Shown here piece after piece: positions 1 to 64,000 of a stretch of DNA of 64,000 nucleotides. A program made the translations under genes and the position numbers. Below the pieces are notes generated by a model, which was not told the origin of the DNA, did not search any database, and saw only the letters and a program-made list of their open reading frames with translations. This stretch comes from Paractinoplanes deccanensis (lineage in GTDB: Bacteria > Actinomycetota > Actinomycetes > Mycobacteriales > Micromonosporaceae): assembly GCF_016862115.1 (NCBI RefSeq), contig NZ_BOMI01000108.1, positions 1 to 64,000 of the forward strand. The letters run 5' to 3'. Position 1 is the first letter of the stretch. The number at the start of each line of letters is the position of its first letter.

Positions 1-95
1 GAGCGGCCTGACGCCCGCCGAGCGGCCTGACGCCCGCCGAGCGGCCTGACGCCCGCCGAGCGGCCTGACGCCCGCCGAGCGGCCTGACGCCCGGC
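1..95. repeat. Five 19-bp tandem repeats
   Basis: The unit GAGCGGCCTGACGCCCGCC starts at 1, 20, 39, 58 and 77. The last copy differs at its final bases. The array may extend left of the window. It lies downstream of the leftward GNAT gene, and the stretch 96-203 shows no gene I can support. Confidence 0.95.
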
Positions 96-203
96 AAGGC
101 GGTGCCTGGCGGCCGCCGGCGGTGGGGTCAGGGTCGTGCTGAGCGCTGGCCGGCGCCGGTCGGGCGGAGGCGCTGGACAGCCATGGGTCGGCGAGGCGCT
201 CCT

Positions 204-728
204 CTACAGGGAGCGGAGGTCGATCCAGTAGCGGCGGACCGGGCCTTGCGCGGAGTCGCGGATCTCCTCGAGGACGCCGCCGTTGCGTTCGATGGTCCGG
301 GCTGAGGCTGTGTTGTCCGCCAGGCAGGGGATGAGGGCCCGGTCGATGCCCAGGGCGGCCCGGGCCTCCTTCAGCATCTCGGCGAGGGCCCAGGAGGCCA
401 GGCCGCGGCGGCGGGCCGACGGGCGGATGCCGTAGCCGATGCGGCCGAGGTCGTCGTCGTGGAGATGGCGCAGGGCTATGCCGCCGGCGATGCGGCCCTC
501 GTCGGCGATCCAGCGGTAGGTCGCGTGCCGGGCGGGTGGGCACGGTGTGCCGGTGGGGTGGCTGAGGCGCAGCAGGCCGGCAACCCAGGTGGCGAAGCCC
601 TCGGTGGAGCGCACGTCGTCGTCGGCGGCCAGGCCGAAGCCGTCCTCGTGCACGCCGGGGCCCCACTCGTCGTGGCAGTCGAGGAAGGCGGCGTGCAGGC
701 GGGCCGTGGGAACGATCAGCTCGGGCAT
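204..728 (-). CDS. GNAT family N-acetyltransferase
   Basis: This 174-residue protein is of GNAT size and transfers an acetyl group from acetyl-CoA to an unknown amine. The acetyl-CoA loop is visible as RPSARRRGLASWALAEML, preceded by the strand GRIGYGIR and followed by ALIPCLADNTASARTIERNGG, the usual end of the fold (N-A-S-x-x-x-I-E-x-N-G-G). I chose the ATG giving MPELIVP because this family starts close to such a segment; the open frame continues upstream without family-like sequence. It stands alone, divergent from glgX. The substrate is not predictable. Confidence 0.85.
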   Translation of the reverse strand: MPELIVPTARLHAAFLDCHDEWGPGVHEDGFGLAADDDVRSTEGFATWVAGLLRLSHPTGTPCPPARHATYRWIADEGRIAGGIALRHLHDDDLGRIGYGIRPSARRRGLASWALAEMLKEARAALGIDRALIPCLADNTASARTIERNGGVLEEIRDSAQGPVRRYWIDLRSL

Positions 729-990
729 GCCGGAGACAGTAGGCGAGGCGACGCGGCGGGTGAGGCGGGCGAACCGCCCTCCAAGCGCCGTTCGGGCATC
801 GAGCGGGAGTACGTGGCACGCGCACCAGTCCGTGCTCGACGGTCTCAGAGGGCCTGCGCGGCAAACGAAGGTCGCTGCTGAGGCGGGACATGTGTGAGGT
901 CTGCCACAGCGCGGGTGGAGGTGCCCAGCGCCCTGCTGGGGTCTCTGAGGCCACAGATTCAGCGGGGACTTATCGGGGAAGCAGAGCGGC
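729..990. other. Intergenic region between the GNAT gene and glgX
   Basis: This 262-bp divergent spacer must hold promoters for both genes. I see no convincing -35/-10 pair or operator. A purine-rich GGGGAAG lies about 12 nt before the glgX ATG and may be its ribosome-binding site. Confidence 0.4.
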
Positions 991-3099
991 ATGAAAATCT
1001 GGCCCGGGAACCCGTACCCGCTGGGCGCCACTTACGACGGCGGGGGCACCAACTTCGCGCTCTTCTCCGAGGTGGCCGAGCGGGTGGAGCTCTGTCTCTT
1101 CGACGACGACGGCGTGGAGACGCGCATCGATCTGCCGGAGCGGGAGGCTCTTGTCTGGCACGGCTATCTGCCGCGGGTGGTGCCGGGGCAGCGGTACGGA
1201 TATCGCGTGCACGGGCCCTACGATCCGGCGAACGGGTTGCGGTGCAACCCGAACAAGCTCCTGCTCGACCCGTACGCCAAGGCCATCGACGGGCGTAACG
1301 ACTGGAACGAGGCGCTGTTCTCGTACAAATTCGGCAACCCGGACGCCTACAACGACGCGGACTCGGCGCCGTACGCGCAGAAGTCGGTGGTCATCAACCC
1401 GTTCTTCGACTGGGGCAACGATCGCCCGCTGCGGATCCCGTTCCACCAGACGGTCATCTACGAGGCCCACGTGAAGGGCATGACGCAGCGGCACCCGGAC
1501 ATTCCGGAGGACGTGCGCGGCACCTATTCCGGGCTCGCCCACCCGGTGATGATCAAGTACTTGAAGAAGCTCGGCGTGACGGCGGTCGAGCTCATGCCGG
1601 TGCACCAGTTCGTGCACGACAGCACGCTGGTCGACCGGGGACTGACGAACTACTGGGGATACAACACCATCGGGTTCTTCGCGCCGCACAACGGATACGC
1701 GTCGTTCGGCGGGCACGGCGCGCAGGTGCAGGAATTCAAGTCGATGGTGAAGGCGCTGCACCAGGCCGGCATCGAGGTGATCCTGGACGTCGTCTACAAC
1801 CACACGGCCGAGGGCAACCATCTCGGGCCGACGCTTTCCTTCCGGGGCATCGACAATCCGGCGTACTACCGGCTGGTCGACGAGCAGAAGCAGTACTACT
1901 ACGACACGACCGGCACGGGAAACAGCCTCAACGTGCGGCACCACGAGTCGCTGCGGCTCATCATGGACTCGCTGCGCTATTGGGTCACCGAGATGCACGT
2001 CGACGGTTTCCGGTTCGACCTGGCGGCGGCGCTGGCCCGCGAGTTCCACGCGGTGGACCGGCTGGCCGCGTTCTTCGACCTGGTCAACCAGGACCCGGTC
2101 GTGTCGCAGGTGAAGCTGATCGCCGAGCCGTGGGACGTCGGTGACGGCGGTTATCAGGTGGGCGGCTTCCCGCCCTTGTGGACGGAGTGGAACGGCCGCT
2201 ACCGCGACTCGGTGCGCGATTTCTGGCGCGGTGAGCCGTCGAGCCTCGGCGAGTTCGCGTCCCGGTTCACGGGCAGTTCCGACCTGTACGAGATCGACGG
2301 GCGGCGCCCGATCGCGTCCATCAACTTCGTCACCGCGCACGACGGTTTCACGCTGAACGACCTCGTGTCGTACAACGAGAAGCACAACGACGCGAACGGC
2401 GAGGGCAACCGCGACGGGGAGAGCCACAACCGGTCGTGGAACTGCGGTGTCGAGGGCCCGACCGACGACGCCGACATCGTGGCGCTGCGCGAGCGGCAGA
2501 AACGCAATTTCCTCGCCACGCTGCTGCTGAGCCAGGGCGTCCCGATGATCGCGCACGGCGACGAGCTGGGCCGCACCCAGGGCGGCAACAACAACGTCTA
2601 TTGCCAGGACAACGAGATCAGCTGGGTCGACTGGCAGGACGCGCGCATGCAGGAGGTGCTGACCAGTTTCACCAGCCGCCTGGCGGAACTGCGCGCCAAG
2701 CACCCCATCTTCCGCCGCCGCCGTTTCTTCACCGGCGACCCGGTGACCGAGGACAAGGTGCCCGACATCGCCTGGCTGCGCCGCGACGGCCAGCCGATGA
2801 CCGAGGCCGACTGGAACACCCGCAGCGGCATGACGATGACGGTCTTCCTCAACGGCCACGGCATTCCGGAACGCGACGCGCTCGGCGAGCCCATCACCGA
2901 CGACTCGTTCCTGCTCCTTTTCAACCCGCTCGGGGAACGCGTCGCGTTCACCCTCCCCGACCGCGAGTTCGGCCGCACCTGGGAGGTCGTCGTCAACACC
3001 GCCGACCCGCTGCTGGCCGCCCGCCGCAAAACCGCCAAGGCCGGCGGCCAATACGAGGTCGGCGGCCACACAATGGTCGTTCTGAGGTGCCGCTATTGA
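991..3099 (+). CDS. glgX: Glycogen debranching enzyme GlgX (GH13)
   Basis: This 702-residue cytoplasmic enzyme hydrolyses alpha-1,6 branches of glycogen limit dextrins. An N-terminal CBM48/isoamylase-N domain covers roughly residues 8-100 (PYPLGATYDGGGTNFALFS). It is followed by a GH13 barrel with DVVYNHTAEGN, the nucleophile region DGFRFDLA near residue 340, the acid/base region LIAEPWD near 377 and the transition-state aspartate in TAHDGFTLNDL near 448. The family signature NEKHNDANGEGNRDG follows. Length and motif order match GlgX/TreX debranching enzymes. It has no glycogen-metabolism neighbours here. The ATG start directly precedes the conserved first strand. Confidence 0.96.
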   Translation: MKIWPGNPYPLGATYDGGGTNFALFSEVAERVELCLFDDDGVETRIDLPEREALVWHGYLPRVVPGQRYGYRVHGPYDPANGLRCNPNKLLLDPYAKAIDGRNDWNEALFSYKFGNPDAYNDADSAPYAQKSVVINPFFDWGNDRPLRIPFHQTVIYEAHVKGMTQRHPDIPEDVRGTYSGLAHPVMIKYLKKLGVTAVELMPVHQFVHDSTLVDRGLTNYWGYNTIGFFAPHNGYASFGGHGAQVQEFKSMVKALHQAGIEVILDVVYNHTAEGNHLGPTLSFRGIDNPAYYRLVDEQKQYYYDTTGTGNSLNVRHHESLRLIMDSLRYWVTEMHVDGFRFDLAAALAREFHAVDRLAAFFDLVNQDPVVSQVKLIAEPWDVGDGGYQVGGFPPLWTEWNGRYRDSVRDFWRGEPSSLGEFASRFTGSSDLYEIDGRRPIASINFVTAHDGFTLNDLVSYNEKHNDANGEGNRDGESHNRSWNCGVEGPTDDADIVALRERQKRNFLATLLLSQGVPMIAHGDELGRTQGGNNNVYCQDNEISWVDWQDARMQEVLTSFTSRLAELRAKHPIFRRRRFFTGDPVTEDKVPDIAWLRRDGQPMTEADWNTRSGMTMTVFLNGHGIPERDALGEPITDDSFLLLFNPLGERVAFTLPDREFGRTWEVVVNTADPLLAARRKTAKAGGQYEVGGHTMVVLRCRY

Positions 3100-3119
3100 G
3101 CGGGGCCGCGGTGGGCGCC

Positions 3120-3743
3120 TCAGAGGACCGAGAAGCCCTTCGGCAGCGGCGCGCGGCCGGTGAGGGCGAAGAGCACCGAGGGGCCGTCGCCCACGGCCGC
3201 GGCGACCCGGGCGGCCAGCACGGTGGCCTCGGTGACGGCGTCCGGCGGGAAGGCGGCCTCGACACCGGCGGCGGCCGCGACGTCGAGGCCGTGGACGACC
3301 AGCTCGAACGTGCGGGTGGGCAGCCAGTCGCGGACGCGCATGCCGCCGGCGGGGGTGGACACCACGTCGTCGTCGCCGGCGGCGGCGAGTGCCTGGGTGG
3401 CGCGGCCGGCGAGCTCGCCGATCGGGGCGGCCGGGTCGTCGCCGAGCTCGTGGGCGGCCGTGCGGGCAAGGTCGGTCGAGGCGGCGACCGCCGCGGCGTA
3501 CACCTCGGGGGCGACCGTGCGGGCGAACGTCCAGTAGCCCTCGGGCGAGGCGACGGTCACCGACTCGGCCGGGGTGGCGAGCACGTCGGGCACCTGGCGC
3601 AGCGCCGACCCGGCGGTGTGGGCCACCAGGTCGCGCAGGGTCCACTCGCCCAGGCCGGGGCCGTCCCAGCGGTCGCCGGGGATCCGGGCGACGAGGTCGA
3701 CGAAGGTGACGGCGGCGGCTCGGAAGGTCCGGCGGTAGTCCAT
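3120..3743 (-). CDS. Maleylpyruvate isomerase N-terminal / DinB-like metal-binding protein
   Basis: This 207-residue protein has the N-terminal pattern FVDLVARIPGDRWDGPGLGEWTLRDLVAHTAG, typical of the mycothiol-dependent maleylpyruvate isomerase N-domain (TIGR03086-like, DinB four-helix fold). The histidine in DLVAHTAG is the first metal ligand, and later segments DWLPTRTFELVVHGLDVA supply the second. Such actinobacterial proteins are often mycothiol-dependent transferases, but most are uncharacterised. The ATG giving MDYRRTF fits the start of the domain better than the GTG 12 codons upstream. It converges on glgX with a 20-bp gap. Confidence 0.8.
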   Translation of the reverse strand: MDYRRTFRAAAVTFVDLVARIPGDRWDGPGLGEWTLRDLVAHTAGSALRQVPDVLATPAESVTVASPEGYWTFARTVAPEVYAAAVAASTDLARTAAHELGDDPAAPIGELAGRATQALAAAGDDDVVSTPAGGMRVRDWLPTRTFELVVHGLDVAAAAGVEAAFPPDAVTEATVLAARVAAAVGDGPSVLFALTGRAPLPKGFSVL

Positions 3744-3775
3744 GGCGACCAATCTTCCACCGCCGCGGCGGGGCG

Positions 3776-4423
3776 TCACCTTCGCGGGGAGTCGTCCGTC
3801 TCCGGGGCGCGGTGCCGGCCGCCCTCGGGGCGGTTCTCGTAGGAGCGGGCGGCGTAGCCGGGGCTCTGCGGGAACCGCTCGTCCGAGTTGGCCGAGTGGC
3901 GCCCCGTGTAGCCGGCAGCCTCACCGCCGGAAAGGTCCGAAGGGGCGGCAGGGCTGGAGGGGGCGGCAAGGTCGTCCGCTGCCGGAGGGCGGGGCAGCCC
4001 CGACGGCATCGGCCCACGCCGCACCTCCGCCTGAGCGGACGGCGCAGCCGTGGGCGGCTCCGGCAGGGGCCCTGGTGCGGCGGGAAACGGCTGCCGCTCC
4101 GTCTGCGCGTCCCGCATCGCCTCCGCGTACGGATCCGGGGTGAACTTGGCCGCGATCCGCCGCAACCGCATCTCCCGCCGCAGGCAGACCGATGCGTGGA
4201 TCAGCGCGAGCACCGGCAGCGCGAAGACCGCCCAGAACGTGAACGTGTCGTCCGGGCGGGCGACGCCCAGATAGCCCGCGTAGCCGAGGAAGCCGAGCCC
4301 GAGCAGCGCGTCGACGCCGCGCAGGAAGCCGGACTGGCCGAGCCCGGCCACGCCGAGGGCGAGCAGCACCAGGCCGCTGAGCCCGAGCAGCCCGGTGTAC
4401 GTCCAGAACTCACCGTCCGACAC
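3776..4423 (-). CDS. Small membrane protein with disordered cytoplasmic tail
   Basis: I do not recognise a named family. The GTG-started 215-residue protein has about three hydrophobic helices in the first 90 residues (TGLLGLSGLVLLALGVAGL, then VDALLGLGFLGYAGYLGV, then TFTFWAVFALPVLALIHASV). A basic segment LRREMRLRRIAAKF follows, and then about 110 residues rich in Pro, Ala, Ser and Arg that look disordered. The product is probably an integral membrane protein. It is divergent from the ChaB-type gene at 4475 and lies just upstream, on the same strand, of the DinB-like gene. Confidence 0.65.
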   Translation of the reverse strand: MSDGEFWTYTGLLGLSGLVLLALGVAGLGQSGFLRGVDALLGLGFLGYAGYLGVARPDDTFTFWAVFALPVLALIHASVCLRREMRLRRIAAKFTPDPYAEAMRDAQTERQPFPAAPGPLPEPPTAAPSAQAEVRRGPMPSGLPRPPAADDLAAPSSPAAPSDLSGGEAAGYTGRHSANSDERFPQSPGYAARSYENRPEGGRHRAPETDDSPRR

Positions 4424-4474
4424 GCCTGGAGCCTAGGACGGTTTGCGACCTTGTGTGCCGGGAACAGTCAACAC

Positions 4475-4864
4475 ATGCCAGCACGCGAGGAGATGCCGGC
4501 GACGTTGAAGCGCTCGCCGAAGAAAGCACAGGACACGTTCGCCAAGACGTACGACTCGGCGGTCGAGCAGTACGGCGAGGGCGAGCGCGCCCACCGCACC
4601 GCCTTCTCCGCGGTCAAGCACTCGTTCGAGAAGGTCGGCGACCACTGGGAGCCCAAGGCGAAGAAGGGCCCGAGCGACGCCAAGGCCGCCGGTGGGCGCG
4701 GCACCAAGGCCGGCACGGCGGGTGGTGTCGACGCGAACGCCAGCAAGGAGCACTTGATGCAGGTCGCCAAGCGGCTCGACATCCCGGGCCGCTCCCGGAT
4801 GACCAAGCCGCAGCTCGTCGAGGCGATCCAGAAGGCCAACAAGCGCGCCGACCGCAAGGCCTAG
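4475..4864 (+). CDS. ChaB family / Rho N-terminal domain protein
   Basis: This 129-residue basic protein has an N-terminal ChaB-like domain (LKRSPKKAQDTFAKTYDSA through AFSAVKHSFEKVGDHWEPK) and a C-terminal Rho-N/SAP-like helix-extended-loop-helix (LMQVAKRLDIPGRSRMTKPQLVEAIQKAN). The two are joined by a Gly/Ala/Lys linker. Proteins with this pairing occur across actinobacteria, and the C-terminal module suggests nucleic-acid binding; the function is not established. ATG 4475 is chosen; a second in-frame ATG at 4493 starts exactly at the ChaB domain and is an alternative. Confidence 0.8.
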   Translation: MPAREEMPATLKRSPKKAQDTFAKTYDSAVEQYGEGERAHRTAFSAVKHSFEKVGDHWEPKAKKGPSDAKAAGGRGTKAGTAGGVDANASKEHLMQVAKRLDIPGRSRMTKPQLVEAIQKANKRADRKA

Positions 4865-4929
4865 CGAGGGGCGGCGGGTGTGTCGAGGGTCGCGTGTCGG
4901 CGCGATCCGAAGTGGGGAAACCCTCGGCC

Positions 4930-5163
4930 ATGCAGCCAGACAGGATCACCCGCACCGAGTACGCCGCCGAGCTCAACCGCCTGAACACCCGCCGCGAGGA
5001 GCTCGAGGAGCAGGAGAGCACCCTGGTCAGCCACGACCACGGCGGCGGCCTGCCGCACGACGAGCAGAACCGCCTGGCCCGGGTGCGCGGCGAGCTCGCC
5101 GACGTGCTGCAGGAGATCGGCGACCTGAAGGACCGGGTCGCCGACGGCGCGCTCGGCGACTAG
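4930..5163 (+). CDS. Small coiled-coil protein, function unknown
   Basis: This 77-residue acidic protein is predicted to be almost wholly helical, with heptad-like patterns (AAELNRLNTRREELEEQESTL and RVRGELADVLQEIGDLKDRV) broken by a His/Gly-rich loop SHDHGGGLPHDE. It resembles the short DUF-type coiled-coil proteins common in Micromonosporaceae. It follows the ChaB-type gene by 65 bp on the same strand and may be co-transcribed. Its TAG stop overlaps the stop of the converging GNAT gene by 4 nt. Confidence 0.7.
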   Translation: MQPDRITRTEYAAELNRLNTRREELEEQESTLVSHDHGGGLPHDEQNRLARVRGELADVLQEIGDLKDRVADGALGD

Positions 5164-5831
5164 ACGAGCCGGAAGGACGCGAACACCACCTGGTGGCTGA
5201 CCTGGAAGCCGAGCCGCTCGTACAGCCGGATGGCGCCCAGATTTTCGGCCGTGACGTGCAGGAACGGCAGGTCCCCGCGCTCCAGGATGGCGGCCGCCAC
5301 GGCCATGGTGAGGCGGGCGCCGAGCCCGCGGCCGCGGAAGGCCGGGTCGGTGCAGACCGCGCTGACCTCGGTCCAGCCGGGCAGCCGGAAGCGCTCGCCG
5401 GCCATGGCGATCAGCCGGCCCTCGTGGCGGATGCCCAGGTAGCGGCCGAGCTCGACGGTGCGCTTGCCGAACGGGCCGGGCTGGGCGCGCTCGACCAGGT
5501 CGAGGATCTCGGGCACGTCGGTCTCGGTGAGCGGCACCGCCTCGTCGTCGGGCACCCCGGTCATGCCGTGGCCGGCCATCTGCACGCCGGGCACCGCCCG
5601 CACCTGCTCCCAGCCGGCCGGCGGCCGGATCGACGGGCCGGTCAGGAAGGCCCGGTCGGTGAGCGTGGCGAGGTCGGTCCAGGCGGCGGGGTCACCGAGG
5701 TCGGCGACCGCGCAGAACGGCGACACGTCGGGCTGATAGCGGGCGGCGTCCCCGGACGCCTCGGCGAAGCAGGCCTGCGGCCCGGAGAGGGCGGCCCACA
5801 CGGGATTCTCCAGCACGCCTCGACCCTGCAC
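5160..5831 (-). CDS. GNAT acetyltransferase, FR47-like
   Basis: This protein of about 223 residues carries a C-terminal FR47-type GNAT domain. The acetyl-CoA loop is TDPAFRGRGLGARLTMAV and the end motif is HVTAENLGAIRLYERLGF. The N-terminal half (PVWAALSGPQACFAEASGDAARY) is the accessory region seen in two-domain FR47 proteins. I placed the start at a GTG (5829-5831), because the upstream frame soon runs into the end of the preceding gene at 5867; the start is uncertain. Substrate unknown. It follows the GGDEF-EAL gene on the same strand. Confidence 0.8.
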   Translation of the reverse strand: MQGRGVLENPVWAALSGPQACFAEASGDAARYQPDVSPFCAVADLGDPAAWTDLATLTDRAFLTGPSIRPPAGWEQVRAVPGVQMAGHGMTGVPDDEAVPLTETDVPEILDLVERAQPGPFGKRTVELGRYLGIRHEGRLIAMAGERFRLPGWTEVSAVCTDPAFRGRGLGARLTMAVAAAILERGDLPFLHVTAENLGAIRLYERLGFQVSHQVVFASFRLV

Positions 5832-5866
5832 CGTGACGGCCCATGACCGCCAGCGATTAACCCGGA

Positions 5867-8800
5867 TTACGCTCGTGCCGGGGACGGGACCATGGCGTGC
5901 GCCAGCGCCGGGATCTCGCCCGGCCACACCGGCTTCGAGAAGAGATAGCCCTGGCCGTACGGGCATCCCATGCCGGCCAGCGCGGCCCGCTGCCCGGCGT
6001 CCTCGATGCCCTCGGCCACCACTGTCAGATCGAGGTTACGGGCCAGCGTGACGATCGCGTCGACCAGGGCGCGCTGCTGCTCGCTGCCGAGGATGTCGTC
6101 GATGAACGACTTGTCGACCTTGAGCACGTCGACCGGCATCTGCCGCAGGTAGCTCAGCGACGAGTAGCCGGTGCCGAAGTCGTCGATCGCGATGCGCACG
6201 CCCAGCGCCCGCAGCGTGCGCAGGTCGGCGGCCACCTGGTCGGCGTCGCGCAGCAGCAGGCTCTCGGTGATCTCCAGCAGCAGCCACTCGGGACGCGCGC
6301 CGGCGTCGGCGATCGCCCGGCGCACCTGGTCGACGAAGCCGGGCGTGCGGAACTGCCGCGCCGACACGTTCACGCTCACGTAGCGCAGCGTGGTGGCCGG
6401 GTCGGCCGCGCGCCAGGCGGCCAGCTGGGCGAGCGCCTCGCGCAGCACCCAGCCGCCGATCTCGACGATGACGCCGCTCTCCTCGGCCACCTCGATGAAG
6501 TGGTACGGGCCGAGCAGCCCGCGCGTGGGGTGCTGCCAGCGCACCAGCGACTCCACCGCGACGATCTCGCCGGAGTGCAGGTCGACGATGGGCTGGTACA
6601 TGACGCGCAGCTGGTCGTCCTCGATCGCCTCGTGCAGCGCGGCACGGGTCTCCAGCCGCTTCACCATCTCGGTGTGCAGCTCCGGCCGGTAGCGCTGCCA
6701 GGTGCCCTTGTCACCGCCCTTGGCCTGGTAGAGCGCGAGGTCGGCGTGGCGCAGCAGCTCGGTCGGGGAGTCCGCGTCGGCGTTGGTGGCCACCCCGACG
6801 CTGGCCGCGCCGCTGACGATGTGGGTGCCGCCCAGGCCGTCGCCGAGCTCCACGGGCACGGCGAGCGCCTCGACCAGGCGCGCGGCGACCTGCTCGGCGT
6901 CGTCGGCGACCAGGACCGCGAACTCGTCGCCGCCCATCCGCGCCGCCGTGCCGGCCGTGCCGACGACCTCGTCGATGCGCTGCCCGACGGCGACCAGCAG
7001 CTCGTCGCCGACGGCGTGCCCGAGGGTGTCGTTGACCTCCTTGAAGTCGTCCAGGTCGACGAAGAGCACGCCCAGCTCCAGGCCGGACTCCGCGGCGGCC
7101 GCGAACTCCTCGTCGAGGCGGTTGCGGAACAGCACCCTGTTCGCCAGCCCGGTGAGGCCGTCGTGGAACGCCAGGTGGGACAGGTCCTGCTCGAGGCGGC
7201 GGCGCTCGGTGACGTCGCGCACGGTCAGCACGACCCCGCGCACGGTCGGGTCGTCGCGCAGGTCGCGCCCGGTGCACTCGACCTGCACCAGCGAGCCGTC
7301 GGCGCGCAGCACCGCGAGGTCGGGCGCGTCGAGCTCGCCCTGCCCGGAGCGCAGGCTGCCGAGGATCTCGCGCATGGCGTCGTGGTGGCTGACCGCGATG
7401 AGCGCGGACAGGGCGGTGCCCTCGAGGTCGTGGTGGCCGAGCACGGTGGCGGCCGACGGGCTCGCGTACCGGATGAGGTCGTCGTCGCCGACGATGAGGA
7501 TGACGTCGGCGGCGTTCTGGATCAGGGTCCGGAAGTACGCCTCGCTCTCGCGCCGGTTGACCTCGCCGGTCAGCCCGATGCGCTGCATCACGACCTCGAT
7601 CTGCGCCAGGTACGCCTCGAACGAGGGCAGCAGCTCGCGCAGCAGCGCGCCGTCGCCGCCGAGGAGCCCGGCGCCGAGACGCCCGGTGCCCGGCAGCGGC
7701 ATGGTCGCGTACAGGAAATGGCCGAAGCCGTGCGAGGGCACGCCCGCCGGCAGCTCGTCGGCGGTGATCAGGCGCAGGCCCGGGATGTGCGGGACGTCGC
7801 CGGCGTGCGCGGTCAGGCTCAGCCGGTACGGCTGCCCGGCGGGCACCAGGGTGGCGACGGCGTCGCGCACGGCACGGGCCGCGTCCTGCTCGGTGGCCGC
7901 CGAGAAGAGCAGCGTGCCGGCCTGGCGCAGCGCGCGCTCGCGGGCGCGGGCCTGCCGCTGGGCGCCCGCGAGGCCGTTGACCCGGGCCAGCACCAGCAGG
8001 AACATCAGCGCCGCGGCGGCGGCGATCACCGGCGCGTCGACGACACCCTGTCGGGCCTCCTCGATCTCGCGGCCGTTCATCCACTCGATGTAGAGCACGA
8101 CCGGCGCGATCAGCGCGGCGGCCGCCATCCAGACGATGCGCCGAGTGCCCATGTCGGTGCTGACCTGCGGCGGCCGCTCGGCGGAGAGCTCGCGCATCGA
8201 CGGCATCAGCGCCATGAAGCCCATGACGGCGTAGAAGACGATCCAGCCGAAGTCGACCGGCCCGCCGAGCGTCCAGTCGCTGTTGAGCTGGGACTGGCCG
8301 TAGAAGATGTCGGAGACCAGCAGGCCGAGGATGGCCACGCCGATCGCGGTGAGCGCCCGCGGCCGGCGGCCGGGGCTGGTGAGCATGCGCAGCGTGACGG
8401 CGAGCGCGAGCACGTCGCCGAGCGGGTAGCCGATCGAGACCAGCTTCTCCAGCAGCGACAGGTCGTGCGAGCGGGTGAACGGCGCGATCCAGTAGACCCA
8501 GGAGAGCAGGCCGAGCCCGACGGTGGGCACCAGCGCGTCCAGCAGCGCGGCCCGGTTGCTGCCCCGGTTGCGGTAGCGGACGAACAGCAGGAAACCGCCC
8601 GTGAGCAGCGGGTAGACCAGCAGGTAGAACAGGTCGGCGAGGCCGGGGAAGCGCGGCTCGCGGCCGAGCACGAGGATGAGGTTGTACCAGGTGTCGCCGG
8701 TGGTGAAGGTGGCCAGCGCGGCGGCGATCAGATACCACGGCAGGCGGTGCTCGGGACGGTGCAGCCGCACGCCGAGCAGCACCATCGCGGCGCTGGAGTA

Positions 8801-8908
8801 GCCGATGAGGGCCCAGGTGCAGAGGTGACTGGCGGGAAACGCGTAGTAGACGGCGGTCAGCGCCAGGATCCACGCACAGAACCCCACGCGAGCGGCTCGC
8901 GTCGTCAT
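5867..8908 (-). CDS. Membrane-anchored PAS-GGDEF-EAL protein (c-di-GMP turnover)
   Basis: This 1013-residue protein makes and/or degrades cyclic di-GMP at the membrane. About nine hydrophobic helices fill residues 1-310. A linker, a PAS domain (YFRTLIQNAADVILIVGDDD), a GGDEF domain with intact RMGGDEFAVL near residue 657 and a C-terminal EAL domain follow. The EAL signature reads ESL near 786, keeping the metal-binding Glu; EITES, DDFGTGYSSL, the catalytic-loop Lys-x-x-x-Ser-Phe and AEGIE are all present, so hydrolysis looks possible. The product-inhibition I-site RxxD upstream of GGDEF is absent (GTAG instead). The ATG giving MTTRAARVGF precedes the first helix. A same-strand oxidoreductase gene ends 79 bp upstream. 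Confidence 0.94.
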   Translation of the reverse strand: MTTRAARVGFCAWILALTAVYYAFPASHLCTWALIGYSSAAMVLLGVRLHRPEHRLPWYLIAAALATFTTGDTWYNLILVLGREPRFPGLADLFYLLVYPLLTGGFLLFVRYRNRGSNRAALLDALVPTVGLGLLSWVYWIAPFTRSHDLSLLEKLVSIGYPLGDVLALAVTLRMLTSPGRRPRALTAIGVAILGLLVSDIFYGQSQLNSDWTLGGPVDFGWIVFYAVMGFMALMPSMRELSAERPPQVSTDMGTRRIVWMAAAALIAPVVLYIEWMNGREIEEARQGVVDAPVIAAAAALMFLLVLARVNGLAGAQRQARARERALRQAGTLLFSAATEQDAARAVRDAVATLVPAGQPYRLSLTAHAGDVPHIPGLRLITADELPAGVPSHGFGHFLYATMPLPGTGRLGAGLLGGDGALLRELLPSFEAYLAQIEVVMQRIGLTGEVNRRESEAYFRTLIQNAADVILIVGDDDLIRYASPSAATVLGHHDLEGTALSALIAVSHHDAMREILGSLRSGQGELDAPDLAVLRADGSLVQVECTGRDLRDDPTVRGVVLTVRDVTERRRLEQDLSHLAFHDGLTGLANRVLFRNRLDEEFAAAAESGLELGVLFVDLDDFKEVNDTLGHAVGDELLVAVGQRIDEVVGTAGTAARMGGDEFAVLVADDAEQVAARLVEALAVPVELGDGLGGTHIVSGAASVGVATNADADSPTELLRHADLALYQAKGGDKGTWQRYRPELHTEMVKRLETRAALHEAIEDDQLRVMYQPIVDLHSGEIVAVESLVRWQHPTRGLLGPYHFIEVAEESGVIVEIGGWVLREALAQLAAWRAADPATTLRYVSVNVSARQFRTPGFVDQVRRAIADAGARPEWLLLEITESLLLRDADQVAADLRTLRALGVRIAIDDFGTGYSSLSYLRQMPVDVLKVDKSFIDDILGSEQQRALVDAIVTLARNLDLTVVAEGIEDAGQRAALAGMGCPYGQGYLFSKPVWPGEIPALAHAMVPSPARA

Positions 8909-8987
8909 CCGCCCTCCGATCGGCTCCTGGGGACGGCTGGCCGGCGCCGTCCCGGATCCCATCGGGTGCCGGTGGCGATGTCTTAGC

Positions 8988-10022
8988 TTAAGACCAGGGA
9001 GGTACGTCAACGGTCACCGTCTCACCGGTATCGGCGGCCTCCTCGATCGCCAGCGCCACCAGGTGATCGTGGGCGCCGTCGGCCAGCGGGTAGGGCGGCG
9101 GGCCCTCGCCGCGCACCCAGGACGCCATGCGCCGCAGCATGGTGGCCATCGCGATCTCCTCGTCGTTCCAGCGGCGCCCCGGGAAGGGGTTGCGGAAGAG
9201 TACCCGCTCGCCGAGGGCGATGGTGTCGGTGTCGAAATCGTCGAGGTCGAGGTCGTATCCGGTCTGCCGGCGCACCAGCGGGGCCCGCAGGATCGTGCGC
9301 GGCCCGGCGAGCCGGACGATCTCGTCGTTCTGCAGCTCGCCGTGGCTGCCGCGGACCACGATGCGCCGGAAGCGCAGCTGGTTGTGCCACTGGTTGTCGG
9401 TGAAGTCGTACAGCCCGGACCGGCCGTCGCCGAAGTCGAGGGTGGCGATCGTGGTCGTCGCGGCGCGCGGCTCGGCGTCGTCGGTCCAGCCGGCCCGGGT
9501 CAGCGGGTCGACCAGCGGCGCCGTGGTGCGGGTGGCGCGCACGGTGACGGGGCCGCGGCCCACGCCCAGATAGCCGCGGATCAGCGACACCGCGTGGTAC
9601 ATGTGCGTCGAGGAGACCTGCACCTGGGCCGGCTCGCCGATCAGCCCGTCGCGCACCGCCGCCAGGCGCGCCGCGTGCGCCGGTACCAGCAGGTACTGCT
9701 CGGCGACCTGTACCAGGCCGGTGTCGCCGGTGAGCTGCCACAGCGCCCGCAGCTTCGCCTCGTCCGGCGCGGGCGGCGTCTCGGCGAGCACGGGCAGCCC
9801 TCGCTCGACCGCCTCCATGATCACGCTCGGGTTGGCCGCCCACGGCACGGCGGTGACCACGAAGTCGGGCCGCAGCTCGTCGAGTGAGGTGAAGACCGGC
9901 ACCGGCAGCTCGCGCGGGGTGCGCACCACAGCGCCCACGCACTCGACGTCGGGCAGCGCCGCCGCCAGCCGCCAGAACATCTCCGCCCGCCACCCGGAGC
10001 CGACCACCGCGAACGACGTCAT
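8988..10022 (-). CDS. Gfo/Idh/MocA family NAD(P)-dependent oxidoreductase
   Basis: This 344-residue protein has an N-terminal Rossmann fold beginning at the start codon (SFAVVGSGWRAEMFWRLAAAL, pattern GxGxxA/F), the family segment DFVVTAVPWAANPSVIMEAVERGLPVLAETPPAPD and a C-terminal alpha/beta substrate domain. The usual catalytic EKP is replaced by ETP, so Lys is missing at that position; some family members lack it. Sugar or polyol substrates are usual. Its start codon overlaps, on the other strand, an ATG of the divergent MFS frame. Confidence 0.85.
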   Translation of the reverse strand: MTSFAVVGSGWRAEMFWRLAAALPDVECVGAVVRTPRELPVPVFTSLDELRPDFVVTAVPWAANPSVIMEAVERGLPVLAETPPAPDEAKLRALWQLTGDTGLVQVAEQYLLVPAHAARLAAVRDGLIGEPAQVQVSSTHMYHAVSLIRGYLGVGRGPVTVRATRTTAPLVDPLTRAGWTDDAEPRAATTTIATLDFGDGRSGLYDFTDNQWHNQLRFRRIVVRGSHGELQNDEIVRLAGPRTILRAPLVRRQTGYDLDLDDFDTDTIALGERVLFRNPFPGRRWNDEEIAMATMLRRMASWVRGEGPPPYPLADGAHDHLVALAIEEAADTGETVTVDVPPWS

Positions 10023-10077
10023 GGGAGACACACTAGATCCACGGTTATGGCCGTTTCCAGACGGGAACGTTCGCCTG

Positions 10078-11601
10078 GTGACCTCGGATCCCCAGCGCTG
10101 GCGGGCGCTCACCGTCGCCCTCGTCGCCGGCTTCATGACCCTGCTCGACGTCAGCATCGTGAACGTGGCGCTGCCGTCGATCCGCGACGAGCTGCAGCTG
10201 AGCTCCGGCGAGCTCCAGTGGGTCCTGTCCGGCTACGCGCTCACCTTCGGCCTGCTGCTGGTGCCGGCCGGCCGGTTCGGCGACGCCCGGGGCCGCCGCA
10301 ACGTTTTCATCGCCGGCCTCGTGCTGTTCACCTTGGCGAGCGCGGCCGCGGGCCTCGCCACCTCGGCGCTGTGGCTGATCGTCGCCCGGCTCGTGCAGGG
10401 CGCGGCGGCCGGCGTGATGAACCCGCAGATCTCCGGCCTGATCCAGGAGATGTTCGACCCGCCGGAGCGGGCCCGCCCGTTCGGCCTGCTCGGCGCCACG
10501 ATCGGCATCTCCACGGCGGTCGGCCCGCTGCTCGGCGGCCTGCTCATCGCCGTGTTCGGCGAGGCGGAGGGCTGGCGCTGGATCTTCTACCTGAACATCC
10601 CGATCGGCGTGGTCGCGGTGATCCTCGGGCGGCGCTGGATCCCCGTACGCCGGTCGGAGAAGTCCCGGGAGAGCCTGGACCCCGTCGGCGTCGCGCTGCT
10701 CGGCCTCGGCGTCGTGCTGTTCCTGCTGCCGCTGGTGCAGGAGCGCGAGTGGCAGGGCAACGCCAAGTGGCTGCTCGCGGTGGCCGGCGCGCTGGTGCTG
10801 GCGCTGTTCGTGGTCTGGGAGCGCCGCTTCGGGCGCGAGCACACGGCGCTGGTCGAGCTGGGCCTGTTCAAGGTCCGGTCGTACGGGCTGGGCGCGCTCA
10901 TCGGCCTGCTCTACTTCGCCGGCTTCACCACGATCTTCTTCATCTACACGCTCTACCTGCAGAGCGGCCTCGGCTACAGCGCCCTGCTCGCCGGCCTGGC
11001 GGTGACCCCGTTCGCGCTCGGCTCCGCGGTGGGCGCGGCGGTCAGCGGCCGGTTCGTCAACCGCTATGGCCGCCACCTGGTCGTGCTGGGCCTGGTCATG
11101 GTGATCGTGGGGCTGGCCGGGGCCGACCTGGCGCTGACCGTGGTGGAGGGGCACGCCGGGGGAGCGGCGGCCGCGTTCCCGCTGCTGGTCGCCGGCCTGG
11201 GCAGCGGGCTGGTGATCAGCCCGAACCAGAACCTGTCGCTCTCGCAGGTGCCGGTGGCCCGGGCGGGCAGCGCCGGCGCGGTGCTGCAGACCGGCCAGCG
11301 GATCGGCACGGCGATGGGCATCGCGGCGGTGGGCGCGCTGTTCTTCGCCCGGCTGGCGGACTCGCGGGGCGACTGGGGCTCGGCGTTCCGGGGCGCGCTG
11401 TGGCTGACGGTCGCCTTCGTGGTGGTCGCGCTGGCGGCGGCGCTCACGGACGTGCTGACGGGCCGCCGTCTCCCGGGATCGGCCGGCCCTCGGGACGGCG
11501 GCCCTCGGGAGGGCGGTCGCCGGGAGCATGGCCGGCACGAGCCGGGCCGGCACGCAGCAGGTGCCGCACCGCAGCCGTCGTCCGTTCCCGATCGCCGGTA
11601 G
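10078..11601 (+). CDS. MFS drug efflux transporter, DHA2 (14-TM) type
   Basis: This protein of about 507 residues has the DHA2 signature FMTLLDVSIVNVALPSIRDEL in helix 1, the motif GRFGDARGRRNVF between helices 2 and 3, and the antiporter motif C region GATIGISTAVGPLLGGLL in helix 5. The length fits 14 helices, implying proton-coupled export of drugs or metabolites. GTG 10078 is chosen; an in-frame ATG at 10021 would add 19 residues but overlaps the divergent oxidoreductase start. The last 45 codons encode a Gly/Arg/His-rich tail that overlaps the converging TetR gene by 158 nt. That TetR is its likely regulator. Confidence 0.9.
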   Translation: MTSDPQRWRALTVALVAGFMTLLDVSIVNVALPSIRDELQLSSGELQWVLSGYALTFGLLLVPAGRFGDARGRRNVFIAGLVLFTLASAAAGLATSALWLIVARLVQGAAAGVMNPQISGLIQEMFDPPERARPFGLLGATIGISTAVGPLLGGLLIAVFGEAEGWRWIFYLNIPIGVVAVILGRRWIPVRRSEKSRESLDPVGVALLGLGVVLFLLPLVQEREWQGNAKWLLAVAGALVLALFVVWERRFGREHTALVELGLFKVRSYGLGALIGLLYFAGFTTIFFIYTLYLQSGLGYSALLAGLAVTPFALGSAVGAAVSGRFVNRYGRHLVVLGLVMVIVGLAGADLALTVVEGHAGGAAAAFPLLVAGLGSGLVISPNQNLSLSQVPVARAGSAGAVLQTGQRIGTAMGIAAVGALFFARLADSRGDWGSAFRGALWLTVAFVVVALAAALTDVLTGRRLPGSAGPRDGGPREGGRREHGRHEPGRHAAGAAPQPSSVPDRR

Positions 11602-12142
11602 CGAGCAGGTCGAGCAGGGCCCCGCGCAGCACGGCCAGCACGGCGGTGCGCTGCGCGAGGCCGGGCGCTGTGTCCCGTACCGCGGCGGGCTGGGTCGTCG
11701 CGAGGATGCCGAGCCAGTCGTCGACCGTCGACCTGGCGAAGCCGGCCCAGGGGCCCTCGGTCTCGAGGAGCGAACGGGCGTAGGCCTCGGCCCACAGCCG
11801 CAGCACCGGGCGGTGGGCGTCGTCGGCGAGCCACTCCCAGACGGCCTCGGCGGCGTTGTCCAGGCCGGCCTCGCTCCCGAGCGACGCCGGCTCGCCGGGG
11901 CGGTCCCGGGCGGGCGGCGCCAGCTCGGCGCGAGCCCGGGTGATCAGTGTCAGCTCGTCGGCGCGGGCGCGCTCCAGCAGGGCGCGGATCAGGCCGTCCT
12001 TGCTGCCGAACAGGAACAGCAGCACGCGCGGGCTCGACCCGACGGCGCTCGCGAGGGGGCGCAGCGACAGCTCCGCGATGCCGTGGTCGCGGACGTACGC
12101 GTACGCCAGCTCGAGCAGTTCGTCACGCCTGCCTTGACCCAT
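11444..12142 (-). CDS. TetR family transcriptional regulator
   Basis: This 232-residue repressor has an N-terminal helix-turn-helix (RDELLELAYAYVRDHGIAELSLRPLASAVGSSPRVLLFLFGSK, residues about 5-50) in which the usual Y-Y-H-F is replaced by L-L-F-L-F. The C-terminal ligand domain is all-helical, with a TetR_C-type core (LRLWAEAYARSLLE). The final 40 residues are low-complexity and lie inside the 3' end of the MFS gene. A perfect palindrome sits 19 bp before its start, between it and the divergent GNAT gene, which points to autoregulation and control of that GNAT; control of the overlapping MFS is also plausible. Confidence 0.88.
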   Translation of the reverse strand: MGQGRRDELLELAYAYVRDHGIAELSLRPLASAVGSSPRVLLFLFGSKDGLIRALLERARADELTLITRARAELAPPARDRPGEPASLGSEAGLDNAAEAVWEWLADDAHRPVLRLWAEAYARSLLETEGPWAGFARSTVDDWLGILATTQPAAVRDTAPGLAQRTAVLAVLRGALLDLLATGDRERTTAAVRHLLRAGPARAGHAPGDRPPEGRRPEGRPIPGDGGPSARP

Positions 12143-12160
12143 GGGGGTCGAGTATGCCCT

Positions 12161-12180
12161 ACTGAAACGAACGTTTCAGT
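12161..12180. promoter_or_regulatory. Palindromic TetR operator
   Basis: The sequence ACTGAAACGAACGTTTCAGT is a perfect inverted repeat with 9-bp arms and a 2-bp centre. It lies between the divergent starts of the TetR gene (12142) and the GNAT gene (12192), 11 bp before the latter, and is placed to block both promoters. Confidence 0.85.
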
Positions 12181-12191
12181 GGGAGGGTGCG

Positions 12192-12665
12192 ATGATCCGC
12201 GAACTGGGCCGGCCGGGGGACCTGGGCTGGGTGATCAAGGCACACGGCGAGGTGTACGCGGCGGAGTTCGGCTGGGACACGTCGTTCGAGGCGCTGGTGG
12301 CGCGGATCGTGGCCGACTACGCGGGCTCGCGCGATCCCGAGCGGGAGAACGCGTGGATCGCGGAGGTGGACGGGCGCCGCGCCGGGAGCGTCTTCTGCGT
12401 CGACGGCGGCGACGACGTGGCGGTGCTGCGGATCCTGCTGGTGCACCCGTCGGCGCGCGGCCACCGGCTGGGGGAGCGGCTCGTCGACACGTGTATCGAC
12501 TTCGCGCGGCAAAACGGATATGTCCGAATGAAGCTCTGGACGAACGATGTGCTGGTCGCCGCCCGCAAGATCTATCTGGCGCGCGGTTTCAAGCTGGTCG
12601 ACGAGCAGCCGCACCGCAGCTTTGGCGCCAACCTGATAGGCCAGAATTACGAAATGTCGCTTTAA
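12192..12665 (+). CDS. GNAT acetyltransferase (MarR-linked type domain)
   Basis: This 157-residue GNAT resembles the C-terminal acetyltransferase half of MarR-GNAT fusions: RPGDLGWVIKAHGEVYAAEFGWD at the N-terminus, LRILLVHPSARGHRLGERLVDTCIDFAR as acetyl-CoA loop and helix, and KLWTNDVLVAARKIYLARGFKLV at the end. Here the DNA-binding half is absent, and a separate divergent TetR gene shares its promoter palindrome. ATG 12192 is the first start after the operator; the upstream frame runs through the operator. The substrate is unknown; a TetR partner suggests detoxification of an amine ligand. Confidence 0.86.
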   Translation: MIRELGRPGDLGWVIKAHGEVYAAEFGWDTSFEALVARIVADYAGSRDPERENAWIAEVDGRRAGSVFCVDGGDDVAVLRILLVHPSARGHRLGERLVDTCIDFARQNGYVRMKLWTNDVLVAARKIYLARGFKLVDEQPHRSFGANLIGQNYEMSL

Positions 12666-12678
12666 ACCGGCGGCGCCG

Positions 12679-13596
12679 CTAGCCCGCGGCCAGCGCGTCC
12701 ACCAGCCGCCGCGCCGACCCCGCGAGGTTCCACCGCTCCGCCAGCGCCAGCAGCGCGTCGGGATCCTTCGGCGCCCGCGGCATCGTCGCATCGAAATCGG
12801 GCAGCTTCACGTCGAGCGCCACCTTGCACACCGGCAGTGCCTTGTCCAGATAGTCCCGGGCCGCCGCCAGCTTGGTCTTGAGCCCCGGCGCGAAGCCCGC
12901 GGCCGGATCGTCGAGCGCCGCCAGGATCTCCGCCACCCCGCCGTAGCGGGCGATCAGCCGCGCCGCCGTCTTCTCGCCGACGCCCGCCACGCCCGGCAGG
13001 CCGTCGCTCGGGTCGCCGCGCATGGCCGCGAAGTCCGCGTACCACCGGGCGGGCACGCCGTACTTCTTCTCCACCAGCGCGTTGTCCGCGTCCTCGAGCT
13101 TCGCCACGCCGCGGCCGCAGTACAAAAGCCGCGTTCCACGTGAATCATCCACCAGCTGGAACAGGTCGCGGTCGCCGGACACGACCTCCACGGGAGCCGG
13201 CTGGGTGGCCGCGAGGGTGCCGAGCACGTCGTCCGCCTCGTATCCCTCGACGCCGAAAGCGGGAATGCCCACCGCGGCCAGCGTCTCCAGCAGCACCGGG
13301 ATCTGGCGCTCCAGCGCGGCCGGCACCTCCTCGACGTCGCCGTGCGCGACCCGGTGCTTCTTGTACGAGGGCACGAGCGCCACCCGCCACGCCGGCCGCC
13401 AGCTCGCGTCGAGCGCGCAGACCACCCGATCGGGGTGCCGGGTGCGGATCAGCTGGGCGAGCATGTCGAGGAAGCCGCGGATCGCGTTGACCGGCTCGCC
13501 CGCGGGCGTCTGCGCCGCCTTCTCCGGGATGCCGTGGAAGGCGCGGAAGTAGAGGCTGGGCGCGTCGACGGCGAGCAGTGGCTTCACGAAGGCCAC
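12679..13596 (-). CDS. 5'-3' exonuclease (Pol I N-terminal domain family)
   Basis: This 305-residue stand-alone flap nuclease/5'-3' exonuclease is homologous to the N-terminal domain of DNA polymerase I. Metal-binding acidic residues are visible in LLAVDAPSLYFRAF, DRVVCALDASWRPAWR, GYEADDVLGTLAA and VSGDRDLFQLV. The helix-hairpin-helix follows as GLPGVAGVGEKTAARLIARYGG. It acts on 5' flaps or RNA primers in DNA repair and replication. A GTG (13596) is used; GTG giving VKPLLAVDA three codons later is equally possible. It converges on the GNAT gene and is divergent from the acyl-CoA dehydrogenase. Confidence 0.92.
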   Translation of the reverse strand: MAFVKPLLAVDAPSLYFRAFHGIPEKAAQTPAGEPVNAIRGFLDMLAQLIRTRHPDRVVCALDASWRPAWRVALVPSYKKHRVAHGDVEEVPAALERQIPVLLETLAAVGIPAFGVEGYEADDVLGTLAATQPAPVEVVSGDRDLFQLVDDSRGTRLLYCGRGVAKLEDADNALVEKKYGVPARWYADFAAMRGDPSDGLPGVAGVGEKTAARLIARYGGVAEILAALDDPAAGFAPGLKTKLAAARDYLDKALPVCKVALDVKLPDFDATMPRAPKDPDALLALAERWNLAGSARRLVDALAAG

Positions 13597-13613
13597 AATA
13601 GGGTATCGCGCAC

Positions 13614-13633
13614 CTTAATGAACGTTCGTTAAG
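13614..13633. promoter_or_regulatory. TetR-type palindromic operator
   Basis: CTTAATGAACGTTCGTTAAG is a 20-bp inverted repeat with one mismatched pair, 9 bp before the acyl-CoA dehydrogenase start and 17 bp from the exonuclease start. Its GAACGTTC core with TTAA flanks is typical of TetR-family sites. No TetR gene is adjacent. Confidence 0.7.
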
Positions 13634-13642
13634 CTGACCCTC

Positions 13643-14785
13643 GTGACGGTAGACCGGCTCCTGCCCACGCCCGAGGCCCACGACCTGCTCGACCTGACGC
13701 GCGAGCTCGCCACCCGCGAGCTGGCCGGCAAGGCGGACGCCTTCGAGGCCCGCGGCGAGTTCCCTCGCGACGTGCTGCGCACCCTCGGGCGCTCCGGCCT
13801 GCTCGGGTTGCCCTACCCGGCGGAGGTGGGCGGCGCGGACCAGCCGTACGAGGTCTATCTGCAGGTCCTCGAGATCCTCGCCGGCTCGTGGCTGGCCATC
13901 GCCGAATCGGTCAGCGTCCACACCCTCGCCTGCTATCCCGTCTACGCCCACGGCACGGCCCTGCAGCGCAAGCAGCTGCCCGACATGCTCGGCGGCGAGC
14001 TGCTCGGCGCGTACTGCCTGTCCGAGCCCGCCGGCGGCTCCGACGCCGCCAACCTCACCACCCGCGCCGTGCCCGACGGCGACGGCTGGCGCGTCGACGG
14101 CACGAAGGCCTGGATCACCCACGCCGGCCAGGCCGACTTCTACAACGTCTTCTGCCGCACCGGCGGCCCCGGCGCCAAGGGCATCTCGTGCCTGCTCGCC
14201 GACGCCGGCACCCCCGGCCTGCTGCCGCAGAAGCCCGAGCGCACCATGGGCCTGCGCTCGTCGGCCCCCGCCCCGATCGTCTTCGAGTCGTGCCACCTGC
14301 CCGCCGACCGCCTGGTGGGCGAGCTCGGCGGCGGCTTCACCATCGCCATGGAGGCCCTCGACGCCGGTCGCCTCGGCATCGCCGCCTGCGCGGTCGGCCT
14401 CGCCCAGGCCGCCCTCGACTACGCCTCGTCCTACGCCCGCGAACGCGTCCAGTTCGGCCGCCCCATCGGCGACTTCCAGGGCATCGGCTTCCTGCTCGCC
14501 GACATGGCCACCCAGATCTCCGCCGCCCGCGCGCTGCTGCTGTCGGCGGCCCGCCTCAAGGACGCCGGCCGCCCGTTCTCCATCGAGGCCGCCAAGGCCA
14601 AGCTCTTCGCCACCGACACCGCCATGCGCGTGACCACCGACGCCGTCCAGGTCCTCGGCGGCGCCGGCTACGTGACCGACCATCCGGTCGAGCGCTGGTT
14701 CCGCGAGGCGAAGGTGCTGCAGATCGTCGAGGGCACCAACCAGATCCAACGGCTCGTCATCGCCCGTTCCCTGACCAAGCCTTAG
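13643..14785 (+). CDS. Acyl-CoA dehydrogenase
   Basis: This 380-residue FAD flavoenzyme oxidises an acyl-CoA to the 2,3-enoyl-CoA. Visible signatures are YCLSEPAGGSDAANLTTRAV (FAD/substrate loop), GTKAWITHAGQADFYNVF, RERVQFGRPIGDFQGIGFLLADM and DAVQVLGGAGYVTDHPVERWFREAKVLQIVEGTNQIQRLVIAR. The last segment contains the position of the catalytic base, Glu in VEGTNQ, as in short/medium-chain enzymes. It starts at GTG 13643 directly after the palindrome, so a TetR-type regulator (fatty-acid or branched-chain degradation type) probably controls it. It is a single gene. Confidence 0.95.
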   Translation: MTVDRLLPTPEAHDLLDLTRELATRELAGKADAFEARGEFPRDVLRTLGRSGLLGLPYPAEVGGADQPYEVYLQVLEILAGSWLAIAESVSVHTLACYPVYAHGTALQRKQLPDMLGGELLGAYCLSEPAGGSDAANLTTRAVPDGDGWRVDGTKAWITHAGQADFYNVFCRTGGPGAKGISCLLADAGTPGLLPQKPERTMGLRSSAPAPIVFESCHLPADRLVGELGGGFTIAMEALDAGRLGIAACAVGLAQAALDYASSYARERVQFGRPIGDFQGIGFLLADMATQISAARALLLSAARLKDAGRPFSIEAAKAKLFATDTAMRVTTDAVQVLGGAGYVTDHPVERWFREAKVLQIVEGTNQIQRLVIARSLTKP

Positions 14786-14898
14786 ACGTACGGGCGAGCG
14801 CCGCCCCAACCGCAGCAGCGCCCGGCCCGCCGAGCAGCGCGACCCGATCACGTCCCGGCCACGTGCAGCGCGTTTCGCGCGGCTGCCACGCCCACCCG

Positions 14899-15171
14899 AT
14901 GATCGGCTACGCTGCCGCCGGGCGGTTCACGCCCGGCCAGGCCGTCGTCCGCCGCCACGTGCGCGGCCCGTGGCGCACCCGGGCCCAGGCCATGCGGGTG
15001 ATCACGGCCGACGAGGACGGCCTGACACCGGCGCTGGCCCACCGGCGCTGGCCCACCGGTGTGGCGTCAGCTCCGGCTCGCGCATGCGGTCGGGGGTCAG
15101 GTCGTGGCCGGTCCGGCCGTCCGTGTCGACGATGGTCGCGAAGTCGCTGCCGGCGGGCAGCCGAAGGGGAT
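14899..15171. pseudogene. DUF402 gene broken by an internal inversion
   Basis: The + strand from 14899 encodes a typical DUF402 N-terminus (MIGYAAAGRFTPGQ, then VVRRHVRGPWRTRAQAMRVITADEDGL) up to about 15027. The next DUF402 part is found only on the opposite strand, read from about 15171 down to 15055: LRLPAGSDFATIVDTDGRTG, then HDLTPDRMREPELTPHRWA. The two pieces fit end to end in an intact member, so the middle is inverted. The C-terminal half is missing. A 14-bp direct duplication (15031-15044 and 15045-15058) lies at the left junction. The right junction abuts the start of the Imm-5-like gene. Confidence 0.7.
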
Positions 15172-15174
15172 CGT

Positions 15175-15768
15175 GTGACGGACAAGGCGCAATCCAGCGG
15201 CCACGGTGCCGGCGTCGAGCTCGGCCCGGACGACCTGCGGGCGGTCGCTGCCTATGCGGCCGCCTGCGCCCGACGCGTCCTGGAGCTGTTCGAGCGCGAG
15301 CGCCCCGGCGACCGCCGCCCACGCGAGGCGATCGACGCCGCCCTCGCGTTCGCGGCCGGAGGTGAGCGAGTCAAACGGATACGTGACTGTGCTTGGGCCG
15401 CGCAGCGGGCTGTCACCGAGGCGCGCGAAGCGGCTCAGCCGGCGGCCTCCGAGGCGGCCCGCTCGGCGCTCGCGGCGGCCGGGGCGGCGTTCCTGCACCC
15501 GCTGGCCAAGGCCACCCAGGTGAAGCACATCCTCGGTTCCGCCGCCCACGCCGCGCTGGCGCTGGAGTTGGCGGCGGAGAACGCCCCGGGGCTCGGCGAG
15601 ACGTCCATCGCGCGGTTCGCGGAGGCGGCGAGCCCGGCCGTCATCGACGTCCTGAGGCGGTATCCCCCCGCGCCGGCCGGCGGCGGCCGCGCCGGCGACC
15701 TGATGCGCCGTCTGGACGCGTTGCTGCGCGAGCGAGGCGCACGCCCGGCGCAGGGTGCTCGGCCATGA
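15175..15768 (+). CDS. Imm-5-like putative immunity protein
   Basis: This 197-residue all-helical protein has the pattern of the Imm-5-like family of putative immunity proteins: LGPDDLRAVAAYAAACARRV, FERERPGDRRPREAIDAALAFA, then repeated Ala-rich helices ending in FLHPLAKATQVKHILGSAAHAALALELAAE. The family is linked to polymorphic toxins, but many members are orphans, and no toxin gene is visible here. GTG 15175 is chosen because AGGGGA lies 6-11 nt upstream. That Shine-Dalgarno sequence lies inside the inverted DUF402 fragment, so the rearrangement may have supplied its translation signal. Confidence 0.7.
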   Translation: MTDKAQSSGHGAGVELGPDDLRAVAAYAAACARRVLELFERERPGDRRPREAIDAALAFAAGGERVKRIRDCAWAAQRAVTEAREAAQPAASEAARSALAAAGAAFLHPLAKATQVKHILGSAAHAALALELAAENAPGLGETSIARFAEAASPAVIDVLRRYPPAPAGGGRAGDLMRRLDALLRERGARPAQGARP

Positions 15769-15904
15769 CGCCGGTTGAGGAGGGTCTCACCCGAGGGGGC
15801 TGCCCACCGGCGCCGCCGTCGAGCTGGGCGGCGAGGGTGGCCCCCGCAGTCCCCCGACAGGCAAGGTGATTCCTGTCCCGGTGCGGCCGGGCGACATTGA
15901 GCGC

Positions 15905-16639
15905 ATGGACATCACGAAGAGCACCGTTTTCGTCGTCGGCGGCAGCACGGGAATCGGCGCCGGGCTCGCCCGGCGTTTCGCCGCGGCCGGCAGCACCGTC
16001 GTCACCGGCGCCCGCCGGAATGCCGACGTCGTCATCGACGTGACCGATTCCGCGTCCGTTCTGCGGGCCCGTGACCGCGTGCTGGCGAGCCACCCGGAAC
16101 TGTCGGCCGTCGTCATCTCCGCGGGCCTGATGGCGACCGAGGACCTGTGGGACCCCGCCCATTTCGACACCGCCCGCACGACCGTCGAGACCAATCTGCT
16201 CGGCACCATCCGGGTCGTCGACGCCTTCACCCCGCACCTGCGCGAGCGCGGCGCCGGCACCTTCGTCACCGTGACCTCGGGAATTGCTTTTCTCCCGTTC
16301 CCGCTCATGCCGTCCTACGCCGCGTCGAAGGCCGGCGTGCACGCCTATTCCGAGGCGCTGCGGGCGCAGTTGGCGGGCACCGGCGTCGAGGTCGCCGAGC
16401 TCGTTCCGCCGGCCGTCGCCACCGTTGCCGAGGCGAAAGCGATGAACCCGAGCGCGCTGGACCTCGGCGACTTCCTCGACGAGGTCATGGCCCAGCTCGC
16501 CGAGAACCCCACGCCGCGCGAGATTTTGGTCGAGGGCGTGCTCATGCACCGGTGGGCGGAACGCGACGGCACGTACGACGCATTGGTGCGCCGCCGGTCC
16601 GCGGCGCTCGCGAATCTGCCGGGCCGGTCCGTTCGGTAG
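15905..16639 (+). CDS. Short-chain dehydrogenase/reductase (DltE-like)
   Basis: This 244-residue NAD(P)-dependent SDR carries the nucleotide motif TVFVVGGSTGIGAGLARRF (a variant of TGxxxGIG), the structural AG motif VVISAGLMA in place of NNAG, the catalytic Ser in FVTVTSGIAF and YAASKAG with Tyr and Lys. The C-terminal half (ELVPPAVATVAEAKAMNPSALDLGDFLDEVM) matches DltE-type oxidoreductases. ATG 15905 is preferred; an ATG at 15866 would add 13 residues. The Lrp gene starts 10 bp downstream and may be co-transcribed. Confidence 0.9.
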   Translation: MDITKSTVFVVGGSTGIGAGLARRFAAAGSTVVTGARRNADVVIDVTDSASVLRARDRVLASHPELSAVVISAGLMATEDLWDPAHFDTARTTVETNLLGTIRVVDAFTPHLRERGAGTFVTVTSGIAFLPFPLMPSYAASKAGVHAYSEALRAQLAGTGVEVAELVPPAVATVAEAKAMNPSALDLGDFLDEVMAQLAENPTPREILVEGVLMHRWAERDGTYDALVRRRSAALANLPGRSVR

Positions 16640-16649
16640 GGTTGCGGCC

Positions 16650-17117
16650 GTGGAAGAGATCGACCGGGCGATCGTGAGCGCCCTCACCGCTGACGGCCGC
16701 CTGTCGTACACCGACCTCGCCGAGCGGGTGGGGCTCAGCGTGTCGGCGGTGCACCAGCGGGTGCGGCGCCTCGAACAGCGCGGCGTGATCTCCGGCTACA
16801 CGGCCAAGGTCTCGTACGAGGCCCTCCAGTTGCCCCTGACCGCGTTCGTGGCGATCCGGCCCTTCGATCCGTCCCAGCCCGATGACGCCCCGGAACGGCT
16901 GGCCCACCTCCCCGAGATCGACTCGTGCTACTCGGTGGCGGGCGAGGACTTCTACATGCTTCTGGTACGGGTGGGCAGCCCCGCCGATCTGGAACGCCTC
17001 CTCCAGGAGATCCGGACCGCCGCGAACGTCACCACCCGGACGACCGTCGTGCTTTCCACGCCGTACGAGAACCGCCCGCCCCGCATAGCGCCCGCCGTCA
17101 CCGAACCGGCCGACTGA
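16650..17117 (+). CDS. Lrp/AsnC family transcriptional regulator
   Basis: This 155-residue regulator has an N-terminal winged helix-turn-helix (IDRAIVSALTADGRLSYTDLAERVGLSVSAVHQRVRRLEQRGVISGYTA). A C-terminal RAM/AsnC effector domain follows (CYSVAGEDFYMLLVRVGSPADLERLLQEI). Lrp proteins form multimers that sense amino acids or other small ligands. GTG 16650 begins the HTH directly. It lies between an SDR and a small membrane-protein gene on the same strand, either of which could be a target. Confidence 0.93.
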   Translation: MEEIDRAIVSALTADGRLSYTDLAERVGLSVSAVHQRVRRLEQRGVISGYTAKVSYEALQLPLTAFVAIRPFDPSQPDDAPERLAHLPEIDSCYSVAGEDFYMLLVRVGSPADLERLLQEIRTAANVTTRTTVVLSTPYENRPPRIAPAVTEPAD

Positions 17118-17161
17118 AGGTTCGGTTGTCACGAAGCACGCCCGCGTCTGGTCCGTAGGGC

Positions 17162-17584
17162 GTGACTCTTCGAAGCAAACGGTTCGCGGCGGCGGTGCTC
17201 GCCTTCCTGGCAGCGGTTCTCGGCGTGTGGGCGGGCGGTTTCCCGCTGTCGTTCTACACCGACTTCCCCATCGGCGGCTGGCAATGGGTGTCGCTGCTCG
17301 GCCCCTACAACGAGCATCTGGTGCGCGATTTCGGCGCCACGATGCTGGCCCTGCTCGTCTTCACCGTGTGGGCGTGGCGCACCCCGACCGCGGAGAAACT
17401 GCGGATCACCGGCTGGGCGTGGCTGCTCTTCTCGGCCGTGCACTTCCTGTGGCACCTGCTGCACCTGGACGTGTTCACCACGTTCCACAAAATCGGCAAC
17501 GTGGTGGCGCTGGCCCTCATCCTGCTGCCGGCGGTGTTGCTCGTCCTGCCCGGCAGAAAGGCCGAGATTAGGGGTCAATCCTGA
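17162..17584 (+). CDS. Four-helix membrane protein, function unknown
   Basis: This 140-residue protein has about four hydrophobic helices (FAAAVLAFLAAVLGVWAGG, FGATMLALLVFTVWAW, GWAWLLFSAVHFLWHLLH and VVALALILLPAVLLVL). The histidine pair in HFLWHLLHLDVF sits at the end of helix 3 and could bind a metal or haem, but this is speculation. I do not recognise the family beyond similarity to small actinobacterial membrane proteins. GTG start, 44 bp after the Lrp gene, suggesting it belongs to that unit. Confidence 0.75.
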   Translation: MTLRSKRFAAAVLAFLAAVLGVWAGGFPLSFYTDFPIGGWQWVSLLGPYNEHLVRDFGATMLALLVFTVWAWRTPTAEKLRITGWAWLLFSAVHFLWHLLHLDVFTTFHKIGNVVALALILLPAVLLVLPGRKAEIRGQS

Positions 17585-17620
17585 TTCTTCTCAGCACGCC
17601 GGATCGAGAAGCATCGACCC

Positions 17621-19027
17621 ATGAAATCCCTTCTCGTCCTCGCCATGGTGGCCGCCGGCCCGATCCCGGCGGCCACCGGCACTCCCACCCTGCGGTGGCA
17701 CCCATGCCCCTCGGCGAGCCGCGCCGTCCCAGCGAGTCCATCCGGCACGGCGAGCCACACTGCGCCGGCGGGCTCCGTCGCCTCGGCGGAGCTCATCGAA
17801 TGCGCGAGCCTCACGGTGCCGGTCGACTGGCAGCGGCCGCACGGGCAAACGTTCGAGCTCGCCGTGGCCCGGCACCGTGCGCCGGATCCGGCGAAGCGCG
17901 TCGGCACGCTGGTCTTCGGCCCCGGCGGGCCGGGTGACTCGGGCGTCTCCCAGGTCACCCAGCGGATCACCCGGTTCAGCGAGCGGCTGCGCGACCGCTT
18001 CGACATCGTCAGCTTCGACCCGCGCGGCGTCGGCGGCAGCGCGCCGATGACCTGTGACCCCGTACTGCTGAAGTCGGGTCCCGCCCCCGTGCTCGAGTCC
18101 GCCGGGGACTATCAGGCAACTGTCGAACACAATCAGGCGCTCTGGAAGGACTGCGCGGCCAGAACCGGCCCGGTGTGGGACCACGCCGACACGCTGAGCA
18201 CCGTGCGCGACGTCGACGCGCTGCGCAGGGCGCTCGGGGAACGGCAGATCAGCTTCCACGGCAGCTCGTACGGCACCCTGCTCGGCCAGGAGTACGCGTC
18301 GCGCTATCCGGGCCGGGTGCGCGCGATGGTCCTGGAGAGCGTCACCGACCACAGCAGCCGCTCGACGGCGTCGTTCCTGAGCGCACAGGCGTGGGCGCTG
18401 GAGGACGCGTTCGACGACTTCGCCCGCGAGCAGCCCGGCACGAGACAGGTGTGGCAGCGGCTGTACGCCGATCCCGGGCGCGCCGGCATCACCCGCTTCG
18501 ACCTGGTGGCCATCACCCACAAACTGATCAAGGACGGCGAGTACGCCCGGCTCGCGGACCTGCTGCGTGCGATGGACGGCGGCGCCCCCGGCCAGTCCGT
18601 GGGCAAGCTCAGCGTTGTCATCCCGGCGTTCTGCGCCGACTGGTCGCTGCCCGTCCACTCGTACGCCGACTACCAGCGCCTGCTGCGCGTCGCGTCCCGG
18701 GCGGCGCCCGACACCCACTTCCCGGCGCAGGTGTTCGCCCTGACGACGTGCCTGGGCTGGCCGCACGTCGCCAATCCCCAACACGATCTCTCGGTACGCA
18801 CGAAGACGCCCCTGCTCCTGCTCAACTCCCGCCACGACCCGGCAACGGGCGTCAACTGGGCCCGCTCCGTCGAACGCCGGCTCGGCCCGCGCGGCGTCCT
18901 GGTCACCTACGAGGGCACGGGCCACGCCTCCTCCACGCGGAGCACCTGCATGCGCGACGTCGCGGACGCGTACCTCATCGACCTGACGGTCCCCCCACGC
19001 GGCACCAGCTGCCCGCGTCTGCCGTGA
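17621..19027 (+). CDS. Secreted alpha/beta hydrolase, tripeptidyl aminopeptidase (SlpD/Tap) type
   Basis: This 468-residue exported peptidase-like hydrolase has a short signal peptide (MKSLLVLAMVAAGPIPAATG). The N-terminal alpha/beta-hydrolase domain shows the oxyanion region VFGPGGPGDSG and the nucleophile elbow HGSSYGTLLGQEY (Ser near residue 216). The charge-relay residues appear as LNSRHDPATG (Asp) and YEGTGHAS (His) near the C-terminus, in the family's TAP C-terminal domain. Such enzymes release N-terminal tripeptides from secreted proteins. A paralogue lies at the right window edge (63014 onward). Confidence 0.9.
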   Translation: MKSLLVLAMVAAGPIPAATGTPTLRWHPCPSASRAVPASPSGTASHTAPAGSVASAELIECASLTVPVDWQRPHGQTFELAVARHRAPDPAKRVGTLVFGPGGPGDSGVSQVTQRITRFSERLRDRFDIVSFDPRGVGGSAPMTCDPVLLKSGPAPVLESAGDYQATVEHNQALWKDCAARTGPVWDHADTLSTVRDVDALRRALGERQISFHGSSYGTLLGQEYASRYPGRVRAMVLESVTDHSSRSTASFLSAQAWALEDAFDDFAREQPGTRQVWQRLYADPGRAGITRFDLVAITHKLIKDGEYARLADLLRAMDGGAPGQSVGKLSVVIPAFCADWSLPVHSYADYQRLLRVASRAAPDTHFPAQVFALTTCLGWPHVANPQHDLSVRTKTPLLLLNSRHDPATGVNWARSVERRLGPRGVLVTYEGTGHASSTRSTCMRDVADAYLIDLTVPPRGTSCPRLP

Positions 19028-19048
19028 GCCCGAAGGAGCGTCCGCTGG

Positions 19049-19390
19049 TCAGGCGGGATCGGTGAACGAGATCGGCTTGCCGGCGGCCCGGGCGTAGGCG
19101 ATCTCCCTGCTCGTGGACTCGCCGATGTACCCGCCCGGGTTGACGACCAGCACCCGGTCAGCCAAGTCGATCTTGCGGAGGTGGAGGGCCGCCAGCGCGG
19201 CCTTCTGCTCATCGGTGATCGGCTGCTCGTCGGTGATCGGCTCGCCGGCTTCGTGGGCCGCGGCGCGAGGGAAGACGCCGGGCGCGACGACGATGACGCC
19301 GGCGAAGGTCAGATCACGGGTCGCCGCGCTCATCTCGTCGGCGAACCGGATGGAGCCACAGAGGCAGACGATCTCAGGCCGGTCGGGCAC
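19049..19390 (-). CDS. DUF4406 / nucleoside 2-deoxyribosyltransferase-like protein
   Basis: This 113-residue Rossmann-like protein begins with EIVCLCGSIRFADEMSAATRDL and ends with DLADRVLVVNPGGYIGESTSREIAYARAAGKPISF. The S-x-R and the GESTSREI region, with its conserved Glu, match nucleoside deoxyribosyltransferase-like DUF4406 proteins. The catalytic role is unproven in this short form. A six-residue direct duplication (PITDEQ twice) occurs mid-protein, from a 15-18-bp tandem duplication near 19205-19240. GTG start. Confidence 0.8.
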   Translation of the reverse strand: MPDRPEIVCLCGSIRFADEMSAATRDLTFAGVIVVAPGVFPRAAAHEAGEPITDEQPITDEQKAALAALHLRKIDLADRVLVVNPGGYIGESTSREIAYARAAGKPISFTDPA

Positions 19391-19492
19391 GGCTCAGTCC
19401 TTCGGGTCGAACGGGAAACATCACAGCGGGACATCCTGCCTCGCCGGCCGGCCACCCGTCACCCGCGTCGGCAACGCGGCCGGACAACAAAG

Positions 19493-19951
19493 CTAGAACT
19501 CGATGGGCCGGGCCGGCACGCCGCCGGCGATCAGCGCGGCGAGCCGCCCGGCCAGGTCCCGGGGCCCGAACAGATCCGGCCCGCGATAGCCGGCCATCTC
19601 GGCCGGCGACCACCAGCGAAAGGCGTCGATGCCCTCGGCGCCCACGTCCACCGTGGCGCGCGGCTCGAACCGTTGCGTCCGCACGAGGAAGTAGTCGTGG
19701 ACCGTCCCGTCGTATCCCGGCACAGCCCGCCCGCTGGTCCGATGCCACACGTGCGGCGGCCGCCCGGCCAGCACGAAGCCGGCCTCTTCGAGAAGCTCCC
19801 GGCGCAGCGTGTCCACCAGCGTCTCGCCGTCCTCGACGCCACCGCCGGGCGCGGTCCACACCCCACCCGTGCCGTCCAGACGGTGCCGGCAGAGCAGCAC
19901 ATGCTGGTCCGGCGACATCAGGATGCCGCGAACGGAATGCCGCAGCCTCAC
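19493..19951 (-). CDS. Nudix hydrolase
   Basis: This 152-residue protein contains a Nudix box GGGVEDGETLVDTLRRELLEEAG (GX5EX7REUXEEXGU), residues about 36-58, with all metal-binding glutamates. The N-terminal strand is LRHSVRGILMSPDQHVLLCRHR. The family hydrolyses nucleoside diphosphates linked to other moieties; the substrate is not predictable. The first 30 codons are duplicated in tandem just upstream (20035-20130). The start is GTG. Confidence 0.92.
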   Translation of the reverse strand: MRLRHSVRGILMSPDQHVLLCRHRLDGTGGVWTAPGGGVEDGETLVDTLRRELLEEAGFVLAGRPPHVWHRTSGRAVPGYDGTVHDYFLVRTQRFEPRATVDVGAEGIDAFRWWSPAEMAGYRGPDLFGPRDLAGRLAALIAGGVPARPIEF

Positions 19952-19957
19952 AACCTC
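19859..19957. repeat. First copy of a duplicated Nudix 5' segment
   Basis: Bases 19859-19945 are identical to 20035-20121 (87 bp, offset 176). The similarity continues with a few mismatches to about 19957. This copy forms the start of the intact Nudix gene. Confidence 0.95.
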
Positions 19958-20034
19958 ACCTCACCCCATGGCGCGATGCGCACAGCGGCACCGAAGCCCC
20001 TCCGCTGACCGGCGCGGCGACGACCGTCGTGCTT

Positions 20035-20130
20035 CACCCCACCCGTGCCGTCCAGACGGTGCCGGCAGAGCAGCACATGCTGGTCCGGCGACATCAGGAT
20101 GCCGCGAACGGAATGCCGCAGTCTCACCAC
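20035..20130 (-). pseudogene. Truncated duplicate of the Nudix gene start
   Basis: This stretch repeats the first 30 or so codons of the Nudix gene (VRLRHSVRGILMSPDQHVLL onward) and then leaves the homology before the Nudix box. It therefore cannot encode an active enzyme. The second copy keeps its own GTG start. Its 87-bp identity with the intact gene implies a recent event. Confidence 0.85.
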
Positions 20131-20140
20131 CTCCGGCGCA

Positions 20141-20881
20141 TCACGATGCCGCTGATGCGCCCGGCAGGGAGGCGCGGGCGCACTCGGTGATGTAGGGCAG
20201 CTCGAACTCGGTGCGCCCCACCAGGTCGGGGTGGGTGGCGATGAGCTTGCGGACCTCGCTGAGCAGGGCGGCGCGCTCGGCGGCGGGCATGAGGATCACA
20301 TAGCTGCGCGAGGCGACCATGTCGATCAGGCGTTCCGGGCCGAGGATCTGCGTCCATCCGAAGTGGGCGATCTCGACCGGGCCGAAAGGCTCGCCGATCG
20401 TCGCTTCGCGTTCCTGCTCGGTGCTGCCGATGATCTCGCCGAGGCGGCGCACCCAGTCGGCGCGTTCGTCGCGCAGGTTCCAGATCAGGCCGAGGCGTCC
20501 GCCGGGGGAGAGGACCCGGGCGACTTCCGGTACGGCCCGAGCCGGGTCCACCCAGTGCCAGGCCTGCGCCACCAGCACCGCGTCGGCCGACCCGTCGGGC
20601 AGCGGAATCTGTTCCGCGCTGCCCACCAGGGCCGGCACCTCCGGCACCGATTGCCGCAGCTGGGTGAGCATGCCCTCCGACGGGTCGACCGCCGTCACGG
20701 ACAGCCCGCGGTCACGCACCTGCCGGGTCAGCTTGCCGGTGCCCGCGCCCAGGTCGACCACCCGAGGCTGCCCCGCCGGCAGCAGCCAGTCCAGCGCCGC
20801 GTCCGGATAGGACGGCCGCCCCCGCTCGTAGATCTCAGCGGCAGGCCCGAACGAGTTGGCATGAGCGGCGCGATCAGTCAC
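20141..20881 (-). CDS. Class I SAM-dependent methyltransferase
   Basis: This 246-residue protein has the Methyltransf_11 fold: motif I VVDLGAGTGKLTRQV, the acidic end of strand 2 in VTAVDPSEGML, and motif IV ADAVLVAQAWHWVDPARAVPEVARVLSPGGRLGLIWN. The opening FGPAAEIYERGRPSYPDAALDWLL is typical of the UbiE/COQ5-like group of small-molecule methyltransferases widespread in actinobacteria. The acceptor is unknown. It ends next to the truncated Nudix copy. Confidence 0.9.
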   Translation of the reverse strand: MTDRAAHANSFGPAAEIYERGRPSYPDAALDWLLPAGQPRVVDLGAGTGKLTRQVRDRGLSVTAVDPSEGMLTQLRQSVPEVPALVGSAEQIPLPDGSADAVLVAQAWHWVDPARAVPEVARVLSPGGRLGLIWNLRDERADWVRRLGEIIGSTEQEREATIGEPFGPVEIAHFGWTQILGPERLIDMVASRSYVILMPAAERAALLSEVRKLIATHPDLVGRTEFELPYITECARASLPGASAAS

Positions 20882-21337
20882 CAGGAGATCGTATCTATCT
20901 CAGTATCCTAGGATGCCGTACGCGACGTGCGCCGCCTGACTCTGCTCGTCATGCGCATGACAAAAGCAAAAAGGCGCTTCGCCGAATTACTCGAAGGACA
21001 AGCCCTGTAGGAATGCGGCAGGTTGGCGGACGTCAGCGCCCTCGACGCCGTGGGCCGGCTTCGGTTGGTGGCCGGCTTAATGGCTGTGGGCTCGGGACGC
21101 CGTGGGGCGGCTTCGGTTGGGGGCGTGGGCCCGGGACGCCGTCGCCGGAGCGGACGTGGCTGTTGCGGCCCTCGGTACAGCGGACGCGGCCGGAGCGGAC
21201 GTGGCTATGCGGGTGTCGGTGGAGCCGACGTGGCTGTTGCCGCCGTCGCCGGGCAGGGGTCTGTGGGGCCGAGGCGGGTTTTGGAAACGGCGGGGTCGGG
21301 CACGTTCGGGGTGACGGGCACAACCACGGAGGTTTCG
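20882..21337. other. Intergenic region upstream of csbD with degenerate repeats
   Basis: About 455 bp without a supported gene. It contains two copies of a GGCTTCGGTTGG ... GTGGGCYCGGGACGCCGT block (about 21057-21103 and 21113-21143). It also holds three copies of a CCGGAGCGGACGTGGCTGTTGC-like element at 21145-21166, 21190-21210 and 21221-21240. Short open frames through it encode only repeated low-complexity peptides, so I read it as non-coding. Confidence 0.6.
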
Positions 21338-21529
21338 ATGAGCTTCACCGACAAGGTCAAGAATGAGACCGAGGAGCTGACCGGCAAGGCCAAGCAGGCC
21401 GTGGGGCGGGCCACCGACAACGAGCGGCTGGTCGCCGAGGGGCAGGCCCAGGAGACGGCGGCGCACGCCAAGAAGGCCGGCGAGCACGTGAAGGATGCCG
21501 GCAAGGACGTTCGCGACGCGTTCAGCTAG
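21338..21529 (+). CDS. CsbD family stress-response protein
   Basis: This 63-residue hydrophilic helical protein matches CsbD: MSFTDKVKNETEELTGKAKQAVGRATDNERLVAEGQAQE, then a Lys/Ala-rich C-terminus. CsbD proteins are induced by general-stress sigma factors and are of unknown molecular function. A strong GGAGG lies 5 nt before the ATG. A two-way terminator follows at 21599-21636. Confidence 0.93.
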   Translation: MSFTDKVKNETEELTGKAKQAVGRATDNERLVAEGQAQETAAHAKKAGEHVKDAGKDVRDAFS

Positions 21530-21598
21530 GTCGCGTGCCGCGCGATCGGCGATAGACGGCTCACGGCCGACGGGACAAGTGGGTGTGAGATCCGGAGA

Positions 21599-21636
21599 AC
21601 AACGGCCCCCGGGACAGCTGTCCCGGGGGCCGTTGT
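21599..21636. terminator. Bidirectional terminator between csbD and kamA
   Basis: This is a perfect 38-bp palindrome with 19-bp arms (ACAACGGCCCCCGGGACAG and its complement) between two converging genes. It ends 4 bp from the kamA stop. It is very stable and has no long T-run. Confidence 0.85.
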
Positions 21637-21640
21637 CGTC

Positions 21641-22996
21641 TCAGGCCGTTTCGTTCGCCTGCTGTTTGCGCCACCAGTCCTGGCCGGACTCGGGGAGGGT
21701 GTCGATCGGGTCGTAGTAGGCGTAGAGCTTCGACAGGGCCTCGGCGTCGTCCTGTTCGATGGAGGTGCGGTAGTTCTTGGTCCAGTAGGAGATGCCGTGT
21801 TCGCGGTCGTACTCGGCGACCATGTGGACCCAGCGCTTGCCGACGAAGGGTACGTCGCAGACGATGCGGGGCGTGGCGTAGCCGGGGAGGTAGCCCATCA
21901 TGTCGTGCTGCAGCTGCTGGGCGTGCCAGACGGGGACGCGCCAGTGCTCGGCGTTGGGGATCATGTCGCACATGTAGAAGTAGTACGGCAGGATGCCGGC
22001 CTCTCCTTGCAGGGCGAAGCACAGGTCGAGCAGGTCCGCGGTGGTGGCGTTGACGCCGCGCATGAGGACGCCCTGGTTGCGGACGTCGCGGACGCCGACC
22101 TCGAGCAGGGTCTGCGCGGCGCGGGCGACCAGGGGGGTCAGCGAGTTGACGTGGTTGACGTGGGTGTGCACGGCCAGGTTGACGCCGCGGCGCTGGGCGG
22201 TGATGGCGACGCGGTGCAGGCCCTCGACGACGTCGTCCTGCAGCCAGTGCTGGGGCAGGCCCATGAGCGCCTTGGTGGCGAGGCGGATGTCGCGCACGGT
22301 CGGCACGGAGAGCAGGCCCATCAGGTACGTCTCGAGTTGCTTCCAGGGCACGTTGGCGACGTCGCCGCCGCTGACCACGACGTCGCGTACGCCGGGGTGG
22401 GCCTTGAGGTAGTCGAGGTGGGCCTGGTAGCGGTCGACGGGCTTGAGGGTGAGGCGCAGCTTGTCGACGGTGGGGGTGCTGTTGCCGACGAGGTCCATGC
22501 GGGTGCAGTGGCCGCAGTATTGCGGGCAGGTCGACAGCAGCTCGGCGAGGACCTTGGTGGGGTAGCGGTGGGTGAGGCCCTCGGCGACCCACATGTCGTG
22601 CTCGTGGAGGCTGTCGCGGGTGGCGTGCGGGTGTGACGGCCAGTCGAGGTGGCGGTCGGTGGCGACCGGGATCATGTAGCGGCGGATCGGGTCGGCGTAG
22701 AACGCGTCGGTGGTGAGCTCGCCGGTGGGCACCATGGTGTTGAGCATCTGGGGCGGGACCAGCATGGACATGGTGGCGAGGCGCTGCTGGTCGGTCTCGA
22801 GGTCGGTGTAGAAGCGCTCCTCGAGCAGGTCGCCCATGACGGCGCGGAGCTGCTTGATGTTCTTGACGCAGTTGACGCGTTGCCATTGGGCGGACTGCCA
22901 CTGCTCGTCGGTGACGTCGCGCCAGCCGGGGAACCGGGTCCAGTCCGGTTCGATCAGGGGGCGTCGCTCGTACACGTAGGGCTGGTTGTCGTCCAA
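21641..22996 (-). CDS. kamA: Lysine 2,3-aminomutase (radical SAM)
   Basis: KamA converts L-lysine to L-beta-lysine using SAM, a [4Fe-4S] cluster and PLP. The radical-SAM motif is CPQYCGHC (CX3CX2C; Cys157, 161 and 164 of the 451-residue form). Other family segments are QWQRVNCVKNIKQL near the N-terminus and DVVVSGGDVANVPW. I chose TTG 22996 because AGGAGG sits 5 nt upstream, and the protein then begins DDNQPYVYERRPLIEPDW as relatives do. A TTG at 23038 would add 14 residues but has no ribosome site. It is divergent from kdd-kamDE-kal-mutL, and would supply their substrate. Confidence 0.93.
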   Translation of the reverse strand: MDDNQPYVYERRPLIEPDWTRFPGWRDVTDEQWQSAQWQRVNCVKNIKQLRAVMGDLLEERFYTDLETDQQRLATMSMLVPPQMLNTMVPTGELTTDAFYADPIRRYMIPVATDRHLDWPSHPHATRDSLHEHDMWVAEGLTHRYPTKVLAELLSTCPQYCGHCTRMDLVGNSTPTVDKLRLTLKPVDRYQAHLDYLKAHPGVRDVVVSGGDVANVPWKQLETYLMGLLSVPTVRDIRLATKALMGLPQHWLQDDVVEGLHRVAITAQRRGVNLAVHTHVNHVNSLTPLVARAAQTLLEVGVRDVRNQGVLMRGVNATTADLLDLCFALQGEAGILPYYFYMCDMIPNAEHWRVPVWHAQQLQHDMMGYLPGYATPRIVCDVPFVGKRWVHMVAEYDREHGISYWTKNYRTSIEQDDAEALSKLYAYYDPIDTLPESGQDWWRKQQANETA

Positions 22997-23127
22997 CGGT
23001 GCCTCCTGATCGATCGTTCGGACCGCCTCAACGTACAAGATGATTTTCGGTCTAGTGAAGGTCTGCCCGGAGGATTTACGGTATGGATACGTGCTGGGCT
23101 CCTTGATTTTTACGATGGGTGGGTGTG
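22997..23127. promoter_or_regulatory. Divergent promoter region kamA / kdd operon
   Basis: About 130 bp separates the two chosen start codons and must carry both promoters of the lysine cluster. It contains the kamA ribosome site (AGGAGG, complement of 23002-23007) and is richer in A/T than its surroundings. I see no clear palindrome. Confidence 0.5.
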
Positions 23128-24186
23128 ATGGCGTCTGTGGGACTCGATCGGGTGGTGGAGCCCGAGGGGGTGCTGCCGCAGGCGGCGTGGCGGCTCGACG
23201 CGAGCCCCGAGGTGGGGCCGGACGAGGTGCGGGTGCGGGTCGAGCGGCTCAACCTGGACGCGGCGAGCTTCCGGCAGTTGTCGGAGAAGCACGGCGGTGA
23301 CGGGGCCGCGGTGCGCGCCGAGGTGCTGGAGATCGTCGGGTCGCGCGGCAAGATGCACAACCCGGTGACCGGCTCGGGCGGCATGCTGATCGGTGTGGTC
23401 GACGAGGTGGGCCCGCGGTCGCCGCTCGGGGTGAAGCCGGGGGACCGGGTGGCGACGCTGGTGTCGCTCACGCTGACGCCGCTGGCGATCACCGATGGCC
23501 TCGCCGGGTGGGACGGGCTCAGCGAGCAGGTGCCGGCGGAGGGGACCGCGATTCTCTTCGGCCGCTCGATCGTCGGTGTGCTCCCGGACGATCTCGCTCC
23601 GGAGCTGGCCCTGGCGGTGTACGACGTGTGCGGTGCGCCGGCGCTCACCGACCGCCTTGTCAGGAAATATCGGACAGAAGCGCCGAGGTCGGGCGCGGGC
23701 GAAGCGGTCGACGCTCCCTCCGTGGCGGTGCTCGGCGGCGCCGGCAAGAGCGGCTCCCTCGCCCTCACCGCGGCCCGGCTCGCCGGCGCCCGGACTGTCG
23801 GCATTGTCCGCGACGAAGTCGAGCGCGCCGCGATCGCGGAGATCGCGGACGTGGCACGGGTGGCCGATGCCCGCAATCCGGTCGAGGTGGCGGCCGCGGT
23901 CACGGACGCGCTGGGCGGGCCGGCGACGATCACGGTGGTCTGCGTGGACGTCCCCGGCTGCGAGCACGGTGCGATCCTCGCCACGGCCGAGGGCGGCACG
24001 GTGATCTTCTTCTCGATGGCGACGAGCTTCCCGGCGGCGGCGCTGGGCGCGGAAGGCCTGGCAGCGGACGTGACGATGCTGATCGGCAACGGGTACGTGC
24101 CGGGGCATGCCGCGTTCGCCGTCGATCTGCTGCGCCGCGTCCCGGCGGTCCGGTCCCTCTTCGAGGCCCGCGTCGCGGGACACTAA
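23128..24186 (+). CDS. kdd: L-erythro-3,5-diaminohexanoate dehydrogenase
   Basis: Kdd oxidatively deaminates 3,5-diaminohexanoate to 5-amino-3-oxohexanoate with NAD(P). This 352-residue protein has the diagnostic N-terminal stretch GKMHNPVTGSGGMLIGVV and a Rossmann domain with VAVLGGAGKSGSLALTAARLAGA. Other Kdd-like stretches are VCVDVPGCEHGAI and GTVIFFSMATSFPAAALGAEGL. ATG 23128 is chosen over a GTG three codons upstream. It is the first gene of a tight operon, 5 bp before the amidohydrolase. The kamDE-kal context makes the assignment firm. Confidence 0.93.
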   Translation: MASVGLDRVVEPEGVLPQAAWRLDASPEVGPDEVRVRVERLNLDAASFRQLSEKHGGDGAAVRAEVLEIVGSRGKMHNPVTGSGGMLIGVVDEVGPRSPLGVKPGDRVATLVSLTLTPLAITDGLAGWDGLSEQVPAEGTAILFGRSIVGVLPDDLAPELALAVYDVCGAPALTDRLVRKYRTEAPRSGAGEAVDAPSVAVLGGAGKSGSLALTAARLAGARTVGIVRDEVERAAIAEIADVARVADARNPVEVAAAVTDALGGPATITVVCVDVPGCEHGAILATAEGGTVIFFSMATSFPAAALGAEGLAADVTMLIGNGYVPGHAAFAVDLLRRVPAVRSLFEARVAGH

Positions 24187-24191
24187 CGCCC

Positions 24192-25706
24192 ATGATTGAG
24201 GTGCTCTACACCCACGGCCGCTTCTACTCACCCGCCGACCCGCGTGCCACCGCGATGCTGGTCCGCGACGGCAGGATCGCCTGGCTCGGATCGAGCGACG
24301 ACACCCCGTCCGCCGCCGCGACCGTCGATCTCGGGGGTGCGCTGGTCACGCCCGCTTTCGTCGACGCGCATCTGCACGCGACCGACACGGGCCTGGCCGC
24401 CGAGGGTCTCGACCTGTCGGGTGTGCGGTCGGCCGGTGAGCTGCTCGGCGCCGTGGCCGCGTTCGCCCGGACCCGCCCGGCGGACGGTGTGGTGCACGGG
24501 CACGGCTGGGACGAGTCGACCTGGGCGGAGCAGACCCCGCCGACGGCCGAGGAGCTGGAGCGGGCCGGCGAGGGCCGCCGGGTCTATCTGTCGCAGGCGT
24601 CGGTGCATTCGGCGCTCGTGTCGGCGTCGCTGCTGGGCGCCGCCGCCGGCGAGCCGGGTTTCGACGCTTCCGGCTGGGTGCGGGAGCAGGCCCATCATGC
24701 CGTACGGGCGGTAGCGCTCGAGTCCTTGACGCCCGCCCAGCGCACGCGGGCGCAGCGGGCCGCGCTGGAGCTCGCCGCGTCGCGGGGCATCGCCGCGGTG
24801 CACGAGTGCGGCGGGCCGGGCACGTCGAGCGAGGACGACTTCCGGTCGGTGCTGGCGCTGTCCGGCCGCGGCCTGCCGCAGGTGTTCGGCTACTGGGGGG
24901 AGCTGGGCGCCGCCGAGAAGGCCCGCGAGCTGGGCGCGGTGGGTGCGGCGGGGGATCTGTACGCCGACGGTGCGCTCGGGTCGCGCACCGCGTCGCTGCG
25001 GGAGCCGTTCGCCGACGGTGACCACGGGCACGGGGAGGCGTTCCTGACCGCGGAGCAGGCCGCCGAGCATCTGGTCGACTGTGTGCGGGTGGGGGTGCAG
25101 GGCGGCTTCCACGCGATCGGCGACGCCGCGATCGAGACGGTCCTGGAGGGGTTCGCGCTCGCCGCCAAGCGGGTCGGCGTGGACGAGCTGCGCGAGGGCC
25201 GGCACCGGGTCGAGCACGTCGAGCTGATCGACAAGGCGATGATCGCGCGGATGGTGGAGTTCGGGGTGATCGCCTCGGTGCAGCCGGTGTTCGACGCGCT
25301 GTGGGGCGGGCCGGATCAGATGTACGCGCAGCGCCTGGGCGTGGAGCGGGCGATGGCGTCGAACCCGATCGGGCAGATGCACGCGACCGGGGTGCTGCTG
25401 GCGTTCGGCTCGGACTCGCCGGTGACGCCGCTGGACCCGTGGGCGGTGGTGCGGGCCGCGTCGGCGCCGCGCAACCCGGTGTACCGGATGAGTGTGCGGG
25501 CGGCGTTCGCGGCGTCGACCCGGGGTGGGTGGCGCGCGGCCGGGGTGGACGGGGCGGGGGTGCTGGCGCCGGGCGCGTCGGCCAGTTTCGCCGTGTGGGA
25601 GACCCCGGACGGCGTACGCGACGGCCTGCCGGATGTCAGTGGCGGGGCGTCGCCGGTGTGCCTGCGCACGGTGCTGCACGGCGAGACGATCTACGAAAAG
25701 GGATAG
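24192..25706 (+). CDS. YtcJ-like metal-dependent amidohydrolase within the lysine operon
   Basis: This 504-residue protein belongs to the amidohydrolase_3 (YtcJ/N-acyl hydrolase) group. It shows the metal motif VDAHLHATDTG, a catalytic-region DGALGSRTASLREPFADGDHGHGEAF, the metal histidine in FHAIGDAAIETVL, HRVEHVELID and the metal Asp in AFGSDSPVTPLDPW. The family cleaves amide or N-acyl bonds, often in N-acyl amines or formamides. It is tightly packed between kdd (5 bp) and kamD (4 bp) and is not part of the known anaerobic lysine pathway. It may release a free amine or open a lactam of a pathway compound; that is inference. Confidence 0.88.
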   Translation: MIEVLYTHGRFYSPADPRATAMLVRDGRIAWLGSSDDTPSAAATVDLGGALVTPAFVDAHLHATDTGLAAEGLDLSGVRSAGELLGAVAAFARTRPADGVVHGHGWDESTWAEQTPPTAEELERAGEGRRVYLSQASVHSALVSASLLGAAAGEPGFDASGWVREQAHHAVRAVALESLTPAQRTRAQRAALELAASRGIAAVHECGGPGTSSEDDFRSVLALSGRGLPQVFGYWGELGAAEKARELGAVGAAGDLYADGALGSRTASLREPFADGDHGHGEAFLTAEQAAEHLVDCVRVGVQGGFHAIGDAAIETVLEGFALAAKRVGVDELREGRHRVEHVELIDKAMIARMVEFGVIASVQPVFDALWGGPDQMYAQRLGVERAMASNPIGQMHATGVLLAFGSDSPVTPLDPWAVVRAASAPRNPVYRMSVRAAFAASTRGGWRAAGVDGAGVLAPGASASFAVWETPDGVRDGLPDVSGGASPVCLRTVLHGETIYEKG

Positions 25707-25710
25707 GTGG

Positions 25711-27267
25711 ATGGCGGGGAAGCTGGATCTGGATCCGCGGGTGGTGCGTGAGGCGCGCGCGCTCGCGGCGCGGGCGGGGCAGCCCGTGGTCGACCTCGCG
25801 CGCTCGCACACGACGGTGTCGGTGGAGCGGGCGGTGCTGCGCCTGGCCGGGGTGCGCGGGGCCGACCAGGACGGTATTCCCTGGGTGAACCGGCTGGTCG
25901 ACGCGGTGCGCGCGGACGTGGGGCTGGAGCACGGGGTGGCCGTGCCGGTGTTCCACGCGATGCGCGCCACCGGCGTCGACGACGTGACGGTGCTGGCGCA
26001 GAAGGCCGCCGCGGGGGCCGTGCGCTTCGGCGTACCGCTGAAGAAGGCGGACGTGACGGCGGCCCGCAGGATGGCGCGCAAGGCGACCGGCGACGGCCTG
26101 CGGACGATCGACCGGCGCCGCGCCGAGCGGGAGCGGATGATCAAGCGGTACGGGGATCCGGCGCAACGGCCGTGGATCTACCTGATCGTGGCGACCGGCG
26201 ACATCCTGGAGGACATCCCGCAGGCGCAGGCGGCCGCGCGGGCCGGCGCGGACGTGATCGCGGTGATCCGCTCGACCGGGCAGTCGCTGCTCGACTACGT
26301 GCCGGAGGGGGCGACCCGGGAGGGCTTCGCCGGCACGTACGCGACGCAGGAGAACTTCCGGCTGATGCGCGCCGCGCTGGACGAGACGTCGAAGGAGCTG
26401 GGCCGCTACGTGCGGCTGACGAACTACGCGTCCGGGCTGTGCATGCCGGAGATCGCCGCGCTGGCCGGCCTGGAACGGCTCGACATGATGCTCAACGACT
26501 CGATGTACGGCATCCTGTTCCGCGACATCAACCCGATCCGCACCTTCGTCGACCAGCGGTTCAGCCGCCAGGTGCACGCCCGCGCCGGCATCATCATCAA
26601 CACCGGCGAGGACAACTACCTGACCACGGCCGACGCGGTCGAGGCGGCGCACACGGTGACGGTGTCGCAGCTGCTCAACGAGTTCTTCGCGCACGAGGCG
26701 GGCCTGGCCGACTGGCAGCTCGGCCTCGGCCACGCGTTCGAGATCAACCCGGAGCTGCCGGAGTCGTTCCGGCTCGAGCTGGCGCACGCGCTGCTGGCCC
26801 GCGAGCTGTTCCCGGACGCGCCGCTGAAGTGGATGCCGCCGACCAAGCACATGACCGGTGACGTGTTCCGCGGCAACCTGCTCGACGGGTTCTTCAACCT
26901 GGTGGGCGCGCTGACCGGGCAGGGCATCCTGCTGGTCGGCATGATGACCGAGGCGGTGGTGACGCCGTGGCTGTCCGACCGCGACATCGCCCTGCAGAAC
27001 GTGCGGTACGTGCTGACCGGCGCCGGCAACCTGCACGAGGACTTCGTCCCGGCGCCGGGCGGCTTCATCCAGCGGCGCGCCCACGCCGTGCTCGCCGAGG
27101 CGGTCGACCTGCTCAAGCGGATCGAGGGCGACACGCTGCTCAACGCCATCGCCGACGGCACCTTCGGCATCATGAAGCGCCCCGCGGACCGCGGCAAGGG
27201 CCTCGACGGCGTCGCGAAGCACGCCGAGGACTACTACAACCCCGTGACGGAGGCGCTGGAATCATGA
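25711..27267 (+). CDS. kamD: Lysine 5,6-aminomutase alpha subunit
   Basis: KamD with KamE moves the epsilon-amino group of beta-lysine (or D-lysine) to C5, using adenosylcobalamin and PLP. This 518-residue subunit forms the TIM barrel. Family segments are visible throughout: IPWVNRLVDAV, IYLIVATGDILEDIPQAQAAARAGADVIAVIRSTGQSLLDYVPEG, YVRLTNYASGLCMPEIAALAG, NDSMYGILFRDINPIRTFVDQRFSR, IINTGEDNYLTTADA and KWMPPTKHMTGDVFRG. The stop overlaps the kamE start by 4 nt (ATGA), implying translational coupling. Length and motifs look complete. Confidence 0.96.
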   Translation: MAGKLDLDPRVVREARALAARAGQPVVDLARSHTTVSVERAVLRLAGVRGADQDGIPWVNRLVDAVRADVGLEHGVAVPVFHAMRATGVDDVTVLAQKAAAGAVRFGVPLKKADVTAARRMARKATGDGLRTIDRRRAERERMIKRYGDPAQRPWIYLIVATGDILEDIPQAQAAARAGADVIAVIRSTGQSLLDYVPEGATREGFAGTYATQENFRLMRAALDETSKELGRYVRLTNYASGLCMPEIAALAGLERLDMMLNDSMYGILFRDINPIRTFVDQRFSRQVHARAGIIINTGEDNYLTTADAVEAAHTVTVSQLLNEFFAHEAGLADWQLGLGHAFEINPELPESFRLELAHALLARELFPDAPLKWMPPTKHMTGDVFRGNLLDGFFNLVGALTGQGILLVGMMTEAVVTPWLSDRDIALQNVRYVLTGAGNLHEDFVPAPGGFIQRRAHAVLAEAVDLLKRIEGDTLLNAIADGTFGIMKRPADRGKGLDGVAKHAEDYYNPVTEALES

Positions 27268-27998
27268 GCATCGTCAGGCCGTACGGGGACACGACCGGTG
27301 ACGGGATGGTGCAGCTGTCGTTCACGCTGCCCGTGCCGCACGACAAGCGCGCCGAGGGCGCCGCGATCCAGCTCGCCAACAAGATGGGCATGGACCCGGC
27401 GCTGCTGGTGCACGCCAAGCCGATGGGCGACGGGTTCACCTTCTTCGTCGTGTACGGGCGGGTGAGCCACCTGGTCGACACCGGCCAGGTGCAGGTGGTG
27501 GAGCGCGACTTCCCGCTGCTGAGCGCCAAGGAGGTCAACGCGGTGATCAAGCGGCGGCTGCGGCGCCGGCTCAACGTGGTGGGCGCCTGCATCGGCACGG
27601 ACGCGCACACGGTCGGCATCGACGCGATCCTCAACGTCAAGGGGATCGCGGGGGAGAAGGGCCTGGAGTACTACCGGGAGCTGTCGGTGACCAACATGGG
27701 CGCGCAGGTGTCCGTGCCGGATCTGGTCGAGACCGCCCGCCGGGAGAAGGCCGACGCCGTGCTGGTGTCGCAGGTCGTCACCCAGCGCGACGCGCACCTG
27801 CAGAACACGCGGGCCATGTCGGCGGCGTTCCGCGAGGCGCTGCCGGCCGGCAAGCGGCCGCTGCTGATCGTGGGCGGGCCGCGCTTCGACGAGCTGATGG
27901 CGGCCGAGCTCGGCGTCGACCGGATCTTCGGGCGGGGCACCACCCCGCGCGAGGTCGCCTCGTATCTCGTACACGCGCTCGTGGGAGGCAGCAAGTGA
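27264..27998 (+). CDS. kamE: Lysine 5,6-aminomutase beta subunit (B12-binding)
   Basis: This 244-residue subunit carries the cobalamin and the PLP lysine. The base-off B12 motif DxHxxG is present as DAHTVG (Asp113, His115). Lys126 lies 11 residues after the cobalt-ligand histidine (HTVGIDAILNVK), the same spacing as His133 and Lys144 in the Clostridium sticklandii enzyme, so it should form the PLP Schiff base. The N-terminal dimerisation domain MSIVRPYGDTTGDGMVQLSFTLPVP is typical. It overlaps kamD and kal by 4 nt on each side. Confidence 0.96.
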   Translation: MSIVRPYGDTTGDGMVQLSFTLPVPHDKRAEGAAIQLANKMGMDPALLVHAKPMGDGFTFFVVYGRVSHLVDTGQVQVVERDFPLLSAKEVNAVIKRRLRRRLNVVGACIGTDAHTVGIDAILNVKGIAGEKGLEYYRELSVTNMGAQVSVPDLVETARREKADAVLVSQVVTQRDAHLQNTRAMSAAFREALPAGKRPLLIVGGPRFDELMAAELGVDRIFGRGTTPREVASYLVHALVGGSK

Positions 27999-28360
27999 TC
28001 ACTGTGACGCATCGGCGGTACGTGCCGTACTCGCACGCGCACTACGCGGGCAACCTGGTCGACGGGGCGTACTCGCTCGGGTTGTTCGGCGACGTGGCGA
28101 CCGAGGTGTGCATCCGGCTCGACGGTGACGAGGGGCTGTTCGCCTCGTACGACGACGTGCAGTTCAAGGCGCCCGTGCAGGCCGGCGACGTCCTGGAGGT
28201 CACGGCGACCGTGGTGCAGATGGGCACCCGGTCGCGCCGGATCGCGTTCGAGTCGCGGGTGGTGTGCCGGGGCACGGGCGGGTCCGCGGCGATGGTGCTT
28301 CCGACGCCGATCGTCGCGGTGACCGCCACCGGCACGGTCGTCGTGCCGCCGAAGAATTGA
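27995..28360 (+). CDS. kal: 3-aminobutyryl-CoA ammonia lyase
   Basis: Kal removes ammonia from L-3-aminobutyryl-CoA to give crotonyl-CoA, the last nitrogen-releasing step of lysine fermentation. This 121-residue hotdog-fold protein reads HRRYVPYSHAHYAGNLVDGAYSLGLFGDVATEV at the N-terminus and SYDDVQFKAPVQAGDVLEVTATVV in the core, as in known Kal proteins. GTG start within GTGA overlapping kamE; GGGAGG lies 7 nt upstream. Its stop overlaps the next start. Its presence implies that 3-aminobutyryl-CoA is made, although no cleavage enzyme is encoded here. Confidence 0.92.
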   Translation: MITVTHRRYVPYSHAHYAGNLVDGAYSLGLFGDVATEVCIRLDGDEGLFASYDDVQFKAPVQAGDVLEVTATVVQMGTRSRRIAFESRVVCRGTGGSAAMVLPTPIVAVTATGTVVVPPKN

Positions 28361-29586
28361 CGGCGGCGGTCTGCGTCGACGTCGGCTCGACGTACACGAA
28401 AGCCGCCCTGATCGACCTGGACGGCGCCCGGCTGGTGCGCCGCGCCGAGGTGCCGACGACCTCGGCCGGTGACGTGCTGACCGGCCTGGACCAGGCGGTG
28501 GCGGCGGTGGGTGGCGGCGATCAGTTGTACGTGTGCTCGTCGGCCGGTGGCGGGCTGCGGCTCGCGGTCGTCGGGTACGAGGCGCTGGTCACCGCCGAGG
28601 CCGGGCACCGGGTGGGGCTGTCGGCGGGCGCGCAGGTCGTGCACGTGGCCGCGGGCCTTCTGGACGCGGCGGGGTTGTCCGCTCTGCGCGCGGCGCGGCC
28701 GGACGTGATCCTGCTCGTCGGTGGGACGGACGGCGGCGACGGCGACGTGCTGCTGCACAACGCCCGGCGGCTCGGCACCGCCCGGATCAGGGTGCCGGTG
28801 GTCGTGGCGGGCAACGCGGACGTGCGCGACGAAGCGGCCGCGCTGCTCGGCGGCCGGGCGACGATCGCCGGCAACGTCCTGCCGGCGATCGGCGTGCTCG
28901 ACCCGGGCCCGGCGCGCGCGGCGATCCGCGAGGTGTTCCTGCGGCACGTGATCGGCGGCAAGAAGCTGTCGAAGGGCCGCCGGTTCGCCGCGCTGGTGCG
29001 GGCGGCCACGCCCGACGCCGTGCTCGCCGGCGTGGAGGTCCTCGCGGACGTCACCGGCGCCGGGGTGCTCGTCGTCGACGTGGGCGGCGCGACCACGGAC
29101 GTGTACTCGGCCCTGCTGCCGGACGCGGAGAGCGAGTCGGGGCCGCGCCGGGATGTGGCGGGCACCCTCTGGCGCTCCCGGACCGTGGAGGGCGATCTGG
29201 GGGTCGCCGTGGGTGCCGCCGGCACGGCCGAGGCGGCGGCCGCCGAGAAATTGGCACTTCCGCTCGCCGGTGACCGTGGGTTAGCCGCGGCGGCCGCCAC
29301 GATCGCGTTGCGGCGGCACGCGCGCGGCCACTCGTCCGGTCCCGGTCAGCCGCGCACCGGCGGCCGGGACCTGCGCGACGTGCGTCTCGTGGTGGGCTCC
29401 GGCGGGGTGCTGCGCCACGGCGGCGGCGCATATGTGCTGGACGCGGTGCTGACCGACACCGCCGGCGGCTGGGCGGCGCCCACCGGCGCCCGCGCGGTGA
29501 TCGACGATCAATACGTGCTCGCCGCCGCCGGGCTGCTCGCGAATGATCACCCTCACGTCGCGGCGGCCCTGGTGAACAGCCTGTAG
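28357..29586 (+). CDS. MutL-like ATPase, putative aminomutase reactivase
   Basis: This 409-residue protein belongs to the glutamate-mutase MutL family of actin/Hsp70-like ATPases. Visible are the phosphate-1 loop VCVDVGSTYTKAALIDLDG, ILLVGGTDGGDGDVLLHNARRL, and the phosphate-2 loop GVLVVDVGGATTDVYSAL. Members accompany B12-dependent mutases and are thought to help exchange damaged cobalamin. As last gene of the operon it probably services KamDE, similar to KamB of anaerobes (inference). TTG 28357 is the likely start: it overlaps the kal stop as TTGA and directly precedes the ATPase motif. The region 330-345 is Gly/Pro-rich and variable. Confidence 0.88.
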   Translation: MTAAVCVDVGSTYTKAALIDLDGARLVRRAEVPTTSAGDVLTGLDQAVAAVGGGDQLYVCSSAGGGLRLAVVGYEALVTAEAGHRVGLSAGAQVVHVAAGLLDAAGLSALRAARPDVILLVGGTDGGDGDVLLHNARRLGTARIRVPVVVAGNADVRDEAAALLGGRATIAGNVLPAIGVLDPGPARAAIREVFLRHVIGGKKLSKGRRFAALVRAATPDAVLAGVEVLADVTGAGVLVVDVGGATTDVYSALLPDAESESGPRRDVAGTLWRSRTVEGDLGVAVGAAGTAEAAAAEKLALPLAGDRGLAAAAATIALRRHARGHSSGPGQPRTGGRDLRDVRLVVGSGGVLRHGGGAYVLDAVLTDTAGGWAAPTGARAVIDDQYVLAAAGLLANDHPHVAAALVNSL

Positions 29587-29602
29587 CCCGATCGGGTACA
29601 GG
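29580..29602 (+). terminator. Possible terminator after the lysine operon
   Basis: CCTGTA(g)CCCGA is followed directly by TCGGGTACAGG, an 11-bp inverted repeat with one bulged base, overlapping the mutL-like stop codon. There is no T-run, so its strength is doubtful. Confidence 0.4.
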
Positions 29603-30048
29603 CCATGACACGCCGGGGAACGCGACACGCCCGAGGGCGGGGACGCCGGTTGACAGGTGGGCGGGGGAGCGACGTACCGTCGTCGAATCCTCAGGCACGG
29701 CAGCGACTCTGTTCGCTTCGTCCCTTCGCCCACTGGCCAGCAGTCCTCGCAGGGGTCGCGCGTTCAGCCAGGACCAGGGGGCGGGGGTCGGCGGGGCGGC
29801 GGCGGACCGGTCGCGACCGCGGTGGGACACCGGGATGAAGCGGCGCCAGTAGACAACGGCGCGACCGCGGGCAGCCAGCGCGCGGCGGGCCGGTCCGAAG
29901 GTGACCGCGACGTCCGGCTGTTCCACCGGCCGTGCCCAGGAGACGGGAAGCACTCGGGGCGTGGCTCTTCGCAGGGGCCGCGCCCCGGCCTGTGTCCGCA
30001 CTGTGCATCGGGCCGTTATCGGGCCCAGGTAGCCTCTCGCGGGTGGAG
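29603..30048. other. Intergenic region upstream of lnt
   Basis: About 450 bp without a gene I can support. A TTGACA at 29650-29655 with TACCGT 19 bp later (29675-29680) is a possible promoter pointing to lnt. No operator or riboswitch is seen. Confidence 0.4.
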
Positions 30049-31656
30049 ATGACGTTGCAGCCCCCCGCCGAGGCGCTGGTCACGGCGCCCGGCGACCCGC
30101 CACGCCCGGTCCGGCGGTGGCTCGCGCTCGCGCTCGCCGCGCTGGCCGGCCTGGCCCTGCTGCTCGCCCTCCCGCCGTACGGGCTGTGGTGGCTCGCCCC
30201 CGCCGGCGTGGCCCTGCTCGCCGCGGCGACCCACCGGCGCCGGCTCGGCGGCGCGTTCGGCCTGGGCTTCGTCGCCGGGGCGGTGCTGTTCGTGCCGCTG
30301 CTCGACTGGACCCGCATCGCCGCCGGCTGGCTGCCGTGGATGCTGCTGTCGCTCGCCGAGGCGTGCTTCCTCGGCCTGCTCGGCACGGCCACCGCCTGGC
30401 TGTCGCCGCTGCTCGACCGGTGGCGGGCGCTGTGGCCGCCGGTGCTGGGCCTGCTCTGGGTGGCCCAGGAGGCGCTGCGCGACCGGGCCCCGTTCGGCGG
30501 CTTCCCGTGGGGCCGGCTCGCGTTCAGCCAGGACGAGGCCCCGGCGTTGCGCCTCGCCGCGTGGGGCGGCGCCCCGCTGGTCACCTTCGCCGTCGCGGCC
30601 GCCGGCGGTGCCCTGTTCGCGCTGGTGTGGCGCCGCGGGCTCCCGGCCGGCGCGCGGGGCTACGCGGCCGCCCTGGGCTACGCGGCCGCGCTGGCCGCGC
30701 TGATCGCCGGCCCGATGCTCGTGCCGGTCGCCACCGCCTCCGGGCCCACCCGGACGATCGCGCTCGTGCAGGGCAACGTGCCGCGCCTCGGCCTCGACTT
30801 CAACGCCCAGCGCCGCGCCGTGCTCGACAACCACGTCAAGGCCACCAAACAGCTCGCCCTCGACGTCGCCGCCGGCAAGCAGCCCCGTCCCGACCTGGTC
30901 GTGTGGCCCGAGAACTCCAGCGACATCGACCCGCTGCGCAACGCCGACGCCGCCCAGCAGATCTCCGACGCGGCCGACGCGATCGGCGCGCCGATCCTGG
31001 TCGGCACGGTGCTGCGCACCGACAACCCGGCCGACATCAAGAACGCCGGCATCCTGTGGAACCCCGGCACCGGCCCCGACCTCGCCCAGCAGTACGTCAA
31101 GCAGCACCCCGTGCCGTTCGCCGAGTACATGCCGCTGCGCTCGGTCGCCCGGCTCGTCTCCGACAAGGTCGACCTGGTCAAGAACATGCTCTCCGGCGAC
31201 CGCACCGGCATCATCAGCACCGGATCGCTGACCCTCGGCGACGTCATCTGCTTCGAGGTGGCGTACGACGGCATCGTCCGCGACACTGTGCGCGGCGGGG
31301 CGCAGGTGCTCGCCGTGCAGACCAACAACGCCACGTTCAACGAGGCCGAGGCCCGTCAGCAGCTCGCCATGGTGCGCCTGCGCGGCGTCGAGCACGGCCG
31401 CGAGTCGCTGATGGTCTCCACGGTGGGGGTGTCCGCTTTCACGGGCACGGCGGGTCAGGTCTACAGTTCGAGCGGCTTCAACGTCGGAGCGGTGATGGTG
31501 CGTGCGATGCACCAGAGCGCAACGACTACGCTGGCGACTCGCTTGGGCCATTGGCCCGAGATGGCCATGGTCGCCCTCGCGGTTGTGGCCTTGGCCGGCG
31601 CGCTGCCCCTGCGTCGCCGCCGGCGCACCACCAATGACGATGCGGAGGCACGGTGA
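30049..31656 (+). CDS. lnt: Apolipoprotein N-acyltransferase
   Basis: Lnt attaches a third acyl chain to the N-terminal cysteine of lipoproteins at the membrane. This 535-residue protein has about six N-terminal helices (from LALALAALAGLALLLALPPY) and a C-terminal nitrilase domain. The triad is visible as Glu in VVWPENSSDID, Lys in QQYVKQHPVPFAEYMP and Cys in DVICFEVAYDG. One more C-terminal helix follows (MAMVALAVVALAGALPL). ATG 30049 or the in-frame GTG 30043 may be used. The stop overlaps the ppm1 start by 4 nt; in Mycobacterium tuberculosis the two activities are fused (Ppm1). Confidence 0.95.
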   Translation: MTLQPPAEALVTAPGDPPRPVRRWLALALAALAGLALLLALPPYGLWWLAPAGVALLAAATHRRRLGGAFGLGFVAGAVLFVPLLDWTRIAAGWLPWMLLSLAEACFLGLLGTATAWLSPLLDRWRALWPPVLGLLWVAQEALRDRAPFGGFPWGRLAFSQDEAPALRLAAWGGAPLVTFAVAAAGGALFALVWRRGLPAGARGYAAALGYAAALAALIAGPMLVPVATASGPTRTIALVQGNVPRLGLDFNAQRRAVLDNHVKATKQLALDVAAGKQPRPDLVVWPENSSDIDPLRNADAAQQISDAADAIGAPILVGTVLRTDNPADIKNAGILWNPGTGPDLAQQYVKQHPVPFAEYMPLRSVARLVSDKVDLVKNMLSGDRTGIISTGSLTLGDVICFEVAYDGIVRDTVRGGAQVLAVQTNNATFNEAEARQQLAMVRLRGVEHGRESLMVSTVGVSAFTGTAGQVYSSSGFNVGAVMVRAMHQSATTTLATRLGHWPEMAMVALAVVALAGALPLRRRRRTTNDDAEAR

Positions 31657-32441
31657 GCGAGACGGAAGGCTACCCGGGGGTGGGACGGGTCCTCGTGGTG
31701 ATCCCGACCTACAACGAGGCGGACAACATCCGCCTGATCACCGGGCGGGTGCGCCGCGCGGTCCCCTCGGTGGACATCCTGGTCACCGACGACAACTCGC
31801 CCGACGGCACCGGCGCGATCGCCGACGAGCTGTCCGCCGCGGACGACCACATCTTCGTGCTGCACCGGGCCGGCAAGGAGGGCCTCGGCGCCGCGTACAA
31901 GGCGGGCTTCGCCTGGGCGAAGAACAAGGGGTACGACGCGGTCGTCGAGATGGACGCCGACGGCTCGCACGCCCCCGAGGAGCTGTCCAAGCTGCTCGAC
32001 GCGCTGCGCGACACCGACGCGGTGCTCGGCACCCGCTACATCCCCGGCGGCAGCGTGCACAACTGGCCGATGCACCGGCTGCTGCTCTCGCGCGGCGGCA
32101 ACATCTACATCAAGATGGCGCTGGGCATGCCGTTCAAGGACGCCACCGGCGGCTACCGCGCCTACCGCATGCCCGTCCTCGACGAGATCAACGTCGAAAC
32201 GGTCGCCTCCACCGGCTACTCGTTCCAGGTCGAGCTGGCCTGGCGCTCCTACCGGGCCGGCTTCCGCATGGCCGAGGTGCCCATCACGTTCACCGAGCGC
32301 GAACACGGCGTCAGCAAGATGAGCGGCAACATCTTCAAGGAACAGCTGCTCAGGGTGACCCGGTGGGGTGTGCAGGCGCGCCGCGACAACCTGCGCGCCC
32401 GCCTCGGCAAGCGGCAGCGCGAGGGCTCGACCTGGCCGTGA
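31653..32441 (+). CDS. ppm1: Polyprenol monophosphomannose synthase
   Basis: This GT2 enzyme transfers mannose from GDP-mannose to polyprenyl phosphate, supplying the membrane donor for lipoglycans and protein mannosylation. The 262-residue protein shows VVIPTYNEADNIRLI, the metal/nucleotide motif DILVTDDNSPDGTG, VVEMDADGSHAPEE (DAD) and GTRYIPGGSVHNWP. The protein lacks the C-terminal membrane part of some dolichyl-phosphate mannose synthases, as in other actinobacteria where Lnt provides the anchor. It is translationally coupled to lnt. Confidence 0.95.
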   Translation: MSETEGYPGVGRVLVVIPTYNEADNIRLITGRVRRAVPSVDILVTDDNSPDGTGAIADELSAADDHIFVLHRAGKEGLGAAYKAGFAWAKNKGYDAVVEMDADGSHAPEELSKLLDALRDTDAVLGTRYIPGGSVHNWPMHRLLLSRGGNIYIKMALGMPFKDATGGYRAYRMPVLDEINVETVASTGYSFQVELAWRSYRAGFRMAEVPITFTEREHGVSKMSGNIFKEQLLRVTRWGVQARRDNLRARLGKRQREGSTWP

Positions 32442-32493
32442 CCGGGCGCGGGCGTGTCATGCTTGAGCGGTCGTCCTGACCCTGGAGGTCGCC

Positions 32494-32991
32494 ATGCGTC
32501 GTCGAGGCCTGGCTCTGCTGCCCGTGGGGCTGTCAGTGCTGGCGGTCGCCGAGATCGTCGTTTTCCTCGTGGTGGCCCACGCCATCGGCGGAGGCTGGGC
32601 GGTGCTGCTGGCCGCGGCCGCGAGCCTCGCCGGCATGGCACTGCTGCGCCGTGAGGGCATGAAGGGGTGGCGCCGCTTCCAGGCGGCCGCCGCCGAGGGC
32701 CGCCCGCCCGGCTCCGAGGTGATCGGCTCGCTGGTCGGGCTGCTCGGCGCGCTGCTGCTGGCCGTGCCCGGCTTCGTCACCGCGGTGGCGGGCCTGCTGC
32801 TGCTCCTGCCGCCCGGCCGCCAGCTCGCCCGCCGCGGCGCCGAGCGCTTCACCGAGCGCCGCGTCGGCTACGACCTGTTCGGCCCGCGCAAGGTGCGGGT
32901 CCGCCCCGGCGACCCGATCGTCGTGATCGACGACGAGGCCCCGGTCCGCACGCCGGCCGGCGCCATCGAGGGCGAGATCGTCGACCGCTGA
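32494..32991 (+). CDS. fxsA: FxsA family membrane protein
   Basis: This 165-residue inner-membrane protein matches FxsA, whose overproduction relieves F-plasmid exclusion of phage T7. Helices are LLPVGLSVLAVAEIVVFLVVAHAIGGGWAVLLAAAASLAGMALL and GSLVGLLGALLLAVPGFVTAVAGLLLLLPPGR; the conserved GxxLLLxPGFxTxxxGxLLLLPxxR pattern is intact. A hydrophilic tail follows. It is the third gene of the lnt-ppm1-fxsA unit and ends before the terminator. Confidence 0.92.
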   Translation: MRRRGLALLPVGLSVLAVAEIVVFLVVAHAIGGGWAVLLAAAASLAGMALLRREGMKGWRRFQAAAAEGRPPGSEVIGSLVGLLGALLLAVPGFVTAVAGLLLLLPPGRQLARRGAERFTERRVGYDLFGPRKVRVRPGDPIVVIDDEAPVRTPAGAIEGEIVDR

Positions 32992-32997
32992 ACGAGC

Positions 32998-33036
32998 ACG
33001 AAAAAAGGGGGCCCGTGTCGGGCCCCCTTTTTTCGT
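32998..33036. terminator. Strong bidirectional terminator between fxsA and rbpA
   Basis: An 18-bp perfect stem (ACGAAAAAAGGGGGCCCG and complement) with a TGT loop. A-run and T-run flank the GC core on both sides, so it acts as an intrinsic terminator for both converging genes. Confidence 0.97.
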
Positions 33037-33043
33037 CTGCTTC

Positions 33044-33382
33044 TTACCTGCCGCGGCGGGTCCGAACCTCTTGGAGCCGCTCGTTGAGGATGTCCTCCAG
33101 CTCCGAGATGGAACGCCGCTCGAGCAGCATGTCCCAGTGGGTGCGCGGCGGCTTCGCCTTCTTCTGCTCCGGCTCGCTGCCGTCGACCAGGCGGGCGACG
33201 CTGCCGTCGAACTTGCACTCCCAGGTGGTGGGCACCTCGGCGTCGACGGCGAACGGCACCTCGAACTGGTGACCCTTGACGCACAGGTACTCTCGGGTCT
33301 GCCGGGGCGCCAGCTCCGTGTTGCGGTCGGACTCGTAGCTGACCGCGCCAAGACGGCTGCCGCGCAGCATGCGTTCGCCCAT
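33044..33382 (-). CDS. rbpA: RNA polymerase-binding protein RbpA
   Basis: RbpA binds the principal sigma factor and RNA polymerase in actinobacteria and stabilises the open complex. The 112-residue protein begins MGERMLRGSRLGAVSYESDR and ends with the sigma-interaction region HWDMLLERRSISELEDILNERLQEVR. The RbpA core domain includes YLCVKGHQFEVPFA and WECKFDG, keeping the two cysteines of the metal-binding region. The lnt-ppm1-fxsA/rbpA neighbourhood is conserved in actinomycetes. A SigR-like promoter lies upstream at 33426-33451. Confidence 0.97.
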   Translation of the reverse strand: MGERMLRGSRLGAVSYESDRNTELAPRQTREYLCVKGHQFEVPFAVDAEVPTTWECKFDGSVARLVDGSEPEQKKAKPPRTHWDMLLERRSISELEDILNERLQEVRTRRGR

Positions 33383-33425
33383 GATTGGCTTTCCCCTCGC
33401 TCGTGGTGCTGCTCTCGTTCGGTGT

Positions 33426-33451
33426 AACGAAAGGGGCGGCCGCGGGATTCC
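33426..33451 (-). promoter_or_regulatory. SigR-type promoter of rbpA
   Basis: On the minus strand GGAAT (33451-33447) is followed after exactly 18 bp by GTT (33428-33426). This is the SigR/SigH disulfide-stress consensus GGAAT-N18-GTT. The implied transcript start is about 40 nt before the rbpA ATG. rbpA is a known SigR target in Streptomyces coelicolor. Confidence 0.8.
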
Positions 33452-33471
33452 TGCGGTCGCCGGGCTACAGC

Positions 33472-33525
33472 GTTGTCGGTGTGACAGGTTGTCGGTATGA
33501 CAGGGTTTGTCGGTAGGTATGGCAG
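33472..33525. repeat. 16-bp direct repeats upstream of the rbpA promoter
   Basis: GTTGTCGGTGTGACAG (33472-33487) and GTTGTCGGTATGACAG (33488-33503) are adjacent. They are followed by a looser third copy containing GGTTTGTCGGTA. They end about 20 bp upstream of the SigR -35 element and could be activator sites. Confidence 0.75.
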
Positions 33526-33604
33526 CACTGCCGTTGTGACGGCGGTGTTAACGCTACGAGCGTAGCCGCCCGCGGCCCTTACCCGGCATACCGCACCCCC
33601 GCCG

Positions 33605-33624
33605 AAGTGGACCTTGGTCCACTT
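33605..33624. promoter_or_regulatory. 20-bp palindrome, probable operator
   Basis: AAGTGGACCTTGGTCCACTT has perfect 9-bp arms and a TT centre. It is about 220 bp upstream of rbpA and 740 bp before the ArsR-fusion gene. Its regulator is unknown; a MarR-, TetR- or GntR-type dimer would fit. Confidence 0.6.
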
Positions 33625-34310
33625 TACGGCCTATGGGAGTTCTCCATGTGGTGCGACTTCGGTCACTCGGTCGGGTAAACCGTGAATCGGCGTCCCCGTT
33701 TCGCTCCTCGCCGGGCATTATTCGTCCGCGCGTCGCCCGAGATGAGTACTCTTCACTTCGGTGCGCATCACCGGCCGGAAGGCAGCGGACGCCTGCTCAG
33801 AGGCGGTGTGGCCGGTGCCGGGCGGCGCTCGGGGGTGAGGCCGGCGGGCCGCTATACGCCGAGATCCCGCGAGCCGCGATGTGTATTGCGTCACGATCGG
33901 GAGTCGGCGCCCCCTGACGGCGTGCCTCCATGTTCCACCTGGCGCCCAGCCTCCTGGTCCGTCGTCGTCCTCTTGCCATGCCTCTCCCTCTCCTGCCACG
34001 TTCTGTCGCCCGCCCCCGCCGGCCCCTGCCGCCCCCGCCGGTTCCGCGTGCCCTCGCCGCCCGGCTGCTCGACGTCGACCTGGACCGGGCCCGCGCCGAG
34101 CTGCGACGCGGGCTTCGGCGACTGCCGCCCGCAGCGCGCCCTCGCCAGTTACGTCTGCCCCGGTTCCGCGCGCCCGCCGCCCTCGCCAGTTCCGCCTGCC
34201 CCGGTTCCGCGCGCCCCCGCGGCCCCGCCGCCCTCGCCGGTTCCGCCCGCCCCCGGCGCTCTCCTCTTCCCGCCTTCCTCCGTCGTCTCCTTCTTGCGCC
34301 AAAGTATTCC
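33625..34310. other. Long GC-rich intergenic stretch with 41-bp repeats
   Basis: About 690 bp with no gene I can support. From 34139 a 38-bp block (CCCTCGCCAGTTACGTCTGC and on) is repeated at offset 41 (34180) with two mismatches, and a looser third copy follows near 34230. Open frames through it are Arg/Pro/Ala low-complexity and look non-coding. Confidence 0.55.
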
Positions 34311-34347
34311 TTGACAAGAATATTCTTTGCGGGGAATGATTCTCTGC
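34311..34347 (+). promoter_or_regulatory. Promoter with palindrome for the ArsR-SRPBCC gene
   Basis: TTGACA (34311-34316) is followed by AATGAT (34335-34340) at 18 bp. Between them lies the perfect 12-bp palindrome AAGAATATTCTT (34316-34327). Transcription would start near the ATG at 34348, so the mRNA may be leaderless, and the palindrome is placed for repression by the ArsR product. Confidence 0.6.
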
Positions 34348-35298
34348 ATGGATGTTGTTCTGGTCGCGCTGGCCGATCCGGCTCGGTGGCGGCTCGTCGA
34401 GTTGCTGGCGGAGCGCCCGCGCCCGGTCGGCGTGCTCGCCGAGCTGGCCGGGGCTCGGCAGCCGCAGACGACGAAGCACCTGCAAACCCTCGAACGCGCC
34501 GGGATCGTCGCTTCCGAGCGCAGCGGCCAGCGGCGCATCTATGCCCTGCGGCCGGGCCCGCTGCGCTCGCTGGCGTCGCTGATCGCCGGGCTGGCCGACA
34601 CCGCCGAGCGTGCCGGGGGCCCGCTGGAGACCTACGGCGAATACCGCCGCGCCGTGCTCGCCGAGCGCGACGCGGCGGACAAGGCCGGTGCCGGGTGGGC
34701 CGACGGCCGTTCACTGCGGTTCCGGCGCTCGGTCGCGGCGCCGCCCGCCCTGCTGTGGCGCCACCTCACCGAGGCGGCCCTGCTCGCCCGGTGGTGGGCG
34801 CCCGACGACCTGCGCGTCTCCGAGCTGGTCTTCGAGGCTCGTCCCGGCGGCCGCATCGTCCAGGAATACCGCGACGCCGACGACACCCAGCCGTCCGCCG
34901 CCCACTCGTCCGGCGCTCAGCCGTCCGGCGCTCAGCCGTCGGGCTCCGAGCCGTCCGGCATCCAGCCGTCGGGCTCCGAGCCGTCCGGCGCCCAGCCGTC
35001 GGGCTCCGAGCCGGACGGTGCGGTTGTCGGGCGGGCCGTCGGCGTGGTGGAGGCCGCGGAGCCCGGCGCGCGCCTGGCGTACCGGATGACGCCTCTGCTG
35101 CCCGGCGGCGCCCCCGCCTTCACCGCCCACGTCGAGATGGTGCTGACGCCTGTGGGCGCCGGCACCGAGCTCGGCGTCGACTACCGCATCACCGGAAGTG
35201 CCGTCGACTCGGCGGACTTCATCGCCGGCATCGAGATCGGTTTCGGCCAGTCCCTCGACAAACTCACCGCCGTTTTCGAATCAGGGAGCACGAAGTGA
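34348..35298 (+). CDS. ArsR-type regulator fused to an SRPBCC (AHSA1) domain
   Basis: This 316-residue fusion has a winged HTH of ArsR type in residues 1-75 (LADPARWRLVELLAERPRPVGVLAELAGARQPQTTKHLQTLERAGIV). An AHSA1/SRPBCC ligand-binding domain follows at about 120-316 (RRSVAAPPALLWRHLTEAALLARWWAPDDL, then TELGVDYRITG). The SRPBCC half is interrupted at residues 181-225 by nine pentapeptides of the type QPSGA/EPSGS. No metal-binding ELCVCDL motif is seen, so it probably senses a hydrophobic ligand. The next gene, a RibD-like reductase, overlaps by 4 nt and is the likely target. Confidence 0.88.
   Translation: MDVVLVALADPARWRLVELLAERPRPVGVLAELAGARQPQTTKHLQTLERAGIVASERSGQRRIYALRPGPLRSLASLIAGLADTAERAGGPLETYGEYRRAVLAERDAADKAGAGWADGRSLRFRRSVAAPPALLWRHLTEAALLARWWAPDDLRVSELVFEARPGGRIVQEYRDADDTQPSAAHSSGAQPSGAQPSGSEPSGIQPSGSEPSGAQPSGSEPDGAVVGRAVGVVEAAEPGARLAYRMTPLLPGGAPAFTAHVEMVLTPVGAGTELGVDYRITGSAVDSADFIAGIEIGFGQSLDKLTAVFESGSTK
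34888..35022 (+). repeat. 15-bp minisatellite inside the SRPBCC domain
   Basis: Nine 15-bp units encode (Q/E/H)-(P/S)-(S/D)-(G/A)-X. Seven of them read QPSG or EPSG/EPDG plus A, S or I. Repeats of CAGCCGTCGGGCTCCGAG type alternate, giving a slippage-prone stretch in frame. Confidence 0.9.
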
Positions 35299-35897
35299 CT
35301 GCACAGAACGCCGGCCGCCGGGTCGTCACCAACATGAGCCTCTCGCTGGACGGCCGCTACGCCAAGCCCGGCGCGCCCGAGGACATGAGCTGGGTGATGC
35401 CGTACGCGGTCTCGGACGTCGCCCGCGACCACCTGACCGGCTTGTGGGAGCCGGCCACCACCGCGTTGCTGGGCCGGGTCAACGCCGAGGGCTTCCTCGG
35501 TTTCTGGCCCACCGTCATCGGCATGGACGGGGTGGACCCGCGCGACGAGGCCTTCGCGAAGTGGCTCGTCAGCACCGACAAGGTCGTCCTGTCGTCGACG
35601 CTGGCTGAAAGCCCGTGGGAGCGGACCACCCTCGCCGACCGTCCCGCCCCCGACGTGGTCGCCGAGCTCCAGGCGACCCCCGGCGGCGACATCCTGGTCC
35701 TGTCGAGCGCCAGCGTCATCAAGGCCCTGCTGGCCGCCGACCGCGTCGACCGCCTGTGCCTGATGATCTTCCCGGTCTTCCTGGGCGGCGGCCCGGCCCT
35801 GTTCGACGACGGCCTGCCGCCGGCCCAGTGGACCCTCGTCAGCCAAAAGGCGGGCGAGCACGGCGAACTGTCCCTCGTCTACGACCGCACCCGCTGA
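35295..35897 (+). CDS. Dihydrofolate reductase / RibD C-terminal family protein
   Basis: This 200-residue NADPH-dependent reductase-like protein starts RRVVTNMSLSLDGRYAKPG. It contains LLGRVNAEGFLGFWP (the GRxTYE-like position), DKVVLSSTLAESPW and GGDILVLSSASVIKALLAADRVDRLCLMIFPVFLGGGPALF, all typical of the RibD_C/YyaP group. These stand-alone proteins are not true DHFRs and their substrates are unknown. GTG start within GTGA overlapping the ArsR-SRPBCC stop, so the two are co-translated. Confidence 0.9.
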   Translation: MTAQNAGRRVVTNMSLSLDGRYAKPGAPEDMSWVMPYAVSDVARDHLTGLWEPATTALLGRVNAEGFLGFWPTVIGMDGVDPRDEAFAKWLVSTDKVVLSSTLAESPWERTTLADRPAPDVVAELQATPGGDILVLSSASVIKALLAADRVDRLCLMIFPVFLGGGPALFDDGLPPAQWTLVSQKAGEHGELSLVYDRTR

Positions 35898-35927
35898 ACG
35901 CTCCCGCCCGCCGTCTTCGGGGCCGCC

Positions 35928-37058
35928 TCACGCCGGGGTGGCTTGGGCGGGCGCGGGCGGGGCCGGGGCGGGCCGGGCACCGCCCAGCGAGGCGAGTGCT
36001 GAGGCCAGGTCGCTGACCTGGGTCGACAGCTGGGCCGCCCGGGTCTGCGCGGCCTCCGCCTCGGCCTGGGCGGCGGCGAGGCGGCGCTCGAGGTCGGCGC
36101 GGTCGCGGCCCGCCCGGTCGAGCTCCTCGCGCACGGACAGCAGCGCGTCCCGTTCGGCCTCGGCCCGGGTGGTCGCACGGCGGGCCTCGGCCAGCTCCGC
36201 GTCGGCGGCCTCCCGCGCGGCCGCGGCCTCCCGGCGTACCTCCTGCAGCGCCTTGTCCGTGGCCTCGCGCTGCTCGGCGGCCTCCCGGCGGGCGGCGGCC
36301 AGGTCAGCGTCCAGCCGGCGCGCCTCCTCGCGGGCGGCGTCGCGTTCGCGGCGCAGCTCCTCACCCCGTTTGGCGGCGGCGTCGGCGTCCTTGAGCGCGG
36401 CGGCGAGGTCGCGCTCGGTGGCTTCACGCTCGCGGCGTACGTCCTGAAGCTCCGCCCGGGCCACGGCAAGCTCGTCGCGGGCCGCGTCACGATCGGCTTC
36501 GGCGCGCTCCTGCAGAGCCACCGCCGCGGTGGCCTCACGGCGGGCCTCGTCGCGGGCGGCGCGCGCCTGCTCGGCGTCACGCCCGGCCTGCTCGGAGGCG
36601 CGCGCCGACTCCTCGGCACGATGCAGCGCCTCGTCCCGCTCGGCGGTCGCTGCGGCGGCCAGCTGCTGGGCCGTCGACGCCTCGGCGGCGGCCCGCTCCG
36701 CGTCCCGGCGGGCATCGTCGCGCTCGGTGTGCGCCGCGGCGATCTGCCCCGACGTCTCGGCCCGGATCTCGGCCACCTGCCGTTCGACCCCGGCGGGGGA
36801 GAGCTCGGAGTGCAGCGCGTCGCTGAGCGTCTCGACGAGCTGATCGAGCCGATCGACGACCTCCCAGGTGCGCGCCACCTGCCCGGCCAGCCCCGGCGAC
36901 GACCGGTGCCGCATCCGCACGTTGCGCGAGGCACGCTGGCATTCCCCGTCGTTGTCCCGGCAGTACCGGAACGGCCGCCCGGCGGACGAGCGCTGCGGCA
37001 CGGGCCGTCCACAGTGGGCGCAGGGACGGGTCTCGGGAGCGGTGTCGTTCTCTTTCAT
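35928..37058 (-). CDS. Zinc-finger and long coiled-coil protein
   Basis: This 376-residue protein begins with a Cys-rich module (CAHCGRPVPQ ... FRYCRDNDGECQ; Cys-x2-Cys ... Cys-x6-Cys) that could bind zinc. From about residue 90 to 350 it is a continuous Ala/Glu/Arg-rich coiled coil (for example AEIRAETSGQIAAAHTERDD). A short Pro/Ala tail ends it. Such proteins recur in Micromonosporaceae without a known role; the long rod and zinc module suggest a structural or nucleoid/cell-division scaffold, which is inference. Single gene. Confidence 0.8.
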   Translation of the reverse strand: MKENDTAPETRPCAHCGRPVPQRSSAGRPFRYCRDNDGECQRASRNVRMRHRSSPGLAGQVARTWEVVDRLDQLVETLSDALHSELSPAGVERQVAEIRAETSGQIAAAHTERDDARRDAERAAAEASTAQQLAAAATAERDEALHRAEESARASEQAGRDAEQARAARDEARREATAAVALQERAEADRDAARDELAVARAELQDVRREREATERDLAAALKDADAAAKRGEELRRERDAAREEARRLDADLAAARREAAEQREATDKALQEVRREAAAAREAADAELAEARRATTRAEAERDALLSVREELDRAGRDRADLERRLAAAQAEAEAAQTRAAQLSTQVSDLASALASLGGARPAPAPPAPAQATPA

Positions 37059-37836
37059 CGCAGGCCCACCCTAGGCCGAGATCCACCACAGTTCGCGCCA
37101 CCACACCGACCCCCATTCATCATCCTAGGACGCTCTACACGGTGTGCGCTTCGCCGCACACCCCAAAAGATCAAAACCAAAAAGGAATCAACGGCATCCC
37201 ACCTTTGAATCTCGGCCGTTCGCGATCCGCCGCCGTGGGCCGCGAACGGCCTGGTGGAAAGCCCATGCGGCATGCCAACTGAGTTGTCGTTTCGGCGCGC
37301 CGGGCAGCGGCCCACGCGGGTCACGCCAGGCATGCCGGGGGCCAGCCCAGCGCGCGCCGTGACCCACGCCGGTCGGTCGGGCACGCCGGGACGCTGCGCG
37401 CAGCCCACGCCCGACACGCCGGAACGCCGGCCCGCAGGTCGGGCGGCCCGGGACGCTACGCCGCAGGCAGCGCGACACTGCGTGGACGCTGCGCCGCGAC
37501 CCACGGCGGCCAGCCAGAGACGATGCTGCCCGGGGCCCACGCCGGTCAGCCAGAGACGACGCTGCCCGGGGCCCACGCCGGTCAGCCAGACGCGACGCTG
37601 CCCGGGCCCACACGCTGGCAGGCCGGGTCGCTGCGCTGAGGCTCTCTTGCCTGCGCTCCCTGGGCAATGATCGGCCCGGGCGCCCCGCCCGGCCGCTGGT
37701 GCGCCCGGGCCGCCTGCCGGCACGGCGATCACATCCGCCTGCCCCTAACGGCCGGCGCGGACTGTGGCTGGTCCGCCCGGCGCGAATGCCGACCAGCGAG
37801 TGTGGGGCGCAGGCCTCGTTGAGTTCACCGGGCTCT
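37059..37836. other. Intergenic region with 36-bp repeats
   Basis: About 780 bp. An A-rich run near 37165-37190 lies just upstream of the coiled-coil gene and may hold its promoter. From 37300 to 37720 the sequence is very GC-rich and repetitive. Open frames across it encode only repeat peptides. I see no supported gene. Confidence 0.55.
37511..37612. repeat. 36-bp tandem repeats, three copies
   Basis: The unit begins CAGCCAGAGACGATGCTGCC and ends CCCACGCCGGT. Copies start at 37511, 37547 and 37583. The third is partial with two differences and a 1-bp deletion. There are no spacers of unique sequence, so this is not a CRISPR array. Confidence 0.92.
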
Positions 37837-38913
37837 CTACGGTTGCGGAGCGCGCTCACCTCCGTTCGACGGCGGGGTGAGGGTGGTGGCGACGACGGCG
37901 CGGGTGAGGTGGGCGTCGACCAGTACCTCGGTGTTGTCGATGATCTGGTCGGCGCAGCCGGTGAAGGGCAGGGCGCGCAGGGCCGGGTCGGTGATGGCAT
38001 CGCGCAGGGCGTCGGCGTAGCGGGCGGCGCCGATCACCGCGTATCCGCGGTCGAAGAACTCGCGGCGTATCGGCGGTTGCTCGGCGCTGAGGCCGAGCTC
38101 GTTCTGGCGGGTGGCGGCGTGTTCGAGGGCGGTGCAGAGGGCGTTCTCGCGGTCGCGGGTGGTGGTGGCGTGCAGGGCGGCCAGCAGGGAGTCGGTGGCG
38201 GGGCCGGGTGGCAGGGCGCGGGTGAGCCATTTGGAGTATGGCGGCCAGCGTCGTTGCTGGAGCAGGAGCAGGCGGGCGACGTCGCGGCAGAGGCGGGCGG
38301 TCAGGACGCGGGCGCCGAGCTCGTCGCCGGCTTCGGCGGCGCGGGCGGGAAAGGGCTCTTCCTGGTCGATGCGGCGCCATTGGCAGGCGAGCACGTAGCG
38401 CCACAGGTCGGGTGGGTACCAGGTAAGGCGTGCGCGGGCGGTGGTCAGCAGGCGATCGGGGTCGTGGAAGACGGCGCCGCCGGTGAATTCGGCGAAGCGC
38501 TGCCAGGGGGCGCCGAGCCAGTCGAGGGGGCGCACGTCGCCGGTGGGGGTGAAGCCGAGCAGGTCGCGGCTCCAGGCGGGGAAGGACAGGATCTGGATGT
38601 AGTGGTCGACGGGGCCGTCGGTGGGCTGCATGGAGCGGACGCGGGCGCCGGGTGGGACGAAGTGGGTGGGCCAGCCGCGGATGCTCTTGGGGAGGCGGCG
38701 GGTGAGCATGTCGCGCAGGTCGCCGGGGTGGTCGACGAACAGTTCGAGGCGTGGGCCCCAGTCGTGGTCGGTGGAGCGGGCGGTGTCGAAGCCGAGCACG
38801 TCGGAGCCGGGGCCGAGCCGGGCGGCCGCGTGGGGCAGGCCGCCGAGCAGGGGCCGGACGGCTTCGAAGTAGTAGTGGCGGGCCAGTTGGACGCCGGGGA
38901 GGAAGTCAGGCAT
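37837..38913 (-). CDS. DUF4037 nucleotidyltransferase-like protein
   Basis: This 358-residue protein belongs to the DUF4037 group with a Pol-beta-type nucleotidyltransferase core. GPGSDVLGFDTARSTDHDWGPRLELFV carries the GS and D-x-D-type acidic motif, and a helical domain follows (DLWRYVLACQWRRIDQEEPFPARAAEAGDELG and ENALCTALEHAATRQNELGLS). The reaction is unknown; nucleotidyl transfer to a small molecule is expected. It is divergent from the phosphotransferase gene at 39033, with two DnaA-box-like sites between them. Confidence 0.85.
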   Translation of the reverse strand: MPDFLPGVQLARHYYFEAVRPLLGGLPHAAARLGPGSDVLGFDTARSTDHDWGPRLELFVDHPGDLRDMLTRRLPKSIRGWPTHFVPPGARVRSMQPTDGPVDHYIQILSFPAWSRDLLGFTPTGDVRPLDWLGAPWQRFAEFTGGAVFHDPDRLLTTARARLTWYPPDLWRYVLACQWRRIDQEEPFPARAAEAGDELGARVLTARLCRDVARLLLLQQRRWPPYSKWLTRALPPGPATDSLLAALHATTTRDRENALCTALEHAATRQNELGLSAEQPPIRREFFDRGYAVIGAARYADALRDAITDPALRALPFTGCADQIIDNTEVLVDAHLTRAVVATTLTPPSNGGERAPQP

Positions 38914-38951
38914 GGGCGCAATCTAGCGGCCGGCCCTGACGAGAATCGGGG

Positions 38952-38991
38952 TTTTCCACAGGGCGCGGAGGCTCCTCGGGCGTTGTCCACA
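38952..38991 (+). promoter_or_regulatory. Two DnaA-box-like sites
   Basis: TTTTCCACA (38952-38960) and TTGTCCACA (38983-38991, the actinobacterial consensus) lie 31 bp apart in the same direction, in the divergent promoter region. They may bind DnaA, but this has not been shown and no replication gene is near. Confidence 0.45.
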
Positions 38992-39032
38992 GGCGCCCCA
39001 CGGCGAGCTCGGCGGCCGGTAATCTCGGGGCC

Positions 39033-40073
39033 GTGCCAGTGCTTGATGATCTGATTCGTCCCGGTTGGACCGTCGAGGAGCTGGTGCACAGCACCGCGAA
39101 CGAGGTGACCGGTGGTGTGTGGCGGGTGCGGCGTGATGACGGGACGGCGGTGTTGAAGGTGGCCACCCCGAGGCGCAGCGGGGCGGCGGAGCATTTGGCG
39201 GCGAGTGACGACCCGGGTCACTTCAACTATTGGCGGAGGGAGGTCGAGGCCTATGCGTCGGGGTTGACGGCCGAGGCGCTGCCGGGTTTGCCGGGGCCGC
39301 GGTTGTACGAGGTGGTGGAGCGGGCCGACGGGTCGGTGGCGTTGTGGCTCGAGGATGTGCGGGGTGTGCCCGGTCCTGCGGCGGGGCCGGCGCGGCTGGG
39401 TGAGGTGGCGTTCCGGCTGGGTGCCGCGCAGGCGGCGTGGCTCGGCTCGACGGGGATCGGCGGGCGGTGGGCGGGGGAGAAGTGGCTCGCCCGGGACTGG
39501 TTGCGCGATTACACGCTGGCGCAGCCGGTGGTGGAGGATCTCGACTGGGATCATCCGGTGATCGTGGCGGGCTGGCCGCGGCCGGTGCGGGAGGGGCTGC
39601 GGCGGCTGTGGGAGCGGCGGCACGAGGTTCTCGCCGTGACCGACGGGTTGCCGTGGACGTTGTGCCATCACGATGTGTGGCCGATGAATCTGGTGTTCGC
39701 GGAGCGGGGGCCGGTGCTGATCGATTGGGCGTTCGTGGGGCCCGGGGCGATCGGGGAGGACGCGGCGAATCTGGCGCTGGACACGTTCCTCGACGGGCTG
39801 ATCGACATCGGGTTGCTCGACGAGGTGCTGGCCACGGTGGCGGAGCAGTACAGGCGCGGGCTGGGCGGTGCGGTGGACGACGGCATGGTGCGGCGGGCGG
39901 TGATGGCGTGCGGGGCGGCGAAGTATTTCTGGCTGGCGCCGCGGATGGTGATGGCCGCGGCGGCCGGGTTCGGGCGTAAGCCGGGTTATGACAGCCGGGG
40001 GATCGAGGCGATGGTGGCCGGTCGTGCGCCGGTGCTGGCGGTGGTGGCCCGCTGGGCTGACGAGGTTTTGTGA
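39033..40073 (+). CDS. Aminoglycoside phosphotransferase-fold kinase
   Basis: This 346-residue protein has the APH kinase fold: [21 protein letters not shown] (Lys for ATP), the Brenner motif [13 protein letters not shown] with catalytic Asp and Asn, and the metal motif [20 protein letters not shown]. The His-His before Asp and the Trp after it are common in actinobacterial APH-like proteins that phosphorylate unknown small molecules. There is no sign of a resistance cluster. GTG start 39033; the frame ends before cbtA on the opposite strand. Confidence 0.88.
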
Positions 40074-40088
40074 GCGGCGGGTGGTGGG

Positions 40089-40862
40089 TCAGGCGTTGGT
40101 GACGGTGCCGGCCCGCGGTTCGGGAGCCTGGGTGCGGCGGCGGGCGGTGAGCAGGGCGGCGAAGGTGAGGCCGAGGGCGGTCCAGAGCAGGACCTGGGTG
40201 CCGAGGGAGGCGATGCGGAAGTTCCAGAGCAGGCCGGCGGGGAACGTGTCGGGGACTTCGTCGACGGTGGGCAGCAGGACGTAGCCGACGACGACCACGA
40301 CGAGGAAGCCGGTCACGGCGGCTGTCGCCTGGCGCCATTCGGCGTGCTGGGTGCGGGCGGCGACGACGGAGGCCCAGACGGCGACCAGGCCGATGACGAG
40401 GATGGCGAGGTAGCTGATGGTGCGCTGGTCGATGGTGGCGGGGTTGCCGACGGCCGGGGGGTTGGGCGGGTATTTCGCGTACGGCACCAGGACGATGCCG
40501 AGCAGGGCCGCGCCGGCGAGGCTGAGCGCCGCCCGGGTGTCGCTGGGGGTGCGCAGGCGGCGGCGCAGCAGCGTGTAGGCCGTGGCGAGTAGGCCGCCCA
40601 TGGCGGCGCCGTAGAGGGCGGTGGCGAGGAACAGGCCGCCTTTCTGGCCGTCGCGGCTGACCAGTTCCTCGTCGTGGTGGCCGGCGGCCGTGGGGTCGGC
40701 GTGGGTGGTGGCTTCCTCGATGGCGATGGCGGCGTCCACATGGGGTTCGCCGAACGCGTACGCGAAGCAGCCGGCGAGCAGGCCGGCGACGAGGCCGGCG
40801 AGCAGGCCTCTGAGGAGGAGGGCGCCGTATCCGGGCGTGGTCTTGGGGCCGGTCAGTGACAC
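40089..40862 (-). CDS. cbtA: CbtA family predicted cobalt transporter
   Basis: This 257-residue protein has about five helices. The first is LLLRGLLAGLVAGLLAGCFAYAFGEPHVDAAIAIEE, then GLFLATALYGAAMGGLLATAY, then RAALSLAGAALLGIVLVPYAKYPPNPPAVG, the CbtA signature. Further helices continue to the C-terminus. CbtA/CbtB are predicted to carry cobalt for cobalamin synthesis. The GTG start overlaps the cbtB stop by 10 nt. The B12 riboswitch upstream of cbtB should control both. Confidence 0.93.
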   Translation of the reverse strand: MSLTGPKTTPGYGALLLRGLLAGLVAGLLAGCFAYAFGEPHVDAAIAIEEATTHADPTAAGHHDEELVSRDGQKGGLFLATALYGAAMGGLLATAYTLLRRRLRTPSDTRAALSLAGAALLGIVLVPYAKYPPNPPAVGNPATIDQRTISYLAILVIGLVAVWASVVAARTQHAEWRQATAAVTGFLVVVVVGYVLLPTVDEVPDTFPAGLLWNFRIASLGTQVLLWTALGLTFAALLTARRRTQAPEPRAGTVTNA

Positions 40863-41056
40863 GGGACGCCGAGCAGGTGGCGGCCGTCGTGCATGAGCTC
40901 GTGCAGATACATGCCGCTGCGGGAGACCGCGCCCTGGTCGAAGGCGACCAGGTAGGTGATCAGCAGCAGGAGGGCGGTGACGGCGATCGCGGTCCAGAGC
41001 AGCCGCGCGGAGACGGCGGGGGTGCTCAGCGGGCGGGCCGGCTGTGCTTTGGCCAT
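40853..41056 (-). CDS. cbtB: CbtB family cobalt transporter subunit
   Basis: This 67-residue protein has one helix (LLWTAIAVTALLLLITYLVAF) and ends YLHELMHDGRHLLGVPCH, the His/Cys-rich CbtB tail expected to bind cobalt. I start at the ATG giving MAKAQPARPL, with GGAGG 5-9 nt upstream. It precedes cbtA in one transcript behind a cobalamin riboswitch. Confidence 0.93.
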   Translation of the reverse strand: MAKAQPARPLSTPAVSARLLWTAIAVTALLLLITYLVAFDQGAVSRSGMYLHELMHDGRHLLGVPCH

Positions 41057-41074
41057 GGTGGAACCTCCTAGCGG

Positions 41075-41218
41075 GATGACGCGTCCCGTTCGAACAGGCT
41101 GCGACGCGTGAGCGTCCTGACTCACGGGCTCCGTTGCCGGAGGCCGTTCACAGTGGCGCGACCGCACCGGAGTTTCACCGGTTTCCCTCGCGACGCCGCA
41201 GATGGTTCCCACAACCTA
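41075..41218 (-). ncRNA. Cobalamin (AdoCbl) riboswitch upstream of cbtBA
   Basis: Read on the minus strand, the leader contains GGGAAACCGGTGAAACTCCG, then GTGCGGTCGCGCCACTGTGA, and about 25 nt later the B12-box-like GCCCGTGAGTCAGGAC. This is the conserved core of cobalamin riboswitches in the usual order. It ends shortly before the cbtB ribosome site, so adenosylcobalamin should turn off cbtBA by sequestering translation or by termination. The exact ends are approximate. Confidence 0.9.
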
Positions 41219-41309
41219 GCTGTGAGCGACCTGAACGCACAACCGGCGCCCGCCGAACGTGTCGCACCCTCCCGATACGATCCAGCCGAATCGTCGGAGG
41301 AGGTGTGTG

Positions 41310-42509
41310 ATGCGGTGGCGTGGGGCCGGTGCGGTGGTCGGGGTGGTCGCCGCGTTGCTGGCCGTGCCGGCGCCGGCGGGGGCGGCGGTGGTCTGTGAGC
41401 AGGCCGCGAGGCCGCAGCCGGTCGCGTCCGGGGTTCCGGTCGAGGATCAGGTGTACGCGCCGAAGCGGCTGGCCGGGTTCGCGACCGGGCGGGGTGTGCG
41501 GGTCGCCGTGATCGACTCCGGGGTGGACGCCACTCATCCGCAGCTGCGCGGCCGGGTCGCCACCGGCGCCGACTTCCTGCACGGGGACGACACGGGCCGG
41601 CAGGACTGCAACGGTCATGGCACGGCCGTGGCGAGCATCATCGCGGCGGCGCCGGTGCGCGCCACCGGGTTCCAGGGTCTCGCGCCCGACGCGGCGATCA
41701 TCCCGTTCCGCATCAGCGAGCAGCAGGAGATCGACGGCAAGGCGGTCGGTGACCGGGGCACGCCGGCGCAGTTCGCGCAGGCGATCGATCTGGCCGTCGC
41801 CCAGGACGCCGATGTGATCAACATTTCGCTGGTGATGACGTCGGACAACATCGCGGTACGGGCGGCGGTGGCCCGGGCGATCCGGGCCGGTGTGGTGGTC
41901 GTGGCGGCCGCCGGCAACCAGGCGGGCAACGGCAACCCCGACCCGTTCCCGGCGAAATATCCCGGGGTCATCGGCGTCGGCGCGCTCAAGGCCGACGGCG
42001 GCATAGCGGGGTATTCGCAGCACGGCGACTACGTCGACCTGGTCGCCATGGGTGACGGCGTGACGGTGGCGGCCCGCGGCGGCGGGCACACGACGTTGCA
42101 GGGCACCAGTTTCGCCGCGCCGTTCGTGTCCGCCACGGCCGCGCTGATCAAGCAGCGCTTCCCGGGGCTCACGCCGGCCCAGGTGCGGCAGCGGCTGATC
42201 GCCACTGCCGACCCGGCCCCCGGGGGCAGTGTCAGCGCCGAATACGGGTTCGGCTTGCTCAACCCCTACCGTGCGCTCACCGAGAACCTGGGCCCGCAGG
42301 AGCAGGCGCAGCCGGCCCCCGAGTCGATGACCATGAACGATCCGGCCGCCGTGGCGCTGGCCGCCCGCCGCGCCGAGTCCCGCGACCGTGCCTTGGTCTT
42401 CGCCGCCGCCGGCGCCGGCCTGGTGCTGCTGCTCGGCCTGACCGCGGTGATCGTCCGCCAGGGCCGCCGCCGCGGCTGGCATCCCGCCACCCCGGCCGCT
42501 CCCGATTGA
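41310..42509 (+). CDS. Mycosin-type S8 serine protease
   Basis: This 399-residue membrane-anchored subtilase resembles type VII secretion mycosins (MycP). A signal peptide (VVGVVAALLAVPAPAGA) leads into CEQAARPQPV. The catalytic triad is Asp68 in VAVIDSGVDATHPQL, His103 in NGHGTAVAS and Ser267 in LQGTSFAAPFVSATAALI. A C-terminal helix (VFAAAGAGLVLLLGLTAVIV) and a short basic tail complete the layout. GGAGGAGG lies 7 nt before ATG 41310. Mycosins normally sit with ESX genes, but none is here. Confidence 0.93.
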   Translation: MRWRGAGAVVGVVAALLAVPAPAGAAVVCEQAARPQPVASGVPVEDQVYAPKRLAGFATGRGVRVAVIDSGVDATHPQLRGRVATGADFLHGDDTGRQDCNGHGTAVASIIAAAPVRATGFQGLAPDAAIIPFRISEQQEIDGKAVGDRGTPAQFAQAIDLAVAQDADVINISLVMTSDNIAVRAAVARAIRAGVVVVAAAGNQAGNGNPDPFPAKYPGVIGVGALKADGGIAGYSQHGDYVDLVAMGDGVTVAARGGGHTTLQGTSFAAPFVSATAALIKQRFPGLTPAQVRQRLIATADPAPGGSVSAEYGFGLLNPYRALTENLGPQEQAQPAPESMTMNDPAAVALAARRAESRDRALVFAAAGAGLVLLLGLTAVIVRQGRRRGWHPATPAAPD

Positions 42510-42528
42510 CCATTCTCGATGGCTCGCT

Positions 42529-42667
42529 GGGCGCCCTGAACCGCCGCGCCCAGCTTCATCACGTCCTGCGCATCCCAGGTGGCCCGGCCCAAAGATGACT
42601 CGCGGGCGCCCTGAACCGCCACGCCCAGCTTCATCACGCCCTGCGCATCCCAGGTGGCCCGGCCCAA
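42529..42667. repeat. Two 64-bp direct repeats between converging genes
   Basis: 42529-42592 and 42604-42667 match at offset 75 with two mismatches. They begin GGGCGCCCTGAACCGCC and end GGCCCGGCCCAA. They fill the gap between the mycosin and GH39 stops. Reading through them gives only repeat peptides. Confidence 0.93.
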
Positions 42668-42729
42668 GGTCGACGCCGTGCGGCACCTGCACGAGCTGAC
42701 CTGCGGGCGGGACATGTCGGGCGGCGTGG

Positions 42730-44643
42730 CTACAGCGGGTGCAGGGTCAGGAAGGCTATGCCGGGGTTGGGCAGGTCGAGCACGACGTCGGCGCCGGGGG
42801 GTATGCGGCGGGAGGGTTCGGACTCGGGGAGGTGGTCGGCTTGCTGCAGGGTGTGCCATTGGGCGGGGGTGGGCCATTCGCCGGCGAAGTGGGTGGTGAT
42901 GTTGCCGTGGGTGTGGTCGACGCGCCAGGTGCGCAGGCGGTGGGGGATGGCCAGGTCGAGGGTGAGGCGGACGGTGCGGGCCAGTTCGGGGGCGCCGTGG
43001 GCCTTGGTGTGGTCGAGGGTGCTGTTCCAGAGCAGGATGGCGAGGCTGCCGTCGGGGTGGCGGGAGGCCCAGGCTTCGACGAGGCTGCCGGCGCCGTCGC
43101 CGGTGAGGGCGACGGGCAGTTCGTGGGGGCCGAGGCGTTCGGCGAGGGCGAGGGCCCAGAACTTGGGTTTGGCGAGGTTGCCGACGGTGAGCAGGCCGAA
43201 GCCGCCGTGGAACAGGCGTGGCGGGCGGCCGAGCTCCTCGAAGTGGTCGGAGGCGACCCAGGGGGCGAGGGCGTGCAGGCGGCCGGCGGCGGAGTGCATG
43301 CCTTTGAGCAGGAACGCGGCGGCGAAGACGGTGTCGTTGATGTCGCTGCCGTGGGTGGCGGTGACACCCCATTCGGTCCACAGGACGGGGCGGTCGCCGG
43401 CCAGCGGGCGCAGGTCGAGGGGGATCGTGCCGTAGACGTGGGTGGACAGGAAGTCGACCGGGGCTTCGACGCCGGTCTGGTCCTCGACCCAGCCGGCGGC
43501 GGCGGTGGCGGGGCCGCCGACGCGCAGGGCGGGGTGGACGTCCTTCACGGCGCGGGCGGTGGTCTCGTAGAGCTGCCAGTATTCGGCGGGGGTGCCGGAC
43601 CAGAAGACGGACAGGTTCGGTTCGTTCCACACCTCGAACCACCAGTGGTCGCGCACGTCGTCGAGGCCGTAGCGGTCGACGACGTGGGCGGTGAAGGCGC
43701 GGATCAGGCCGGCCCAGCGGTCCCAGTCGCGGGGCGGGGAGATGACGCCGCGGTAGGTGAACACGGTGCGGCCGGGGTCGCGGGCCAGGTCGCGGGGCAT
43801 GTAGCCGAACTCGACGACGGGAGTCATGCCGAGCTCGCGGACGGTGTCGTAGATCTGGTCGACGCGGGTGAAGTCGTGCACGGGTTCGCCGCCGGTCTCG
43901 CGGTAGACGCCGACGTCGTCGCCGAGGATGTGGTGGGCGCGGACGGTTCGCACGCCGATCTCGTCGCGGACGCGGCGCAGGGCCTCGCGTAGTTCGGCGC
44001 CGATGGGGCGGCCGCCGGTCTCGTCGGTGGACAGCAGGTGGCTGAGGTGTTCGGAGCCGACCATCGCCTGCCAGATCCGGTGCAGCGGCCGGGGCTGGGC
44101 GCCGACGGCGACGGTGACGCCCGGGTCGCCGGACACGCCGGGCGGAGAAGCGGCGCCCGGAAGAATGGCGCCCGAAGAAACGGCGCCCGAAGAAGCGGCG
44201 GGCGGAGAAACGGCGCCCGAAGAAGCGGCAGGCGAAGAAGCGGCGGGCGGAGAAGCGGGCAGAGCCGCGGACGGAGGGGCGGGCACCGGCTCCGACAGGG
44301 GGCCGATGGCCGTCACGGTTTGCAGGGCCGCGACGGCGTACCAGCCGCCGCGGCCGTCGGTGGTGTCGGCGTAGGGGCCGTGGGGGACGGCGAGGACGTC
44401 GCCGCCGCCGTGGTCGACGACCTCGAACGGGCCGGCGGGGGACGCCGCCCGGTGCACGGCGTAGCCGATGGCGCCGGGCACGGGGGTCCAGTCGACGGTG
44501 ACGTGGCCGTGGCCGGTCGCCGCGGTCACGCCGGTGACGGCCGGAAGGGCGGCGCGCTGTGGGACGCCGGGGGTGCGGTCCTGGGCGCCGCCCGCGCCCA
44601 TCAGGGCGGCCCAGCTCGCGCGGGCCTGATCTTCGATGGTCAT
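42730..44643 (-). CDS. GH39-type glycoside hydrolase with N-terminal FN3-like domain
   Basis: This 637-residue protein has an FN3-like region (residues about 35-115, HVTVDWTPVPGAIGYAVHRAA), an Ala/Ser/Pro linker with repeated PPAASSGAV/SSGA units (about 125-165) and a GH39 beta-xylosidase-like barrel. The acid/base Glu is in WWFEVWNEPNLSVFW and the nucleophile Glu in VLWTEWGV. No signal peptide is apparent, so it may act on imported oligosaccharides. It is the last gene of the lacI-ABC-hydrolase operon, 26 bp after the GH144-like gene, with GAGGAA before the ATG. Confidence 0.88.
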   Translation of the reverse strand: MTIEDQARASWAALMGAGGAQDRTPGVPQRAALPAVTGVTAATGHGHVTVDWTPVPGAIGYAVHRAASPAGPFEVVDHGGGDVLAVPHGPYADTTDGRGGWYAVAALQTVTAIGPLSEPVPAPPSAALPASPPAASSPAASSGAVSPPAASSGAVSSGAILPGAASPPGVSGDPGVTVAVGAQPRPLHRIWQAMVGSEHLSHLLSTDETGGRPIGAELREALRRVRDEIGVRTVRAHHILGDDVGVYRETGGEPVHDFTRVDQIYDTVRELGMTPVVEFGYMPRDLARDPGRTVFTYRGVISPPRDWDRWAGLIRAFTAHVVDRYGLDDVRDHWWFEVWNEPNLSVFWSGTPAEYWQLYETTARAVKDVHPALRVGGPATAAAGWVEDQTGVEAPVDFLSTHVYGTIPLDLRPLAGDRPVLWTEWGVTATHGSDINDTVFAAAFLLKGMHSAAGRLHALAPWVASDHFEELGRPPRLFHGGFGLLTVGNLAKPKFWALALAERLGPHELPVALTGDGAGSLVEAWASRHPDGSLAILLWNSTLDHTKAHGAPELARTVRLTLDLAIPHRLRTWRVDHTHGNITTHFAGEWPTPAQWHTLQQADHLPESEPSRRIPPGADVVLDLPNPGIAFLTLHPL

Positions 44644-44669
44644 GTGAGTTCCTCGGAGTGGGCCGGCCG

Positions 44670-46181
44670 TCAGCGGGCGCGCAGTTGGGGGAGTTCCTGG
44701 TGGGCGGGGACGTTGAAGGTCTCGGCGGCCAGCAGCGGCCGTACCGCGCGTTCGAAGGCGGGGGTGACGAAGGCCCGCTTGAGCACGTCGCGGGCGAGGT
44801 GGTTGCCGATCGCCCCCATGATCATGGATTGGTCGAGGGAGAGGTACCGCTTGGCGACGGTGCCGCTGCGCACGGCGATGGCGTCGTAGAAGCCGCCGGG
44901 CCCGTACGCGTCGAAATCGTTTTTGATCTTCGAGAGGTTGCGGAGCACCGGGCCGGGGGCGTAAGGCAGGGCGAGGAACGCGGCGTGCGGGGTGACCACG
45001 CCGTCGCCGTAGACGGCCGGCGGGCCGGGCGGGCGGCAGTCGCCGAAGCCCGCGTCGTAGCGGCCGCCCTGCACGTCGGACGGATAGCCGTCGGTGTCCA
45101 TGCCCATCGCGTCGACGCCGTAGACGCCGTACCTGCCGAACGGGTTGGACGCCGGGGAGAACCCCCAGTAGCCGTAGCGGGCGTCGGCGAGGCCGTGCTC
45201 GATCTGCGCGGCCACGGTCGCCGGGTGGTTGCGGCCCCAGCTGCGCGGCCCCCACGCGGTCTCGGGCACGAACAGGTCCGGCATCAGCGCCTCGAACATG
45301 TCACCGCCCCAGCTCGGCACGAACGTGATGCCGCGGTAGCGGTACGAGCCCTCGTAGACGCCGCGGCCGAGGTGGGTGGTGCTGAACCCGGTGGGCCGCA
45401 TCTCCTGCCACGCGTAGTCGCAGCTGTCCGGCAGGGTGCGCATGGTGTCGTAGTAGGCGGTCGGCGGGATCTGCCCGGCGCCGATGCCCAGATAGGTGGC
45501 GATGCGCGGCTCGGTCACCGTGATGTCGTAATGGTTGCAGGTGAACCAGACGCCGTTCTGCGGCACCGAGCAGCCCGACGGTGCGGTGTCCCAGAATCCG
45601 CCGCGGATCAGCCCGCGCGTGCCGATCGGTGACACCGCGGCCGGGTTGAAAGAGAACCCGAAGTCCATGTTGTTCACAATGGCGCCGGCGCGGGCGCGCA
45701 ACGACGGGAAAGCGCCCTGCACGACGCGCAGGGACGCGGCGAGCCATCCGTTGTCGACCGACGACAGAAACGGTGTCACGGCGGTGCCGTCGGGCAGGAC
45801 GGTCAGCACGGCGCCGGTGTGCGGGTCGTACCAGTTGTAGAACATGCCCGAGGCGGTGTGACGCCGCAATGCCGCCAAGGTCGACAGGGTTTTCGACACG
45901 CGGGCGGTGGCTTCCGCCGCCGAGATGATGCCCAATTCGCGGGCCACCACGGCCGACCACATGAAGCCGCCGATATTTGTCGGGGACGTGTACGCCGACG
46001 GCGCCGACAGGTCGCCGGGAATGTTGTCGGCGACCAGGCCCGTCGCCGGGTCGGTCATCGCCACCAGGGAACGCCACGTGTCGCGCGCATAGGCCCGCAG
46101 CGGATCCGGCGCGGCCTGCGCCACGGCCGCGCCGGAAAGGACCAGAACCAGGGCCAGCAAGGGTACGAGCAGACGTCTCAT
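44670..46181 (-). CDS. Secreted glucoamylase/GH144-like hydrolase
   Basis: This 503-residue protein has a signal peptide (LLVPLLALVLVLSGAAVAQAAP) and an (alpha/alpha)6-barrel of the glycoamylase/GH144 type. Visible features include TGLVADNIPGDLSAPSAYTSPTNIGGFMWS near the N-terminus, YNWYDPHTGAVL, SVDNGWLAASLRVV, SWGGDMFEALMPDLFVPE and YGYWGFSPAS. GH144 members are endo-beta-1,2-glucanases; others in this Pfam group act on beta-glucans. It would cut polysaccharide outside the cell to feed the ABC importer. ATG start, 16 bp after the permease stop. Confidence 0.85.
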   Translation of the reverse strand: MRRLLVPLLALVLVLSGAAVAQAAPDPLRAYARDTWRSLVAMTDPATGLVADNIPGDLSAPSAYTSPTNIGGFMWSAVVARELGIISAAEATARVSKTLSTLAALRRHTASGMFYNWYDPHTGAVLTVLPDGTAVTPFLSSVDNGWLAASLRVVQGAFPSLRARAGAIVNNMDFGFSFNPAAVSPIGTRGLIRGGFWDTAPSGCSVPQNGVWFTCNHYDITVTEPRIATYLGIGAGQIPPTAYYDTMRTLPDSCDYAWQEMRPTGFSTTHLGRGVYEGSYRYRGITFVPSWGGDMFEALMPDLFVPETAWGPRSWGRNHPATVAAQIEHGLADARYGYWGFSPASNPFGRYGVYGVDAMGMDTDGYPSDVQGGRYDAGFGDCRPPGPPAVYGDGVVTPHAAFLALPYAPGPVLRNLSKIKNDFDAYGPGGFYDAIAVRSGTVAKRYLSLDQSMIMGAIGNHLARDVLKRAFVTPAFERAVRPLLAAETFNVPAHQELPQLRAR

Positions 46182-46197
46182 CGGAAGGAAGCGCTCC

Positions 46198-47013
46198 TCA
46201 CTTGAGTCCGGTCGTGGCGATGCCGCGCATGAAGTGCCGCTGCAACGCCAGGAAGACGATCAGAACGGGGACGACCACCACGACCGCGCCGGCCAGCAGC
46301 AGCCCGTAATAGGCGCGGTTCTGCCCGATGCTGTAGAGCGCCAAAGCCACCGGCAGCGTGTATTTGTCGTCGGTCGTGGCCACCACCAGCGGCCACAGGA
46401 AGTTGTTCCACGACGCCAGGAACGTCAGGATGCCCAGCGTCGCCAGGGCCGGTTTGCACAACGGCAGCACGACCCGCCAGAAGATGCGCCATTCGCCGGC
46501 CCCGTCGACGCGGGCCGCCTCGATCAGGTCGTCCGGTATCGACAGCAGGAACTGGCGCATCAGGAACACGCCGAACGGGCCGGCGAGGAACGGCAGGACC
46601 AGCCCCGCGTACGAGTTGGCCAGGCCCATGTTGCTGATCAGCACGAACTGCGGCACGAACGTCACCATGCCCGGCACCATCAGCATGCCCAGCACCGCCA
46701 GGAACAGCGCCTTGCGGCCCGGGAAGTCCAGCTTGGCCAGCGCGTAGCCGAGCAGCGAGCAGAACAGCAGATTGCCGGCGGTCACCAGCACGGCCACGAT
46801 CGCCGAGTTCGCGAAGTACTGCGGGAAATCGAGCCGGGAGAACAGGTCCCGGTAGTTGCCGAGCGTCCACGTGTGCGGCCACCACGTCGGCGGCACCGCG
46901 CGGATCTCGGCCTCCGGTTTGAACGAGGACAACAGCATCCACACGAACGGGCCGACGACGACGAGCAGGCCGAGCGCCAGCACGGCGTACAGCAAAAGCT
47001 TGGCCCTAGTCAT
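46198..47013 (-). CDS. ABC sugar permease, MalG type
   Basis: This 271-residue carbohydrate ABC permease has about six helices (from LLLYAVLALGLLVVVGPFVWMLLSSFKPEAEI). The EAA loop reads EAARVDGAGEWRIFWRVVLPLCKPAL, contacting the ATPase. No ATP-binding gene is in the operon, as is usual in actinomycetes where a shared MsiK-type ATPase serves many sugar importers. It overlaps the upstream permease by 8 nt. Confidence 0.95.
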   Translation of the reverse strand: MTRAKLLLYAVLALGLLVVVGPFVWMLLSSFKPEAEIRAVPPTWWPHTWTLGNYRDLFSRLDFPQYFANSAIVAVLVTAGNLLFCSLLGYALAKLDFPGRKALFLAVLGMLMVPGMVTFVPQFVLISNMGLANSYAGLVLPFLAGPFGVFLMRQFLLSIPDDLIEAARVDGAGEWRIFWRVVLPLCKPALATLGILTFLASWNNFLWPLVVATTDDKYTLPVALALYSIGQNRAYYGLLLAGAVVVVVPVLIVFLALQRHFMRGIATTGLK

Positions 47014-47938
47014 CGCGGCTCCCGAGCAGGCGGAACTGCAGCACCGACAGGGCGACGATCGCCACGAAAAGCACGTAGGACGCGGCGGCCGCGTAACCGT
47101 AGTTGCCGAAACCGAACTGGTTGTAGATGTGGTACGACACCGACAGCGTCGACGACAGCGGGCCGCCCTGCGTCATCACCAGCGGCTCCTCGAACAATTG
47201 GAGATAGCCGATGCCGGTGATGACCGCGCCGAACAGCAGCGCCGGGCGCATCAGCGGCATCGTGATGCGCCGCAACTGCTGCCAGCGGCCGGCGCCGTCG
47301 AGCGTCGCCGCCTCGTACAGATGGGCGGGAATGCCTTGCAGGGCCGCGAGGAAAATCACCATGAGCGACCCGAAGTTGCGCCACGCCGCCATCACGATGA
47401 TGGACCCCAGCGACGTGCCCGGATTCTGCAGCCAGGCCGGCCCCTCGACGCCGATCAGGCCGAGCAGATTGTTGACCAGGCCGGCCTCGGGGTCGAGCAG
47501 GAAACGCCACACGACGGCGATCGCGACGATGCTGGTGACCACCGGCAGGTAGAACCCGACCCGGAAGACCGCCCGGAACCGGATCAGCCCGGAATTGAGC
47601 GCGTTCGCCGCGGCCAGCGCCGCCACCATGGTCAACGGCACACCGACGGCCACGAAGACGATCGTGTTGAGCGCCGAGCGCAGGAACAGCTCGTCGGAGA
47701 ACAGCCGGGTGAAATTGCCGAACCCGACGACATTGACGGCCAGCGGCGTGCGCAGATCGGTCGCGCGCATGTCGGTCAGGCTCATCACCAGCGATGCCAG
47801 CACCGGCAGCAGCGCGAACACCAGGAACAGCAGGGTGAACGGCGCGGCGAACGACCAGCCGATCCAGGCCCGCCGGCGGCGGGCGCGGGTGGCCCGTCCG
47901 CGGGTGGCGGCGGCCGGGCGGTCGAGGACGGCGGTCAC
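47006..47938 (-). CDS. ABC sugar permease, MalF type
   Basis: This 310-residue permease has a basic N-terminus, then WIGWSFAAPFTLLFLVFALLPVLASLVMSLTDM. The EAA loop is EAATLDGAGRWQQLRRITMPLMRPAL. GTG start within GTGA overlapping the SBP stop. It pairs with the MalG-type permease to form the channel for the oligosaccharide bound by the lipoprotein. Confidence 0.95.
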   Translation of the reverse strand: MTAVLDRPAAATRGRATRARRRRAWIGWSFAAPFTLLFLVFALLPVLASLVMSLTDMRATDLRTPLAVNVVGFGNFTRLFSDELFLRSALNTIVFVAVGVPLTMVAALAAANALNSGLIRFRAVFRVGFYLPVVTSIVAIAVVWRFLLDPEAGLVNNLLGLIGVEGPAWLQNPGTSLGSIIVMAAWRNFGSLMVIFLAALQGIPAHLYEAATLDGAGRWQQLRRITMPLMRPALLFGAVITGIGYLQLFEEPLVMTQGGPLSSTLSVSYHIYNQFGFGNYGYAAAASYVLFVAIVALSVLQFRLLGSRDD

Positions 47939-49188
47939 GAGCCGGTGCCGATGGACGACGCCTGGTTCTGCACCGCCTTGAGCGCGGCCGCCGGGTCGGC
48001 CCCGGCGACGCAGACCTTCTCGGCCTGCACGTCGAACGCGGCCGCCACCTGCGACCAGGTCGGGAACGCCGGCGGCGCCTTGGCCGACTTGAGCTGCTCG
48101 CCGAAGACCTGCAGGATCGGGTCGCCGGACAGGGCCGGGTCGCTCCACGCCGACCGCACCGCGGGCAGGTCGGCGACCGTCTGATACCAGCGCACCTGCA
48201 CGTCCGGCTTGCTCAGCCAGGCCAGGAACTTCCACGCGGCGTCGCGGTTGTTCGCGTCCTTGAACACGGCGATGTTGCTGCCGCCGATGAACGACGTCGA
48301 CGACTGCTTCGACGGCATCGGCGCGACGGTGTACTTGCTCGCGAAGTCCTTGCCGCCCTGCTCGTTGAGGATGCCGACATGCCACGGCCCGGACATGAAC
48401 GCGCCGATCTCGCCGCGCACGAACGCCGGCTCCAGCGCGCCCTGCGGCAGGTCGGTGGGTGCCAGCTTGCCGGTGAAGAACGACTGGTAGTAGCGCAGCG
48501 CCTCGGCCAGCTGCGGCGTGTCGAACGTGTACCCGTCCGCGGTGGCGATCTGGGCGCCGTTGGACCAGCCGAACGGCAGGATCGACTGCCAGCTGCCCGT
48601 CTTGCCCGGCTGCAGGCTGATGCCCCACTTCGCGCCGGCCTTCGACCGCATCGCGGCGGCCATCGCGGACAGGTCGTCCCACGTCTTCGGGCCGTGCGGG
48701 AAACCGGCCTTCGCGGCGAGGTCCGTGCGGTAGTAGATGCCGCGCGTCTCCACGTACCACGGCACCCCGTAGGAGGTGCCGTCGACGACGGTGGTGTCCC
48801 ACGCGCCCGGGAAGAACGAGTCCTGGGCGAACAGGCCGGCCGGGGTCGGGTCGAGCGCGCCGGTCTTGGCGAACTCGCCCTGCAACGTCGTACCGATCAT
48901 CGACACGTCCGGGGTCTGCCGCGCCGCGATCGCGCTGGAGATCTTCTGCTGGGCGGAGTCCCACGGCACCGCCGTCACGGTCACCTTCGCGTCCGGGTTC
49001 TCGGCGGTGAAGCCCTTCGCGAACTCGGCGAGCTTCTCTCCCTCCGTACCCATCGCCCAGACCGTCACCTCCCCGGTCGCCTTGCCCGCACCGACCGCCT
49101 CGGCGGTCTCGCCGCTGTCACCCGCGTCGCGGCCGCACGCCGTCAACGCCAGGGCCGCCGCCACACCGACGGCAAGCACTCTTCTCAC
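47935..49188 (-). CDS. Extracellular sugar-binding lipoprotein (SBP family 1)
   Basis: This 417-residue lipoprotein has a signal peptide with lipobox ALTAC (cleavage before Cys18). The SBP_bac_1 fold follows: EVTVWAMGTEGEKLAEFAKGFTAENPDAKVTVTAVPWDSAQQKI, IGAFMSGPWHVGILNEQGG and SFIGGSNIAVFKDANNRDAAWKFLAWL. It captures an oligosaccharide for the two permeases downstream. GTG start overlaps the lacI stop (GTGA). The adjacent hydrolases suggest a beta-glucan or related oligomer. Confidence 0.95.
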   Translation of the reverse strand: MRRVLAVGVAAALALTACGRDAGDSGETAEAVGAGKATGEVTVWAMGTEGEKLAEFAKGFTAENPDAKVTVTAVPWDSAQQKISSAIAARQTPDVSMIGTTLQGEFAKTGALDPTPAGLFAQDSFFPGAWDTTVVDGTSYGVPWYVETRGIYYRTDLAAKAGFPHGPKTWDDLSAMAAAMRSKAGAKWGISLQPGKTGSWQSILPFGWSNGAQIATADGYTFDTPQLAEALRYYQSFFTGKLAPTDLPQGALEPAFVRGEIGAFMSGPWHVGILNEQGGKDFASKYTVAPMPSKQSSTSFIGGSNIAVFKDANNRDAAWKFLAWLSKPDVQVRWYQTVADLPAVRSAWSDPALSGDPILQVFGEQLKSAKAPPAFPTWSQVAAAFDVQAEKVCVAGADPAAALKAVQNQASSIGTGS

Positions 49189-50216
49189 TGCTGCTGCACC
49201 TCCTCATGGGGGCCGCACGTGCGCCGGACCACCACTTCGGTGGCGAGGATCCGGCGGCGCGCGGCCCGGGCGGGCTCGTTGCGCTTCGTCTCGGTGATGC
49301 GCCGGTGCAGCCAGCGGGCGGCGGCCGCGCCGAGCTCACGCATCGGCTGCCGCACCGTGGTCAACCCGGCGAAGCGGGCCGCGAGCAGGTCGTCCCAGCC
49401 GGTCACGGCCAGATCGCCGGGCACCCGCAACCCCGCCGCCTCGGCGGCCAGCAGCACACCGAGCGCGACCTCGTCGTTGGCGCACACCACCGCGTCGGGC
49501 CGCCGGCCCCGCAGCAGCGCACGCGCCGCTTCCTCCCCCGCTTGCAGATCAAGACCCCGGGGCCGTACGAGGTGAAGCTCCGTCCCCGCCTGCCGGGCCA
49601 GGCCCGCGCGCAGCCCCGCGAACCGGCCCGCCACGTCCGGGGACCCCTCCGGGTCACCGAGGAACGTCACGTCGCGGTGCCCGTGCCCGGCCAGATGCGC
49701 GGCCAGGGCCCGCGCCGTGCTCGCGTTGGCGGCGCGCAGCGAGTCCACCCCCGGCACCGGGTCACGGGCGAGCAGCACCACCGGCACCCCGGACGCCGCG
49801 ATCTGCCCGATCACGTCGTCGCCGACGGTGCGGCCCAGCACGGTCAGCCCGTCCACCCGCCCGGCCAAATCCCGCACGGCCGCGGCCGGGTCCCGCCGGC
49901 CGTGGGTGGCGAGGATCAGCACGCTGCTGCCGGTGGCCGCGGCGGCCGCCTCGTACCCGAGGATCACCTCGGCGTAGTAGGGGCCGACCAGATCCGGGAA
50001 GACGATCCCGTTCGCCGCATGCCGGCCCTCGGCCAGCGACCGCGCCGACCCGCTGGGGGTGAACCGCAGCTGCCGGGCGGCGGCGCGCACCCGCTCCCGG
50101 GTCTGCTCGGTGACCAGCTCGGAGTCGCGCAATGCCCGCGACACCGTGGCGATCGAGACACCGGCCAGCTGAGCGACCTGATAGATCGTCGGCTTTGTAA
50201 GCGCTTTCATCGCCAT
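49185..50216 (-). CDS. LacI family transcriptional repressor
   Basis: This 343-residue regulator has the LacI headpiece TIYQVAQLAGVSIATVSRALRDSELVTEQTRERVRAAARQL with HTH and hinge (FTPSGSARSLAEGR). The periplasmic-binding-type ligand domain follows (IVFPDLVGPYYAEVILGYE, VTGWDDLLAARFAGLTTVRQP). It starts the operon with the sugar ABC genes and hydrolases, and a LacI-type operator overlaps its own first codons (50196-50209). Two in-frame ATGs (50216 and 50210) are possible starts. Confidence 0.95.
   Translation of the reverse strand: MAMKALTKPTIYQVAQLAGVSIATVSRALRDSELVTEQTRERVRAAARQLRFTPSGSARSLAEGRHAANGIVFPDLVGPYYAEVILGYEAAAAATGSSVLILATHGRRDPAAAVRDLAGRVDGLTVLGRTVGDDVIGQIAASGVPVVLLARDPVPGVDSLRAANASTARALAAHLAGHGHRDVTFLGDPEGSPDVAGRFAGLRAGLARQAGTELHLVRPRGLDLQAGEEAARALLRGRRPDAVVCANDEVALGVLLAAEAAGLRVPGDLAVTGWDDLLAARFAGLTTVRQPMRELGAAAARWLHRRITETKRNEPARAARRRILATEVVVRRTCGPHEEVQQQ
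50196..50209. promoter_or_regulatory. LacI-family operator inside the lacI 5' coding sequence
   Basis: TGTAAGCGCTTTCA fits the LacI/GalR consensus TGNAANCGNTTNCA at every fixed position. It covers the codons for M-K-A-L-T of the repressor, so binding would block transcription at or just after initiation. Confidence 0.85.
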
Positions 50217-50280
50217 GGCCGGACCGTAACGCCGCCGCAACATCGCGGAAACCCGTGGTCCGCGCGTATTCGTCATCAGC

Positions 50281-50295
50281 GATATGGGTCATATC
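50281..50295. promoter_or_regulatory. Inverted repeat before the GNAT gene
   Basis: GATATG-GGT-CATATC is a perfect inverted repeat 8 bp before the ATG at 50304, in the divergent region with lacI. It is positioned as an operator or as a -10 region overlap. The regulator is unknown. Confidence 0.45.
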
Positions 50296-50303
50296 TTTTG
50301 ACC

Positions 50304-50828
50304 ATGGAACTGCAGGAGTGGGACGAGCGCGGCCTGTGGCTGGAGCGGCAGGCCAACACCGCGGCCATGAAGGAGCACCTCGGCGGCGTCGAACCGCCCG
50401 GCAAGCTCGTCGAGCGGCACGAGAAGTACCTGGCCACCATGCGCGGCGCGGACGGCTGGATGTGGCTGGTCGTGCTGCCCGGCTCGCCCGACCCGGTGGG
50501 CAGCGTCGGCTACTGGCGCCGCGAATGGCGCGGCGAGCCGGTCTACGAGATGGGCTGGAAGATCCTGCCCGCCCATCAGGGGCGCGGCCTGGCGGTGCGG
50601 GCGACGGTGGCCGCGCTGCGGCGGGTGGCCGCGATCGGTGAGAGGCGCTACGTGCACGCCTATCCGTCGGTGGCGAACACCGCGTCCAACGGGGTGTGCC
50701 GGCGATCCGGCTTCCAGCTGCTGGGCGAGACGTCGTTCGAATACCCGCGCGGCCACCTCATCGTGTCGAACGACTGGCGCTACGACCTTTCAGCACCGCT
50801 AAACAATCCGGCAAGGACAAATCAATAG
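50304..50828 (+). CDS. GNAT acetyltransferase, RimJ/RimL-like
   Basis: This 174-residue protein has the Acetyltransf_3 pattern: VGSVGYWRREWRGEPVYEMGWKILPAHQGRGLAVRATVAALRRVA with the acetyl-CoA loop QGRGLA. It then reads HAYPSVANTASNGVCRRSGFQLLGE. RimJ-like GNATs act on protein N-termini or small molecules; the substrate is unknown. It lies 32 bp before the DapA-like gene and may form a unit with it and the following kinase. Confidence 0.88.
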   Translation: MELQEWDERGLWLERQANTAAMKEHLGGVEPPGKLVERHEKYLATMRGADGWMWLVVLPGSPDPVGSVGYWRREWRGEPVYEMGWKILPAHQGRGLAVRATVAALRRVAAIGERRYVHAYPSVANTASNGVCRRSGFQLLGETSFEYPRGHLIVSNDWRYDLSAPLNNPARTNQ

Positions 50829-50860
50829 ACCTTAGGGGTACGGGCTGCGACGGTGACCCG

Positions 50861-51733
50861 ATGACACTCACCGGCCTGTACGTCCCCCTGATCACCCCCT
50901 TCGACGCCGACGGCGCGGTGGCCACCGGCGCGCTGGACACGCTCGCCCGCGACACCCTCGACCACGGCGCCACCGGGCTGGTCGCGCTCGGCACCACCGC
51001 GGAACCGTCGGCCCTGACCGCGGCGGAACGCGCGCTCGTGCTCGACACCGTCGCCGCGGTGTGCGCCTCGCGCGGGGCCCCGATGCTCGCCGGGGCCCAC
51101 GACGCGGCGGCGCTCGGCGCGCTCGCCGCGCAACCGGCGGTCACCGCCGCGCTGACGCTGGTGCCGCCGTTCGTGCGGGCCGGTGAGGACGGCGTGGTGG
51201 CCCACCTGAGCGCCCTCGCCGGCGCGAGCCCGGTACCACTGGTGATCTACCACGTGCCGTACCGCACCGCCCAGCCGCTGCCGGCGGCCGCGCTGCGCCG
51301 CATCGCCGCCATCCCCGGGGTGATCGGCATGAAACTGGCCGCCGGCGGCATCGACGCGGACACCGTCGACCTGCTCGCCGACCCGCCGCCGGACTTCGCG
51401 ATCCTCGGCGGGGACGACCTCTACATCGCGCCGCTGCTGGCGATGGGCGCCCACGGCGGCATCCTCGCCTCGGCCCACATGGCCACCCGCGCCTACGCCG
51501 ACCTGATCACCGCCCGGGGCCCGCTCCCGCTCGGCCGCGGGCTGGCCCGCCTGTCGGCGGCCCTGTTCGCCGAACCCAACCCGGCGGTGATCAAGGGCGT
51601 GCTGCACGCGCACGGCCGCATCCCCACCCCGCACGTACGGCTGCCGCTGCTGCCCGCCACGCCGGCGGCCGTACGCGCCGCCGGCACAGCGGCGGGCCGG
51701 CAGCTCGACGACCGCGCCTACCATGCGGTGTGA
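50861..51733 (+). CDS. DapA/NanA family aldolase-lyase
   Basis: This 290-residue class I aldolase of the DHDPS family forms a Schiff base with pyruvate or a similar keto acid. The active-site loop is GTTAEPSALT (usually GTTGE), the Tyr is in YHVPYRT (Tyr130) and the Schiff-base Lys is Lys158 in GMKLAAGG. Motifs suggest a dihydrodipicolinate synthase-like or sugar-acid aldolase role rather than the main DapA. ATG 50861; it overlaps the phosphotransferase start by 4 nt. Confidence 0.85.
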   Translation: MTLTGLYVPLITPFDADGAVATGALDTLARDTLDHGATGLVALGTTAEPSALTAAERALVLDTVAAVCASRGAPMLAGAHDAAALGALAAQPAVTAALTLVPPFVRAGEDGVVAHLSALAGASPVPLVIYHVPYRTAQPLPAAALRRIAAIPGVIGMKLAAGGIDADTVDLLADPPPDFAILGGDDLYIAPLLAMGAHGGILASAHMATRAYADLITARGPLPLGRGLARLSAALFAEPNPAVIKGVLHAHGRIPTPHVRLPLLPATPAAVRAAGTAAGRQLDDRAYHAV

Positions 51734-52665
51734 CCTTCACACCCCGCGCCGCGTGGGCCGACACGCCGCACCCGGTGCGGGCCGCCGTCGCCGGCGCGCT
51801 CGGCGCCCCGATCACCGCCCACACCGACCTGCACGGCGGCATGTCCCCCGGCCCCGCCGCCGGCCTGCGCCTGGCCGACGGGCGGCAGGTCTTCGTCAAG
51901 GCCGTCTCCGCCGACGTCCGGGCCCACAACCACGCGATGATCCGCCAGGAGTCCACCATCCTGGACGTGCTGCCGCCGTCCGTGCCGGCACCGCGGCGCC
52001 TCGCCACCGTCGAACACGGCCCCTGGATCGCGTTGGCCACCACCTGGGCCGCCGGCGCCACCCCCGGCGCGTGGACCGACACGGCGATCGCCGCCGTCGC
52101 CGTCGCCTGCCGCACCGCGAGCGCCCACCCGGCCCCGCCGGCCCTGCCACCGGCCGCCCAGCGCATCACCGACTTCGACGGCTGGACACGGCTGCTCAAG
52201 ACCGGCACCGCCGACGACTGGGAGACCACCCACGCCGAGCACGCGGCCGGCGTGGTGGCCGGCTGGCAGGACTGGACGGCAGGCAGCGCGCTGGTCCACC
52301 GCGACATCCGCCTCGACAACACCGCCGTCGGCACGTCAGCGGTGCTGCTCGACTGGGCGTACGCGGCCGCCGGCGCCCCCTGGATCGACCTGGCCCAGCT
52401 CGCCGCCGACATCGTCGCCACCGGACACACCCTCGGCCCCGCTGCCGCGACCGACCGCGCGTACCGCCTGCTGCGAACCCTGCCACCGGAGGCGTCCCGT
52501 TTCGTCGTCGGCCTCACCGGCATGTGGAGCATCCGCGCCGCCACCATCCCCGACACCGTCATGCCCGAGATCTCCCAGTGGCGCCGCGCGCGGGCGGCGG
52601 CCCTGCGCCCGCTCGTGTCCCGCCTGATCAGCGACTTGCGCGGCCGGACGCCCGGCGATCCGTGA
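51730..52665 (+). CDS. Phosphotransferase (APH-fold) kinase
   Basis: This 311-residue APH-like kinase has the catalytic loop LVHRDIRLDNTAVG (HxDxxxxN), the metal motif VLLDWAYAAAGAPWIDLAQLAADI and an ATP-site Lys in QVFVKAVSADV. GTG start in GTGA overlapping the DapA-like stop implies the two act together, perhaps phosphorylating a sugar or amino alcohol that the aldolase makes or uses. That link is inference. Confidence 0.85.
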   Translation: MTFTPRAAWADTPHPVRAAVAGALGAPITAHTDLHGGMSPGPAAGLRLADGRQVFVKAVSADVRAHNHAMIRQESTILDVLPPSVPAPRRLATVEHGPWIALATTWAAGATPGAWTDTAIAAVAVACRTASAHPAPPALPPAAQRITDFDGWTRLLKTGTADDWETTHAEHAAGVVAGWQDWTAGSALVHRDIRLDNTAVGTSAVLLDWAYAAAGAPWIDLAQLAADIVATGHTLGPAAATDRAYRLLRTLPPEASRFVVGLTGMWSIRAATIPDTVMPEISQWRRARAAALRPLVSRLISDLRGRTPGDP

Positions 52666-52870
52666 CCCGGGCGATTTCCGCCCTGTCTCGGTCTGCGGCA
52701 ACGCCGACAGCTCGTGGCTCCTGCTGGCCCACGGACCTCCCGGCGCGGTTGCCGCCTTGCCGTCGAATGTCGCGGCATCGGCTCAGGCGGCCCGTGCCGC
52801 CGAAGCGCTGACGCCGTGAGCACCGCCCCACCACCCCGGCCACCGTGCCCCGGCCACCGTGCCCCAACCG
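52666..52870. other. Spacer between converging genes
   Basis: About 205 bp between the phosphotransferase stop and the MerR-PP2C stop. No gene, repeat or clear hairpin is seen. Confidence 0.4.
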
Positions 52871-53905
52871 TCAGCAGACCTCGGCGACCGCCACCGCGAC
52901 GTTGTCCGGCGCGCCCGCCCCATGAGCCAACGCGATCAGCTCCCCGACCGCCTCCCGCGGCCCCGCCGCCGCGCCCAGAGCCGCACCGATGGCGGCCGCC
53001 CCCGCCACCGCCGACAACCCGTCCGAGCACAGCAGATACCGATCACCCGGCACGGCGGTGCGCAACCCCAGGTCCGCCTCTCCCGGCGCGCCCCAGCCGA
53101 CGGCCCGGGCGAGCAGCGCCCGCTGGGGATGCGCGGCGGCCTCCGCCAGGGTGAGCCGGCCCTGGTCGACCTGCGCCCGTACCCACGTGTGGTCCTGGGT
53201 CAGCTGGGTCAGCTCGCCGTCGCGCAGCAGGTAGGCGCGGCTGTCGCCGACGTGCACCAGGGCCAGCTGGGTGCCGCGGCGCAGCAGGGCGGTCAGCGTG
53301 GTCACCGGGCCGGCGTCGAGGGCCCGGATCCGCCGGTCGGCCGCGCGGACGGCGCCCGCCAGCAGGGACAGCGGCTCGGCCCCGGGGGTCTGTTCGACCG
53401 CGCGGACCGCGGCGACGGCGGCCGCGGCGGCCTGTGCACCGCCGGGGCCCCGGGTCCCGTCGGCGACCGCGAGGAGTTGATCGCCGGCGTACGCCACGTC
53501 CTCGTTGGTGTCGCGGCCCCGGCCCGGGTCGAGGCCGCAGGCGTGCCGGAAGACGATGCCGGGGGTGGCCGTGTCCTCGCCGGTCAGGTTCGCCACGAGC
53601 AGGGCGGCACGCCGGGCCCGGGCCGCCGTGTCGGCCGTGACCTCGCGCCAGTAGGCGTCGACCGCTTCGGCGGCGGCCGCCGGGGGGAGGGCGCACACGT
53701 CGGCGATCTCGGTGAGGGGCATGCCGATGCGGCGCAGCTCGGCGATCAGCCGGGCCCGGGCGAGCTGTGCGGGGTCGTAGAAGCGGTAGCCGGACTCCGG
53801 GTCGACCGCGGCGGGGCGCAGCAGGCCCGTCTCGTCGTACAGCCGCAGCGCCTTGGGGGTGAGCCCGGCCTCGCGGGCGAACGCGCCGATCGTCAGCAGG
53901 GACAC
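52871..53905 (-). CDS. MerR-type regulator fused to a PP2C phosphatase
   Basis: This 344-residue protein has an N-terminal MerR helix-turn-helix (residues 1-70, TIGAFAREAGLTPKALRLYDETGLLRPAAVDPESGYRFYD). A C-terminal PP2C Ser/Thr phosphatase domain runs from about 118 to 344. Metal-binding residues appear intact: NED (Asp136), VADGTRG (Asp149-Gly150), LCSDGLSAV and PDNVAV (Asp334). LVHVGDSRAYLLRDGELTQLTQDH matches PP2C motifs. It could dephosphorylate a protein or act as a phosphorylation-responsive regulator. GTG start, 7 bp after the Nudix gene in a four-gene operon. Confidence 0.9.
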   Translation of the reverse strand: MSLLTIGAFAREAGLTPKALRLYDETGLLRPAAVDPESGYRFYDPAQLARARLIAELRRIGMPLTEIADVCALPPAAAAEAVDAYWREVTADTAARARRAALLVANLTGEDTATPGIVFRHACGLDPGRGRDTNEDVAYAGDQLLAVADGTRGPGGAQAAAAAVAAVRAVEQTPGAEPLSLLAGAVRAADRRIRALDAGPVTTLTALLRRGTQLALVHVGDSRAYLLRDGELTQLTQDHTWVRAQVDQGRLTLAEAAAHPQRALLARAVGWGAPGEADLGLRTAVPGDRYLLCSDGLSAVAGAAAIGAALGAAAGPREAVGELIALAHGAGAPDNVAVAVAEVC

Positions 53906-53912
53906 GGGCCGC

Positions 53913-54386
53913 TCACTTGCGCAGCAGGCCGGTCACCGGGATCGGCGGGACGTGACCGGTGCGCGGGCGCTGCCGGTGCAGGGCGAGGCCGACGTCCACC
54001 AGCGCGGCGCGTTCCAAAGACGCCACCTCGGCCAGCGGCACCCAGCGGGCCGTGTCGGTGGAGCCACCCGTCTCGTCGCGCAGGGCGCCGCCGGTCAGCG
54101 TGACCTCGTAGAACACGCCGATCGCGTGCATCGTCAGGCCGGGCGGGTCGCTGTAGTCCATGGTGAACACCCGCGAGTCGACCCCCAGCAGCGCGTCCGC
54201 CCGCGCCCGGTAGCCGGTCTCCTCCTCGACCTCACGGACGACGGCGTCGACCGGGTCCTCGCCCTCCTCGACGCGGCCGCCGGGCAAAGTCCAGTGCCGC
54301 ACGGCGGCGTCCGGGGACACGAAACGCGCCAGCAGCAGACTGCCGTCACGCACGCAGATGCCGTACGAGGCGATGCGCTGCACCAT
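53913..54386 (-). CDS. Nudix hydrolase
   Basis: This 157-residue protein has the Nudix box GGRVEEGEDPVDAVVREVEEETGY (residues about 37-60) with all catalytic glutamates. The opening RIASYGICVRDGSLLLARFV and the GLTMHAIGVFYEVTL strand fit the ADP-ribose/NTP pyrophosphatase-like group. It lies 2 bp after the inositol-monophosphatase-like gene and 7 bp before MerR-PP2C, so all are one transcript. Confidence 0.93.
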   Translation of the reverse strand: MVQRIASYGICVRDGSLLLARFVSPDAAVRHWTLPGGRVEEGEDPVDAVVREVEEETGYRARADALLGVDSRVFTMDYSDPPGLTMHAIGVFYEVTLTGGALRDETGGSTDTARWVPLAEVASLERAALVDVGLALHRQRPRTGHVPPIPVTGLLRK

Positions 54387-54388
54387 CC

Positions 54389-55171
54389 TCAGAGGCCGAT
54401 CATCGCGAGCAACTCGGCGTGGGTCCGCTCGTCGGCCGCGGCCAGCAGACCCTGCGAGCCGGTGTGCAGCGGGCCGCCGTCGAGGGCGGTGACCACACCC
54501 CCGGCGGCCCGGCACAGCGCGACACCGGCGGCGAAATGCACGCTGTCGCGCACCGACCCGTCGGTGACGTACGCGGCGCGCCGCCCCGCCGCCACCCACG
54601 CCACGGCGAGCGTCGTCGACACCACACGCGGGCGGAACCGGGCCCCGAAGCGCCGGTCGGCGAGCAGGTCCACCGCCCGGAAACGGGGATCGTTGAGGAA
54701 CGGCGGATCCAGGTTGACGTCCACCAGAGCCGAGACCGCGGACGGCACCAACCGCTCGTCGCCGCCGTCACGGCGCACCCACGCCGCCTTGCCGTCGGTC
54801 CAGAACACCTCGCGGGTGAACGGGTCGGCGACCGCGGCGGCCGTCACGTCGTCACCGGCGCGCAGGGCCACGTTGACGGCGACCAGCAGGGTCCGGGCGG
54901 CGTAGTTGAGGGTGCCGCACAGCGGGTCGACCAGCCACGTCCGGTCGTGACCGGCCGGGCCGCTGTGGCCGGTCTCCTCGCCGAGCACCGCGTCGCCCGG
55001 GCGGGCCGCGCGCAGCACGCCGGCGATCACCCGCTCGGCCTCCAGGTCGGCGGCGGTCGCGAAGTCGCCCGCGCCCTTGTCCACCCGGTCGAGGGCGGCG
55101 CCGAAACTGTCGCGGACGACAACCGCGCCGGCCTCGGCGGCCGCGATGGCCAGGCCCCCGTCGTCGATCAT
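54389..55171 (-). CDS. Inositol monophosphatase-family protein with altered metal site
   Basis: This 260-residue protein has the IMPase fold: GDFATAADLEAERVIAGVL, GEETG (Glu65/66) and LVDPLCGTLNYA. The hallmark DPxDGT reads DPLCGT, so the second metal Asp is Cys85. The usual WD before AAG reads VH (residues 211-212 in DSVHFAAGVALCRAAGG), losing a third ligand. It may therefore be catalytically weak, use one metal or have another role. It overlaps the kinase gene upstream by 4 nt (ATGA). Confidence 0.88.
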   Translation of the reverse strand: MIDDGGLAIAAAEAGAVVVRDSFGAALDRVDKGAGDFATAADLEAERVIAGVLRAARPGDAVLGEETGHSGPAGHDRTWLVDPLCGTLNYAARTLLVAVNVALRAGDDVTAAAVADPFTREVFWTDGKAAWVRRDGGDERLVPSAVSALVDVNLDPPFLNDPRFRAVDLLADRRFGARFRPRVVSTTLAVAWVAAGRRAAYVTDGSVRDSVHFAAGVALCRAAGGVVTALDGGPLHTGSQGLLAAADERTHAELLAMIGL

Positions 55172-55785
55172 GGATGCACGATAGCCGCCGTCCGCCAGTC
55201 CGACGCATCGACGACCACATCGGCGCGCGAGCGCGGGTCACAGGCGGCGAAATACCGGCGCTGCCCGCCGACGTACCGGGCCTGGCTCGGATGATCCGGG
55301 TCCGGGTGCGAGCCGTCGCGGCGCGCCATCCGCGCGACGGTCACCTCGAACGGCGCGTCCAGCAGCACCGACAGCTCCCACCTGCCGGCGAGCTCGTCAC
55401 GGTGCAGGAACAACCCGTCGACGATCAGCACCGTGCCGCGCGGCGCCACCTCCCAATCAAGATCCAGGACCTGGTCGGTACGGAGATCGTGCGCGGCCCG
55501 CCGGAACCGGCGCGACCCACCGGGGGCAAAAGGATCGAGCACCTCGCGTACGAGGGCCGCATAGTCGTAACTGTCCAGCCAGAACCCCTCCGCCGAGTCA
55601 CGCCCCCGCCGATGCCGCACGGCCGCCGGGTGGTGGAAGTCGTCCACCGACACGTGCACGACCGGACGGCCCCGCGCACGCAGCACCCCGGCGAGCGCGG
55701 CCGCGAACGTCGACTTGCCGACCCCGTCCACACCGTCGACACCGACCCGCACGGCATCCAAGCCGACCGGCACAAGATCGGCCAC
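55168..55785 (-). CDS. Uridine kinase-like P-loop kinase
   Basis: This protein of about 205 residues has a P-loop VGVDGVDGVGKSTFAAAL, the substrate-binding VSVDDFHHPAAVRHRRG, VLIVDGLFLHRDEL (Walker-B-like) and the lid RMARRDGSHPDPDHPSQARYVGGQRRY. These fit the uridine kinase/PRK family of actinobacteria. GTG 55783-55785 is the first reasonable start before the P-loop; the upstream frame overlaps the divergent GNAT gene. It is the first gene of the four-gene phosphate operon. Confidence 0.85.
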   Translation of the reverse strand: MADLVPVGLDAVRVGVDGVDGVGKSTFAAALAGVLRARGRPVVHVSVDDFHHPAAVRHRRGRDSAEGFWLDSYDYAALVREVLDPFAPGGSRRFRRAAHDLRTDQVLDLDWEVAPRGTVLIVDGLFLHRDELAGRWELSVLLDAPFEVTVARMARRDGSHPDPDHPSQARYVGGQRRYFAACDPRSRADVVVDASDWRTAAIVHP

Positions 55786-55827
55786 CTGCTCGAGCAGCCG
55801 CGCGGGCAGGCTGGCGATACTGGCGCC

Positions 55828-56397
55828 GTGGAGATCACCGACTGGGCGCTGCGGCCGGCCGGGCCCGCCGACGTCGAGGCCGTCGCCGAGCTGCGGGCCG
55901 TCGTGCTGCGCCCCGACCTGCAACGGCTCGGCCGCTACGACGAGCACCGCGTCCGCCGGCGCCTCCGGGACTCCTTCTCGCCGCGTCATACCTCCATCAT
56001 CGTGCACGCGGGGGAGCTCGCCGGCAGCATCACCGTCCGCCCGTCCGCGTCCGGGCGGTGGCTCGAGCACTTCTACATCGCGCCCGGGTTGCAGGGGCGC
56101 GGGCTCGGCTCGACCGTGCTGGGCACCGTCCTCGCGGGCGCCGACGCGGACCGGGCCGTCGTCCGGCTCAACGTGCTGCACGGCAGCGCCGCGGTGCGCC
56201 TGTACGAACGGCACGGGTTCACGGTGGAGTCGCAGGACCCGGTGGACGTCTTCATGGTCCGGCATCCCGTCCGTGCTCGTGCTCGTAGGCTGTCCGACCC
56301 CGGGATTCCCGGCGCTGGGATTCCCGACGCCGACGACGTGCAGACCGGACACGACCACCTGGGATGTCCGGCCCTCGGATGTCAGACCTCGGGTTGA
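55828..56397 (+). CDS. GNAT acetyltransferase
   Basis: This 189-residue protein has the GNAT fold: LRPAGPADVEAVAELRAVVLRPDLQRLG at the N-terminus, SGRWLEHFYIAPGLQGRGLGSTVLGTVLAGA with the acetyl-CoA loop QGRGLG, and RLNVLHGSAAVRLYERHGF. The last 35 residues (RRLSDPGIPGAGIPDADDV and on) derive from small DNA repeats and are not part of the domain, suggesting a drifted stop. GTG start; divergent from the uridine kinase operon. Confidence 0.85.
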   Translation: MEITDWALRPAGPADVEAVAELRAVVLRPDLQRLGRYDEHRVRRRLRDSFSPRHTSIIVHAGELAGSITVRPSASGRWLEHFYIAPGLQGRGLGSTVLGTVLAGADADRAVVRLNVLHGSAAVRLYERHGFTVESQDPVDVFMVRHPVRARARRLSDPGIPGAGIPDADDVQTGHDHLGCPALGCQTSG

Positions 56398-56697
56398 CGC
56401 GCCCCGGAGGCGGCGCGCGCTAGCGTTCTCGCACCTGGCCGGCTTCGTTGCCGGCTCTCCCGCTACGAAGCCGGCTGGTCGTGGGCTGGCTGGTCATGGG
56501 CTGGCTGGTCGTGGGGGCCGTCTGGGCGAGAGGAGGCGGTGCGGTGGGCTGAGGCTGCTTTGCTCATCTTGGTTATCGGGCTCGCCCAGCTTTGCATCGG
56601 CTTGGCCCGCGCGCAGCCTTGCTCCGGCGCGGCCACCGGCCGTTCGGCACCGGCCCGGCCCGGTCTTGCTCGGACGCCGGCCCCTCGATGCGGCCGC
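56398..56697. other. Intergenic stretch with short tandem repeats
   Basis: 300 bp between converging genes. It contains three 15-bp units of GGCTGGTCGTGGGCT type at 56473-56517. Just inside the neighbouring gene lies a CGGCCGCTCATCGGCTG repeat (56692-56728). No gene is supported. Confidence 0.6.
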
Positions 56698-57069
56698 TCA
56701 TCGGCTGCGGCCGCTCATCGGCTGCGGCCGCTCGGCGGCCTGCTCGACCTCGGTGCGGACACCCGCCGGCAGCGCCTCGACCATCGCCTGCCGGGTGGCC
56801 TCGCGAGCCTGCCCGAGCGCGTCGTTGAGCAGTCCGGTGAGCAGCCGGTCGAGCTCGTCCGGTTCCGTGCGCAGAGCGTCGGGGTGCAGGTTGAGCTCGA
56901 TCACCCGCGGCCGACCGTCCACAGTCACCGCGGCCAGGCCCCCGGGATCCGCCGCACGAAAGTCGCGCCCCTGCGCCGCGTCGGTGGCGTACCGCAGGCG
57001 TGCGCTGAGATCCCCCAGCTGCTCGGCGACGGACCGCAGCCGCCCGCCGAGCTCATCGAAATCGGACAT
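56698..57069 (-). CDS. YbaB/EbfC family DNA-binding protein
   Basis: This 123-residue protein has the YbaB arrangement: an N-terminal helix (DELGGRLRSVAEQLGDLSARLR), a three-stranded sheet (GLAAVTVDGRPRVIELNLHPDAL) and a C-terminal helix (LDRLLTGLLNDALGQAREATRQAMVEAL). YbaB proteins are nucleoid-associated. Actinobacterial versions like this one often sit with secretion or WXG100 genes, which are not seen here. The ATG start lies 81 bp from the divergent endonuclease VII-like gene. Confidence 0.85.
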   Translation of the reverse strand: MSDFDELGGRLRSVAEQLGDLSARLRYATDAAQGRDFRAADPGGLAAVTVDGRPRVIELNLHPDALRTEPDELDRLLTGLLNDALGQAREATRQAMVEALPAGVRTEVEQAAERPQPMSGRSR

Positions 57070-57149
57070 TGGCCGACTCTAACGATCACCGCCGTGACTC
57101 GGCCGGCGCGGGTGGCGGAACTGTCGTACCCCGGCACTAGCGTTCGGGC

Positions 57150-57623
57150 ATGACCGAGTCGCCGGCTGCCACCCAGCTGTGTCCTCGATGCGGCAAGCAG
57201 CGTGCGGCCGCGCTGTTTATCGGGCGTTCCGGCAAGCGGCTGAAGAGTTGCCGGCCCTGCCTCGACACGGCTCAGTCGATCAGCCGCCGGCATCGCGACC
57301 GGATCGGCGCGGCCGGGGTCCGCGCGGCGAACCTTCGCGACAAGTACGGCATCACCGTGGAGGAGTACGACCGGCTGCGAAGCGCCCAGGACTACCGCTG
57401 CGCGATCTGCCGCCGGCACGAGGACGAGTTGCCGGCAAGCTCGGTGGGCCGGCCGCGGCTGGATGGGCGGCCCACCGCGACGGCGTTCAAGCTGGTCGTC
57501 GACCACTGTCACCGCAGCGGATCGGTGCGGGGCCTGCTGTGCGTGGGCTGCAACGCGGCGATCGGTCATTTTCGCGACGACCCGGCCGTGCTTCTCGCCG
57601 CCGCCGCATATCTGAGTCGCTAG
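57150..57623 (+). CDS. Endonuclease VII (HNH-like) domain protein
   Basis: This 157-residue protein has a C-terminal recombination endonuclease VII domain: LRDKYGITVEEYDRLRSAQDYRCAICRRHE, then LVVDHCHRSGSVRGLLCVGCNAAIGHFRDDPAVL. It includes the four zinc cysteines (CAIC and CVGC-type pairs) and the catalytic DHCH. An N-terminal Cys4 module (LCPRCGKQRAAALFI ... KSCRPCLD) precedes it. In T4 the family resolves branched DNA; bacterial homologues are often phage- or mobile-derived. Confidence 0.9.
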   Translation: MTESPAATQLCPRCGKQRAAALFIGRSGKRLKSCRPCLDTAQSISRRHRDRIGAAGVRAANLRDKYGITVEEYDRLRSAQDYRCAICRRHEDELPASSVGRPRLDGRPTATAFKLVVDHCHRSGSVRGLLCVGCNAAIGHFRDDPAVLLAAAAYLSR

Positions 57624-57773
57624 CCGCCTGCGGTGTCGGCGGCGCGCTGTGTGCACTCCGCGGCGCCGGAGATTGGATGCCTGACGGCGACGGCGACGGC
57701 GAAATCTCAGGAGAACGCTTCTGACAGAACTCGAGCAACGCAGGGAAATCCTGATGGGCGCGGGCGGCGGGCC

Positions 57774-57798
57774 TTATCCACATTCCTGCGTGTCCACA
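57774..57798 (+). promoter_or_regulatory. Two DnaA-box-like sites
   Basis: TTATCCACA is a perfect classical DnaA box. GTGTCCACA follows 16 bp later in the same direction and differs from the actinobacterial TTGTCCACA at one base. No dnaA, dnaN or gidA gene is nearby, so this is not the chromosomal origin as normally organised. Confidence 0.45.
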
Positions 57799-58167
57799 GG
57801 GCTCGAGCGCCCACGGGCGGTTTTCTGGGAGAATGACCGACGGGGGCTCCCCCTTGGGAAGGGCGGGCTGTGTGTGGGCGGCGAAACTCGTTAACGCCCC
57901 GCGGCCGCCACTACGTCAGCGTTGAGCCCGCCGTTGGATCGAGGACTCCTCACCTTTGTCGTCTTGCTCCGGGGGCGTCGAGGAGTCGCCGTGCGGGTGC
58001 TGGGAGCGTCCGCAGCCGTACCGAGTCGTTCGCCGTCTCGACCCGAGAACCAAAACCTACTTGACTTGTAGGGATACCACATAGCAGTCATTATGGTGCA
58101 CCTGACTTTATGTCCGTTTTTGGATTGACGGATTGCCGGTATTAATAATCCGATAATTCGGAGGAGC

Positions 58168-58194
58168 GTGAAGGAGCGCGGGATTGCGTCGTGA
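58168..58194 (+). CDS. Possible 8-residue leader ORF
   Basis: GTG at 58168 opens a reading frame coding M-K-E-R-G-I-A-S. GGAGG lies 4 nt upstream (58159-58163), just after the AT-rich island. Its TGA stop overlaps a second GTG start (GTGA). The arrangement looks like a coupled leader, but no function is known and it may be chance. Confidence 0.3.
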   Translation: MKERGIAS

Positions 58195-58295
58195 CAGGCG
58201 TTGGGCTGCGCGCGAAGGGTGCTGCACGGCGTGGACTGAGGCGGTGTGGGGCGAGATCCTTGCGGGGTCTGAGCCGCTTACTGGGGTGCCTCTAA
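58191..58295 (+). CDS. Possible 34-residue Arg/Leu-rich small protein
   Basis: This frame starts at GTG 58191 inside the stop of the 8-residue ORF and encodes a basic peptide (MTGVGLRAKGAARRGLRRCG and on, ending LSRLLGCL). It contains a TTA leucine codon (58278-58280), which is rare in high-GC actinomycetes. No family is recognised. Support is only the ribosome site and coupling. Confidence 0.3.
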   Translation: MTGVGLRAKGAARRGLRRCGARSLRGLSRLLGCL

Positions 58296-58541
58296 GAAAC
58301 GTGTCACCAGATCCCAGCGGGCATGGTCCTGGCACCCCATGCAGGTCGGCCCTGTGTCGCTGGTCCAGGCGGTCGAAGAAGGAACCGACAAGGCGCTCGG
58401 CGGCTCGGTGAGTTCGGCGCCGCGCCGCAGCCCGCTCAGGCAGGAACGCACTCGGCGGGTGACGAGGACTCGGGGCGGGAGCGGTGAGTAGCCGGCCCGC
58501 TGACCCGGACGGTTCGTCACCGCGGTCACCCGGGCTGGTGG

Positions 58542-59462
58542 TCACCCGCTGGTTGCGGGCGGGCATGGTGAAGCGGTTGTGCAGGTCGTGGCCCTATGAC
58601 GTTGTGGCCCTTCTGCTTTCTCCTCCGGGGTGGGCGCGGGTGCGGTGAAGTCGTCGGCCAGTAATGGCTGCCGCTGGTAGACGACGGGGATCGAGGTGAT
58701 GGGGTCGTCGAGGTCGACGCCGGGGCGGCGGCGGGCGACGGCGCGGACGTAGCCGAGGTGGCGGCCTCGGTCGGCTTCGAGTGCCCCGATCTCCGGCGCG
58801 TTGTCGGGGGCCACCGCGCGTTGCCACTGCAGCCAGAGTCGCCAGCCGTCGTCCATGGCGTCGGCCCGCTCGACGTCGACGATGCCGCTGCGCGACCAGT
58901 GGCGGTGCCACCACTCGGGTGAGTGCAGGCAGGCGAGGCTCGGCTCCCACCACTGCCGCAAGTGTGCGGGCGGGTCCACTGGGGTCTCCCGCAGCACGCC
59001 GGCGCCGGCGATGCCGATCTGGCCGCCGGGCTTCACGAGGCGGGCCAGGTAGCCGAGGTAGAGGTCGTCGGTGCCGTAGTAGACGAAGGAGTCGATGCTG
59101 ACGATGACGTCGAAGAAGTCGCGGGCGAAGGGCAGGGCGCGCGCGTCGGCGTGGATCGGGAAAACGCCGTCGTCGACGCCGGCGTCGCGGATCCGCTGGG
59201 CGCGGTCGTCGACGCCGAACCACAGGTCGGTCGACCACACCTGCACGCCGAACTCGCGGCGCAGGAAGACCGAGGACGCGCCGCGGCCGCAACCGAGGTC
59301 GAGCACCTGCAGGCCCGGCCGCAGGCCGACGGCCTCGGACAGCCATTCGGTGAGCCAGAGCGAGTGGGCGCCGCCGCTGACGTTCGACCGGATCCAGTCG
59401 GGGTGATACCGGGACGAGCGGGGGAACCGGGGCGAGTCGAGCGAACCCGATCGCGACGTCAT
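58542..59462 (-). CDS. Class I SAM-dependent methyltransferase
   Basis: This 306-residue protein has motif I LQVLDLGCGRGASSVFLRREF, the acidic end of strand 2 (VWSTDLWFGVDD), FPIHADARALPFARDFFDVIVSIDSFVYYG and LARLVKPGGQIGIAGAGVL. Its start (ATG in ATGA) overlaps the monooxygenase stop by 4 nt, so the two are co-translated and may act on the same small molecule. The acceptor is unknown. The C-terminal 25 residues are low-complexity. Confidence 0.9.
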   Translation of the reverse strand: MTSRSGSLDSPRFPRSSRYHPDWIRSNVSGGAHSLWLTEWLSEAVGLRPGLQVLDLGCGRGASSVFLRREFGVQVWSTDLWFGVDDRAQRIRDAGVDDGVFPIHADARALPFARDFFDVIVSIDSFVYYGTDDLYLGYLARLVKPGGQIGIAGAGVLRETPVDPPAHLRQWWEPSLACLHSPEWWHRHWSRSGIVDVERADAMDDGWRLWLQWQRAVAPDNAPEIGALEADRGRHLGYVRAVARRRPGVDLDDPITSIPVVYQRQPLLADDFTAPAPTPEEKAEGPQRHRATTCTTASPCPPATSG

Positions 59463-60970
59463 GTCGCACCCGCCATGGTCGTCGCCGGGAGGCCGAGGAC
59501 GTCGCCGACCGCGCGCTCGAGCTCCGCCGCGGCGCGGTCCACGCGGGTCACGCGGTACCACCTGGCCACGGGGACGGCGTCCGGTCGTGCCAGCAGCCCG
59601 CTGCCGGCGTGCAGGCCGAGCGCGTGGGCGGTGGCCGGAGGCAGCGTCACGGCGTCGACCGGCACTGCGTGATCGAGCCTGGCGGCGGTGCGCCAGGCGG
59701 AGTCGTCCTCGCCGAGGAACAGGGTCAGCCCGTCACCGACCAGGTCCAGCGTCGAGACGGGTGACCGGCCGGGTGCACCGGGTGCGAGCCAGGCGTGCTG
59801 GAGTCGCCCGCCGAGGTCGTGCAGGAGTTCGGTGAGCACGGCGTGGCAGCGGCCGTGCGGGTCGGCGGCCCGGGCGACGTCGGTGGCGGCCAGGGGCCGT
59901 ACCTCCGTCTCGTAGGTGTCGAGGAAGTGGGCCGGCGCCCAGCCTCGCAGGACCCAGGCGAGGCGCCACCCGATCGCGAGCCCGCCCCGCACGGCCATGG
60001 CCAGGCCGTTGCCGCCCCGCGGTGTGACCCGGTGTGCGGCGTCCCCGGCCAGGAACACGCGGCCGGACGAGAAGGTCGCCGCCAGCTTGGCATCGGCCGT
60101 GAAGGCGCCGCAGCGCACCAGGTCGACGGGCAGATCGGGCAGCCCCGAGGCGATCCGGATCCGGTCCGCGAGTGCCCCGGGCCGGGTGAGCGCCGCCACG
60201 TCGTCGTTGGGCCCGAGGACCACGCCGTACTGCCAGCGGGTGCCGTCACCGGAGGGTATGAGCACGCCGGCGCCGTCCGGGTGGCTGATCGAATAGAGCG
60301 CGTAGCGGTGCGGGCCGAGGATCGGCCACAGCGGGGCACGGAACTCGGCGCCGATCCCGCGCATCAGCGCATCCGGCCCCACGGATTCGATACCCACCTG
60401 CTCGCGGATCGGGCTGTGCGCGCCGTCCGCCGCGACCACGTACGCCGCGCGGAGTTGTTCGACCGCGTCGCCGCCGAGGCCGGTCGCGTCCCGGACCGCG
60501 AGCGTCACGCCTGCCTCGTCCTGGCTGAGCCCGATGACCTCCGTGCCCCGGCGGGCCGGGCGGCCGGTCAGGCGGGTGACGTGGTCGGCGAGCACCTGCT
60601 CGAGGTGATCCTGCGGCACCCGGGCAGACGCGGTCGGACTGACCACGCTGCTTTGCACCACATCAGGCACGTTGATCGGCACCCGGGTGCCCTCCCCGGC
60701 CTCGGCGACGGTGCGGGTCCGCAGGACGGCCAGGTCGACGTCGTCGGTCCCGGCCCGCAGTCTCTCCTCTAACCCCCAGCCGCGGAAGATCTCCATCTGC
60801 CGGAGGGTCACCCCGACGGCGCGGGGCAGCGGGGAGACGCCGGTCCGCTTGTCGAGCACGAGCACGTCGATGCCGTGCCGGGCCAGTTGCGCGGCCGCGA
60901 CCAGGCCGGCCGGTCCCGCGCCGACGACCACGACGTCGTGGTCGCGCAGGCCGGGAGTGCGGTGAGTCAT
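59459..60970 (-). CDS. FAD-dependent aromatic monooxygenase (PheA/TetX-like)
   Basis: This 503-residue class A flavoprotein hydroxylase has the FAD-binding GxGxxG DVVVVGAGPAGLVAAAQLARHG, the DG motif YVVAADGAHSPIR and the GD motif GRVFLAGDAAHRVTPRGGNGLAMAVRGGLAIGWRLAW. The C-terminal 130 residues form the thioredoxin-like tail of this group. It would oxygenate an aromatic or polyketide substrate with NAD(P)H. The TetR gene at 61120 is divergent, 149 bp away, and is the probable regulator. ATG start giving MTHRTPGLRDHD. Confidence 0.92.
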   Translation of the reverse strand: MTHRTPGLRDHDVVVVGAGPAGLVAAAQLARHGIDVLVLDKRTGVSPLPRAVGVTLRQMEIFRGWGLEERLRAGTDDVDLAVLRTRTVAEAGEGTRVPINVPDVVQSSVVSPTASARVPQDHLEQVLADHVTRLTGRPARRGTEVIGLSQDEAGVTLAVRDATGLGGDAVEQLRAAYVVAADGAHSPIREQVGIESVGPDALMRGIGAEFRAPLWPILGPHRYALYSISHPDGAGVLIPSGDGTRWQYGVVLGPNDDVAALTRPGALADRIRIASGLPDLPVDLVRCGAFTADAKLAATFSSGRVFLAGDAAHRVTPRGGNGLAMAVRGGLAIGWRLAWVLRGWAPAHFLDTYETEVRPLAATDVARAADPHGRCHAVLTELLHDLGGRLQHAWLAPGAPGRSPVSTLDLVGDGLTLFLGEDDSAWRTAARLDHAVPVDAVTLPPATAHALGLHAGSGLLARPDAVPVARWYRVTRVDRAAAELERAVGDVLGLPATTMAGAT

Positions 60971-61119
60971 CTCGGTAACCTTTCGGAGTGCAAACTGTAC
61001 GGTGAAATCAGGCTCGCGGTTCGTTGGACATGGTGTCAAGTCAAATCCCTGGCGCGCGCCGGTCTCCCTGCGGCGAGTTGAGCAGACTGCTTGTCGGGCC
61101 AATATGCGAAGATGGGGGT
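60971..61119. promoter_or_regulatory. Divergent promoter of the monooxygenase and TetR genes
   Basis: This 149-bp spacer contains an imperfect GTAC-centred inverted repeat AAACTGTACGGTGAA (60992-61006), placed between the two start codons and 22 bp before the monooxygenase ATG. It is a candidate TetR operator; two positions do not pair. Confidence 0.4.
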
Positions 61120-61770
61120 ATGGCACCCCGAAAGTACGAGCAGGTCCTCCGCGCCGAGGCCGCGGAGGAGACGAGGCGCCGCATCCTGGACGCGGTCGGC
61201 CAGTGCCTGCGCGAGACCCCGACCGAGCAGCCCAGCCTGGGCCGGGTGGCTGAGCTGGCCAAGGTGTCGCGGTCGACGATCTACGCCGACTTCGGCTCAC
61301 GGTCGGGCCTGTTCGACGCGTTCGTGGTGGATCTCTGGGAGCGCACCGGTCTGGGCGAGCTCGGCCGGGCGGTACACGCCGCCGGCGCGCGCGACCACCT
61401 GCGTGAGGGGATCCGGGCGGCCAGCCGGATGAAGGGCAGGGAACTGGCGGTCTACCGGGTGCTGCACGCCATGGACCGGCTGGATCCCGAGTCCGCCGGC
61501 AGCGCCGTACGGCACATGGAGACCGACCGGCGGGCCGGCATGCAAAGCCTGGCCGAGCATCTCGAGCGGGAGGGTGAGCTGCGCGACGGGCTCACCGTTG
61601 ACGAGGCGGTCGACTTGCTGTGGGTGCTGACCAGCTTCGAGAGCCTCGATCTGTTGGTGACCGGCCGCGGCCGCACCGTCGAGGAGGCGACGGAGATCCT
61701 GGTGGACATGGCCGAGCGAACCGTGTGCCGGACACTGCGCGCTGCGGCTGCGCGCGGCCGGGGTGCCTGA
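61120..61770 (+). CDS. TetR family transcriptional regulator
   Basis: This 216-residue regulator has an N-terminal HTH (AAEETRRRILDAVGQCLRETPTEQPSLGRVAELAKVSRSTIYADFGSRSGLFDAF, residues about 12-65) and an all-helical ligand domain. It starts at ATG 61120. The divergent monooxygenase-methyltransferase pair is the obvious target; ligand unknown. Confidence 0.92.
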   Translation: MAPRKYEQVLRAEAAEETRRRILDAVGQCLRETPTEQPSLGRVAELAKVSRSTIYADFGSRSGLFDAFVVDLWERTGLGELGRAVHAAGARDHLREGIRAASRMKGRELAVYRVLHAMDRLDPESAGSAVRHMETDRRAGMQSLAEHLEREGELRDGLTVDEAVDLLWVLTSFESLDLLVTGRGRTVEEATEILVDMAERTVCRTLRAAAARGRGA

Positions 61771-61849
61771 CTGCCGACGTACCGGCTGCCCTCGACGTGG
61801 TCCGCGGTATTGGGCTTAGCGCGACGGAAACAGTCCGGATCCGGGCGCC

Positions 61850-62977
61850 CTACCTCGTCATGTGAGTGTTCGCCCAGGCGATCAGCTCGGGTAGGGCGGC
61901 TGCCATCGGTCCGCTGTGGTCGGCGCCGGGGTAGAAGCGAAACGTTACGTCGGTGCCGGCGGCGGCGAGCTGGTCGGCGGTGGTCTTGGATGCGGTCGGG
62001 TAGACGACGGTGTCGGCGGTGCCCTGTGCGATGAACACGGGCCGGCGGTGGCGGACGATGGGGATGTCGGCGTCGCGTTCCATCAGCCGGGTGAGCTGTT
62101 CCCGTTCGGCGGCGTCGACGTCGTACACGTCGGCGGTGGTGCGGCCGGCGAGCAGTTCGGCGAGTTCGGCGAAGCACAGTTGCGTGCGGGCCCGGGCGAA
62201 GAGGTCCGCGCCGGCGGGGGTGAGGTAGCCGGTCGGGTCGAAGGTGTGTGGGTGGGCGGCGCGGAGCATCTCGAGGATCAGCAGGACGTTCGGGACCGCC
62301 GGTGCGGTGGGCTCGAAGGCGCGGGCGACGTCGATGAGGGTGCGCCATTGCGACGGCGGCGCGGTGGCGATGGTGCCGCGGTAGTCGAGCTCGGGTGCGT
62401 ACCGGTCCGTCATCGCGCCGGTGAACAGGGCCGCTTGGCCGCCCTGTGACTGGCCGACCGCAAGCCAGGCGCGGCTCAGCGACCGGTGGACCGCTCGGGC
62501 GGCGCGGACCATGTCGATGACGCCGTATGCCTCGGAGGCGCCGTGCAGGTAGGGGTGCGGGCCGGGGGTGCCGAGGCCCTCGTACTCGGTGGCGACCACG
62601 GCGTATCCGGCGCGCAGCCACGCGGACAGGTAGGTGACGTCTCGTGGCGAGCGGCCGGCGACCGACTGGGCGCAGCCGTCGGCGACGCCGACCGTGCCGT
62701 GTGCCCAGCTGATGACCGGCCACCCACGTTGCGGTGCTTTGCCTTCGGGGATGAATACCGCGCCGGCCACCACCACGGGACGGCCGTGCAGGCCGGTGGA
62801 GGTGTACCGGATCCGGTGCGCGGTAGCGGTGCCCGGCAGCCACAGCGAGGCGGGCAGCGGCTCCACCAGGACCGGCCGGCCGGGCCGGTGGTGGGGGCCG
62901 CCGGCCTGTGCGGGCGCGGCGGGCATGGCCGCGAGTGCGGCAGCGGTCAGCGCCGCCGCCATCCACTTGACGATCAC
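61850..62977 (-). CDS. Secreted LIP-family lipase/esterase
   Basis: This 375-residue secreted alpha/beta hydrolase has a signal peptide (WMAAALTAAALAAMPAAPAQAG) and the LIP family (secretory lipase) layout. The nucleophile elbow is VGQSQGGQAALFT, the Asp is in FIAQGTADTVVYP and the His in YPGADHSGPMAAAL. VISWAHGTVGVADGCAQS supplies the oxyanion region. It probably cleaves triacylglycerol or other esters outside the cell. GTG start; an ATG five codons later is an alternative. It lies 36 bp after the next gene on the same strand and is probably co-transcribed. Confidence 0.9.
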   Translation of the reverse strand: MIVKWMAAALTAAALAAMPAAPAQAGGPHHRPGRPVLVEPLPASLWLPGTATAHRIRYTSTGLHGRPVVVAGAVFIPEGKAPQRGWPVISWAHGTVGVADGCAQSVAGRSPRDVTYLSAWLRAGYAVVATEYEGLGTPGPHPYLHGASEAYGVIDMVRAARAVHRSLSRAWLAVGQSQGGQAALFTGAMTDRYAPELDYRGTIATAPPSQWRTLIDVARAFEPTAPAVPNVLLILEMLRAAHPHTFDPTGYLTPAGADLFARARTQLCFAELAELLAGRTTADVYDVDAAEREQLTRLMERDADIPIVRHRRPVFIAQGTADTVVYPTASKTTADQLAAAGTDVTFRFYPGADHSGPMAAALPELIAWANTHMTR

Positions 62978-63013
62978 AGCGATGTCTCTCTTTCGGGTGA
63001 GCCGGTGTGGGGT

Positions 63014-64000
63014 TCAGGACGCGAACGGGTCGGTGTCGTCGCGGCACGTGGTGCCGGCCGGTGGCAGGGTGGCGCCGTCGGTCAGGTAGGCCAGGGCCGG
63101 TCCGACCAGGCAGGGGTTTCCGGAGGTGAGGCTGGCATGGCCGTCGGCCTGATGGGTGAGCAGCCGCGCGTTGCCGAGGTCGGTGACGAGTTGCCGGGCG
63201 CCGGCGTACGGTGTCGCCGGGTCGTGGGTGTTGCTGATGACGAGGATGGGTGCGGCCTGGCCGGGATGGTGGATGCGGCCGCGGAACGCGTCGGCGTCCT
63301 CGACCGGCCACTGCGCGAGGTTGAGGTTGACCAGCCCGTTGACCCACCAGAAGTGCGGGAACATCCGGTAGGCGTGGACGCTGTCGCGGACGTAGCCGGC
63401 CACGGGTCCGCGAGGAAACCGCTGGTCGACGGCGAGGACCGCGAACCGCTGGTCGTAGCTGCCGAAGTCGTTCTGCTCGGCGAGGAAGTCGAGCATGGCT
63501 GACGGCCGGCCGTCCGTCGCGGCGGTGAGTGCTGTGGCGAAGTCGCGCCACCGCCGCGGCGTGTACATCGCCGCGAGCGCGGCCTCGCGGACGTCGTCTC
63601 CGCTGAGCCGGCGGTGTGCCGGGTCGCCGGTGGGCAGCGGCTGCCCGTCCAGCCTGGCCAGCAGCGTGTCGAAGGCGTCCTCGGGGTCGGTGCCGCCGAA
63701 GCCGCACCGTGGCCCGGCGGCCGCGCAGCGGGCGAAGAAGCGGTCGAGCTCGCCCTCGAAGGCGGCCGACTGCTCCTCACCGGCGTCGACCGGGTGGTCG
63801 CGTCCGGTCCGCACGTCGTCGGCGCTGCCGAGGACCATGGCCCGGACGCGGCCGGGAAACATGCTGGCGTAGGTGGCGCCGATGTCGGTGCCGTACGAGA
63901 TGCCGATGGCGGTGAGCCGCTCGTCGCCGACGGCCCGGCGCAGCAGGTCGACGTCGCGGGCGACGTTGGCGGTGCTCATGTGCGGCAGGATGGTGCGGTT
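63014..64000 (-). CDS. Secreted tripeptidyl aminopeptidase-like hydrolase, 5' end outside window
   Basis: The last 328 codons of an alpha/beta hydrolase run to the right window edge without a start signal of the family; the frame is open to base 64000 (NRTILPHMSTANVARDVDLL). The nucleophile elbow is AIGISYGTDIGATYASMFPGRVRAMVLGS, the Asp is in VISNTHDPATPY and the His in QADGHASL. It is similar in order to the SlpD/Tap-type enzyme at 17621. The signal peptide and oxyanion region should lie beyond the edge. Confidence 0.9.
   Translation of the reverse strand, partial: NRTILPHMSTANVARDVDLLRRAVGDERLTAIGISYGTDIGATYASMFPGRVRAMVLGSADDVRTGRDHPVDAGEEQSAAFEGELDRFFARCAAAGPRCGFGGTDPEDAFDTLLARLDGQPLPTGDPAHRRLSGDDVREAALAAMYTPRRWRDFATALTAATDGRPSAMLDFLAEQNDFGSYDQRFAVLAVDQRFPRGPVAGYVRDSVHAYRMFPHFWWVNGLVNLNLAQWPVEDADAFRGRIHHPGQAAPILVISNTHDPATPYAGARQLVTDLGNARLLTHQADGHASLTSGNPCLVGPALAYLTDGATLPPAGTTCRDDTDPFAS

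Follow-up and report, generated by a model that had tools for sequence, protein, structure and literature searches.

Lysine pathways described so far and the cluster in the window

Lysine fermentation in clostridia and fusobacteria involves kamA, kamD, kamE, kdd, kce and kal, as set out in PMC3149608, and the same paper describes a Kat variant in Candidatus Cloacamonas acidaminovorans, in which a transaminase replaces kal. In lysine fermentation, the clustering of kce with kamDE is usual though not essential, and it was not found at the locus described here. Actinobacteria are mainly aerobic, and our search, which had most subscription journals outside its range, found no literature on the lysine pathway in this group; pathway databases may already list these genes.

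The window, by which we mean the whole stretch of 64,000 nucleotides analyzed from Paractinoplanes deccanensis, carries a lysine-degradation cluster. Its kamA, kdd, kamD, kamE and kal genes were located where an earlier note on this DNA had put them; an amidohydrolase gene and a MutL/GlmL-type gene, additional to those five, belong to the same gene run. In profile searches, the curated NCBIfam cut-offs were exceeded by kdd (L-erythro-3,5-diaminohexanoate dehydrogenase; 23119..24186, + strand; NF052381, 261 bits, cut-off 200), by kamD and kamE, encoding the alpha and beta subunits of lysine/beta-lysine 5,6-aminomutase (25711..27267, + strand; NF052384, 702 bits, cut-off 600; PF09043, 820 bits; and 27267..27998, + strand; NF052385, 349 bits, cut-off 280), and by kal (27995..28360, + strand; NF052388, 183 bits, cut-off 160), and the pathway to which the cluster had been assigned holds. 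The Amidohydro_3 amidohydrolase (24189..25706, + strand) lies between kdd and kamD. The mutL/glmL-family ATPase gene (28357..29586, + strand) lies 3' of kal, and its product (PF13941, 382 bits) is above the TIGR01319 subfamily cut-off (219 vs 204 bits); by its family, it is probably a reactivating factor of the B12 enzyme.

The kamA-like gene (21641..22996, - strand) encodes a radical-SAM lysine 2,3-aminomutase homologue. Its likely start is a TTG at 22996 preceded by AGGAGG; at its longest, the frame extends to 23038. The gene product scored below the cut-offs of both TIGR00238 (167 bits, E 5e-49, cut-off 199.2) and the AblA family TIGR03820 (159 bits, cut-off 525). The Fe-S cysteines, R134, H230, D293 and D330 (2a5h numbering) were invariant in 70/70 aligned homologues, and the likely PLP lysine sits one residue before its 2a5h counterpart. 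We take the cysteines to serve the Fe-S cluster and R134, D293 and D330 to be substrate residues. Judged by sequence, KamA is a divergent relative of the KamA families with the catalytic residues retained. KamE has H114 as its B12 histidine and K125 as its PLP lysine; these are the His115 and Lys126 of the earlier note, numbered here from the start that we used.

Between the divergent kamA and kdd genes (23039..23118, no strand assigned), a direct repeat, GATTT(T/A)CGGT, occurs at 23042-23052 and 23073-23083 with a spacing of 31 bp, possibly as an operator.

Among 80 related loci with kamD, surveyed in flanks of at most 10 kb of which several were ended by contig ends, kamE was present in 80/80, kal in 79/80, kdd in 73/80 and kamA in 71/80. 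Because these genes recur together, a chance grouping is excluded, and the lysine-degradation cluster is real. Nearly all of the kam loci found were from actinobacteria. Compared with the clostridial and fusobacterial pathway, the enzyme families are the same and the step order would be so as well, whereas KamA belongs to a divergent subfamily, kce is unlinked and a clear MutS-type KamC was not found in the genome, where the search returned only a partial, borderline MutS_V match on contig C53 (32/188 positions; 29.7-30.4 bits, cut-off 30.2). The Kat variant likewise has one pathway step that differs by lineage, as PMC3149608 presents it; the cluster in the window retains kal, with kce encoded at another place.

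A Kce-like protein encoded on another contig

The earlier note had observed that no kce lies in the cluster. None was found there, nor in the flanks of the 80 related loci (again at most 10 kb, several contig-limited). The whole-genome search for a BKACE that the note had called for returned a Kce-like match on another contig, at C132:50962-51771, adjoining ygfZ (PF05853, 311 bits, cut-off 24.8). Its best PDB match is the true Kce 2y7d (201 bits; next BKACE, 135 bits), with an alignment of near full length (residues 5-274 of 276). The C132 protein shares E14, H46, H48, R226, E230 and D231 with the 2y7d structure of the BKACE family (DUF849, PF05853), and these six residues were invariant in 39/39 Kce ortholog loci checked; we take H46, H48 and E230 to be the Zn ligands. 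It stays under the cut-off of the NCBIfam Kce equivalog NF052387 (278 vs 382 bits), a cut-off reached in 0/100 relatives. In 13 single-contig congeners, kce and kamD are 3.2-4.6 Mb apart.

The distribution of the two genes was then compared. In a class sample of 246 genomes, kamD occurred in 48 and a Kce ortholog (59-100% identity; best 10 or fewer candidates per genome searched) in 48, with both in 47 (Fisher p ~3e-48, uncorrected for kinship). The exceptions were G368, with kamD and no ortholog of the C132 gene, its distant BKACE giving no match in the ortholog residue check, and G190, a 94% complete genome with the ortholog and no kamD. The BKACE of G201 (36% identity) was left out of the class-sample count. 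In a sample of 100 relatives, kamD was present in 64 and an intact Kce ortholog in 63, all within the 64; the remaining genome, G032, has a kam cluster that looks damaged. Excluded beforehand from the count of relatives were the BKACEs of G085, G094 and G097 (243-248 bits), which their 34% identity to the C132 protein marks as paralogs. The ortholog was also found in 36/36 genomes searched that had been picked from the 80 kamD loci. That kce lies elsewhere, one of the options left by the earlier note, is supported by this unlinked BKACE that tracks kamD across genomes, and we regard the C132 protein, on its residues and distribution, as a strong candidate for the seemingly missing enzyme.

Joint loss in congeners and alternatives for the cleavage step

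Three congeners lack kamD, and at their kam locus no match was found for kdd, kamD, kamE, kal or mutL, while kamA is intact. Their placement in two parts of the tree indicates two losses. We considered that kce might be absent from these genomes and their weak matches paralogs; this was rejected, as they hold the same gene in damaged form at the same site beside ygfZ, with Zn ligands lost. Between two of these congeners, kce has a dN/dS of 0.70. Pairs with an intact kce gave 0.095 and 0.142, and four other genes compared between the same two congeners (kamA, amh, lnt and ygfZ) gave 0.073-0.15. The effect on kce is weaker elsewhere (0.35 for G003 vs the genome of the window, 0.43 for G026 vs A. 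philippinensis), and the decaying Kce protein is still conserved over its last third. The link of kce to the pathway is supported because the gene is damaged where kdd-kamDE-kal have been lost. The earlier note had held that inactivated relics in relatives would speak against the pathway; relics do occur in these three congeners, and the damage to kce in the same genomes speaks for its link to the pathway.

This pattern bears on a cleavage free of Kce, in which a CoA-transferase or ligase would activate 5-amino-3-oxohexanoate and a thiolase would split the product. The search for CoA-transferases proposed in the earlier note did reveal a pair of the 3-oxoacid type in the same genome (C207:2941-4118), which is not tied to the cluster. 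Such a route leaves unexplained both the unlinked BKACE that tracks kamD (47 genomes common to 48 and 48) and the decay of kce upon loss of kamD, and we consider it very unlikely. The different cleavage step that the earlier note had allowed for is unsupported, and the one extra metabolic enzyme of the cluster, the amidohydrolase, also occurs without kam genes.

The amidohydrolase could itself perform the missing step, for example by splitting the 3-oxo acid or by opening a lactam derived from this acid. Its gene sits within the operon, with gaps of 2-4 bp, and is present in 56/80 related loci; a simple ORF caller missed its frame, which was covered by direct profile and locus searches. However, when the best six candidates per genome were scored, homologues were found in 123/246 class genomes, of which 97 lack kamD, and those in the 122 other genomes have 40-66% identity. 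The gene adjoins lnt or ppm1 in 7/7 kamD-negative loci examined, persists in the three congeners after loss of the module and was without a match in 13/15 loci named Nocardioides. It is an old neighbour of lnt-ppm1-rbpA that probably supplies no pathway step, and was for that reason rejected as a substitute for Kce; a role in the cleavage is scarcely credible.

Proposed pathway and possible second uses of its intermediates

With the Kce-like protein included, we hold it highly probable that the genome encodes a complete lysine-to-crotonyl-CoA pathway with an unlinked kce. KamA would convert L-lysine to beta-lysine, KamDE, with B12 and PLP, beta-lysine to 3,5-diaminohexanoate, and Kdd the latter to 5-amino-3-oxohexanoate. 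The C132 BKACE, as an enzyme of the Kce type, would combine this product with acetyl-CoA to give 3-aminobutyryl-CoA and acetoacetate, and Kal would release ammonia from 3-aminobutyryl-CoA to form crotonyl-CoA, which would enter beta-oxidation. The B12 enzyme is probably kept in working order by the MutL/GlmL-type protein. This reading is based on the genes present, their catalytic residues, and their inheritance and loss together; from these we infer which reactions take place, on which substrates, and that lysine supports growth. In contrast to the clostridial and fusobacterial pathway, where butyrate is formed, crotonyl-CoA and acetoacetate would presumably be oxidized.

Rather than catabolism, the cluster might serve a secondary product, with beta-lysine, 3,5-diaminohexanoate or a keto derivative as the compound it provides; the earlier note had suggested a use of this kind. 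G368 fits such a use: there, kamA and kamE accompany a frame in which kdd and kamD are fused, with neither kal nor kce nearby. These genes adjoin one gene for an adenylation enzyme and another for an amino-acid hydroxylase, and the fusion frame and the adenylation enzyme look like parts of a biosynthetic cluster. The retention of kamA in the three congeners that lost the rest points the same way. The window, however, has kal in its cluster and the kce ortholog in its genome, no biosynthetic cluster was seen among the frames beside it (most other frames of the window were judged by eye), and the layout is kept across many genera. The suggestion is a poor match to the window, for which we find it highly improbable; what stands of it is the match to G368.

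Alongside the catabolic pathway, kamA appears to serve another purpose as well. We tentatively propose, while leaning slightly towards doubt, that in actinobacteria the module is a junction and more than a drain, at which a second, so far unrecognised use of the beta-lysine made by KamA selects for kamA after two independent catabolic losses, and that in one lineage a Kdd-KamD fusion without Kal and Kce supplies 3,5-diaminohexanoate or 5-amino-3-oxohexanoate, activated by a stand-alone adenylation enzyme for a natural product.

These findings indicate that many actinobacteria encode an apparently complete version of a pathway described as fermentative, and that annotation based on gene neighbourhood misses its key cleavage enzyme. 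Co-inheritance and joint decay give an unlinked BKACE a specific substrate prediction. The findings also point to a use of beta-lysine outside catabolism and to a biosynthetic branch that may draw on these enzymes.

The kam cluster and its surroundings

In the window, kamA lies on the minus strand and points outward from a divergent intergenic region; on the opposite side, kdd, an amidohydrolase gene (amh), kamD, kamE, kal and a MutL/GlmL-type gene follow in this order on the plus strand. The lysine degradation cluster of kamA, kdd, kamD, kamE and kal proposed in the earlier note was borne out, as kdd, kamD, kamE and kal exceeded the NCBI curated cut-offs. KamA scored below them (167 bits vs. 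199.2 for the KamA family, 159 vs. 525.4 for AblA). Its Fe-S cysteines had been described as intact, and all three were kept in 70 of 70 aligned homologues, together with R134, H230, D293 and D330. Relative to the solved enzyme 2a5h, the likely PLP lysine is offset by one residue towards the N terminus, again in 70/70 homologues; its role and those of R134, D293 and D330 are assumed here. For kamA, the preferred start codon is TTG at 22996, preceded by AGGAGG.

Between kamA and kdd, 23042-23083 contains two copies of a direct repeat, GATTT(T/A)CGGT, at a spacing of 31 bp, and similar repeats were visible by eye in many of 17 aligned loci. They may form an operator. An Lrp/AsnC-type regulator gene at 16650-17117, under the cut-offs of single equivalogs, belongs to a single-linkage cluster with members in 46 clustered loci including the window (paralogs possibly counted), frequently 1-6 kb from kamA. 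It is a candidate lysine-responsive regulator.

The kam gene layout is conserved. A scan of the genome collection yielded at least 594 kamD loci, of which the 80 best were searched by tblastn. All 80 contained kamE; kal was detected in 79, kdd in 73, kamA in 71, amh in 56 and mutL in 39. These are lower bounds, since flanks did not exceed 10 kb and several were cut short by a contig end. The closest named kamD locus found was that of Paractinoplanes atraurantiacus (95% identity). L058, a contig whose label assigns it to a Spirochaetaceae MAG, carried an actinobacterial-type kam cluster (KamD 81% identical), and its genome also contained an actinobacterial-type kce (67%), reflecting either wrong binning or transfer.

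The amidohydrolase was considered as a pathway step and rejected. It was matched (E ≤1e-70) in 123 of 246 class genomes (40-66% identity, self excluded), 97 of them without kamD. It adjoined lnt or ppm1 in all seven kamD-negative loci examined, with rbpA also near in six, and no match to kamA, kdd, kamE or kal was found at these seven. The kam genes therefore surround an older amh-lnt-ppm1-rbpA block. Pfam confirmed lnt, fxsA and rbpA of the window and identified the ppm1 product only as a family-2 glycosyltransferase, presumably Ppm1.

A probable, unlinked kce inherited together with kamD

The earlier note had reported that the cleavage enzyme Kce was not encoded here and named a kce elsewhere as one option. 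The cluster indeed lacks it, and Kce was found in none of the 80 best kamD loci of at least 594 (tblastn; flanks ≤10 kb). A genome-wide search of the 10.6 Mb draft (260 contigs) revealed a strong candidate, a BKACE at C132:50962-51771 (311 bits to PF05853), besides a weak, distant one on contig C208. The C132 protein scored 278 bits on the Kce equivalog model (under its cut-off of 382), 207 on the 3-oxoadipate:acetyl-CoA acetyltransferase model (cut-off 350) and 146 on the 3,5-dioxohexanoate enzyme model (cut-off 430). Its closest solved relative was the true Kce 2y7d (201 bits; next BKACE 135). E14, H46, H48, R226, E230 and D231, residues with roles known from Kce structure work, were invariant in 39/39 orthologous loci examined; position 14 is G in two BKACE paralogs (34% identical). 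According to PMC4922564, BKACE group G2 is the keto-amino-hexanoate group of the family.

On C132, kce lies downstream of ygfZ (CAF17-like model above cut-off), near a Fur-family and an asparaginase-II-family gene (Pfam). This housekeeping-type neighbourhood, where no lysine gene was seen by eye, adjoins kce in many actinobacteria (G000:C132; L086-L115, L125-L132); within ~1.5 kb of 30 kce orthologs, ygfZ relatives were present in 19 and fur-like gene relatives in 18. The kce-kamD distance was 3.2-4.6 Mb, the shorter way round, in 13 single-contig congeners (coordinates and genome sizes rounded).

In a sample of 100 relatives, 60 of which (counting the own genome) belong to the same genus, kamD was present in 64 and an intact Kce ortholog in 63, every one a kamD carrier: 56/60 within the genus (≥264 bits, Kce model) and 7/40 outside it (69-75% identical). 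The exception with kamD only, G032, is 93% complete in 560 contigs; in its cluster kamA is split over two frames, kamE has a gap and mutL is broken in two. In G078, a carrier outside the genus, kamD was only half present. In the class sample (246 genomes, six shared with the relatives as judged by handles), kamD and Kce orthologs (59-100% identity, two partial) each occurred in 48 genomes and together in 47 (Fisher p ~3e-48, kinship ignored), the exceptions being G368 (kamD only) and G190 (Kce only; 94% complete). All 36 searched genomes chosen from the 80 kamD loci contained a Kce ortholog (57-95% identity).

Natural losses and kce relics

Three congeners without kamD (G003, G026 and G056) retained a kce frame next to ygfZ, with alignment gaps of 63, 21 and 47 residues, respectively, relative to the P. 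deccanensis protein. E14 was replaced by D in all three, and Zn ligands were lost (G003, H46; G026, H48 and E230; G056, H46, H48 and E230); the frames (L142, L143, L144) are open despite these losses and internal deletions. At their kam loci, no tblastn match (E ≤0.01) to kdd, kamD, kamE, kal or mutL was found, and kamA (85-92% identity), the amidohydrolase gene (76-80%) and lnt-ppm1-fxsA were kept; rbpA was seen in two, the third region being cut. In a tree built from the KamA, Amh, Lnt and Ppm1 sequences at 26 loci, G003 was close to the window (support 0.76), and G026 and G056 grouped together (1.0) beside A. philippinensis (0.999). Because they separate, two independent losses of kdd-kamDE-kal-mutL are the simplest reading.

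Pairwise dN/dS of kce between G026 and G056 was 0.70 (residues 1-180, 0.85; 181-275, 0.35). For kamA, amh, lnt and ygfZ of the same two genomes the values were 0.073, 0.15, 0.135 and 0.112, respectively, and two intact kce pairs gave 0.095 and 0.142. Relic-versus-intact values were milder (0.43, G026 vs. A. philippinensis; 0.35, G003 vs. P. deccanensis), as expected if part of the branch was functional. For kamA, values were 0.10 (G003 vs. window) and 0.14 (G056 vs. A. philippinensis). Constraint on kce thus vanished with the module, and constraint on kamA did not. The last third of the relics (residues 181-275) is conserved above expectation for a plain relic, perhaps through a non-catalytic role or slow decay. 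The earlier possibility that the cluster is a relic in relatives applies to the lost module in these three congeners, but not to kamA (L159, L160, L161), which is intact and constrained there and seems to point to another use of beta-lysine.

Predicted route and a biosynthetic-looking locus

Lysine fermentation and its enzymes are known from anaerobes, as described in PMC3149608; relative to that account the enzymes are alike, whereas kce is here unlinked from the kam cluster. A limited literature search found no description of the split layout, kamA retention or the biosynthetic-looking case. The analysis establishes which genes are present, which residues are kept, that the genes are conserved and that they are lost jointly; the reactions are inferred. 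KamA would convert L-lysine to beta-lysine, KamDE beta-lysine to 3,5-diaminohexanoate, and Kdd the latter to 5-amino-3-oxohexanoate, which the unlinked Kce would convert to 3-aminobutyryl-CoA and acetoacetate; Kal would then yield crotonyl-CoA and ammonia. A 3-oxoacid CoA-transferase could activate the acetoacetate; one such pair, on contig C207, was recovered in the genome search for CoA-transferase genes that had been suggested. The probable role of the MutL/GlmL protein is to support the B12 enzyme. For a MutS-type partner (KamC), the genome gave only a partial, borderline MutS_V match (32/188 positions) at G000:C53:14926-15021 (L116), in a 222-residue frame, possibly a divergent KamC-like partner or chance.

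G368, with kamD and only a distant BKACE (94 bits), carries kdd and kamD in a single 930-residue frame that exceeds the cut-offs of both models. Behind its kamE lies a gene for an amino-acid adenylation enzyme (375 bits, cut-off 317). Nearby are a luciferase-like monooxygenase, a VioC/GntD-type hydroxylase, a flavin reductase and a thioesterase. Together with kamA, the fusion frame and kamE, these genes occupy 6533-14306 and 103-3680 of L123 (G368:C1:598000-617900). No match to kal, mutL or the amidohydrolase gene was found in 20 kb around the kam genes; an amidohydrolase homologue (57%) lies elsewhere in the genome. From its gene content, L123 is likely a biosynthetic cluster acting on 3,5-diaminohexanoate or its keto form, and it looks as if G368 uses the same intermediates biosynthetically.
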